From Bacteroidota bacterium (GTDB lineage: Bacteria; Bacteroidota; Rhodothermia; Rhodothermales; Bin80): a stretch of 39,920 nt of DNA. Under the pieces are notes generated by a model. It made no database searches. It saw nothing but the letters and a program-made list of their open reading frames with translations, and had not been told where the DNA came from. Location of the stretch: NCBI GenBank assembly GCA_028873925.1, contig JAPPNA010000169.1, positions 1 through 39,920 of the forward strand, given 5' to 3'. This document shows, piece by piece, positions 1 through 39,920 of this stretch; within the stretch, counting starts at the first letter, position 1, and every line of letters starts with the position of its first letter. A program made the position numbers and the translations under genes.

Positions 1-200
1 AGCCTGCCTTTCTTGTCTTTCAATGGCTTGCCTCGTGCCGCCGCGGACTTTCTGTCGCGGTGGAATGCCGTGAATGCACCTGGTGGATCAGGCAGATAGC
101 GGCCTGTTTGCCCGTGAGTGAATCAGATGGTGAAGGTTGAGTTGTTGCCTACGCTGAGCCGACTGGCTAGGGCGGGGCGGGGCGGATTTCGAGGGTAGAC

Positions 201-1392
201 GTGAAAGACCGATATTTCTATTGCTCCAACGATTCGGCCCAATGGCGATGCCAGCGTCAAAATCGCCTCCATCCGCCTATGGATTCGGCCTTTGCGCAGG
301 CCACGCAATCGTTGTTTGAAGTGCTGGATGAGCGGCAGCGTCGGCTGTATGCCGGGTTGGAGTCACTGCGTCCGAGCAGTGTGGCCGACCGATTGGGTAT
401 GGCTCGGACTACAGTGATTGAAGGCCGAAGACAGCTGTTGTCGGGGGAATTGGAATGACATCGGATTTGCAAGCCTGGGGCAGGCCGAAAACAACGACCA
501 GCTCCTGACCCACCTGGGACGCAGAGCGACACGATGGGGGATCCATGTAGCGGACTTACATTGGACGCGTCGTAGATGGTCACCTTAGCCCTGCAGGCGC
601 ATGGACTTGTGCGGTATGCCGAATACTCAAAGACTACACCCTGCAAGTTAATCGCAAAATACTGGCCGGAGCCTCCCATCCAGACCGTTAGCGGCAATGT
701 GATCTCGTTGCTTACCTCCAGACCGCGAGCCCCAAAGCAGGTGCCTGCCTCTGGTCAGCGTGGACACCAAAAACAGCTGATCGGGTGCTTCCGCAACGCC
801 GGTTTAAGCTTGCCCCGAAGCCGGTCAACGATCATGACTTCTGGACTCAGGCTGATGGACATGCCGTCCCCTTTGGACGCTACGATCCACACCGGAGCGT
901 TCTGTGTGGGATTGTCGATCCCCCGTTCGCCGTAGACTCCATCGCGGCCTTATGAGGGACAGCACCGGTATCCGGAGGTAAACAAAATCTGTATCTTGGC
1001 TGAAAACGGCGGAGGCCAACCCCGCGCGTGGAAATGCTTCCTGCAGCCCAACCCCGTCAATGAATTCCAGCTCACCGTTACGGCGGCACATTTCCCTACC
1101 GGAACCTCGAAATGGATTCCATTGAGCACCGCCTCTTCAGCGAAGTGTCCAAGGATTGGGCCGGCGTACCGCTGGAAACGGTAGAGGGGATCCTGAACTA
1201 CCTGCCACGACGCGGACAGAACTCACTGTAACAGCCTCACTCCTGGACAACACGGATGAGCCCAGACTCAAAATCAGCCTGCACGAGATGGATCAGCTCA
1301 ACCTTGAATGCCACGATTCCGTACTCCGGTGGAACTATACGATCAGGCCGCAATCGACGGACTCGCACACCTTGTCCAAATGCGGTGGATAA
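201..1392 (+). pseudogene. Decayed ISAzo13-family transposase
   Basis: This is a fossil transposase spread over all three forward frames. The N-terminal piece (GTG at 201 or ATG at 279, to 458) carries the family-like LDERQRRLYAGLE stretch followed by a helix-turn-helix-like segment. Later pieces, recognisable from memory of ISAzo13 transposases, are DYTLQVNRKILAGASHPDR (from 632), LVSVDTKN (751), KQLIGCFRNAG (about 771), VNDHDFWTQADGHAVPFGRYD in part (824), GGGQPRAWK (about 1010), HFPTGTSKW (about 1089), IEHRLFSEVSKDWAG (1121) and a C-terminal segment ending WNYTI (about 1344). Joining them needs at least six frame switches, so it cannot make an active enzyme. Part of the region between 458 and 576 also appears to be deleted. 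I could not define terminal inverted repeats or a target-site duplication. Confidence in the family is good; the exact ends are uncertain. Confidence 0.8.
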
Positions 1393-1404
1393 GTTGTATC
1401 TTTG
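1371..1404 (+). promoter_or_regulatory. Putative Bacteroidota-type promoter
   Basis: TATCTTTG at 1397-1404 exactly fits the Bacteroidota -7 consensus TAnnTTTG. CTTG at 1371-1374 lies 22 bases upstream and resembles the -33 element TTTG, although the usual spacing is 19-21. It sits at the extreme 3' end of the dead transposase, about 130 bases before the first gene of the rightward hydrolase cluster. It could therefore drive that cluster with a long leader. Confidence 0.4.
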
Positions 1405-1535
1405 CTAAGTACTCGGTGACCGAGGGTGGTGGTCTGCCCGGGATCATGCAGGCCGGCCGAAAGCAAAGCAGTCGGATGCCGGTATACATTCCGTGAGCGC
1501 GCCATTCCTTAACAGCCAACCAGACCACTCGCCCA

Positions 1536-2465
1536 ATGCGCCGCCTCGCCTTTCTTGCCACCCTCGTGATGGGCTGGCCAGCCCATCCGGCCATGGCCCA
1601 GCAGATGGATCCGACCATCCGGCCGGAACTGATTCAGCAGGTGACTGAGCATGTCCACTATATTCCGGACGAGAACAGGCCCCTCGTACCGAATGTCGGA
1701 TTTGTTGTAGGCTCAAAGGCGGTGCTGATTATTGACACAGGCCTGGGACAGGAAAACGGTGCCATTGTGCTGGAAGCTGCTCGCGGTCTGTCCGATACCG
1801 AACGATTTTATGTGGTCGCCTCCCACACCCACCCGGAGCATGATCTGGGAGCGATGGCTTTTCCGGATGATGCCGCCGTGATCCGGTCGGGGCACCAAGA
1901 GGAGGACATTGAGGAACTGGGCATGAGTCTGGCCGACCGGTTTGCTGAGTTTTCGCCGCGCACGGCGGAGCTCCTGGAAGACGCGGCCGTTCGGCCCTCG
2001 GATATTGTATTTGAAGACAGCCTGGTGGTAGACCTCGGCGGGGTGACTGTGCACCTTATCAACATCGGCCCTGCGCATACGCGGGGAGATCTGGCCATTT
2101 ATGTGGAGCCGGACAATGTGCTCTTTACCGGCGATGTCGTCATGAATCAGTATCCCATGCCGCTGGCCCCCAATGGGAGCGTCCAAGCGTGGCTCAACAC
2201 TTTGGATCGCATAGAAGCGCTGGATCCCGCGTGGGTTATTCCGTGCCACTATGACACCGGTGGCGTAGAGCTCATTCAAAACTATCGGCGCTTCTTTGCC
2301 ACGATGCACTCGCGAGCTGTTGAATTGCGACATGCAGGCTCGGATGACAGCACCATTGCCGACACGCTGACCGAAGAAACCATCCCCATGTTCGCGGACT
2401 GGAGCGATAATGGACGTATTGGGGCTTCCATTGCGCTTGTGCTCCGCAGCATGGCTGTGCAGTAA
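1536..2465 (+). CDS. Secreted MBL-fold metallohydrolase
   Basis: Predicted exported zinc hydrolase of the metallo-beta-lactamase fold, 309 aa. The N-terminus has a typical signal peptide with likely cleavage after AMA (residues 19-21). The metal site is intact: H97-T-H99-P-E-H102-D103, H181 in GPAHTRGD, D200 in FTGDVV and H238 in IPCHYDTGG. It resembles the periplasmic MBL proteins grouped with quinoprotein relay hydrolases, but the substrate cannot be read from sequence. It is the first gene of a tight cluster, with 12 bases to the sialidase gene. The ATG at 1536 was chosen because it gives a complete signal peptide. There is no strong Shine-Dalgarno sequence. Confidence 0.85.
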   Translation: MRRLAFLATLVMGWPAHPAMAQQMDPTIRPELIQQVTEHVHYIPDENRPLVPNVGFVVGSKAVLIIDTGLGQENGAIVLEAARGLSDTERFYVVASHTHPEHDLGAMAFPDDAAVIRSGHQEEDIEELGMSLADRFAEFSPRTAELLEDAAVRPSDIVFEDSLVVDLGGVTVHLINIGPAHTRGDLAIYVEPDNVLFTGDVVMNQYPMPLAPNGSVQAWLNTLDRIEALDPAWVIPCHYDTGGVELIQNYRRFFATMHSRAVELRHAGSDDSTIADTLTEETIPMFADWSDNGRIGASIALVLRSMAVQ

Positions 2466-2477
2466 CAGCTTCCGCCC

Positions 2478-3593
2478 ATGCCTCTCATCATCGGGTTATT
2501 CTTACCGCTGCTCCTGGATGCCATCGGAGCTGAGGCTCTGCCGGAATACATTTTTACGTCAGGGCAGGACGGGTACGCCTGCTATCGAATTCCGGCCGTC
2601 ATTGTGGCCCCGGATCAAACGCTGCTGGCTTTTGCCGAAGGCCGTAGGAACGGCTGCTCCGACACGGGGGATATTGATCTTATCCTGAAGCGATCATCGG
2701 ACAACGGGCGATCCTGGAGCGACCTTCAACTGATCTGGGATGCCGGACCCAACACGGCCGGCAATCCGGCCCCGGTAGTGGATGCGGAGACCGGAATGAT
2801 ATTTCTGCTCTCCACCTGGAATCTCGGGACAGACCGGGAGCCGCAGATCATAGATCACACCTCTACGGACACGCGCCGCGTGTTTGTGCTGTCGTCGGAC
2901 GATAGCGGGGTCAACTGGTCCGCTCCTGTAGAAATCACCTCCAGTGTAAAACAGCCTGATTGGACCTGGTACGCGACCGGTCCGGGGTCTGGAACGCAGC
3001 TTACACGCGCACCCCACAAGGGGCGCCTGATGGTGGCCTGTGACCATATTGAGGCGGACACCCGGCACTACTACTCTCATGTGATCTACTCCGACGATCA
3101 CGGCGCAACTTGGAAGCTCGGCGGCAGGACTCCCCAGCATGAGGTTAATGAGTCCGAAGTGGCGGAACTGAGCGATGGCCAGCTGCTGCTGAATATGCGT
3201 AATTATGCGCCGGGCGAACGCTACCGAAAAACTTCGTTAAGCTCCGATGGCGGGCTGACCTGGAGTGATCCGGTCGCGGATTCCACGCTGGTGGAACCCA
3301 TTTGCCAGGCCAGCCTCCAGCGGTACCAGTTCCCGGAAGATGGCCGCAGTATTCTGCTTTTCTCCAATCCGGCCAGCAAGGTTCGGCGCGAAAACCTAAC
3401 GCTGCGGGCCAGCTACGATGAAGGACGGACATGGCCGCAATCCGTAGTAATCCACGACAGCATGAGCGCCTATTCCGACATCGTCCGTCTGCCAGACGAT
3501 TACATTGGTCTGCTGTACGAGGCGGGGCCGAATCATGATCAGTCCTATTACGGGATTGCCTTCCGACGTGTCTCATTTGCCGAGTTTGAGTGA
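2478..3593 (+). CDS. Secreted sialidase (GH33-like)
   Basis: Predicted exo-alpha-sialidase, 371 aa, cleaving terminal sialic acid or related nonulosonic acid from glycans outside the cytoplasm. A short signal peptide ends near residue 20. The six-bladed propeller family is shown by the YRIP motif (arginine 37 would be the first of the carboxylate-binding triad), a GRRNGCSDTGDIDL segment supplying the second arginine and the acid/base aspartate (about D62), and Asp-boxes such as SSDNGRSW, YSDDHGATW, SSDGGLTW and SYDEGRTW. A late tyrosine in SAYSDI fits the nucleophile, and NESE offers its glutamate partner. All key positions seem present, so it is probably active. Its stop codon overlaps a possible GTG start of the next frame, and the gene lies in a four-gene cluster. 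Confidence 0.88.
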   Translation: MPLIIGLFLPLLLDAIGAEALPEYIFTSGQDGYACYRIPAVIVAPDQTLLAFAEGRRNGCSDTGDIDLILKRSSDNGRSWSDLQLIWDAGPNTAGNPAPVVDAETGMIFLLSTWNLGTDREPQIIDHTSTDTRRVFVLSSDDSGVNWSAPVEITSSVKQPDWTWYATGPGSGTQLTRAPHKGRLMVACDHIEADTRHYYSHVIYSDDHGATWKLGGRTPQHEVNESEVAELSDGQLLLNMRNYAPGERYRKTSLSSDGGLTWSDPVADSTLVEPICQASLQRYQFPEDGRSILLFSNPASKVRRENLTLRASYDEGRTWPQSVVIHDSMSAYSDIVRLPDDYIGLLYEAGPNHDQSYYGIAFRRVSFAEFE

Positions 3594-3619
3594 TCCCGGC
3601 AACTGAATCCGGCATCCGG

Positions 3620-3627
3620 TATCTTTG
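3620..3627 (+). promoter_or_regulatory. Second TATCTTTG -7-like element
   Basis: An exact copy of the 1396-1404 GTATCTTTG word lies 22 bases before the ATG at 3650. No good -33 element occurs 19-21 bases upstream. It could be an internal promoter for the heme-lipoprotein gene or a chance match. Confidence 0.25.
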
Positions 3628-3649
3628 TGAGGATGTATCCGAACGCAAC

Positions 3650-6600
3650 ATGCGTTACTTCGCAGCACTCTGCCTATTGCTAACACTGGCGGCCTGCGGT
3701 GCCGACTTCCGAGCAGACCCGGCCACGCTGGCCCTGTTGCCCGAACGGGTGGACTATAATCTCCATGTCAAACCGCTGCTTTCGGACCGTTGCTATGCCT
3801 GTCACGGGCCGGATGAAAACGCCCGCCAGAGTGATCTGAGACTGCATACGCAGGAAGGCGCGTTGTTTAGGCCGCTACAGTCGGGCGGGCGCGCAATCGT
3901 TCCGGGCCGTCCCGGCCGAAGTGGCATCATGAAGCGCATTTCTTCGCACGATGCCGACTATCGCATGCCTCCGGCGGAGTCCAATCTGACGCTGTCGGAC
4001 TATGACATTGCCCTGATTCAGCGTTGGATTGACCAAGGGGCCGACTGGAAACCCCACTGGGCCTTCACACCTCCTGAGCTGCCGGATATTCCCACGGTGC
4101 AACAGGCGGACTGGGCTATCAACAATATTGACCGGTTTATTCTTGCCAGACTGGAGCGCGAAGGGCTGACTCCCTCCGAAGAAGCTGACCGTACACGTCT
4201 GATCCGACGCGTTTCCTTTGATCTGACGGGGCTGCCCCCGACACTGGAAGAAATTGACGCTTTTCTCGCAGATGACCGGCCGGATGCCTACGAGCGGGTC
4301 GTGGATCGCCTGCTGCAGTCACCCGCGTACGGTGAGCGGATGGCAACGGAATGGATGGATTTGTCACGCTATGCCGACAGTCACGGCTACCATGCGGACG
4401 GAATCCGCACCATGTGGCCCTGGCGCGACTGGATCATTGATGCCTTCAATGAAAACCTGCCCTATGACCAGTTTGTGACCTGGCAACTGGCCGGCGACCT
4501 GCTGCCGGATGCGACCCTCACCCAGAAGCTGGCGACGGGCTTTAACCGCAACCATCCGATGACTGCGGAAGGCGGTGTCATTGATGAGGAATATCGGATT
4601 GAGTATGTGGTGGACCGCGCCAATACAACCTCGCGGGCCTTCTTGGGACTCACAATGGAGTGCGCCCGCTGCCACGACCATAAGTTTGATCCGATTTCGC
4701 AGGCCGAATACTTCCAGCTTTCTGCATTCTTCAACAATGTCAAGGAGCTGGGCATGACCGGGGATGATGGCAATGCCGGTCCGCTGCTTATGCTCCCGAC
4801 GGATGAAGAAGAAACACGCATTGAAGATCTCCGCAATCGGATTGCCTCCCTTGAGGGTGCGCTTGCGAACCGTGCCGCCGCGGTCGCCGCATCCGGTCAG
4901 TATGCGGATGCAGTGCTGCCGGAGGATGCCTTAGCTATCGGCCTTTCGGCGCATTATCCGCTGGATGAACTGCAGGGCGAGCATACGCCCAATCTGGCCC
5001 CAGGCGGCACGGATGGGGGTGTCGTAGGCGAACTTGAAATCGTTGAGGGTCCGGTGGATGGTGCGGTCCGCTTCGACCATGACTATGACTATCTGCAATT
5101 GACCGAAGCCGGTGCCTTTGAGCGCACAGACCCGTTTTCCGTCAGCCTATGGATTCACCCGGACACTTTGGGCACTTACACCAAGATTCTCGGCAACGCT
5201 TTTCACAAGAACACATACTGGCGGGGTTGGGAGCTGTATCTGGACAGCCTCAACCATGTTTCCGCGCGCCTCATCCACGCCCTGCCCCACAACTATTTGC
5301 ACATCACCACCACCCGAGCCGTGCCCGCCGGCTCGTGGACGCATGTGACCCTTACGTATGATGGCTCCAGCACAGCTGGCGGACTCAAGCTGTTTCTGGA
5401 TGGAGCGGCGGCCGCATCTGCTGTCAGATACAACCAGCTCTACAAGAGCATTCTGCCGGTGGACGGGCTGTATGAACTCACCCAGCGGGCCGTGCGGGTA
5501 GCCCGTAGCTATCGCGCCTTCGGCGGAGATGATGGCATCTTCACCGGGAATATGGATGATCTCCGGATGTATGCCCGGACCCTCACCCGCGCGGAAGTCG
5601 CCAAACTCGCAGACACCAGCCTAACTGTGGAGCCGCTTGAAATTTACCTGAACCATTACGACGAAACTTACCGCGGATTGCTCAGGGAACTGCATCAGGT
5701 ACGCAGGCAGGAGCAGGAGGCCATGGCTGATGTCCTTGAAACCATGGTTATGGAGGAAATGGATTCTCCACGCCCCACCTATGTGCTGGATCGCGGCCTG
5801 TATGATCAACCGCTGCAACCTGTCCAGGCGGGTATTCCCGGTGTGCTGGGATCCATGGCGGATGATCTGCCCCGCAACCGCCTCGGCCTGGCCGACTGGT
5901 TGTTCAGCCCGGACCAGCCCCTAACGGCGCGGGTTACCGTCAACAGGTACTGGCTTATGCTTTTTGGTCAGGGCCTGGTGGTTACACCGGAAGACTTTGG
6001 AAACCAGGGTGCCCTGCCTTCCCATCCTGAATTGCTGGACTATCTGTCCACCACCTTCCAGTCATCGGGCTGGGATGTGAAAGCCTTCCTTAAGTCCCTG
6101 GTCATGAGCGCCACCTACCGCCAGTCCAGTATAGCCAGTCTGGAATTCTATGCGCGTGATCCGGCCAATATTCTGCTGGCTCGCGGCCCGCGATATCGCC
6201 TTTCGGCTGAAATGATCCGGGACAATGCACTGGTAGCCAGCGGACTGCTGGTTGACCGGATCGGCGGACCCAGCGTAAAGCCCTACCAGCCTCCCGGATT
6301 GTGGATTGAAAAAGGCAATTTCTCGCAGTTCCTGCTGCACTACAAACAGGACGAAGGGGAAAGTCTCTACCGACGCAGCCTGTACACCTTCATCAGGCGC
6401 ACTTCCCCGCCTCCGTCCATGCTGGTTTTTGATGCGCCTGACCGTACCACTTGTTTTGTGCGGCGTCAGAACACCAATACACCCCTCCAGGCACTGGTCC
6501 TGTTGAATGATCCCCAGTATGTGGAAGCTTCGCGCGTTCTGGCCGAGCGCATGCAACACGAAGGCGGTGCGTCGCTGGAGGATCAGATTACGCACGGGTT

Positions 6601-6826
6601 CCGACTCGCCGCCGGTCGTTACCCGGCCGCGAGTGAGCTCGAGCTGCTGACCGATTTGTTTGAGACGGAGCAGGATCGATTCATTAGCCGACCCGCTGAC
6701 ATGGATTCGCTCTTTGCTGTCGGCGATTATGCCCGTGATCCGACGCTTGAAAAATCGGCCACCGCTGCGCTGGCCATGGTGGCTCAGGTACTGCTGAACC
6801 ACGACGACACCTACACCAAACGCTAA
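3650..6826 (+). CDS. PSCyt1/DUF1549/LamG/DUF1553 heme lipoprotein
   Basis: Large envelope protein, 1058 aa from the ATG at 3650. That start is preferred over an in-frame GTG at 3590 because it opens directly on a lipoprotein signal (LTLAAC, lipid cysteine 16). A planctomycete-type cytochrome domain follows with one CYACH heme-binding motif (C48, C51, H52). Next come the KPHWAFTPP linker, a DUF1549 domain (about 160-380, with [15 protein letters not shown]), a LamG/concanavalin-like domain (about 430-660) and DUF1553 (about 740-1000, with [13 protein letters not shown]). In Planctomycetes and relatives such proteins are paired with DUF1501 proteins near sulfatases and glycosidases, and that partner follows here after 8 bases. 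The molecular activity is unknown. A redox or carbohydrate-binding role at the cell surface is an inference. Confidence 0.88.
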
Positions 6827-6834
6827 CCGGCCTC

Positions 6835-8289
6835 ATGCATGAGTGTCACAACTATGACGCTGCCTACACGCGTCGGGACTTTCTGACCCGCACCACGCTG
6901 GGGCTCGGAGCCGCCACTTTAGCCTCGCTTATGAATCCGATGGGGGCTTTTGCGGCACCACCGGACGACGAGCCGGATCCGGGCATACTGGGGGCTACGC
7001 ATTTTCCGGCCAGAGTTAAGCGCATCATCTACCTGCTGCAGAGCGGCGCACCCTCCCAATTGGATCTGTTTGATTATAAGCCTGCCTTAGTTCGCCATCA
7101 CGGAGAAGAGTTGCCGCCCTCGGTCCGCGGCATGCAGCGCCTGACCGGCATGACGGCCGGTCAGAAGAGCTTCCCGATGGTCCAGTCGCCCTTTGCGTTC
7201 AGGCAGCAGGGCGAAAGCGGTGCCTGGGTCAGCAGTCTGATGCCGTATACCTCACAGATCGTGGACGAGTTGTGCTTTGTCAAGTCCATGTATACCGAAG
7301 CGATCAACCACGACCCTGCGATCACATTTCTGCAGAGCGGATCGCAGCAGCCCGGACGTCCGTCCATGGGTTCGTGGCTCAGTTACGGTCTGGGATCAGA
7401 GAATTCCAATCTGCCGGCCTTTGTCGTGTTGGTGACCAAGAATAAAATGGGACAGCCGCTGTACGCCCGGCTCTGGGGCAACGGATTTCTGCCTTCCCAT
7501 CACCAAGGAGTGCAGTTTCGAGCGGGCAAAGATCCGGTATTGTATCTGAGCAATCCGCCGGGCATCGGTACGGAAGACCGCCGACGGCATGTGGATGTGC
7601 TTCGTCAGTTGCAGGAGCTCCAGTACGAAAATCTTCAGGACCCTGAAATTGAGGCTAAGATCGCGCAGTACGAACTGGCCTTTCGTATGCAGACTTCCGT
7701 GCCGGAAGTCATGAATCTGGACGACGAGCCGAAGTCCATTTTTGACTTATACGGTGAAGATGCCCGTGATCCGGGCACATTTGCGGCCAACTGTCTGTTG
7801 GCGCGCCGGCTGGCCGAGCGCGGCGTACGGTTCATTCAGCTGTACCATCAGGGATGGGACCATCACGGCGGCCTGCCCCAGGCGATTCGGACCCAGGCCA
7901 AAGAGACTGATCAGGCTTCAGCCGCCCTGGTTCTGGATCTGAAGCAGCGGGGCATGCTGGATGATACGTTAGTCATCTGGGGCGGAGAGTTCGGTCGCAC
8001 CAATTATTCCCAGGGCAAGCTTACTGCGGAGAGCTTCGGACGCGATCATCACCCGAGGTGCTTTACGCTCTGGATGGCCGGAGGCGGTGTCAAAAAGGGC
8101 CTTACCTATGGGGCCACCGATGATTTGGGCTACAACATCGCGCACAGCCCGGTCCACATCCATGACTTCCAGGCCACGGTCCTCCATTTGCTGGGGATCG
8201 ACCATGAGCGACTGATATTCCGGCATCAGGGTCGCCGCTACCGGCTCACCGATGTCCATGGCCATGTCGTAGACGACCTCTTAGCATAG
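6835..8289 (+). CDS. Tat-exported DUF1501 protein
   Basis: A 484-aa DUF1501 protein, distantly related to the alkaline phosphatase/sulfatase superfamily. The N-terminus has a twin-arginine signal (TRRDFL, R13-R14) followed by a hydrophobic stretch ending AFA near residue 40, so it should be exported folded. Family-typical stretches are visible: [38 protein letters not shown], and the C-terminal [18 protein letters not shown]. It starts 8 bases after the DUF1549/DUF1553 gene, its usual partner, and ends the rightward cluster. The enzymatic reaction is not established for the family. The pairing suggests the two act together on an extracytoplasmic substrate. Confidence 0.9.
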
Positions 8290-8672
8290 CCACAGATTCC
8301 GACTGCGGTCTGCCTCTGAGCGCATTTGTGGCATCAGATGCCGAGCATGTAGGGGCCCGCCGGCTGCGGTCACACCAAGCCTCCGTCCGGCAGCGACCAG
8401 TCCGTCTTCTAAGCCGCGCCATCGGCCCTTCCTGCACCCTGCTCTACAGGGAAATGCTGCGGCGTGCATCCAAACTGTAATACACCCCTCCCCGCAGCAC
8501 CGGTATGAACACCGCTCTGAGCCATCTGCGCTGTACCTTCGGATAAACGCGTCAGTCATCGGCGGCGACTCAGCCCCAGTTTTGCCGAAGGCCAAAATTT
8601 CCGACCTGAATCCGGCGGAACCTGTACGCAACGCCGTGCCTGCGATCACGCGCGCAGGTGATGCAACCGCCT
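8290..8672. other. Intergenic stretch, no recognisable gene
   Basis: About 380 bases lie between the DUF1501 gene and the 3' end of the leftward DUF4198 pseudogene. Short open frames exist on the minus strand, but their composition is not protein-like and none resembles a family I know. I see no convincing terminator. It may be decayed coding sequence. Confidence 0.4.
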
Positions 8673-9516
8673 TTAGCGGGCCTCGCTCCCGCATTGGCCG
8701 GGAGTAACCTGGTAAAGCGAATCAACTTCAAACGCGATCGCAGATCTGTTGGAATCATGCGTGATATCCGACCCCTGCAGCTCTTCAATGTTGATCACGC
8801 GCACATACCACCGTCCGGTGCTGCTTATGAGGATGGCGGCAATGCCCGTTGAATCCGTGCGCGATTGAACGGCTTCGGCGGGCTTTCCGTCATTGTTGAA
8901 CCCCGGATGGGTGTCATAGCTGGCATACACAAAGTGATCCCCAAGCGAGGCTTCGTGAAGCAGCACCTGAACGTACAAGGTATCCCCTGCTGTCAAGCTG
9001 TAGGGATAGTTGGCCGGAATGATTTCCAGCGTATGATTGAGTCGATAACCAAACGCACCGAACTGCTCGTCACCCGCCTGCAGAATGGCCTTGATATGCC
9101 TGGCATATCATTGTCAGATCGGCTGATTGGGATTGTCTCCCGCATCGCGCGGGTCCAATTCACCCCATAACCCCAGGTATTCATCAATTTCGGGACCGAA
9201 CATCTCCACCTGGCTCGGTGCGGTGGAAACACCGACCACATAGCTGCCGGATCCGGCAGTCGTAAATTCAAGCCAGGTGGTTCTGATCCAACTGCTGTAC
9301 GACATCCAGAAGTATTGCCGTATTGCCCGGACCCACGATGCTCACATCCGCAATTCGTTCGCGGGCCGCGAGGCTGTCGTCTGGATCGCTGTGCAGTGTG
9401 AAGGATACGCGGCTGTTCGGGTTGAAGATGTACGAATCCGTCTCAAGGAAAAGGCCATCCTCACAGCTGGCCCCTGTTACTAGGCAGAGGGCCAGTAAAC
9501 TGGTCCGCACCAACAT
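8673..9516 (-). pseudogene. Broken DUF4198-like exported protein
   Basis: The remains of one gene are readable across several pieces on the minus strand. Piece 1 begins at an ATG at 9516 with a signal peptide (MLVRTSLLALCLVTGASC) and the start of a beta-rich domain. A frameshift near 9280-9300 leads to piece 2, with WLEFTTAGSGSYVVGVST and an EYL segment, ending at a TGA at 9116-9114. A second in-frame TGA follows two codons later. The same frame then continues with YARHIKAILQAGD, an LEIIPANYPYSL stretch, and GRWYVRVINIE, which together match the layout of DUF4198 proteins, a family annotated around metal uptake. A perfect 17-base palindrome (9094-9110) sits immediately after the double stop. 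The gene is inactive unless the damage is sequencing error. Confidence 0.7.
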
Positions 9517-9832
9517 TGTGAAAGCGAATCTGCTCCGCCAACCGCCCAGCAGACGGGCCCATAATCCTGACTGCCTGGGTGTGGAATGCATTTCGGTGAT
9601 CCAACGGTACCTGATAAGCAGCGTTCTCAACCCGCTGCTTTCCCCGGAAAACGTCCGTCTGGGGGGCTGTTCCTAATTCCGTGGGCAGAGAGACTCAGCA
9701 TTGACCGAGCGAACACCGCCCTGAGACATTGGGTGACTCCCTGCCCGAGTACGAGCTCAATGAGAAATCAAATGGCCATCAGGAAGTCATTTAGCTGCTA
9801 TCTCTCACAAGCTAATGCCCGGTCACCGTTGC
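9517..9832. other. Intergenic stretch, nothing recognised
   Basis: About 315 bases separate the DUF4198 pseudogene from the small membrane protein gene. No open frame with family resemblance, tRNA or clear hairpin with T-run was seen here. It probably contains the former promoter of the pseudogene and the 3' end of the leftward transcript from 10123. Confidence 0.35.
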
Positions 9833-10123
9833 TCAGCCGAGACCAGGTATGAAGGTAGTCAGCAACCCCAGTGCGAGCAACGCACTGATCAGCCACAAAA
9901 GCACCGTGTACTTGGAGTTCTGGGCCCGCATTTCAGCACGCAATCCTTTTACTTCGGTTTCAAATCGAGCGATCAATTTAGCTGATGCCATGTCGTCAAT
10001 GCGTTGGATGATGTAATGAGCACCGCGCTCAATAAAGCCCTCGGAAGTAAGCAGGCCAAACAGGTCAGCCCCGGCATCCGACTTATCCACTTCATCCGCG
10101 GTGGCTTGAGGATATTCAGCCAT
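9833..10123 (-). CDS. Small coiled-coil membrane protein, unknown function
   Basis: A 96-aa protein from the ATG at 10123; an in-frame start at 10177 would add 18 poorly protein-like residues. The first half (DEVDKSDAGADLFGLL, then FIERGAHYIIQRID) is soluble. A charged helical stretch follows (FETEVKGLRAEMRAQNSK), then one C-terminal transmembrane helix (YTVLLWLISALLALGLLTTF). This coiled-coil plus tail-anchor plan is common in short uncharacterised bacterial proteins. A weak purine stretch, AGGCAGG, precedes the start. No function can be assigned. It stands alone between a pseudogene and a tRNA. Confidence 0.5.
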   Translation of the reverse strand: MAEYPQATADEVDKSDAGADLFGLLTSEGFIERGAHYIIQRIDDMASAKLIARFETEVKGLRAEMRAQNSKYTVLLWLISALLALGLLTTFIPGLG

Positions 10124-10366
10124 GGCCTGCCTAACCGAGCAGGTACGTCGGTTGTTCCAGGTCACAGTTCCAGCCAATCTTCTGCATTGACCTCTACCAT
10201 TAACGATTGATGATCGCGGTGGAAAGGCGGCAGGTCTGGGATTCTTCGGCCTGCAGGGGCACTGTTTTTCACGTACCGGACGAGTATGCGAAGATGGGGG
10301 TCAGACCGGCCAACCGGCTGAACTTTCCGGCAAGTGACGGGGCCAACGGTCGGCCCGCCCCCTCAC

Positions 10367-10393
10367 AAAAAGGCTGTGCCCACAACACAGCCC
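10367..10393 (-). terminator. Intrinsic terminator after tRNA-Leu
   Basis: On the minus strand GGCTGTG (10392-10386) pairs perfectly with CACAGCC (10378-10372) around a 7-base loop. Five T residues follow (10371-10367). It lies 5 bases beyond the tRNA 3' end and should end the transcript carrying the tRNA and possibly the upstream operon. Confidence 0.8.
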
Positions 10394-10397
10394 CGTG

Positions 10398-10482
10398 TAC
10401 CCAGGGTGGGACTCGAACCCACACGTCCTCAACGGACAACGGATTTTGAGTCCGTCGCGTCTACCAATTCCGCCACCCGGGC
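10398..10482 (-). tRNA. tRNA-Leu (anticodon CAA)
   Basis: The 85-nt minus-strand sequence begins GCCCGGGUGGCGGAAUUGG and ends in CCUGGGUA. It has the D-arm GGUAGACGC typical of leucine tRNAs, anticodon arm CGGA-CUCAAAA-UCCG with anticodon CAA (reads UUG), a long variable arm (class II) and the T-arm GUGGGUUCGAGUCCCAC. The acceptor stem pairs with G-U wobbles at positions 1-72 and 5-68. Discriminator base is A, and CCA is not encoded. It lies 19 bases downstream of the M20 peptidase stop codon, in the same orientation, so it may be co-transcribed. Confidence 0.93.
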
Positions 10483-10501
10483 GCAACCCATGGTACCCCA
10501 C

Positions 10502-11887
10502 TCAATGCTCATCGGATCCGGCCATGTCCGCATAGAGGGCATGAAATCGAATAATGGCCTCAATGCCCTCGGCAAAACGATCCAGCCCGAAATGCTCGTT
10601 CGGTGAATGTATGGCATCCGAATCCAGCCCGAACCCCATCAGTACGCTGTCCAAACCCAGAATCCGCTTGAAATCCGCCACCACCGGAATGCTGCCGCCA
10701 ATGCGCACTAGGAAAGGCCGACACCCATATACACCCTCGACAGCCTTTGCCGCCGCCGCCATAGCGGTACTGTCGGTATCAACCAGCACACCTTCAGCCC
10801 CGTGAATCATCCGAAAGTCCAGCCGCATCGTCGGAGGTGTCTTGGCCTCCATCCAGGCCTGCAGTTTGGCAGCAATATCCTTAGGGTTCTGATTCGGTAC
10901 CAGCCGCATGGAAATTTTCGCGCTGGCTCTTGAGGGCAGCACAGTCTTGGCCCCCTCCCCAATGTAGCCACCCCAAATGCCATTGCAGTCAAGGGTCGGG
11001 CGCGCTGTCGCAGCCTCAAGTTCGGAATAACCGCGCTCAGTCCTGGACACCGACACCCCGACTTCCTTCAACCAGGCGGCGACATCAAAAGGTAGCGCAG
11101 CCATCTCCTGGCGCTCCGCACTGGTCAGAGCCACCACTTCATCATAGAATCCGTCAATCGTGATGCGGTGATCGGCATCATGCATATTCCCAATCATGCG
11201 GGCCAACGCATTGATCGGGTTTTCAATAGCACCCCCGTACGTCCCGGAATGCAAATCCCGATCCGGTCCCGTCAGGGAAACCTCCACATAGGTCATGCCA
11301 CGGAGCCCGTAGGTGATCGATGGCACGCCGGATGCGAACATGGAGGTGTCCGAGATTATCACCACATCGGCATCCAGCCACTCCTTGTGCTCTTCAATAA
11401 ATCCGGGCAGGCTGGCTGACCCGCATTCCTCTTCACCCTCCAGAATCAGCTTCACGTTCACAGGCGGCCTCCCGGTAGTGCGCATCCAGGCTTCCAGTGC
11501 TTTCAGGTGCATGAACAACTGCCCTTTATCATCACAGGAGCCGCGCGCGTACAATTGACTGCCCTTTATGACCGGTTCAAACGGCGGAGATTCCCAGAGC
11601 GCCAGCGGATCCGGGGGCTGTACATCATAATGACCATAGACCAGCACCGTGGGCAATGCATCGCCCGCCTGGAAATGGGCGGTCACTATGGGGTGACCCT
11701 GCGTGGCTGTCAGTCGGGCTGACGTAGCCCCCAATGCACCCAAGTGATCCACGAGCCACGCTGCCGTCTTCTCAACCTTATCCGCATAGGCCGGATCCGT
11801 ACTGACCGATGGCAGGGTGAGCAGCTCAATCAGCTCATCAACGAAGCGGCTTGCCTTGACAGCCGCATAATCCAGCGCCTTTTTCAT
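10502..11887 (-). CDS. M20-family metallopeptidase (dipeptidase)
   Basis: Predicted cytoplasmic di-zinc peptidase of the M20 (ArgE/DapE/CNDP-like) group, 461 aa, with no signal peptide. Metal and catalytic positions are present: GH86YD88VQP, D119 in RGSCDDKGQ, the acidic run EGEEECGS (150-157), an aspartate in IISDTS and the C-terminal histidine in IHSPNEHF. The central lid/dimerisation domain contains GPDRDLHSGTYGG. Length and motifs fit dipeptidases that hydrolyse short peptides. It is the last protein gene of the long leftward block, beginning 10 bases after the lipoprotein gene's stop and ending just before tRNA-Leu. The exact substrate is unknown. Confidence 0.9.
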   Translation of the reverse strand: MKKALDYAAVKASRFVDELIELLTLPSVSTDPAYADKVEKTAAWLVDHLGALGATSARLTATQGHPIVTAHFQAGDALPTVLVYGHYDVQPPDPLALWESPPFEPVIKGSQLYARGSCDDKGQLFMHLKALEAWMRTTGRPPVNVKLILEGEEECGSASLPGFIEEHKEWLDADVVIISDTSMFASGVPSITYGLRGMTYVEVSLTGPDRDLHSGTYGGAIENPINALARMIGNMHDADHRITIDGFYDEVVALTSAERQEMAALPFDVAAWLKEVGVSVSRTERGYSELEAATARPTLDCNGIWGGYIGEGAKTVLPSRASAKISMRLVPNQNPKDIAAKLQAWMEAKTPPTMRLDFRMIHGAEGVLVDTDSTAMAAAAKAVEGVYGCRPFLVRIGGSIPVVADFKRILGLDSVLMGFGLDSDAIHSPNEHFGLDRFAEGIEAIIRFHALYADMAGSDEH

Positions 11888-11897
11888 GTGATATCAG

Positions 11898-12407
11898 TTA
11901 CAACTCACTCTCGTCCCGCCAGCGCCGCAGACGCCAGACCTGCGTGGTGTCCGGCCGGACCAGCAGAAAGTTAACATTCCCGTCCCCGCGAAACACATCA
12001 CCTCCCTCCAGTCCAATGATCAGGTTGAAACTCCGCACAACGGCGGTCCGGGTATTGGCCTCCTGCGTCTGCAGTGAAATAATCTGGTTCCACTGCAATT
12101 GAACCAGCGCCGCGTTTTCGAATAATCGGCGGGTTGATTCCAACTCCTGACTGAACCCCCATTCCCGCGCAATCCCGGTATCAAAATCGGTATAGACAAA
12201 TACAAACGAGGAATCAATCAACGGCTCGTACAGCGACAGATCGCGCAGCTCATAGGCGAATCGGAAATTTGTGAAGAATCCCTCCACGGTGCGCGCATCG
12301 CCCAGCAGATCCCCAAAGGCATCCCCTTCGCCAATTGAAGGCGCAAACGGGTTGCAGGCCGCGACACCCAGACAGGCCGCCAGAACAAAGATGCTTTTAT
12401 TCTGCAC
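11898..12407 (-). CDS. Lipoprotein, unknown function
   Basis: A 169-aa predicted lipoprotein with a GTG start at 12407. The signal sequence ends in the lipobox VAAC (cysteine 18). The mature part has alternating aromatic/hydrophobic strands (SSFVFVYTDFD, FNLIIGLEG, VNFLLVRPDTTQVWRLRRW) suggesting an NTF2-like or lipocalin-like alpha+beta fold; this is an inference from pattern only. It follows another lipoprotein gene by 9 bases. Both end in a similar 'V/LWxLxRWxD' segment, so they may be diverged duplicates. No family name can be given. Confidence 0.65.
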   Translation of the reverse strand: MQNKSIFVLAACLGVAACNPFAPSIGEGDAFGDLLGDARTVEGFFTNFRFAYELRDLSLYEPLIDSSFVFVYTDFDTGIAREWGFSQELESTRRLFENAALVQLQWNQIISLQTQEANTRTAVVRSFNLIIGLEGGDVFRGDGNVNFLLVRPDTTQVWRLRRWRDESEL

Positions 12408-12416
12408 AATATCAGG

Positions 12417-12977
12417 TTATTTGCCAAATCCGGCCTTAAGGTCGCTCCACGACGGGACACTGCTGATGCTCTGGTCGGTCCAACGGCTCAGGGCCCAGAG
12501 ACCCGTTCTGCTCTGGGTGATTTCCCAGATCAGACGACCCTGCAGGGTGTCCGGGATACTCTCCCGCCCATGCAGTACGATCAGCACATATTGGGCATCC
12601 ATCACGTAGCGCGTGTCTCCCAGTTCGGTGGCCACATCTTCCAGACGTAACCCGTGTCCCACCTGGTCACGGGCGGCCTCTACCATGGTGGTAAAGTAGC
12701 TGTTTTCCTGTGCACTCCCCCAACTGGCCCAGAGCGAAGGATCACGTGCCTCCGCCACCGCCGACGGCTTGAACACCAGACTCGCGTCCAGTGACCTCCG
12801 ATAATTGGCGGCGTTGAGCTCCCTGATGGCCGCCCTCAGGTTTTCTACTACGACATCCGCCGCAACGGGCTGATTCCAGGTCCCGGCCTGACCGACCGGA
12901 TCCTCCGGCATCCGCGGCACAAACAGGTCACACGCGGCAAAGATCAGCAGAGAAAGCAGCACGCACCGGCGTACCAT
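12417..12977 (-). CDS. Lipoprotein, unknown function
   Basis: A 186-aa predicted lipoprotein. The signal (MVRRCVLLSLLIFAAC) ends in a lipobox with cysteine 16, followed by aspartate. A helical segment (VVENLRAAIRELNAANY) and beta-rich sequence ending GLWALSRWTDQS resemble the layout of the next protein (11898-12407). This suggests a duplicated NTF2-like family, though homology is not proven. The start lies 11 bases after the ispH stop, in the same operon. Confidence 0.65.
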   Translation of the reverse strand: MVRRCVLLSLLIFAACDLFVPRMPEDPVGQAGTWNQPVAADVVVENLRAAIRELNAANYRRSLDASLVFKPSAVAEARDPSLWASWGSAQENSYFTTMVEAARDQVGHGLRLEDVATELGDTRYVMDAQYVLIVLHGRESIPDTLQGRLIWEITQSRTGLWALSRWTDQSISSVPSWSDLKAGFGK

Positions 12978-12988
12978 CGGCCGATATG

Positions 12989-14212
12989 CTATGCTGAAAC
13001 TGCAAACCGTTCAATGGCCGCTTCCACCGGATCCGCGTCCGGCACCAGCTGAATGATCCTTCGCATAACCTGGTCCAGCAGGATGTCCGGACAGGAGGCA
13101 CCGGCCGTCAGTGCAATTAACAACGGGCGCTTCGCGGGCAGCCATCCGGATGTTTCCGTGACCGCTTGAGCGGGCAGGTCATAGTGCCGGATAGACCCGA
13201 CTGAGCGGATGTCTTCACTGTTGTTGATGAAAAATGTAGGAACGGACTCCTCGCACAGTCGGACAATCTGACTCGTATTGGAGGAATTATAGCCGCCTAC
13301 AATCAAAGCTAAATCCAGTGGCTCCTCCAGCATCCGTCGTGCAGCTTCCTGATTCTCATAAGTCGCATAGCACAACGTATCGCTGGTGTCAATGAAGTGA
13401 TCCCCGCCGCCGAATCGCCGCTCAATGGCATCCCGCAGGATTCGGGTGACCGCCAGCGTCTCGGACACCAGCATGGTGGTCTGATTGACCACACCTATGC
13501 GCCGAAGGTCCCGATCAGGATCAAATCCCCGGCTGTATCGGCCCTCAAATCGCTCATAAAAGTACTCTGTGGTACGGTCCCGGGTTATGACCGCGGCCAG
13601 GTCGCGGGCCTCCTCCTCATTGCGTACGACGACTACAGGCGCATTTCGCTGGGCGTGGGAAAACGTCGCCCGTGATTCCTCATGGTAATGCTTGCCGTGC
13701 ACGATCACAGTATAGTGCTTGCGTCCCATCTGCTCGCTGCGGCGCCATACTTTTGTCACAAACGGGCAGGTCGTGTCAAATGACTTCACGTCCACGCCCA
13801 GTGCCTGCAGCTCTGCTTTGATCTCCAGTGTGGTTCCAAAGGCCGGTATGACTACAATGTCTTCCGGTGTCAGCACTGAAAGGGGAATGAGTTCTTCGCC
13901 GGAGGATGTGCGCAAAAACTGCATGCCCCGACTACGGAGATCTTCGTTCACATGGGGATTGTGGATCATCTCCGACAGCATGAACTGCCGCCGGTCAGGA
14001 TACCTCTCCAAGGTACGGTACGCGATATCCACCGCCTGTTCCACGCCAAAGCAGAACCCGAAATTGCGCGCAATCGTGAACCTGACCGCCCCGCAGTCCA
14101 GCACGGAAGGAGTCAGATCACGCTTGCGGGGGTCCGCCGCCGCCCGCTGTGATTTGACCGTTGCAATCACCGGGCTGTTGAAGAAGCCCGGTACGCTGAA
14201 TTTTCGCGCCAT
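12989..14212 (-). CDS. ispH: 4-hydroxy-3-methylbut-2-enyl diphosphate reductase
   Basis: IspH (LytB), the last enzyme of the MEP isoprenoid pathway. It reduces HMBPP to IPP and DMAPP with a 4Fe-4S cluster in the cytoplasm. The three cluster cysteines are present: C54 in GFCFGVEQAV, C149 in DTTCPFV and C374 in AGASCPD. Substrate-site histidines occur in EMIHNPHVN. At 407 aa it is the long form, with an N-terminal extension of about 45 residues, rather than the roughly 310-aa form of E. coli. It begins 24 bases after the tgt stop and is followed 11 bases later by lipoprotein genes, all probably on one transcript. Confidence 0.95.
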   Translation of the reverse strand: MARKFSVPGFFNSPVIATVKSQRAAADPRKRDLTPSVLDCGAVRFTIARNFGFCFGVEQAVDIAYRTLERYPDRRQFMLSEMIHNPHVNEDLRSRGMQFLRTSSGEELIPLSVLTPEDIVVIPAFGTTLEIKAELQALGVDVKSFDTTCPFVTKVWRRSEQMGRKHYTVIVHGKHYHEESRATFSHAQRNAPVVVVRNEEEARDLAAVITRDRTTEYFYERFEGRYSRGFDPDRDLRRIGVVNQTTMLVSETLAVTRILRDAIERRFGGGDHFIDTSDTLCYATYENQEAARRMLEEPLDLALIVGGYNSSNTSQIVRLCEESVPTFFINNSEDIRSVGSIRHYDLPAQAVTETSGWLPAKRPLLIALTAGASCPDILLDQVMRRIIQLVPDADPVEAAIERFAVSA

Positions 14213-14236
14213 AGTTGACCTGCCGTTTATAGTTGC

Positions 14237-15361
14237 CTACAATCTCTGTTGAAGTCGACCGGACAGACTTCGGGCAAAACCCTCAAACCAATCCTCCAGG
14301 ATCGCCCGCCGCGCCTGCCGCATCAGCCATAGGTACAAAGCCAGATTCTGTGCGGTTGCAATCTGCAGTCCCAAAATCTCACTGCACCGAAACAGGTGCC
14401 GCAGATACGCACGCGTAAACGTCTGAGACACATAGGTGTCCAACCCAGGGTCAAGCAGCCCGCAATCACCTGCCCACTTACGATTGCGAATGTTGATAAT
14501 GCCCTCTGTGGTAAATACCATTCCGTTGCGACCGTTCCGTGTCGGCATAACACAGTCAAACATGTCCACGCCGCGCGCAATGGCTTCCAGCAGATTGGCC
14601 GGCGTGCCTACGCCCATGAGATAGCGCGGCTTCTGTTCGGGCAGCTCCTCGCAGGCCGCAGCTACCATGGCATACAGCTCCGACTCGGATTCCCCCACCG
14701 ATAATCCTCCGATCGCGTATCCCGGAAAGTCCAGCTCCGTAAGCTCCCTGGCATGGTCCCGTCGCAGGTCCTCATAGATACTCCCTTGAACAATACCAAA
14801 AAGGAGCTGCCGATGTTCGTAGCGTCGGGGCGATTTTTGAAAATGCGCCAGACTTCGTCGTGCCCACCGAGTAGTCAGCGCGGCAGACTGGCGCGCCCGG
14901 GGGTGCGAAATGCCCGCAGGTGGGCACTCATCGAGTACCATCATGATGTCCGACCCCAGAATCCGCTGAAAATCAACCACACGCTCCGGCGTGAACATAT
15001 GCTGCGATCCGTCAATGTGACTCTGGAACTGTGCCCCCTCGTCAGACACACGGCACCGCGCAGCCAGGGAATACACCTGATACCCTCCGGAATCCGTCAG
15101 TATCGCTCTCGGCCATGCCATAAACCTGTGCAAACCGCCCGCCTGCGCTATGGGCTGCACAGATGGCCTAAGGTACAGGTGATACGTGTTGGAAAGAATG
15201 ATGCCGGCACCCAAATCCTCCATCACATGGCGGGGCGACAGTGCCTTGATGGCCCCGGCGGTACCGACCGGCATGAATACAGGAGTCTCAACCGGTCCGT
15301 GCCCGGTAGCCAGCACACCGGCGCGGGCACGGCCCGATGAATGCACGAGCCTAAACGCCAT
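14237..15361 (-). CDS. tgt: Queuine tRNA-ribosyltransferase, zinc ligands absent
   Basis: Exchanges guanine-34 for preQ1 in tRNAs with GUN anticodons; 374 aa from the ATG at 15361 (a TTG six bases upstream is possible). The catalytic set is intact: D90 in LTDSGGYQVYSL, GGLSVGE, and the nucleophile segment DMFDCVMPTRNGRNG (D269). The C-terminal zinc site is missing. Where E. coli has PECDCYTCR, this protein has PGLDTYVSQ (305-313), and the fourth ligand histidine is Q338 in TAQNL. From memory, Bacteroidota Tgt proteins also lack these cysteines, so this looks like a lineage trait and not damage. Its start overlaps the upstream gene's end by 11 bases. Confidence 0.93.
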   Translation of the reverse strand: MAFRLVHSSGRARAGVLATGHGPVETPVFMPVGTAGAIKALSPRHVMEDLGAGIILSNTYHLYLRPSVQPIAQAGGLHRFMAWPRAILTDSGGYQVYSLAARCRVSDEGAQFQSHIDGSQHMFTPERVVDFQRILGSDIMMVLDECPPAGISHPRARQSAALTTRWARRSLAHFQKSPRRYEHRQLLFGIVQGSIYEDLRRDHARELTELDFPGYAIGGLSVGESESELYAMVAAACEELPEQKPRYLMGVGTPANLLEAIARGVDMFDCVMPTRNGRNGMVFTTEGIINIRNRKWAGDCGLLDPGLDTYVSQTFTRAYLRHLFRCSEILGLQIATAQNLALYLWLMRQARRAILEDWFEGFARSLSGRLQQRL

Positions 15362-15935
15362 ACTCAACCTGGCGAGACACGCCCGGGTGGACGCGCTGTC
15401 CCAGTCTCTGTTGAATCAGCTGAGCCAACCTGGCATGAACCGACGGGCCAATCCCAATGGCAACATGCTGATCGGCAATGGTCAATACCAGCACATCCTC
15501 CGGTATGCGCGCCATAAAGCACCGCGTGTCGGTGTACTGCGCATAGTTGCGATAGTAGACCAGTGCGCTGACGATCTGACTGCAGTCCACCGCCGCGAAC
15601 TTCACCCTATGACTGCGGCCACCCTGCCGGATCGTCAGACCGTCCGTATCTGCTGAGACTTCAACGCCCGCTTCAAATCCAACCAGACAGATGGCCATAA
15701 TCAGACCAAACACCGCCCAGGGCCAGAACAGAAGACCCTCCGCACCCTGAGCCTCCCCTGCGCTCGTAATGGCCATAACGGCAATCATACAAAGGACCGC
15801 AATAGTACTCGCGGCGATCAGATACCAGGCTTCCGCGCGACGTTCATCTTTAATCAGGCGGGAGCATATCCGCCCCAGGATAGAGCGGGCCGGATGATAC
15901 CGCGAGCGCCCACGAAAAGTCCGGCACGATGCCAT
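15351..15935 (-). CDS. Two-helix membrane protein, unknown function
   Basis: A 194-aa protein from the ATG at 15935. A GTG at 15944 overlapping the MCE stop (TAGTG) is an alternative start and would give direct coupling. A basic N-terminus is followed by two transmembrane helices (WYLIAASTIAVLCMIAVMAI and LLFWPWAVFGLIMAICLVGF). A C-terminal soluble domain contains short beta strands (DGLTIRQGGRSHRVKFAAVD, VLVLTIADQHVAIGIG) reminiscent of bacterial PH-like domains. No family can be named. Position between the MCE gene and tgt, overlapping both or nearly so, ties it to the lipid-transport operon. Confidence 0.65.
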   Translation of the reverse strand: MASCRTFRGRSRYHPARSILGRICSRLIKDERRAEAWYLIAASTIAVLCMIAVMAITSAGEAQGAEGLLFWPWAVFGLIMAICLVGFEAGVEVSADTDGLTIRQGGRSHRVKFAAVDCSQIVSALVYYRNYAQYTDTRCFMARIPEDVLVLTIADQHVAIGIGPSVHARLAQLIQQRLGQRVHPGVSRQVEYGV

Positions 15936-15943
15936 GGGTCGCA

Positions 15944-17005
15944 CTACTGATCCACCAGCTGCAGCAGCGAGTCCAATTGGGCGGCCTGCCGATTCAGATT
16001 GGCCTCAAATACCAACAGCTCCTGCTCTTTTTCCTCCAGCAGCCGGAAGCTCTCGGTGATCGCCCGCTCACGGATTTCAAAGGGTGCCTGCTCCACATAT
16101 CCGCGCTCTTCAAAATACCGGCGGAACAGCCAGTTGTGCTTGCCCGCTTCCATAAGCTCCGCAAATCGGAATGCCCCAAGTGTCCCCCAGTCGGTCATAT
16201 GCTCCACCCGCAGGGTCAGCTCATTCAAACTGCCCGCCATAACCCTCAGGGTGTCCACCGTGGCCAGTACCGTAGCGTAAACATCCGGATCATTGAGCAG
16301 GCGCGATACCGTCCCGTCACCCGCATTGATTTTGCTCAGAATTGATTCCACGCCGGTGCTGGCGTGCTCCACCACCTCCACGAACGCCGCTGCCTCATCG
16401 GCCAGATGGGTCAGCAGCCTTTCCGTCTCCTGTGTTACGTCTACCAGACTGTTGTACAGCTCCGGGTCGTAGATCAATTTGCCGATGGTCCCTTCACCCG
16501 CCCGAATGTCGTCCACAATTCGCTCAAAGGATGTGGCGGACTGCTCAAAGCGCTGGACTGACCCCAACGCTCTATCGGTGATTTCAAACAGATCAAACGG
16601 ATCCACCCCGACAATAAAATCACCGCTTTCAACGGGAATCAGCTCCCGCCCGTTGGGCGGCGGATTCACCAGCACTACAATCATGCTGCCGACCAGACCT
16701 TCGGTCTTGATCTGAGCCTGGGTCTGACTGTGCAGCAGATGCTGGGTGTTCGGGCGGATGCCCATGGTTACCTCAATCAGGGAGCCCGGCGCGGTCGGCA
16801 GGGCCACGCTGCGTACGGCCCCGATACTGACACCCTGGAACTGCACGGCCGCTCCGGCACGAAGGCCCGCAACCTGGTCATATTGCGCTCTGATCACAAA
16901 GCGCTCGCTGAACAGCAGAGTCCGACTCCCGATGATGATCAGGGCCAGCACAAAGACCGCCACCGATGCCAGGACTACCAGCCCTACACGAGTCTCTCGC
17001 GTCAT
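15944..17005 (-). CDS. MCE-domain lipid transport protein (MlaD-like)
   Basis: Substrate-binding component of an MCE lipid transporter, 353 aa. One N-terminal transmembrane helix (about 8-28) anchors it in the inner membrane, facing the periplasm. The single MCE domain (about 35-115) begins FVIRAQYDQVAGLRAGAAVQ and includes VSIGAVRSV and LVGSMIVVLVNP. The remainder is helical with repeat-like segments (GEGTIGKLIYDPELYNSLVD and GDGTVSRLLNDPDVYATVL) and a coiled-coil C-terminus, typical of longer MCE proteins. It follows mlaF by 57 bases. It should form a ring on the MlaE-MlaF complex and guide phospholipids across the periplasm; direction of transport cannot be judged. Confidence 0.9.
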   Translation of the reverse strand: MTRETRVGLVVLASVAVFVLALIIIGSRTLLFSERFVIRAQYDQVAGLRAGAAVQFQGVSIGAVRSVALPTAPGSLIEVTMGIRPNTQHLLHSQTQAQIKTEGLVGSMIVVLVNPPPNGRELIPVESGDFIVGVDPFDLFEITDRALGSVQRFEQSATSFERIVDDIRAGEGTIGKLIYDPELYNSLVDVTQETERLLTHLADEAAAFVEVVEHASTGVESILSKINAGDGTVSRLLNDPDVYATVLATVDTLRVMAGSLNELTLRVEHMTDWGTLGAFRFAELMEAGKHNWLFRRYFEERGYVEQAPFEIRERAITESFRLLEEKEQELLVFEANLNRQAAQLDSLLQLVDQ

Positions 17006-17062
17006 TCAACAACTACCCATTGGGCGAATAAACTGCCTGTTTTGATCCTATGTTCTGCGCCA

Positions 17063-17800
17063 TCAGTGGAAAAACTCTTTCAGCATGGGGTGAGGGTGCG
17101 TACGCATGTCGCTTAGCGTGCCCTGAGCGAGCACCTTTCCTTCATGCAGAAAAACCGCACGATCCGCCGCAATTTCGGCACAGAGCAGATCATGGGTGAT
17201 CGTGATCACAGACATATTGCGGCGTTGGAGCCGTACCAGCAGATTGGACACGGTACGAACGGACACCGGGTCCAACCCCGTTGTCGGTTCGTCGCAAAGG
17301 AGGATTTCCGGCTCCAGTATAATGGCGCGCGCCAGAGCTACACGTTTTTTCTGACCGCCTGAAAGCTGCGCCGGATACTGGTTGGCGGTCGCCTGCAGAC
17401 TCACCCAGTCCAATGCCTCCATAATGCGGTCCGTCCGTTCCGCCTTCCGCAGATCAGTGTGTCGGCGCAGCACAAAATCCATGTTATCCGCGACAGTCAT
17501 GGAATCAAAAAGAGCACCTCCCTGAAACAGGTACCCAATCCGAAGCCGTACCGCGTCCAGATCAAGGGAAGACAGTTCATCTATACGCTGTCCCAGCACC
17601 TGAATCGCACCCAAATCCGGCTCGATGAGGCCGACTATGTGCTTCAGCAGTACGCTCTTGCCCGTTCCGGAGCCTCCCATGATGGCCACCGATTCGCCGC
17701 ATCGCACGCGCAGGTTGATCCCTCGCAGAATCCGTCGCCGACCAAATGCCTTGTGCAGGTTGTTGATCACCACCACATCCTGCGGATCGGGATTCGTCAT
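17063..17800 (-). CDS. mlaF: MCE transporter ATPase (MlaF)
   Basis: Cytoplasmic ABC ATPase that powers the MlaE permease; 245 aa from the ATG at 17800 (a TTG at 17809 would overlap the mlaE stop). Walker A is GGSGTGKS (42-49), the Q-loop LFQGGALF (91-98), the signature LSGGQ (146-150), Walker B ILLCDEPTTGLD (166-177) and the switch histidine H203. LFQGGALFDSMTV is characteristic of MlaF-type ATPases. It lies 5 bases after mlaE and precedes the MCE gene, giving the usual permease-ATPase-MCE order. Confidence 0.93.
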   Translation of the reverse strand: MTNPDPQDVVVINNLHKAFGRRRILRGINLRVRCGESVAIMGGSGTGKSVLLKHIVGLIEPDLGAIQVLGQRIDELSSLDLDAVRLRIGYLFQGGALFDSMTVADNMDFVLRRHTDLRKAERTDRIMEALDWVSLQATANQYPAQLSGGQKKRVALARAIILEPEILLCDEPTTGLDPVSVRTVSNLLVRLQRRNMSVITITHDLLCAEIAADRAVFLHEGKVLAQGTLSDMRTHPHPMLKEFFH

Positions 17801-17805
17801 GAGTC

Positions 17806-18564
17806 TCAACCGAACAGCATCAGGGAAATCCGCACCAGCACCACATTGGCCACCAGTACCAGCAGTGAACTCACGACCACGGCCTGCATCGCCGCCTGAC
17901 CCACCTCCCGGGTGCCGCCGCGCACCTTGAATCCGAAATTGCAGCCCGTAATCGCCACAATGAAACCGAATACGCCGGTCTTGGCGGTAGAGAAAATCAG
18001 ATCTGAAAGGCGCAGACTCGCAAACGCCTGATCCACAAACAGCCGGTAATCCAGCTCACTGGACAGCAGGGCCTCCAGGTAGCCCCCGCCAAGCGCCACC
18101 AGGTTGCACGCCACCGTCAGCAAGGGAAACATTACGATGCAGGCCAGCACACGCGTGACCACGAGGTGCCGGAACGGATTCAGGGCGGCCACCTCCAGCG
18201 CATCAATCTGCTCGGTGACGCGCATCGATCCCAACTCAGCAGCTATGCCAGCTCCCAACCGCCCCGCAAGTACCAGCGAGGTGATCACCGGACCGATTTC
18301 CTTGACCACCGCCAGGGCCAACATGCTCGGCAGAACGGCTTCGGCACCAAACCGCGCCAGCGTCCCCCGGCTCTGCATAGACAGTACCACCCCAATGGCG
18401 CAGCCGGTAACCAGCACCAGTACCAGACTCTTGGTGCCGATTTCATCCATCTGGCGGATGAGCTCCCGGCCTTCAAACGGTCGTTTGAACACCTGCCAGG
18501 CGAACTGGCCGGAGAAAAGGGACAGGTCTCCCAAACGTTCCGTAAACGGTTTCAGGCCGGGCAT
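17806..18564 (-). CDS. mlaE: MCE transporter permease (MlaE)
   Basis: Inner-membrane permease of the MlaE family, 252 aa. Family motifs are the amphipathic N-terminal region (FAWQVFKRPFEGRELIRQMD), the TM1 segment GCAIGVVLSMQ, and the conserved coupling stretch MRVTEQIDALEVAALNPF (about 114-131). Further hydrophobic helices run to the C-terminus. Its ATG overlaps the tamB stop codon by one base (TAATG), strongly implying translational coupling to tamB. It works with mlaF and the downstream MCE protein in phospholipid movement between membranes. Confidence 0.93.
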   Translation of the reverse strand: MPGLKPFTERLGDLSLFSGQFAWQVFKRPFEGRELIRQMDEIGTKSLVLVLVTGCAIGVVLSMQSRGTLARFGAEAVLPSMLALAVVKEIGPVITSLVLAGRLGAGIAAELGSMRVTEQIDALEVAALNPFRHLVVTRVLACIVMFPLLTVACNLVALGGGYLEALLSSELDYRLFVDQAFASLRLSDLIFSTAKTGVFGFIVAITGCNFGFKVRGGTREVGQAAMQAVVVSSLLVLVANVVLVRISLMLFG

Positions 18565-21500
18565 TACCAGGTATATTGGGTAAGGACACTCAGGCCGAGC
18601 GCGCTGGTGTCCGCACGCAGCCGGGCCAGCAGCCAGGGATACAGCACGTATTCTACCGACAGCGCTTTACGGCTCTGCAGCCTGGACGCATCCGACAGAG
18701 TTTCTGATGCCAGCGGCCAACTGACCGATGTGAACAGGCGGCGTGAGATATGCTTGCCGGCGGTTACCGTCAGGCCCCGGCTGCCCTCGGGTTGAATCCG
18801 AACCACATCCAGACCCAACCCGGCTCCGGCTGCTCCTGCAATAAGCGAGTTCAGCTGACCAATGGCCAGACCGCTGCCCGCCTCCAGTGTGCTGGTGCCC
18901 GCGGATTGAAAGGCATCCGCCGCCGGGCGGCCCGTGGCTATGTAGTGAAGAATATCCGCCGGATCCAGATTTATGGGTTCGCTGCGCAGATTCAGCTCAA
19001 TCGAATTCGTCTCCTGAAGACGGCCTCTGGCTTCCAGCAGGATGGTCACCTGGGCATCCTGGGTGCTCTGTTCACGCACCGCCATGGCCGCCTGGAGATC
19101 AAAATACGGGTCCAGAGAGGGTCCGGCAAACGTGACCCGACCGCGGCGAATGTCAAACCTGCGCCCGAACTGATGCACGGAACTTAGCGAGGGTACCACG
19201 CTCAGGGTACCGATGATCTGCTGCTGCTCAAAGGCGGCCTTGATCATTCTGAGTGAGCCGGCAAGGGCAACATCCATCTCAGGATTCCGGACGGATCGCA
19301 GCCATACATTCCCGGGTATTCCCACCTCCAGATCCATACTCAGCGCGTCGGCTACCGAGTAGGTCGTGGTATCCTGCGCCGTAACGCGAATATTGAAAAA
19401 CTGCTCCAGCATCTGCAGATCCTCCTCCGCAAAGGCCACCCTCCCGGTACTCATATCCGCAGCGGCCTCTCGCGGACGGATAACCGCCCCGGTCATATCA
19501 AGGCGTCCATTCAGCACGGGCCTGACCAGCGTGCCCGCCAGACGCAGTCGCCCATCTGCATCGGCCTGATAGGGTCGCGTATTAACCAGCGTGAAGTCAT
19601 CAAGGATAAGGGCCAGATCCAACTGGAGCGAGCGTAGCGATTCCAGGACCACCTGCCCCTGACCGGCGAGCGTGCCCTGACCGCTGTGCGCGGAGATCTC
19701 TCTGACGCGAATCGTGTCACCTGCCGCCCGGGTGCGCAGCTGTCCCTGGGCCACGGCAATTCCGAGCTCAGGCAGGTGCATTGACAGATCGGCCAAGTCG
19801 GCGGTGCCGGTAAGCCTCGGGCTTTCCGCGGTGCCGGTCAGATCCAGATCCGCCGTCAGATTGCCCGACAGGTCCCGTACCACATCAGGATCCAGGAAAG
19901 GTGTAATCCATGCCAGATTCAGGGCATCGCTTTTTATCCGCAGCGCGGTGTCCACATCCGGCATCGGTGCCGCCCTTGCCAGGCGCAGATCGACCGGCAC
20001 ATAACCGAAAAGGCGCAGCGACGATCCGTCGTGGTGTGTCAGCGCAGCATCCACACCCAGCCGAAAGTCCCCATATTCCACTTCAGCCCGCAGATCACCG
20101 ATGGAGCGGTCCTGCTGATGCACATCCATGACAATCGAACCGCTGACGACCGGACTGACCGCGGGTCCACTGAGGAAAAAGCCTCCGTTTACCGTCCCGC
20201 CCAGATCTTCAAGTCCCAGCAGATCTGCGAACCTCCCCACTTGGACCTCGAACAGGCTGATACCGAGATTCTGCTGTCCATTGAAATCCAACACGCCATC
20301 AATGGCCACTTCCTGAGCGTCCTCCACGATCAGCAGGTTGCGCACGCGGTACCGATCGCCCGTACTGATGGTGGCCGCCTGGTCCAGATGCCAGTGATCC
20401 TCATCCAGGCGCATGTCCAGATCCTCCAGCACCAGGCGCTGCTGTGCCAGATCAGCATACCCCCGGACGCTGGCCCGGCGGCGGTCATCAACAATCAATT
20501 GCGCGTCATACTGAAGCGCCCCCTCCTGATGCCGAACCGCCAGCGACGCACTGCGCGCGGCCAGGGCAGGCACCGACACGCGTGATACCTCCAGTTCGGC
20601 CTCCGACAGCGTGGGCCTCAGTCCGATGACATAGCCCCGCAGCCTGCCCTGCGTGTTGAAGATGCGCACATCTCTCCAGGTGGCTGGCCCGAGCCCGAAA
20701 CCGACCGAATACAGCAGAGAGTCCGCCCCCGACGTAATGTGCACCCGAAACGAATCCGCCGAACTGCCCCCGCCTGTTGCCGGGCCGAGCCATCGCCTCA
20801 GCGGACCGACATCCCTAAGATGCCCCACCAACTCCAGTTCCTGACCGATGCCATGCTTTAGAGCCAACGCGCCGGAGGCCTGCAGGCGCGCCACACCGGA
20901 ATCAAGCGCCAGCGTATCCAGCCGCAGATATCCATCGCGCCAGGCCCCGCGGGCCCGCCCTGCTTCAAGCACGATCCCACTCACCGCGGCATCACTGACG
21001 AACACCTCCGCACGTTCCAGCACCAGGCTTTCCAGATCTGACCCCGACCCGGCCAAATCGAAACTGCCGGATGCGACAGCTTCCAGGCCAGCCAGTGCCT
21101 CAAGGTCCAGCTCTCGGACCCGGCCTCGCGTCGCAAAGCTCCCATCGGCCCGCTGCAGCAGCGTATCCACCACCAGATATCCGGATGGCAGCTCAAGACT
21201 CAGGCGGCCTGCGGTGGCTCCTTCGGCTGCAAGTAATTCTATCGTGCCCCCGCGCACTACCTGCCGGTTCACAGTGGAGCTGTCCAAGTGCATCTGCAGG
21301 TGACCGGACCCGCTGCGGATAAAGGCACGGTCTATGACCCCTGTCAGCTGCGTCCGCCAGGTTGTATCACTAAGGATGGCACCCAGATTGACCCCCTCAA
21401 AGTTCGCATGTCGCAAAGAAACCGCCGGTGCGTCAAGCAGGGAATCCATATCAGCTGCTAAGTCCAGTCCGCCACCGGGCCAGTAAATCTGCACAGATAC

Positions 21501-23405
21501 AGCCCCCGTGTCTGCAACTACACCCAGCGCCAGGTGAGCGCTGTCAACAGCCTGTTCCCCCACCCATGAGTTCTCCAGGCGCGCTGAGGCTTCCACCTGG
21601 TCAAGACCCCACCCGGAAAGCCGCAACGCACCTGTAAGATGGCTGGCTACGGGTGCGCCAAATGCCTTCATGTCTGCGCCTGTAATGGACATCCGGGACA
21701 CGGACCAAACCGGATGCGGCCCCGAATAATTCAATCCGCCGACTCCCCGAGCATCCCCGGCCGCCGTATTGATCTCAAAATCCGCCTGTACGTCCGACCG
21801 GTCCATTTCAATGCGTGCAAGTGCTGAACCGACCGCCAGCTCATTGAGCCAGGAAGAATCCGCCCGCAGGTCCATCGTGAGACTGTCGGGGGGCCATCGG
21901 CCATTGAGATCGACCTCCGCGTTTACGCGACTGAATGCGTCCGCACCGGTCAGACCGGCCAGGTCCAGGTCGGTAAGCCTAAGCTGCCCGGTCAGTACCG
22001 AGTCCCTACGCCGGGAGTCCAGGATGATCGCTCCCTGATCCGTGGCAATAAGCCCGGCAATCTCAAAGGAAACGGAATCCATCCGACCACGAATCTTTCC
22101 GGCCGTAATGCTGCGTGCTCCCATGCGGCCGCCGATCAGCGTGAGGCCTGCCGTAAGTTCCTCGGCAAGATCCACTTGTACGGACCCGTCAATTGCGCTG
22201 GACTGATGCGCCACATACCGCCCGATATCAAACCCCCTGAAGGCACCGCCAATCCGTCCGTGCATCTCTGCAAGAGCCACTTCGCCCTTGAGGTCCATGT
22301 ATGCTGAGGCCAACTGACCCTGCACGTCCAGTGCTGCCTGACCATTTGTGATTGCGGCACTTGCCTGGACAGCGTCCATGGACACGCCGCTAAGGCTGCC
22401 CCGTACGTCAGTGAGCACAAGTTCGCCGGAAAGGTGCCCGGCTGACCGGCCCAAGAGATAGCCCTCAATATCCGCAGCTATGCGCCCAGGGGCCAGATCA
22501 GACACCACTGCGGGATTCAGGTTGCGGATGCGCAGTGAGTCAATGACCCACTGATTCCGAAGGGGGTTGAGCGTAGCGGCTGCCACCACATATCCGCCAT
22601 CGGTGAAAGTGCCCGAGGCCGACAGATGCATAGCACCTTCAGGACCGACCAGACGGGCCTCCAAAATCAGAGACTCCTCGGAATGGGGCATCCAAGGGGC
22701 CAACTCCTGCAGATGAAGCGGCGTGGTCCGCAAGCGCACATCAGCTCCGATGCCGGGTTCAACATGCCCGCCTGCGACCATAACCGTCTGCTGACCTGTC
22801 ACGATGAGCGTGTCCAGATCGAGCCTGCCGCCATCCCATTGGGCCCGGCCGGCCAGACTTACCGGCTGCACGTTCGGATCCCATTGGAGGCTTGTATAAA
22901 GCGTATCCAACCGCAGGTCCCATCCCGGACGCAACCGGCCTTCCAGCCAAATGGACGAGGCGACAGCCACAGAATCCAGAAGCGTCAGGCGACCCTCACG
23001 CACGGTGAAATAATCCACGCGCACCTTGGGAGGATCAGCATTGTCTGGCTCCGGCGGCGTGCCTGCCGGGGGCTTAAGCCGTAGATCTGCGCCAACCAGG
23101 GCAACCTCCGACAGATGCCACCGACCGGCAATAAGGCCTCGATGGTCCGGCCTCAAAATGACCGTATCCGCTGCTACCTCCAAAGCGCCCCAACTGATAC
23201 TGAGTCCGCGCAGTTCCAGTGTTGTCAGCCAGTGCCCGCGCAAAGATTCAAGAGAGACTTTCGCGCCCGCCAGTTGCAGGCTCGCGCGCACAATGCCAGC
23301 CAGACTCCAGGGCAGCGAAACGGCCGCAACCAACGAAATGACAACCAAAGCTGCCCAGAGCCACCGCCTTCGTGCCTGGATCCACGCCTTGCTGCGACTG
23401 ATCAT
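18564..23405 (-). CDS. tamB: TamB-like translocation/assembly protein
   Basis: A 1613-aa AsmA/TamB-superfamily protein. The ATG at 23405 was preferred over a GTG at 23447 because it gives a short basic N-terminus followed directly by a transmembrane anchor (WLWAALVVISLVAAVSL). The long middle is repetitive beta sequence expected to form a hydrophobic groove spanning the periplasm. The C-terminal TamB (DUF490) domain (about 1250-1613) includes FDIRRGRVTFAGPSLDPYFDL in part and the typical SEPINLDPADILHYIATGRP. TamB works with the outer-membrane barrel TamA, and AsmA-like proteins are implicated in phospholipid transport to the outer membrane. Here it heads the MCE operon (TAATG overlap with mlaE), while a TamA-like gene lies 3.4 kb upstream. 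Confidence 0.9.
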   Translation of the reverse strand: MISRSKAWIQARRRWLWAALVVISLVAAVSLPWSLAGIVRASLQLAGAKVSLESLRGHWLTTLELRGLSISWGALEVAADTVILRPDHRGLIAGRWHLSEVALVGADLRLKPPAGTPPEPDNADPPKVRVDYFTVREGRLTLLDSVAVASSIWLEGRLRPGWDLRLDTLYTSLQWDPNVQPVSLAGRAQWDGGRLDLDTLIVTGQQTVMVAGGHVEPGIGADVRLRTTPLHLQELAPWMPHSEESLILEARLVGPEGAMHLSASGTFTDGGYVVAAATLNPLRNQWVIDSLRIRNLNPAVVSDLAPGRIAADIEGYLLGRSAGHLSGELVLTDVRGSLSGVSMDAVQASAAITNGQAALDVQGQLASAYMDLKGEVALAEMHGRIGGAFRGFDIGRYVAHQSSAIDGSVQVDLAEELTAGLTLIGGRMGARSITAGKIRGRMDSVSFEIAGLIATDQGAIILDSRRRDSVLTGQLRLTDLDLAGLTGADAFSRVNAEVDLNGRWPPDSLTMDLRADSSWLNELAVGSALARIEMDRSDVQADFEINTAAGDARGVGGLNYSGPHPVWSVSRMSITGADMKAFGAPVASHLTGALRLSGWGLDQVEASARLENSWVGEQAVDSAHLALGVVADTGAVSVQIYWPGGGLDLAADMDSLLDAPAVSLRHANFEGVNLGAILSDTTWRTQLTGVIDRAFIRSGSGHLQMHLDSSTVNRQVVRGGTIELLAAEGATAGRLSLELPSGYLVVDTLLQRADGSFATRGRVRELDLEALAGLEAVASGSFDLAGSGSDLESLVLERAEVFVSDAAVSGIVLEAGRARGAWRDGYLRLDTLALDSGVARLQASGALALKHGIGQELELVGHLRDVGPLRRWLGPATGGGSSADSFRVHITSGADSLLYSVGFGLGPATWRDVRIFNTQGRLRGYVIGLRPTLSEAELEVSRVSVPALAARSASLAVRHQEGALQYDAQLIVDDRRRASVRGYADLAQQRLVLEDLDMRLDEDHWHLDQAATISTGDRYRVRNLLIVEDAQEVAIDGVLDFNGQQNLGISLFEVQVGRFADLLGLEDLGGTVNGGFFLSGPAVSPVVSGSIVMDVHQQDRSIGDLRAEVEYGDFRLGVDAALTHHDGSSLRLFGYVPVDLRLARAAPMPDVDTALRIKSDALNLAWITPFLDPDVVRDLSGNLTADLDLTGTAESPRLTGTADLADLSMHLPELGIAVAQGQLRTRAAGDTIRVREISAHSGQGTLAGQGQVVLESLRSLQLDLALILDDFTLVNTRPYQADADGRLRLAGTLVRPVLNGRLDMTGAVIRPREAAADMSTGRVAFAEEDLQMLEQFFNIRVTAQDTTTYSVADALSMDLEVGIPGNVWLRSVRNPEMDVALAGSLRMIKAAFEQQQIIGTLSVVPSLSSVHQFGRRFDIRRGRVTFAGPSLDPYFDLQAAMAVREQSTQDAQVTILLEARGRLQETNSIELNLRSEPINLDPADILHYIATGRPAADAFQSAGTSTLEAGSGLAIGQLNSLIAGAAGAGLGLDVVRIQPEGSRGLTVTAGKHISRRLFTSVSWPLASETLSDASRLQSRKALSVEYVLYPWLLARLRADTSALGLSVLTQYTW

Positions 23406-24298
23406 GCGCGGCGGATGGGTAAGACCGCCGGTGGGGGCCACATACACTGCGGGTTGGATGATCGTCCACCGCCTGTAAGAGCTGCTGTCAACGCTCTCTG
23501 TCTGCTAATACCTGCCATTCCGCGCTCAACCGACCACGGCTGATGAGGATGGCTCGCTGCGCACTGCATGGGGGCAGCCTGTTGAGGACCAGGATGGCCG
23601 CCTGCGCTGCACAACCACCCAGAGTCCGGCGCACAGGAGCGTCCTTCTGCCCCCGTGCGCAATGGGAAGTGAAGCGATCCCGTATGCCCCGCGGTCGATT
23701 GTTTCAGCAGGGTTGACCGGGGATTCCGGCTCGTTGACTGGAAAGTGTACCGATTTGAGGCATGCCAGAGCCGCCTGGAATCGGCCGCCTGCGCTGTGGT
23801 TCGGTTACCCAGAGTAAGCAGCGCTTCCCTCGCCGACCGGATGATGTATTGGCCCCTCAGGTTAGGTATTCTATCTGTGCCTGACGATTCGCCGGGAATG
23901 CTGAATGTCCGCAGACCGCCCGGCTCAGCTCCGTACGTCCGCCCGCGGCGATTCAGGGCTGCGACATTCACCCCGCCGACCTGGAACCCTTGCCGGGCGC
24001 GAGGGACTTCAGTCAGCGTACCAGCGATCAGATCATCTTCAACCCGTGTGCGCGGCAGATCATCGCGCGCAACCGGGCACATGTCCAAGTAAGGTGCTTG
24101 CCCTTTGCCGATCTTGGTCCGCAGGGTTCCAACGCCCTTTGCCACCGCCCGCTCATTCCGGCCTTTGGTACACGCATCAATGATCCTGTTCTCTGCCGAT
24201 CGCAGCAACCTACGGTCCAGCTCAGCCCGTACCGCAACGCTCAGCGGCGGCCTCCGGCGCGTTGGGCATGGCATCACCGGCCGGATTAGTCCCGCCAT
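23406..24298 (-). other. Open frame of doubtful coding status before tamB
   Basis: The 924-base gap between the 2OG-oxygenase gene and tamB contains one uninterrupted minus-strand frame from a TTG at 24352 (first ATG at 24298) that ends at 23402, inside tamB. The part from about 24240 to 23740 reads somewhat like protein (LRTKIGKGQAPYLDM, VNVAALNRRGRTYG, LRGQYIIRSAREALLTLGN). The C-terminal third is rich in Gly, Pro, Cys and Ser and looks non-coding. I recognise no family. No tmRNA, RNase P or SRP signature was found in the gap. It may be a decayed gene or long leader. Confidence 0.2.
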
Positions 24299-24329
24299 CG
24301 GGCTACGGCTCCTTGATCCATTTGGGGCA

Positions 24330-26705
24330 TTAATGGCCTTTTGAGGCAACAAGGGCCGATTCCAGCAGCTGCAGTCGCTCCGCCTCTATTGTGCCACGCT
24401 CATGGGTAGGTACCACCGACGACAATCGGCTGATGCGCTTGACATCCTCTGCATACTCTTTGAGCCGGCGCTTGTAGCCGTTTCGGTTTTTGGTGCAGAC
24501 CAGGCTGTAGGGACTCCCTTTGCGCTCGGTGACATAATCCAAATCCAGTTGGTGGGACTTAATCAGATGACGGAGATATAGGCGGGAGGCCTTGGCGACT
24601 TTAAATCGCTTAACACGCTCGGTATGGTGCGTACAAAATGCCTGCAATTCAGTGCACAGCTCACGGTCACACGGCAGGTCTACATCAATTTGCCAATTCG
24701 TCGGCTCGCTGGGTGGAACGCTGCTGCGCTCAAGAAGAAAATCAACGGCTAGGCGCCATAACATCCGATACGCCCGGGTGCCGGAAAAATTCCGGATCCT
24801 GTTTAAACCCGACACGACCGTAGGCAGCATGCGGTCCGGCGTAACGATCCGCGGATACGCCGCAATGATTTGGGCGGCCTGGACCGATTCTGCGGTGAGT
24901 CCCAGGCGCTCGGTGAGCACAAACAGGCTGCGGAGTGCCTTCGCATCCGGTGATAAGCGTTTGAATTCCGTCTTGCTGCCGGAATGCCTGTACCCGTGCC
25001 CAGGGGTAATCTTGTTCAGGGCTTCTGCAGCAGCCTCCAGTGAGGCACGCAGACCGCCTGCGGCCGTACGCACCGATGCCCGTTCCACGTCCCGCCACTC
25101 AAGTTGGGCCTTACCCCGACGCTTTGCGACCAGGGTTAACAGCGCGAGCACTTCCTTGGACCGCTTCAACATATATCTCTCCACCAGCGACAGCATAATT
25201 CGCCCTCCAATTTCGGGACCAAGCTTGCGGATCAGCTCCGCCAAAGACTGATTCTCGCCGCCGGTGTATTGCTTGAGCACGGTGCCGTTGATGAAACGCG
25301 TCGCCAGATTGGTATCGCCGGCCGCATCCAACAGCCGCAGCATGTCCTCGCGGGCATCGTCATGGGACCTGAAGTAGGTACTTTCCGGCCACACCTCAAT
25401 CAACACCGCAAGCATACGGCGGATTGAAGCTGGATCTTCGCGGTCACATTGGTCTTCCACCCAGGAGACTGCGTTACCAATACTCCTGCCTGCGACGATT
25501 TTCACGGTCTGCGCTTTGGGCCATATTACCAGTGCCGCAAACCGGTAAATCAGTTCAAGCGTTGGGCCGTAATTCCCATGATACTCCTCCAATAGTTCGT
25601 CATCGGGATCCGCGTTCTTCAGCGCTTCAGGGGGATGGATTTCGCCACCGTTGAGATGGAGTTTGCCGAGTTGTGGACGACTGCCATCCGGGGCAATCCA
25701 GTTTTCGAGATGCTCATCCCGATCGTGTACTTCGGCCAGCCTGTCACCCGATATGGGCTCTTCGTTGCCATACCCATAATCCATCTCCGGGTCCCCCGTT
25801 TCCGAAATATGCAGCGTAGCTGCATAAATGGAGCAGTCTGCACGTTCAGCGGCCCGTCCCAGTACTTGGGCAACGGCCGCATCGGTGCCCTTGAGCGTGT
25901 CAAATGACAGGCCCTCTTCGCTGTAGCCGTGATCAAGCAGCCAGACCAGCTTCTCGGTCTTACCCTGTTTACGCCATTTATTGAGGCAGGCTGCCACCTC
26001 GTGGGTCAAATCCGCATAGTTGGGTGCACCCTCCCACTGCGGACCGTTCCGAACGAACAGGTTGAAGACTAAAGATATTCGATGTCCTTGGGTTACCGGC
26101 CGTGCCTCGTGCAGACAGTCTGCATAGAAGGCCGCGAAGGCCAGTTCAGAGGGATCCTGCGCACTCATGTCAATGGTGGTCGCTTCCCCGCCGTGGCGGA
26201 CGACCAGTTCGCCCCCTTCGCCCGGTGTGGGCAGCGACAGCGAAAGCGTGGCGATCATGCCCGGTACTTTCTCCGTATCCCGATGAGCAGCAAAGAAACC
26301 TCCCTCCCGGTAGACTAGGAGCTTGTAGAGCTCTGTGCCGAGCTTTCCGTCGGGCAGCCCAAGCTCCTGGCTCACCTGCTCCATGATTTTCTTAAAGGTG
26401 TCCGACCATCCGCGGCCGCCCACGCGAACCTGCTTTGCATCAAGCTGCCAGCAATCCCGCACGGAGGTGTCCGTAAGCGTCCGGGTACCCTTGCCGTAGG
26501 GCGCGCGCTCGGCCACTTGGATCAGCGCCTCAATCTGCGCCAGCAGCACCGGGAACGAGAGCATACCCACCTGATCCACCGTAACACGCGGCATCGGCAC
26601 AATGAGCCTGCCGGCCGCACAGTAGTTGCCCGGACGATCCACCTTCTTCAGCAATTTGATCAGCTGCCTGCTCGCCGGACCGTACGCTTTGGTATCCATG
26701 TACAA
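24330..26705 (-). CDS. Large 2-oxoglutarate/Fe(II) oxygenase
   Basis: A 791-aa protein with a prolyl-4-hydroxylase-like domain near the N-terminus. The region YKLLVYREGGFFAAHRDTEK supplies H141 and D143, and LHEARPVTQGHRISLVF supplies the distal H199 with the 2OG-binding R209 ten residues later, exactly the family spacing. The iron site is therefore complete. The remaining 580 residues are mostly helical and unassigned. Near the C-terminus DLPCDRELCTELQAF and GSPYSLVCTKN resemble segments I recall from large fungal and a few bacterial 2OG proteins of unknown function. No signal peptide, so it should act in the cytoplasm. The substrate is unknown. It lies 90 bases after the TamA-like gene, interrupting the tamA-tamB neighbourhood, which suggests later insertion or transfer. 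Confidence 0.8.
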   Translation of the reverse strand: MYMDTKAYGPASRQLIKLLKKVDRPGNYCAAGRLIVPMPRVTVDQVGMLSFPVLLAQIEALIQVAERAPYGKGTRTLTDTSVRDCWQLDAKQVRVGGRGWSDTFKKIMEQVSQELGLPDGKLGTELYKLLVYREGGFFAAHRDTEKVPGMIATLSLSLPTPGEGGELVVRHGGEATTIDMSAQDPSELAFAAFYADCLHEARPVTQGHRISLVFNLFVRNGPQWEGAPNYADLTHEVAACLNKWRKQGKTEKLVWLLDHGYSEEGLSFDTLKGTDAAVAQVLGRAAERADCSIYAATLHISETGDPEMDYGYGNEEPISGDRLAEVHDRDEHLENWIAPDGSRPQLGKLHLNGGEIHPPEALKNADPDDELLEEYHGNYGPTLELIYRFAALVIWPKAQTVKIVAGRSIGNAVSWVEDQCDREDPASIRRMLAVLIEVWPESTYFRSHDDAREDMLRLLDAAGDTNLATRFINGTVLKQYTGGENQSLAELIRKLGPEIGGRIMLSLVERYMLKRSKEVLALLTLVAKRRGKAQLEWRDVERASVRTAAGGLRASLEAAAEALNKITPGHGYRHSGSKTEFKRLSPDAKALRSLFVLTERLGLTAESVQAAQIIAAYPRIVTPDRMLPTVVSGLNRIRNFSGTRAYRMLWRLAVDFLLERSSVPPSEPTNWQIDVDLPCDRELCTELQAFCTHHTERVKRFKVAKASRLYLRHLIKSHQLDLDYVTERKGSPYSLVCTKNRNGYKRRLKEYAEDVKRISRLSSVVPTHERGTIEAERLQLLESALVASKGH

Positions 26706-26794
26706 TTTGACTGTTTACTGCGCTAAGTTACCGTTTTTGCGAGTTTTCCACGGACCTCCGATGATCCGGCACTTAACAGCGGGTTTACCGTTCA

Positions 26795-29017
26795 TCAGAA
26801 GGGCTGCCCGATACTGAAGTGGACCCGGATGCGACGCCAGTCGGAATAGTACGCCTCCTCCAGCCCCCGCGCCGACCGGAATGCGTTCCTCGGAGACTGC
26901 AGGTCCAATGGGTCTGGATTTGCTTTGACCGCCAGATCCACACGAATCAATCCTACGGGGGTATCGTAGCGGATGCCGATGCCAGCGCCGATTCTGAACC
27001 GGTCCCAACGCAGTCGCCCGTCGTCAGCCAGGCCGCATTGAATCTCGTACGGCAGGCGCACCGGTACGACCAGCGCAGGATCTGCAAACAGCTCCGCCGC
27101 ACAGGTCGGAGCCGCATAGGACGATACCTGGCCGGCATCCGCGAAAACCGCCGCATGCCAGTCGCCGGTGAGCGGGACCTGCAGTTCCGTGCCGACAAAC
27201 AGGCGGGTCAGACCGCCGGCCGGTTCGTAGAACCTGTGGGTCAGTTCTTCACCCGACTGTTCGGTGCGGTTGGACTTTGCCCCGGCGAAACCCGTGCTCC
27301 AGCCGCGCACATCACTGGCACCGCCTGTGTAAAAGCGTACCGCATCGTATCTGTTTTCATAGGGCGCGGCAAACTGGGCATCTATGGTCACCGGCCCGTC
27401 CGCCGAGTAGTAGGTAACCGACTGCACGCCTGCAGGCCAGATCTTCCCTGCTCCGACCCGGACTGTAAGCTTGCGCCGGCGGCCCAGCGGAACATATCCG
27501 GCAAGGTCCAATTGGGCTTTGGTATATTCAAGCCCCAAGCCCGCAATTCCGAGGAATCTCTCCGCAATCCCCGCCTGCTCCACTGCGGGTCTGATGATCC
27601 AACCGCGCGTGGGTCGCAGATAGTCGTCGGTTGTTGATATCGTACCGCTGAGCGTTAGCACACTCTTATCGTACACATCACGCACCGGGCTGTCGGGGTC
27701 AGGCCGAGCGGCGGTGAATTGAGCTTCGCGGCTCAGCAGATAACTAAGACTGATGGCCTGCCTGCGCGGGTCACCCGCATACCAGCTGTTGCTGACACCG
27801 TACGAACGGCGGTTGTACCCCAGATATCTGTCGGATTCATCCAGCAGCGGGTCCCGCTCATACAGCAGGTACGGTTCAATGCTGGCATTCAGCCATGAAA
27901 ATCCGATTTGCGGCATTCCCAGCGTCACGGAAGTCCGAAGGCGCCGTGAAACCTGAGCACCTGTCTCCGTGAAAGCCAGAAGCCCGGATTCCACTTCCGC
28001 AGAAACACTCAGCAGGCGGCCGCCACCGAGAAAATTCCGCTTGGACAGGGTTCCCTGACCCGTCAGGCCAGTACGCTGGTGATATCCTGTTTCTGCTGAT
28101 ATATGTCGCAGCCGGGCCTGCTGCACGGTAATGAGCACATGCACGGTGCTGTCACGCGGCTGGTCCGGCACATTCACCTGGGCCGCGCTGAACAGATTCA
28201 GGGCAAACAACGCACGCTGCGCCGCCAGCAGTTGAGACTGAGCAAAGACATCGCCTTCTCCAAATGGCAGTGTACGCCGGATCACCTGGTCGTCTATGCG
28301 CCGCTCGCCTTCAATAGAGATCGAATCGACCATACTTATCGGGCCCGAATCCACCAGAAAGCTGATATCCGCCACATTGTACAGCGAGTCCACCTCCAGT
28401 TGCGTTTGGAGCCTGGCAAACGCATAGCCCTGATCTTTCAGCCAACCCAGCACCTGATCTTCAATTCTAACCAATTCAAACGATGTGAGTCGGTCCCCCG
28501 TCTTGAAGCTGGTGGCATCTCTAAAGGTGATCCACCGGTCGCGCATATCGCCCTCAAACGCATACGCCAGATACCCGGCCTCTGCAAAAAAGCCCACATC
28601 CTGGATAATCAGGGGCGCGCCCTGTCGAATGCTGAAGACTATATCAATCCGGTTGGTGGCGGCGTTCAATGTTGATCCGGCGTAATCCACATACGCATTC
28701 AGGTAACCGGCCTCATGGTAGGCTGATCGCATCCGTACCACATCGCTCTGCAGCTCGATCGGATCCAGGATGAAGGCATCCAGGGACCGCAGACCGATGG
28801 CGATGCTGATCCTTTCGCGCCATCGGGGGCCTCGGGTAACAATCAGCTCATTCAGCTCATGGGCGGAAAACAAACGCAGCTCACGGCGGGTGTCGCGGAA
28901 GTCAAACGAAACACTTCGCACCACAGTCTGCCCGTCCGCCTCCAGAAAATCCGTCTGACCCGGTACCGGGGCTACTGGCAACAGCAGTACCAGGCAGGCA
29001 GCAAGACTCCTGGACAT
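26795..29017 (-). CDS. TamA/BamA-family outer-membrane protein
   Basis: Omp85-superfamily protein, 740 aa, with a signal peptide (cleavage near residue 20). POTRA-like modules occupy about the first 330 residues (for example IDIVFSIRQGAPLIIQDVGF, then SISIEGERRIDDQVI). A 16-strand barrel domain follows. The hallmark loop GG565ASDVRGW (R571) is present, and the chain ends in phenylalanine, as outer-membrane barrels usually do. It is shorter than typical BamA and, with tamB nearby in the same direction, is better called TamA-like; a second BamA paralogue is not excluded. It starts 18 bases after the clpX stop. Confidence 0.85.
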   Translation of the reverse strand: MSRSLAACLVLLLPVAPVPGQTDFLEADGQTVVRSVSFDFRDTRRELRLFSAHELNELIVTRGPRWRERISIAIGLRSLDAFILDPIELQSDVVRMRSAYHEAGYLNAYVDYAGSTLNAATNRIDIVFSIRQGAPLIIQDVGFFAEAGYLAYAFEGDMRDRWITFRDATSFKTGDRLTSFELVRIEDQVLGWLKDQGYAFARLQTQLEVDSLYNVADISFLVDSGPISMVDSISIEGERRIDDQVIRRTLPFGEGDVFAQSQLLAAQRALFALNLFSAAQVNVPDQPRDSTVHVLITVQQARLRHISAETGYHQRTGLTGQGTLSKRNFLGGGRLLSVSAEVESGLLAFTETGAQVSRRLRTSVTLGMPQIGFSWLNASIEPYLLYERDPLLDESDRYLGYNRRSYGVSNSWYAGDPRRQAISLSYLLSREAQFTAARPDPDSPVRDVYDKSVLTLSGTISTTDDYLRPTRGWIIRPAVEQAGIAERFLGIAGLGLEYTKAQLDLAGYVPLGRRRKLTVRVGAGKIWPAGVQSVTYYSADGPVTIDAQFAAPYENRYDAVRFYTGGASDVRGWSTGFAGAKSNRTEQSGEELTHRFYEPAGGLTRLFVGTELQVPLTGDWHAAVFADAGQVSSYAAPTCAAELFADPALVVPVRLPYEIQCGLADDGRLRWDRFRIGAGIGIRYDTPVGLIRVDLAVKANPDPLDLQSPRNAFRSARGLEEAYYSDWRRIRVHFSIGQPF

Positions 29018-29035
29018 CGCGCCGGTCGCTACAGG

Positions 29036-30322
29036 TCAGGCACTGGCGCGCCGCTGCTCATAGACAGGCTTAGCCCCGTGCAGAATCGTGTCACGGGTGA
29101 TACGGCAGTACCCAATATCCTTGAGGGAGTGAACCTCGTACATGATATCAATCATGGAGGACTCCATGATGCTGCGCAGTCCTCGGGCACCCGTCCCGTA
29201 TTCTCGTGCCCGGTCCACGATGGCTTTCAGTGCCTCCTGATCAAAGACGAGATTGATGGAATCCATGGCGAACAGCTTTTGGTACTGCCGGATGATGGCG
29301 TTCTTGGGCTGGGTCAGAATCGCCATCATGATTTCGTCACTCAGCGGGTCCAGGGATGACATCACATTCAGCCTGCCGATGAATTCCGGGATCAGGCCGA
29401 ACTTGAGCAGATCGTCAGGCTCCAGGTACTGCAGAATGGTGTCATCATCTTTGTCCACGCGCTTGTTGCTATCCGACACAAACCCAATCTGACCGGAGCC
29501 CACGCGCTGGGCGATGATTTCCGGCAGTCCGGCAAAGGCTCCGCCGCAGATGAACAGGATGTTGCGGGTATCAATGGTAATCAAGCTCTGTTCGGGATGT
29601 TTACGGCCGCCTCTGGGGGGTACCCCGGCCTCGGTACCTTCCAGCACTTTCAAGAGCGCCTGCTGCACGCCTTCACCGGACACATCGCGTGTGATGGACG
29701 CGTGATCGGATTTGCGTGCAATCTTGTCTATCTCGTCAATATAGATGATGCCCCTCTCCGCCTTCTTTACGTCAAAGTCACTGGCGCTCAGCAGGTTGGA
29801 GAGGATTGTTTCCACATCATCGCCCACATAGCCGGCTTCAGTCAGTGCGGTCGCGTCGCTTATGGAGAACGGTACGTGCAAAATCCGGGCCAATGTGCGG
29901 GCGAGCAGTGTCTTGCCGGTGCCTGACGAGCCCAGCAGCAGAATGTTGGCCTTTTCCAGTTCCACATCACCGAATTCATTGTAGAAATCCACCTTATCGG
30001 CAGCTTCAACCCGCTTGTAGTGGTTGTAGACCGCTACGGAGAGGGCTTTCTTGGCCCGCTCCTGACCGATCACATATTCGTCAAGCCCGGCCTTGATCTG
30101 CATGGGCAGCAGCGGCTTGCGCTTCTTAACTGCGGCTTTCGGACGGGGCCGGAGGCTGCTGGCGTTCTCCTTGTTGGTGCGGACGATCTCTTCGTTCGCA
30201 TCTCTGATGCAGTAGTCGCAAATATATACGCCGGCCGCACCGGCGAAGGCTGACAATACCTCCTGCAGGTCGCGCGTGCAAAAAGAGCAGCGGATAATGT
30301 CGTCCCCCTTGCCCTGACTCAT
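29036..30322 (-). CDS. clpX: ATP-dependent Clp protease unfoldase ClpX
   Basis: AAA+ unfoldase that feeds proteins to ClpP; 428 aa, cytoplasmic. The N-terminal zinc domain has C12-x2-C15 and C35-x2-C38. Walker A is GSSGTGKT (131-138), the pore loop GYVG (164-167), Walker B IIYIDEID (192-199), the ClpP-docking loop GQIGF (IGF 279-281) and the sensor-2 region GARGLRS. All functional elements are intact. clpP is not in the window; in many bacteria clpP sits next to clpX. The ATG overlaps the upstream sulfatase stop (ATGA), so translation is probably coupled. Confidence 0.96.
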
Positions 30323-31794
30323 GAATCACTTTGTTCTGGTGACGGATTCGGGCTTGGCATTTGTGCGTCGACGCTTTCCAGCCATGCGTCCAGCGTCATC
30401 CGCATGGATGCGACCCGTTCATGCTCCGGCTCAACCAGGTTCTGCATTTCTTCCAGGTCCGTCTCCATATTGTACAGCTCCACCTGATCGTCCTCGTGGA
30501 AGGTTATCAGCTTCCAGGGACCCCGCCGGATCACACTGCCCGGGCTGCCCCCCTGGTTCCCGTAGTGCGGGTAATGCCAAAACAGATCCCGCTGCGGCAA
30601 GGCGCTGCCTTTTGACAGCAGCGGCCACAGGCTCACCCCATCTGAGCGGGCGGGCATCTGCTGGCCGGTCATATCCAGGATGGTCGGCATGAAGTCCGTG
30701 CTGATAACCGGGGTGGTTTCCACGCGGGGTGTACGCAATCCGCGCGGCCATCGCACGATCAGCGGCTCACGAATCCCCCCTTCGTACAGCCAGCCTTTGC
30801 CTGCACGCAACGGCAGATTACTGGTCGGGTGCCCTTCGGATGTAGACAGCCCGCCATTGTCGGAGGCAAAGAGCACTATGGTATTATCTGCCAGCCCGAG
30901 GGAATCCAGCGCCCCCAGCACTTTCCCGATGGCCTGATCCATGGATTCCACCATCCCGGCGTACACTGCATGGTTCTGCACCTGGCGCACGCGCCGTTCC
31001 CCTTCCTGCCCCCAGGCTGTGGGCTTCGCGGGCTTCGCTGCATACTTGGCTTCCAGTTCCGGCGTGGTCATCAGCGGCGTATGCACCGAATAAAAGGAAA
31101 GGAACACCAGAAACGGCTGTGACGCGTTTGCCGCCATGAACGCTGCTGACTCACGGGCCAGGCGGCCCGGCAGATGTTCTCCTTCGGGGCCTTCTTCCAG
31201 TCGGGGATTGTCGTACGGCACAAAATAGCCGCCGCGCCCGTAAGGACCGCCGCTTGACCATCCGCCTTTGTTGACTTCAAAGCCGTGATTATCGGGCGAT
31301 TCACCCAGATGCCATTTACCTGCAAAGAATGTCCGATACCCGCCGGCGGCGAGCGCTTCGGCGAGTGTCAGTTCCTCTTCCGGCAGTTCATCCACATACG
31401 GAGCCGGCAGCAGAGGCTTATGGCGCGTCCAATGTCGGCTGACCGTATTGGGCTGGGGGGCTCCGAAGTAGTCGGTCGTATTGAGGCGGGCGGGATACAG
31501 GCCGGTGACGATGCTCGCCCTTGTGGGGCTGCATACCGGAGCTGCGGCATACGCCTGGGTAAACCGCACGCCTTCGCTGGCCAGGCGGTCAATGTTGGGA
31601 GTCTCGTAAAAGGTGTCCGGGTTATAGGCCCCGACATCCATGTAGCCCAGATCGTCCGCCAGAATTAACACGACATTGGGTGGCGGCTTAGCCATGCAAC
31701 CGGCCAGCACAAGCAGTGCGGCGATGGCCAGCACCCCCCTAAAGGTGTATTCATGATTGGACTGCAGCGACCGGTACGTCTCCATTGTCGGCAT
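30319..31794 (-). CDS. Lipoprotein sulfatase
   Basis: Type I arylsulfatase-family enzyme, 491 aa, expected to hydrolyse sulfate esters, perhaps on sulfated polysaccharides. The signal ends in the lipobox VLAGC (C33), so it is anchored to a membrane facing outside the cytoplasm. Calcium-binding D47 and D48 lie in LILADDLGY. The formylglycine site C88-S-P90-T-R92 within VCSPTRASIVTGLYP is complete, so activity needs a maturase, not seen here. The later metal-binding segment FASDNGG is present. The ATG at 31794 was used; 31785 is a possible internal alternative. Its stop overlaps clpX by four bases. Confidence 0.92.
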   Translation of the reverse strand: MPTMETYRSLQSNHEYTFRGVLAIAALLVLAGCMAKPPPNVVLILADDLGYMDVGAYNPDTFYETPNIDRLASEGVRFTQAYAAAPVCSPTRASIVTGLYPARLNTTDYFGAPQPNTVSRHWTRHKPLLPAPYVDELPEEELTLAEALAAGGYRTFFAGKWHLGESPDNHGFEVNKGGWSSGGPYGRGGYFVPYDNPRLEEGPEGEHLPGRLARESAAFMAANASQPFLVFLSFYSVHTPLMTTPELEAKYAAKPAKPTAWGQEGERRVRQVQNHAVYAGMVESMDQAIGKVLGALDSLGLADNTIVLFASDNGGLSTSEGHPTSNLPLRAGKGWLYEGGIREPLIVRWPRGLRTPRVETTPVISTDFMPTILDMTGQQMPARSDGVSLWPLLSKGSALPQRDLFWHYPHYGNQGGSPGSVIRRGPWKLITFHEDDQVELYNMETDLEEMQNLVEPEHERVASMRMTLDAWLESVDAQMPSPNPSPEQSDS

Positions 31795-32151
31795 ACAAAA
31801 CGCCTAAATCTACGCAAATCGCACAATCCCGGCAGTAAGTCAGCGGAATCAGATCAACGGGATTGTTCCGCCTGCGGCAAATTCAGTGAAACTCCCTGGA
31901 ATCATGGCCAGGGTCCGCGGTCGGCACCGACCTGCCGGTCCTGACACCCGCCTGATCGCCTGGCCAATTCGGTTCGGCTGGAAGCGGGAACTATTGGAGG
32001 CCGCGGAGGTAACAGGTCATTATCCGCCCCTTGGCAGTACCCCTGGCTTCCATCCTGCCTGCAGGATCGGCGATCCCAAGCGAGGGCGAGCCCTTGGGGC
32101 TTTTCGATTGTTGTGCGCACCACCTCTGATTGCCCACTCGGCACGGGCGCT
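31795..32151. other. Intergenic stretch with terminator-like hairpins
   Basis: About 360 bases separate the EcsC-like gene and the sulfatase, both leftward. It should hold the sulfatase-clpX promoter on the minus strand; a near-match TAGATTTA to the Bacteroidota -7 box is visible close to the start, without a proper -33 element. No protein family is apparent. Confidence 0.35.
32075..32104 (+). terminator. Rightward terminator-like hairpin without a gene
   Basis: CCCAA (32075-32079) pairs with TTGGG (32094-32098) around an inner GGGC/GCCC stem. It is followed by GC and TTTT. A second perfect hairpin, GGATC-GGC-GATCC, overlaps it at 32064-32076. The polarity is rightward, but both flanking genes run leftward. 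Confidence 0.4.
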
Positions 32152-32967
32152 CTACGAGTCTGTACATGCGTCAATAATTGCGGCAGGATGGCACCTGTAA
32201 ATCAGCCGCTCGCGGTACAGATGCCGTGCAGTCTCACATACGCGTGCCGTATACCAGGCATTGCTGCCCCCACCCACGACCATACCGGCTACCGGGAGGA
32301 ACTGTGCAGCCTTTAGGCCGATCAGGCGCTGTCCGAGCGCCCGCGCCAGACCGTACATGGAGCCCTTTACCGCCAGCTGCTCGGCGGTCTGGCGTGTGTG
32401 ATGGCGGGCAATGGCACCGGCCGCATCGCGGCTGTCGTCCGTGCGCGCCGCTACACACAGCGTGAAAAGGGCGTATTCGCGCTCATGCTCCCTGGATAGA
32501 TCAAAGCCGCAGCAGGTGGCGGTCTCTCCGGCCGCTCGGAGGCTGAAGCCGATGAGTCCCAGCAGGTCCGGCAGCAATCCGGCCAGCCCTGCCAATCCGG
32601 CGGCAGCTCCCTGCGCACCCGTCATGGACTGATACCGCATTTGAATTCCCTCCAGAGCCTCATGGATGGCTTCCATCTTGAGACTGCGCACATCAGCAAT
32701 GCTTGCGATATCATGCCCGCGCGCCCGGAAACGCTCCAGCACCCCCTTCCACGACACGGTGTCCTGTGCGATTTCGTTTGTGATGCGTACAACGCCCGTA
32801 ATCAGATTGTCCAGGGTCCAATCAAATCCAGGCACCTTGTGCATCATGCCGGAGAGCTGCTTCAGCGGCCTGTTTATGCGACTGACCTGCCGGTCCACCC
32901 AGGCCGGCTGCCGGGATCGCCAGGTCCGCACCTCAGCCAGCACTGCCTGTTCAGATGCCGTCAACAT
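32152..32967 (-). CDS. EcsC-family protein
   Basis: A 271-aa protein of the EcsC family, named after the third gene of the Bacillus ecs locus; function unknown. The ATG at 32967 was preferred over a TTG at 32991, which would overlap the upstream gene. Family-like features are a glycine/alanine-rich hydrophobic stretch (GAAAGLAGLAGLLPDLLGLIGFSLRA), the CGFDLSREHERE segment, and a second hydrophobic Gly-rich region (FLPVAGMVVGGGSNAWYTARV) preceding a helical end. It may associate peripherally with membranes. It begins 5 bases after the barrel gene's stop, so the two are likely co-translated. Confidence 0.75.
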   Translation of the reverse strand: MLTASEQAVLAEVRTWRSRQPAWVDRQVSRINRPLKQLSGMMHKVPGFDWTLDNLITGVVRITNEIAQDTVSWKGVLERFRARGHDIASIADVRSLKMEAIHEALEGIQMRYQSMTGAQGAAAGLAGLAGLLPDLLGLIGFSLRAAGETATCCGFDLSREHEREYALFTLCVAARTDDSRDAAGAIARHHTRQTAEQLAVKGSMYGLARALGQRLIGLKAAQFLPVAGMVVGGGSNAWYTARVCETARHLYRERLIYRCHPAAIIDACTDS

Positions 32968-32972
32968 TTGAC

Positions 32973-34865
32973 TCAGTTGACTATAGGCCAAAATACGCCG
33001 AATCTGAAACGCTGCGCCGGGAGGGGATATCCGGGAACAAGCTCAACGCCCGGTGTGATGGTCGTGCCGCTGAGAATATTCTCAAAAGCGGCAAACAACG
33101 TAGCCGCGCGCACCTGCCCCTCAGCAACGATATCCAGTGTTCCCGAAGGATCCATTGCGGACCGAGCAGAAGAAGCCAGCATCAGAAGCCCTGTTGAGCT
33201 GTGCAGCACCCGACCGCGCATGCGGCCCCATGCCCGGCCTACCACCGACACATCCAGAATCAAGTCTCCGGTGAATAATCGGTACCTGACACCCATTGTT
33301 GCGCGGGCCGTCCAGTCCGGCTGTGCCCCGTTGCGCGCTTCCGCATCGTAATCGCTCCGCATGATCCCATACGCGGCCTCTCCATACACGCCGCGCCGGG
33401 TTCGCTGCCGAAATCCCAACCTGATGCCTGCACCGATTGAAGATCCGTTTAAATGACGGACAACGGCGGAGTCCGGTGCGACTTCCAGATAATCCGTCAC
33501 GGACGACACCCGCTGCCGAAAGACCGAAGGCTCCAGATCCCAGGGTCTGACCGAGTACCGCAGACGGGCTGTAACTCGCGTCACGGTGCCAGGCATTCGC
33601 GCGGCGGGTGCCAGATAGGCTGACCACCCATATTGCGCCACATGAGACTCCATGGCGCTTGCCCGCACCGCATTCACACTCAAATGGCCGCTGTGCCACC
33701 CGTAGCGTAAACCCATAGCGCCGCGTCCATGCCAGCCGTTAACCAGGTAATGCAAGCCGGCCTGGGCGGTCAGGTCTATGCTGCCGAAGCGTACGGCATC
33801 CGTCAGGGTCAGCCGCCACTGAGCCTGCGAATCTTCCCCTATTTGTGTTGAGTCAGCGGAAGCCGCGCTCGTGCGACCCTCCAGCGCGAACCGTGCCCTG
33901 TGAGCCCCAGCTTCCAGATCTTGGTAAAGATGTATCGTCCCCCGGCGAAGCCGTGCCTCAGCTCCGACTGAACCGGTCCCGTTGAATCGCAGCGTCTGGC
34001 TTGAAGCCGACAGTACGGCTGTCAGAGGCTGACGCAAGAGCGGAATCAGACGCGTTCTCGCGGTGGCGATCAGGTCATTCCGAACATCCCTGCGTGTCGC
34101 CCCTAATCCGCTTACCGAGGCAATCAGTCTGTTGTAACGCACCAGCTCATCTCCCACGACCCCTGAATGTGCTCCCAGCCGCCGCTGATTGTGCAGGTAG
34201 GTGATTTCCATTGACATCCGGTGCGCACGAAGTCGCACACGCAACAGTACCTGCCGCATGCGCTGCAATCGACTGCCGGGGTATTCGCCCTTAGCGGCTG
34301 CGCCCGCATACGCGAAAGTAGTATGCAGATGGCCCGTGCCGGGCATTAGGGCATTAAGCCGCTGAGCGTGCACGGCTGTTACGCGCTGAAGCCCGTTGTC
34401 TCCCGCCTGATAATGCAGCTCAGTCAAGGGGCCGCCCTCCTCCGCGGCAAGGTCTCGCAGCTCACCCGCCACGGCGGCCATACCGTAGATGAAATTCTCC
34501 GTCACTGCCGGGGTCCGCAGCAGGGCCGTGGGCAACAGATCATACCTGGGGCGGCCGGTGATCAGGTCGTTGAACGCAGTGCCGCTGAACTGCAGCTCCA
34601 CCTGCTGCGGGCTTGCGCCCCAAGGGCTCCAAGCGGCCGGCCACCCGAACGCACCAAATCTGTACGCAAAAGAGAGGTCATGCCTGCCCAATGCCTCAGT
34701 TAGATCGAGTGCAAACGAGTTGGGGGCGAAATGTCTGCCGGAGGTGTCTGCTGCAATCCTGAACGACATGAGCTCCGCGGAGGTATCCGGCATCACCTGG
34801 GCAGCAGCCCCTGTCCACAGACCCAGCCCGACTCCGAGTGATGCTAATAGGCTGACTTGACGCAT
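32973..34865 (-). CDS. Outer-membrane beta-barrel protein
   Basis: A 630-aa protein from the ATG at 34865, which begins a clean signal peptide (RQVSLLASLGVGLGLWTGAAAQ); a longer in-frame start at 34931 adds an unsuitable basic tail. The mature protein is composed of alternating beta strands with Arg/Tyr-rich turns. It ends in a segment (VPGYPLPAQRFRFGVFWP) much like the closing strands of TonB-dependent receptors and related Bacteroidota porins. No TonB box or plug domain is evident, so it may be a plugless relative. It lies between the epimerase-like gene (4 bases) and the EcsC gene (5 bases). The substrate is unknown. Confidence 0.7.
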   Translation of the reverse strand: MRQVSLLASLGVGLGLWTGAAAQVMPDTSAELMSFRIAADTSGRHFAPNSFALDLTEALGRHDLSFAYRFGAFGWPAAWSPWGASPQQVELQFSGTAFNDLITGRPRYDLLPTALLRTPAVTENFIYGMAAVAGELRDLAAEEGGPLTELHYQAGDNGLQRVTAVHAQRLNALMPGTGHLHTTFAYAGAAAKGEYPGSRLQRMRQVLLRVRLRAHRMSMEITYLHNQRRLGAHSGVVGDELVRYNRLIASVSGLGATRRDVRNDLIATARTRLIPLLRQPLTAVLSASSQTLRFNGTGSVGAEARLRRGTIHLYQDLEAGAHRARFALEGRTSAASADSTQIGEDSQAQWRLTLTDAVRFGSIDLTAQAGLHYLVNGWHGRGAMGLRYGWHSGHLSVNAVRASAMESHVAQYGWSAYLAPAARMPGTVTRVTARLRYSVRPWDLEPSVFRQRVSSVTDYLEVAPDSAVVRHLNGSSIGAGIRLGFRQRTRRGVYGEAAYGIMRSDYDAEARNGAQPDWTARATMGVRYRLFTGDLILDVSVVGRAWGRMRGRVLHSSTGLLMLASSARSAMDPSGTLDIVAEGQVRAATLFAAFENILSGTTITPGVELVPGYPLPAQRFRFGVFWPIVN

Positions 34866-34869
34866 CAGG

Positions 34870-35766
34870 TCACGCCCGCGTGCGCACGTACGACAAATTC
34901 TCTTCGGCAAATCCGTGCTCCTCCAGTGCAAACGTAGCGAAAAACCTGGCTGAATCCCCGCAATTGCCCTCCAGCAGCATAGTCAGCTGATCCGCCGTTA
35001 TCGGCAGGATGTTGCCGCTGCAGCGGAGTATCGGTTGGATAAGCCAAAGCGGAACATGGAATTTGGGCTTAGGTCGCAATCCCATGCTCCGAGTGATCCG
35101 GTCCACCAGCTGCAGGTACGTCAGTTTTTCCGGCCCGACCGCGACCAGGGTTTGGCGGCTCGCCGCCTTTGATCGGAGTGCCTGAACCGCCGACTCGGCC
35201 ACCTGCCCCACATGGATGGGTTGAACGGCATACTGCCCACTGCCGAATATTGGAATCACCGGTGCAGGCCGGATGAGCTGGCGCGCTAGTATACTGCAGA
35301 ATTCATCGCGAGCCAAACCGGGATCACCAAAGATGAGTCCGGGGCGGAGAATGCACCAGTGCTTGAGTCCGCCGTTCCGCACCGATTCTTCCGCAGCCCA
35401 CTTAGTGGTCTGATAGGCGGTCTTGCCTTCGGCGGAAACGCCATTGGCGCTAACATAGATCAGGCGGCTAACCCCCGCCGCAGCGGCTTCGCGCACCACA
35501 TGGGCTGTGGCTTGGGCGTGCAGCCGCTCAAACGTAATCCGATGGCGAACATTCTCCCGAATTATCCCCACCAGGTGAATAACGCCATCGCAGCCCGCCA
35601 TACGTGCCGCCAGGGGATCGAGAATGTCTCCATGGACCTGATCCGCGCCCAATAAAGGATCTGTAGGCGAGCGCACCAGACATCGTACTTCATGCCCGGC
35701 GTCCCGTAGGGCGCGCACTACATAGCGTCCAACAAACCCGGTAGCACCGGTCACAAAGACTCGCAT
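34870..35766 (-). CDS. NAD(P)-binding epimerase-like protein
   Basis: Atypical or extended short-chain dehydrogenase/reductase, 298 aa. The Rossmann motif GATGFVG (7-13) and the candidate catalytic set S106, Y118 and K122 (YQTTK) are present. The sequence layout (LVGIIRE, then LRPGLIFGDPG) is that of the NDUFA9-like subgroup, which includes NAD-dependent epimerases, sugar-nucleotide and sterol-type oxidoreductases. Substrate not predictable. It is the first gene of a leftward group with the barrel and EcsC genes and is divergent from rsmD; a shared 119-base regulatory region lies between them. Confidence 0.85.
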   Translation of the reverse strand: MRVFVTGATGFVGRYVVRALRDAGHEVRCLVRSPTDPLLGADQVHGDILDPLAARMAGCDGVIHLVGIIRENVRHRITFERLHAQATAHVVREAAAAGVSRLIYVSANGVSAEGKTAYQTTKWAAEESVRNGGLKHWCILRPGLIFGDPGLARDEFCSILARQLIRPAPVIPIFGSGQYAVQPIHVGQVAESAVQALRSKAASRQTLVAVGPEKLTYLQLVDRITRSMGLRPKPKFHVPLWLIQPILRCSGNILPITADQLTMLLEGNCGDSARFFATFALEEHGFAEENLSYVRTRA

Positions 35767-35885
35767 AATTCACGGTGGTGGACTATAAGTGACAATACGC
35801 GCAGATTGCCCCGATTGCTCCATATTCGGGATCGGATACTCCGCCCTTGTCCGGTCGTATAAGAGGCCGATCGAAATGGCATCAG

Positions 35886-36419
35886 ATGCGGATCATTGGG
35901 GGGCAATTGGGCGGACGCAAATTGAGCGCACCCGCCGGCGGACTGGCGCGCCCAACCACCGGTCGGGTACGTGAGGCCATCTTTAATCTCGTTGAAGCCC
36001 GCATGCAATTGGTCGATTCCGATGTGCTGGACCTGTTCGCCGGTACCGGCTCACTGGCCCTTGAAGCGCTCAGCCGGGGCGCAGCTAAGGCAACGCTCGT
36101 GGAAAAAAATGGGTACATTCTCCGCTATGCCCACGATAACTGCCGGAGTGTTGGACGCAGTGACCTGTGCAAAATCAGACGGGCGGATGCCATGGAGTTC
36201 CTGTCGCGATCTCAACCTGCGTGTTTTGACCTCATTCTGGCAGATCCGCCGTACCGGATGCCCAATCTGTCGGACCTGCCCGATCCGGCGATTCGACTCC
36301 TCAGACCGCCCGGCCTTTTTGTGCTGGAGCATGACATGACAACCCGGATGGACGATCATCCTGCGCTTATCACGAGTCGGGCTTACGGGCGCACCCGCGT
36401 ATCCCTGTTCGGCTCATAA
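35886..36419 (+). CDS. rsmD: 16S rRNA (guanine-966 N2)-methyltransferase
   Basis: Methylates G966 of 16S rRNA using S-adenosylmethionine; 177 aa, the usual length. The ATG at 35886 gives the family start MRIIGGQLGGRKL. The signature RPTTGRVREAIFN, the SAM-binding DLFAGTGSLALEALSRGA (49-66) and the catalytic DPPY (120-123) are all present. It is followed after 13 bases by coaD, a very common pairing in bacteria. An upstream in-frame start at 35847 is unlikely because it adds non-family residues. Confidence 0.95.
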   Translation: MRIIGGQLGGRKLSAPAGGLARPTTGRVREAIFNLVEARMQLVDSDVLDLFAGTGSLALEALSRGAAKATLVEKNGYILRYAHDNCRSVGRSDLCKIRRADAMEFLSRSQPACFDLILADPPYRMPNLSDLPDPAIRLLRPPGLFVLEHDMTTRMDDHPALITSRAYGRTRVSLFGS

Positions 36420-36432
36420 CCGCCTGCCTCCC

Positions 36433-36912
36433 ATGCCACTTGCCCTCTATCCGGGTATGTTTGATCCCTTCACGCTGGGACACCTCGATATCGCCACACG
36501 GGCACTGCAGGCCTTTGACCGGGTGGAAGTTGCCGTGGCCGCACGCTCCGACAATCCGCCCCTCCTGCCGGTGGCTGACCGGGCAAACCTGATCCGCCAA
36601 TCTGCCGCAAAACTGGCCGGACTTACCGTGACCGTTTTTGATGGTCTGGTGGCCGAATACGCGCGAAGCCGCCAGGCATCCGTCATCGTGCGCGGCCTGC
36701 GCAGTGTCAGTGATTTTGATTACGAATGCCGTATGGCACACACCAACAGGCAGTTGGTGCCTGAGCTAGATACCGTATTTTTCCACACGGCAGTCGCGCA
36801 CGCCTTGACCAGCTCATCGCTGGTTCGGGAGATTCTGCGTTGGGGTGGGGACATCACGCCGTTCGTTCCCCGGCCTGTAGCGGATTACTTTGCCCAAGAC
36901 TGTTCCGTTTAG
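36433..36912 (+). CDS. coaD: Phosphopantetheine adenylyltransferase
   Basis: Transfers AMP from ATP to 4'-phosphopantetheine, the penultimate step of coenzyme A synthesis; 159 aa, the family length. The nucleotide-binding motif YPGMFDPFTLGH (6-17, H17 catalytic) replaces the more common serine by methionine (PGMFDP instead of PGSFDP). RGLRSVSDFDYE and the C-terminal SSSLVREI are conserved. It is directly downstream of rsmD and 22 bases upstream of the aminotransferase. Confidence 0.95.
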   Translation: MPLALYPGMFDPFTLGHLDIATRALQAFDRVEVAVAARSDNPPLLPVADRANLIRQSAAKLAGLTVTVFDGLVAEYARSRQASVIVRGLRSVSDFDYECRMAHTNRQLVPELDTVFFHTAVAHALTSSSLVREILRWGGDITPFVPRPVADYFAQDCSV

Positions 36913-36934
36913 TCAACCCAAAAGCTGAATTCTG

Positions 36935-38134
36935 ATGTCTGTATCGTTCAATCCTCGAGTCGCCTCCATGCAGGTATCGGCCACCCTGGCCATGTCGGGC
37001 CGTGCCAAGCAGCTCAGGCGCCGGGGAGCCGATGTGATTGCCCTGAGTGCCGGTGAGCCGGACTTCAATACGCCGGAGCCCATTGCCGAAGCCGGCATGC
37101 AGGCTATTCGGGATGGCTTCACACGATATACCCAAAATGCGGGCATGCTGCCGCTGCGTGAGGCCATCTGCGCAAAATTTCAGGAGGACAATGAGCTGAG
37201 CTATGCACCATCCCAGATACTGTGCTCCAACGGGGCTAAGCAGTCCGTGGCGCTGGCCGTCTGCGTGCTGACCGCCGAAGGGGATGAAGTGCTCATTCCG
37301 GCCCCCTACTGGGTCAGCTACCCGGAAATGACCCGCTTTGCCGGGGCTACACCCGTTATTGTTCGGACAGGCACCGAAACGGATTACCGGCTGACTCCAG
37401 CCGTGCTGGAAGCCGCCATCACGCCGCGCACGCGTGTGCTCATACTGTGCTCTCCTTCCAATCCGACCGGATCGGTCTATTCGCGCAGCGAATTAGCCGC
37501 ACTGGCCGAAGTACTGCAGCGACATGAGCGGATCATGGTTGTGTCAGATGAGATTTACGAGCATGTCATTTATGATGCCGAGCATACGCCGATCGCCGCG
37601 CTGCCCGGCATGCAGGAGCGAACGGTTACCGTAAACGGATTCTCCAAGTGCTTTGCCATGACGGGCTGGCGCCTGGGGTACATGGCCGCACCGCAGGAGG
37701 TGGTTGCGCAAGCGGCCAAACTGCAGGGACAACTCACCTCAGCACCCTGTAGTATTTCCCAGAAGGCCGGACTGGCCGCCCTGCAAATGGATAAGGCCCC
37801 GCTGCGCCATATGGTGGCTGCATTCCGCGAGCGCCGCGACTACATGCTTGCGTGCCTGCGGGCCCTCAGCGGGGTTGACTGTCCGAAGCCGGAGGGAGCC
37901 TTTTACCTGTTCCCGCAGGTGGCGAGTTATTTCGGATGTACGGCCCCTTCCGGCAGACCGATCAGCGACAGCAACGATCTGGGCTTCTATCTGCTGGAGG
38001 AGCACCATGTGGCCCTCGTGCCCGGCGTGGCGTTTGGAGATCCGAACGGCATCAGACTGTCTTATGCCGCGTCCATGAAGGATCTCAAGGCGGCCATGGG
38101 CCGTATTGAGCACGCCCTTGCCCTGCTGAGCTGA
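36935..38134 (+). CDS. Class I aspartate aminotransferase (AspB-like)
   Basis: PLP-dependent aminotransferase of the AspB/subgroup I-gamma type, 399 aa, converting aspartate and 2-oxoglutarate to oxaloacetate and glutamate. PLP-contact residues are present: SAGEPDF, N176 in SNPTG, D205 and Y208 in SDEIYEH, K238 (Schiff base) in NGFSKCFAMTGWRLGY and the carboxylate-binding arginine near the end (GIRLSYA). The cytoplasmic enzyme serves amino-acid synthesis; some relatives also accept prephenate. It follows coaD by 22 bases. Confidence 0.93.
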   Translation: MSVSFNPRVASMQVSATLAMSGRAKQLRRRGADVIALSAGEPDFNTPEPIAEAGMQAIRDGFTRYTQNAGMLPLREAICAKFQEDNELSYAPSQILCSNGAKQSVALAVCVLTAEGDEVLIPAPYWVSYPEMTRFAGATPVIVRTGTETDYRLTPAVLEAAITPRTRVLILCSPSNPTGSVYSRSELAALAEVLQRHERIMVVSDEIYEHVIYDAEHTPIAALPGMQERTVTVNGFSKCFAMTGWRLGYMAAPQEVVAQAAKLQGQLTSAPCSISQKAGLAALQMDKAPLRHMVAAFRERRDYMLACLRALSGVDCPKPEGAFYLFPQVASYFGCTAPSGRPISDSNDLGFYLLEEHHVALVPGVAFGDPNGIRLSYAASMKDLKAAMGRIEHALALLS

Positions 38135-38245
38135 CTGAACACCCCTGACTGATCGGCATAGAATGCGGTTCACCAGTTACAGCCTCCGGCTCTGATTTCG
38201 CCAGCCGCCTCCGCTTCATTCCGGCGTTATACGCTGCACGCCGGT

Positions 38246-39376
38246 TTGTTTGCCGTTACACTCATTTCGACCGCCTTCACCGGAGCGGTAACCTTTATCG
38301 GGCGCAGTGTGGCCTGGGAGGCCGGCGACACGATTCTGAGGCTGGGAAGCTGGTCGGTGACGGATGCCTTCCTTGCGGACAGCTTTACGTTTGCGGGCGG
38401 CCTAATATTTTTTCTGACGGTGCATGAATTCGGCCACTATGTGCTGGCACGCATTCACGGCGTGCGCACTTCCCTGCCCTACTTTATCCCGGCTCCCCTG
38501 ATCGGGATCGGCACGCTCGGGGCGGTCATCAATATTCGTGAGCCCATCCCTACGGGGCGCAAGCTGTTTGATGTCGGAGCGGCCGGCCCGCTGGCTGGGT
38601 TTGTGATCGCCATCCTGCTGCTGCTGTGGGCCCTGGCGACCTTACCATCACCGGAATTCATGTATGGCGTAGGCGGTCACGAGCCGCTGCTGCAATATAT
38701 CAATGTGACCGGCCAGTTCCCGGAAACTCCCATGAGTACGCAGGGAACCAATCTAACTGTGGGATCGACGCTTTTGTACTGGGGGCTGACGCAGTTTTTT
38801 GCCGATGTCCCGCCCATGTACGAGATGTACCACTACCCACTGCTTTTCGCGGCATGGCTGGGACTTTTCTTTACCGCTTTCAATCTGATGCCGGTCGGTC
38901 AGTTGGATGGCGGACACATTACCTGCGCCCTGTTCGGTCTCAAATGGCACCGGCGCATTGCCCGCACCTTTGTGTTCATCCTGCTGACATCCATGGCTGT
39001 CGGAGGTGTGCGCACCTTACCATCAATAGTCGGGGACTTTGTAGGCCAGCCCTTCCTGGTGGTAACGCTGACCTGGTTTGTCATCGGGGCACTGCTGGCA
39101 CTTTGTACGCGGCGGGTCTGGAGGAGGAGCTGGCTTCCGGTTATGGTATCTATTCTGGTGATTGCATCGGTATCCCAGGCGTTTCCCGCTCTGCTGCACG
39201 AATTCGGCTATTTCGGATGGCTGCCGTGGTGTCTGGTGCTGGTCTTTCTGATCAAAGTGGACCACCCTCCCGTGGCTGACCTCAGTCCGCTTTCCCGCAC
39301 ACGCCGGGTACTCGGTGTGCTTTCGATGCTCATTTTTGTACTCTGCTTCAGTTTGCGCCCGCTCTATTTTTCGTAG
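38246..39376 (+). CDS. M50-family site-2-protease-like membrane protease
   Basis: Intramembrane zinc metalloprotease with several transmembrane helices. The zinc motif HEFGH (60-64, counted from TTG 38246) and the second motif NLMPVGQLDGGH (D221) are intact. LGAVINIREPIPTGRKLFDVGAAGPLAG is typical of the S2P/EGY1 group. The coordinates use the TTG at 38246, but the frame stays open upstream to a TAG at 38159, and the translated upstream stretch (RRYTLHAGLFAVTLIS) looks like family N-terminus. No ATG exists in that frame; an ATG at 38163 is in another frame. The true start therefore is uncertain, or a one-base indel is present. Confidence 0.85.
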   Translation: MFAVTLISTAFTGAVTFIGRSVAWEAGDTILRLGSWSVTDAFLADSFTFAGGLIFFLTVHEFGHYVLARIHGVRTSLPYFIPAPLIGIGTLGAVINIREPIPTGRKLFDVGAAGPLAGFVIAILLLLWALATLPSPEFMYGVGGHEPLLQYINVTGQFPETPMSTQGTNLTVGSTLLYWGLTQFFADVPPMYEMYHYPLLFAAWLGLFFTAFNLMPVGQLDGGHITCALFGLKWHRRIARTFVFILLTSMAVGGVRTLPSIVGDFVGQPFLVVTLTWFVIGALLALCTRRVWRRSWLPVMVSILVIASVSQAFPALLHEFGYFGWLPWCLVLVFLIKVDHPPVADLSPLSRTRRVLGVLSMLIFVLCFSLRPLYFS

Positions 39377-39775
39377 GCATCCGGTAAACATGCAGTGTAC
39401 ATGGGGTCATGTATCCACTGGAATTCTTATCTCGGAAGGAACATTATGGGACGGATCATTCGGCCTGAACCGGATGGTCAGGCTGCCGGCGGGCGGCGCC
39501 GCCGTGCGCAGGCGCACCCGGCTGCGCGAGATTATGATTTGGGATCGGGCCAGTTCGCGGTCGGTGTCATCCAACAGGAACCACCTTACCGAGCCTCTTG
39601 CAAGACTCCCAATTTACGGGATTATTGACGGATACAGGGATCCTGAGGCCTCTGTCCGCTGAGGGGCATACGCGTAGCGGATTAAGGGCGTGAGCAGACT
39701 GGGGAGCGGCCCAGAATGCCGGGACCGGTACCCCGGATTGTGGTATCTTGGGCTAACAAGCAAACCGAGGTGCCT
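39377..39775. other. Intergenic stretch with GC-rich palindromes
   Basis: About 400 bases follow the protease gene. Short open frames on the plus strand (for example 39446-39628) are arginine/glycine/proline-rich and match no family I know. Two strong palindromes occur at 39492-39517. A TATCTTGG word at 39744-39751, one base off the -7 consensus, precedes the next short frame. Confidence 0.4.
39492..39517. repeat. Paired GC-rich palindromes
   Basis: GGCGGCGCCGCC (39492-39503) is a perfect palindrome. It is directly followed by the perfect hairpin GTGCGC-AG-GCGCAC (39504-39517). There is no T-run, so it is unlikely to be an intrinsic terminator. Confidence 0.6.
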
Positions 39776-39913
39776 ATGTCCCTTCGCAGTGCAGTACAGA
39801 ACTTCTGGGTCAATCGCCAAAAGGACCTCTTCCCCCAGGTGGAGGAGGAACTAGGCCAGTTGTCTGGGCGCTATAGGCAGTTGCTGCATGTCTTAGCGGT
39901 GGTGCCGGTTTAG
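39776..39913 (+). pseudogene. N-terminal fragment of a probable transposase
   Basis: A 45-codon frame from the ATG at 39776 stops at a TAG at 39911-39913. A good Shine-Dalgarno-like GAGGTG lies just before it, unlike most genes here. LFPQVEEELGQLSGRYRQL followed by LHVLAVV resembles the opening of IS5- or IS1182-like transposases, which usually continue with a catalytic domain in the same frame. The premature stop and the window edge prevent further checks. It may be a decayed element or an unrelated short gene. Confidence 0.4.
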
Positions 39914-39920
39914 CGCCTGC

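Follow-up and report, generated by a model that had tools for sequence, protein, structure and literature searches.

A conserved gene cluster joining an Omp85–TamB pair with an MlaEFD-type transporter in Rhodothermales

Introduction

How phospholipids arrive at and depart from the outer membrane (OM) is an open question and, outside Proteobacteria, the OM partner of the MlaEFD transporter is not known in most bacteria. The direction of Mla transport is generally disputed. A 39,920-nt stretch of DNA from a member of the Rhodothermales (Bacteroidota; assembly GCA_028873925.1, contig JAPPNA010000169.1), hereafter the window, poses the problem in an unusual form: tamB directly precedes genes for an MlaE permease, an MlaF ATPase and an MCE protein. 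The first-pass annotation described tamB as fused to a complete MCE transporter operon, and read the junction as strict coupling with fixed stoichiometry and possibly one combined conduit. Are these genes a conserved unit and, if so, do they look like one machine or two?

A literature search of open-licence papers found no earlier account of such a TAM–MlaEFD cluster for Rhodothermales. The published parallel comes from Negativicutes, where Veillonella carries mlaEFD-tolC-tamB as one cluster and the defect of mlaD mutants is suppressed once tamB is lost (PMC10665443). The annotation's premise that TamB-like bridges and MCE systems usually occupy different loci therefore holds for most Bacteroidota that we examined and fails for the Negativicutes.

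Gene organization of the locus

Reading of the window sequence confirmed tamB, mlaE, mlaF and the MCE gene as four separate minus-strand ORFs, with the junctions as first described and Pfam in agreement (Table 1). The shared base of the TAATG motif is followed at the far end of mlaE by its TGA, the spacer GACTC (5 nt) and the mlaF ATG (17800), while 57 nt separate the end of mlaF (17063) from the start of the MCE ORF (17005). A real TamB–MlaE protein fusion was ruled out, as the ORFs are separate, leaving translational coupling at most. The 1299-aa open frame containing MlaE in relative G058 was likewise rejected as a tamB fusion, since coordinate arithmetic places it in a different frame from tamB.

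Table 1. Features of the locus, with positions in the window
Feature	Position	Strand	Description
ClpX-like AAA+ protein	29036..30322	-	Pfam AAA_2, zf-C4_ClpX; conserved upstream neighbour
Omp85 gene	26795..29017	-	740 aa, POTRAs and barrel, TamA/BamA-like; Pfam Omp85 1.1e-28, POTRA 1.4e-18
2OG-Fe(II) oxygenase-like gene	24330..26705	-	791 aa; Pfam 2OG-FeII_Oxy_3 1.1e-8
tamB	18564..23405	-	1613 aa; N-terminal membrane anchor; Pfam TamB 4.5e-44, residues 1238-1600
TAATG junction	18562..18566	-	tamB stop TAA 18566-18564, mlaE ATG 18564-18562; one base in common
mlaE permease	17806..18564	-	252 aa; tamB-linked clade; Pfam MlaE 8e-69
mlaF ATPase	17063..17800	-	245 aa; ABC_tran 1.6e-34; between mlaE and MCE
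MCE (MlaD-like) gene	15944..17005	-	353 aa; Pfam MlaD/MCE 1.2e-13
197-aa membrane protein ORF	15351..15944	-	no Pfam/NCBIfam match; homologues in relatives
tgt (queuine tRNA-ribosyltransferase)	14237..15367	-	Pfam TGT 8.9e-147; conserved downstream neighbour

The TamB C-terminal domain scored 151.7 bits against a curated Pfam cut-off of 22.4, and MlaE matched TIGR00056 at 212.6 bits, barely over its cut-off of 212.2. With an MlaE permease, an adjacent ABC ATPase and a membrane-anchored MCE protein, the genes after tamB encode an MlaEFD-type MCE ABC transporter. Taken alone, the TAATG junction is unremarkable, because overlaps of 1 or 4 nt are common in the window: we counted at least three others, namely the 1-nt overlap between the MCE stop and the 197-aa ORF and 4-nt overlaps between 2478-3593 and 3590-6826 and between 30319-31794 and 29036-30322.

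The 197-aa ORF, which is followed by tgt and then ispH, is often kept between the MCE gene and tgt in relatives. Its product probably consists of two transmembrane (TM) helices followed by a PH-like domain; the structural model is weak (pLDDT 67.5, 3 sequences) and its PH/PTB-fold matches (Z 8-10) indicate fold only.

The Omp85 protein of the window scored below the NCBIfam cut-offs for BamA (188 bits), TamL (110 bits, cut-off 400) and TamA (69.3 bits, cut-off 625 for the equivalog), and a canonical TamA or TamL identity was rejected on these scores, leaving it TamA-like in position only. Inspected by eye, its N terminus and those of its relatives resemble ordinary signal peptides with no convincing lipobox; hence, it is apparently not a lipoprotein, and assignment as TamL is unlikely. 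Elsewhere, the same genome encodes a BamA scoring above cut-off (contig C177) and a better TamL candidate (contig C184, 299.5 bits).

In most mapped relatives, an Omp85 homologue lies directly upstream of tamB, several with a 1-nt overlap, and this adjacent Omp85 is likely the OM partner of TamB. The proteobacterial TamA–TamB operon has the same arrangement, although the window's Omp85 is a poor match to the TamA model, and E. coli carries its mla genes elsewhere than its TAM, whereas the Rhodothermales mlaEFD genes are downstream of tamB. In the window itself, omp85 is separated from tamB by the oxygenase-like gene together with about 0.9 kb, which counts against common control of the cluster. 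As omp85 and tamB adjoin in relatives from the same family (L069, L070, L071, L092 and L182), which lack the gene at this position, an insertion is the simplest reading, and the oxygenase-like gene probably falls outside the conserved unit. Its only PADLOC match was a weak one to a CRISPR-associated 2OG model (36 bits).

Conservation across Rhodothermales

TamB and MlaE were both present in all 59 genomes of the order, the source genome included. Antisense frames in these GC-rich genomes confuse greedy ORF calling, and synteny was therefore assessed with tblastn and profiles. tamB followed by mlaE on one strand, with 109-3255 nt between the TamB and MlaE domains, occurred in 38/59 genomes and 10/15 families, which is far beyond chance; the named loci with the linkage are all Rhodothermales, one of them a Rubrivirga. 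Among the 21 other genomes, contig ends just upstream of mlaE (G001, G003) or just after tamB (G034) prevented scoring of linkage in three. The whole order omp85-tamB-mlaE-mlaF-MCE recurs in mapped relatives, so that the cluster is a TAM (Omp85 plus TamB) joined to MlaEFD. Because the order of tamB, mlaE, mlaF and MCE is kept across most families, a functional link is likely. The Rhodothermales MAG locus L096 has mlaE-mlaF-MCE with no TamB detected within 3.9 kb upstream, and the 13.8 kb read from G013 (L179, C3) showed an mlaE-mlaF pair of the tamB-linked type but no TamB and no MCE.

The 'complete' transporter unit of the first-pass annotation is thus real from tamB to MCE and too small, as the conserved unit also takes in the Omp85 gene upstream and the 197-aa ORF downstream. 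Strict coupling and fixed stoichiometry fared worse. The 1-nt tamB–mlaE overlap is not conserved, the interval separating the tamB stop from the mlaE start spans -11 nt to roughly 3 kb in relatives, a SpoIIE-phosphatase ORF is inserted between the two genes in G026, and mlaEFD is absent from the locus in G010 and G023.

Synteny alone proves little, because the 197-aa ORF, tgt, ispH and clpX follow the cluster without necessarily sharing its function: many relatives also carry the ClpX-like gene right before omp85, and clpX, tgt and ispH stay in the same gene run in several families. The genes might accordingly be no more than neighbours, held by vertical descent in a stable housekeeping run from clpX to tgt and ispH. 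The missing linkage in 5/15 families, the variable spacing and the inserted genes are consistent with this; the persistence of the linkage over 10 divergent families, in which TamB proteins are only about 26-35% identical, and an apparently separate joining elsewhere that involves different kinds of TamB and Omp85 (see below) argue against it. We regard mere neighbourhood as unlikely.

Separability of the two modules and occurrence in other lineages

Sister orders within the class also have omp85 next to tamB of the window type, but the 15-18 kb read there contained no mlaE. The TAM pair, therefore, seems to predate its association with mla. Within Rhodothermales, G010 and G023 keep omp85-tamB and the 197-aa ORF with no mlaEFD between them; in G023, a gene for an AI-2E-family transporter occupies the mlaEFD position. 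As omp85-tamB occurs without adjoining mla genes in the sister orders and in these two genomes, the modules are separable, and comparison of these gene orders suggests that a ready-made TAM was joined with mlaEFD. The gene order whose conservation the annotation proposed to check across Rhodothermia and other Bacteroidota holds for most families of Rhodothermales, is absent from the loci read in the sister orders and has a counterpart in the wider phylum in a single genome (G135) among the matches listed.

For each of TamB, MlaE and MCE, the source genome encodes two paralogues. In an MlaE tree of 87 rows, the tamB-linked proteins group together in a 28-row clade (support 100/99) next to sequences from Bacteroidota, Ignavibacteriota and Acidobacteriota, while the second MlaE type, encoded beside radA, forms a separate clade. 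The second TamB (contig C169) has no Omp85 gene immediately upstream, and a profile built from it and its like also matches the TamB proteins of the TamB–TamL pairs read elsewhere in Bacteroidota, placing these with the other TamB group. The TamB2–TamL2 system of Flavobacterium johnsoniae (PMC12045153), from a related lineage, has a second TamB with a neighbouring Omp85, but tamB precedes tamL there and TamL is a lipoprotein, whereas the Omp85 gene comes first in Rhodothermales.

A scan of the phylum found a nearby tamB–mlaE pair outside the order only in G135, of another Bacteroidota family, among the matches listed. Its locus reads tamB-tamL-mlaE-mlaF-MCE (L178:6275-15985), with TamL at 815 bits, and three further loci of its genus (L210-L212) have tamL directly before mlaE (30 loci read; 61 genomes searched); TamB ahead of TamL was seen in G135 only, as L210-L212 are too short to reach it. 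G135 differs in its TamB, which is of the other group, in its Omp85 type and in having tamB ahead of the Omp85 gene, so that its joining looks separate from that in Rhodothermales.

Outside Rhodothermales, the flanks of the 75 loci with the closest MlaE yielded no TamB to a Rhodothermales-trained profile, which could overlook distant TamBs or those beyond short flanks. At least about 2 kb upstream of mlaE, we noted a weak Omp85 profile match, which could be BamA, in seven loci from Ignavibacteriota or unplaced Bacteroidetes MAGs (L097, L098, L100, L101, L107, L114 and L132). IMG/VR returned one partial MlaE match.

The MCE protein and the outer-membrane side

In its structural model, the MCE protein has a single TM helix, a single MCE domain and a tail of about 210 helical residues. 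Its N-terminal helix and beta domain have pLDDT 80-96, with Mce1 and MlaD as the best fold matches, and the model is helical to the C terminus (residues 309-352, pLDDT 74-88; 197-275, low confidence). No C-terminal OM beta-barrel of the Veillonella type was predicted, a small barrel made by a hexamer lying outside the reach of the model; this agrees with the report that MlaD of FCB bacteria lacks a barrel (PMC10665443). MCE proteins of Bacteroidota, whether tamB-linked or not, share the same lay-out and a common C-terminal motif; hence, the MCE protein shows no sign of adaptation to TamB.

MlaA was found in 0/59 genomes of the order, the source genome included (positive controls match in E. 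coli). The Rhodothermales locus shares MlaE, MlaF and an MCE protein with E. coli Mla but has no MlaB or MlaC gene, and its MCE protein is 353 aa long versus 183. MlaC is encoded in 50/59 genomes, away from mlaEFD. The single MlaC gene of the source genome is next to a TolC-like OEP gene on a contig other than that of the window. In the two genomes examined for its position, the MlaC-family gene directly follows a TolC-like OEP gene, at L239:4867-6902 (G000 C61; 4-nt overlap) and L240:11311-13307 (G010 C44; 1-nt overlap). The TolC-like/MlaC pair recalls the Veillonella mlaEFD-tolC-tamB cluster, and TolC–MlaC is another candidate for the missing OM side of MlaEFD.

The absence of MlaA and of a barrel on the MCE protein leaves the transporter short of an OM partner, and it is here that the proposal of one powered conduit, in which MCE/MlaEF is the inner-membrane base docking on TamB or its Omp85 to move lipid to or from the OM, has its appeal. 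The adjacency conserved in 38/59 genomes and the separate TAM–Mla juxtapositions in Negativicutes and G135 fit it as well. But TamB already has an Omp85 next to it, linked and unlinked MCE proteins have one architecture, the tamB–mlaE spacing is not conserved, G010 and G023 keep omp85-tamB with no mlaEFD at the locus, and Veillonella genetics set tamB and mlaEFD in opposition (PMC10665443). The combined conduit of the first-pass annotation thus lacks positive support, and we judge it very improbable. A broader form, in which TAM is the OM end of MlaEFD in bacteria lacking MlaA and an MlaD barrel, with pump and bridge forming one regulated lipid route, seems to us a long shot too; were it true, it would account for the repeated joining of TAM and mlaEFD in separate lineages.

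A proposed reading: two envelope machines under common control

The adjacency suggests that TAM and the transporter run together, not that they form one machine, and from the comparisons of gene order and sequence we lean slightly towards reading the conserved Rhodothermales cluster as two separate envelope machines under common control. The first would be the TAM, an Omp85 barrel in the OM plus TamB, an inner-membrane-anchored groove spanning the periplasm, which would pass phospholipids from the inner membrane to the OM, with a possible further role in the folding of OM proteins. The second would be an ATP-driven inner-membrane lipid transporter of MlaE–MlaF and an MCE ring. Co-expression, presumably from a common transcript, would keep the two fluxes in balance; by analogy with Veillonella, these would most likely be opposed.

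The Veillonella parvula/Negativicutes cluster (PMC10665443) resembles that of Rhodothermales in its clustered MlaEFD and TamB genes, its lack of MlaA and its elongated MCE protein. It differs in that mlaEFD comes first, tolC lies between and tamB is last, whereas the Rhodothermales cluster starts with the Omp85 gene and is without tolC; moreover, Veillonella MlaD ends in an OM barrel.

In F. johnsoniae, depletion of TamL affects OM homeostasis in a manner unlike a lipid-transport defect (PMC12045153), which counts against TAM as a lipid route. TAM might instead mainly assemble OM proteins, with mlaEFD co-expressed to match the supply of OM protein and OM lipid. The Omp85 of the window scores best with BamA, in keeping with this, although work on proteobacteria and Veillonella implicates AsmA-like TamB proteins in the transport of phospholipids. 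We consider this quite unlikely, and sequence cannot separate it from two lipid routes.

The TAM–MlaEFD cluster of most Rhodothermales families, together with the separate cases in another Bacteroidota genus and in Negativicutes, offers a concrete pair in which opposition or contact between the two systems may be sought, and the relatives without mlaEFD at the locus provide natural controls.
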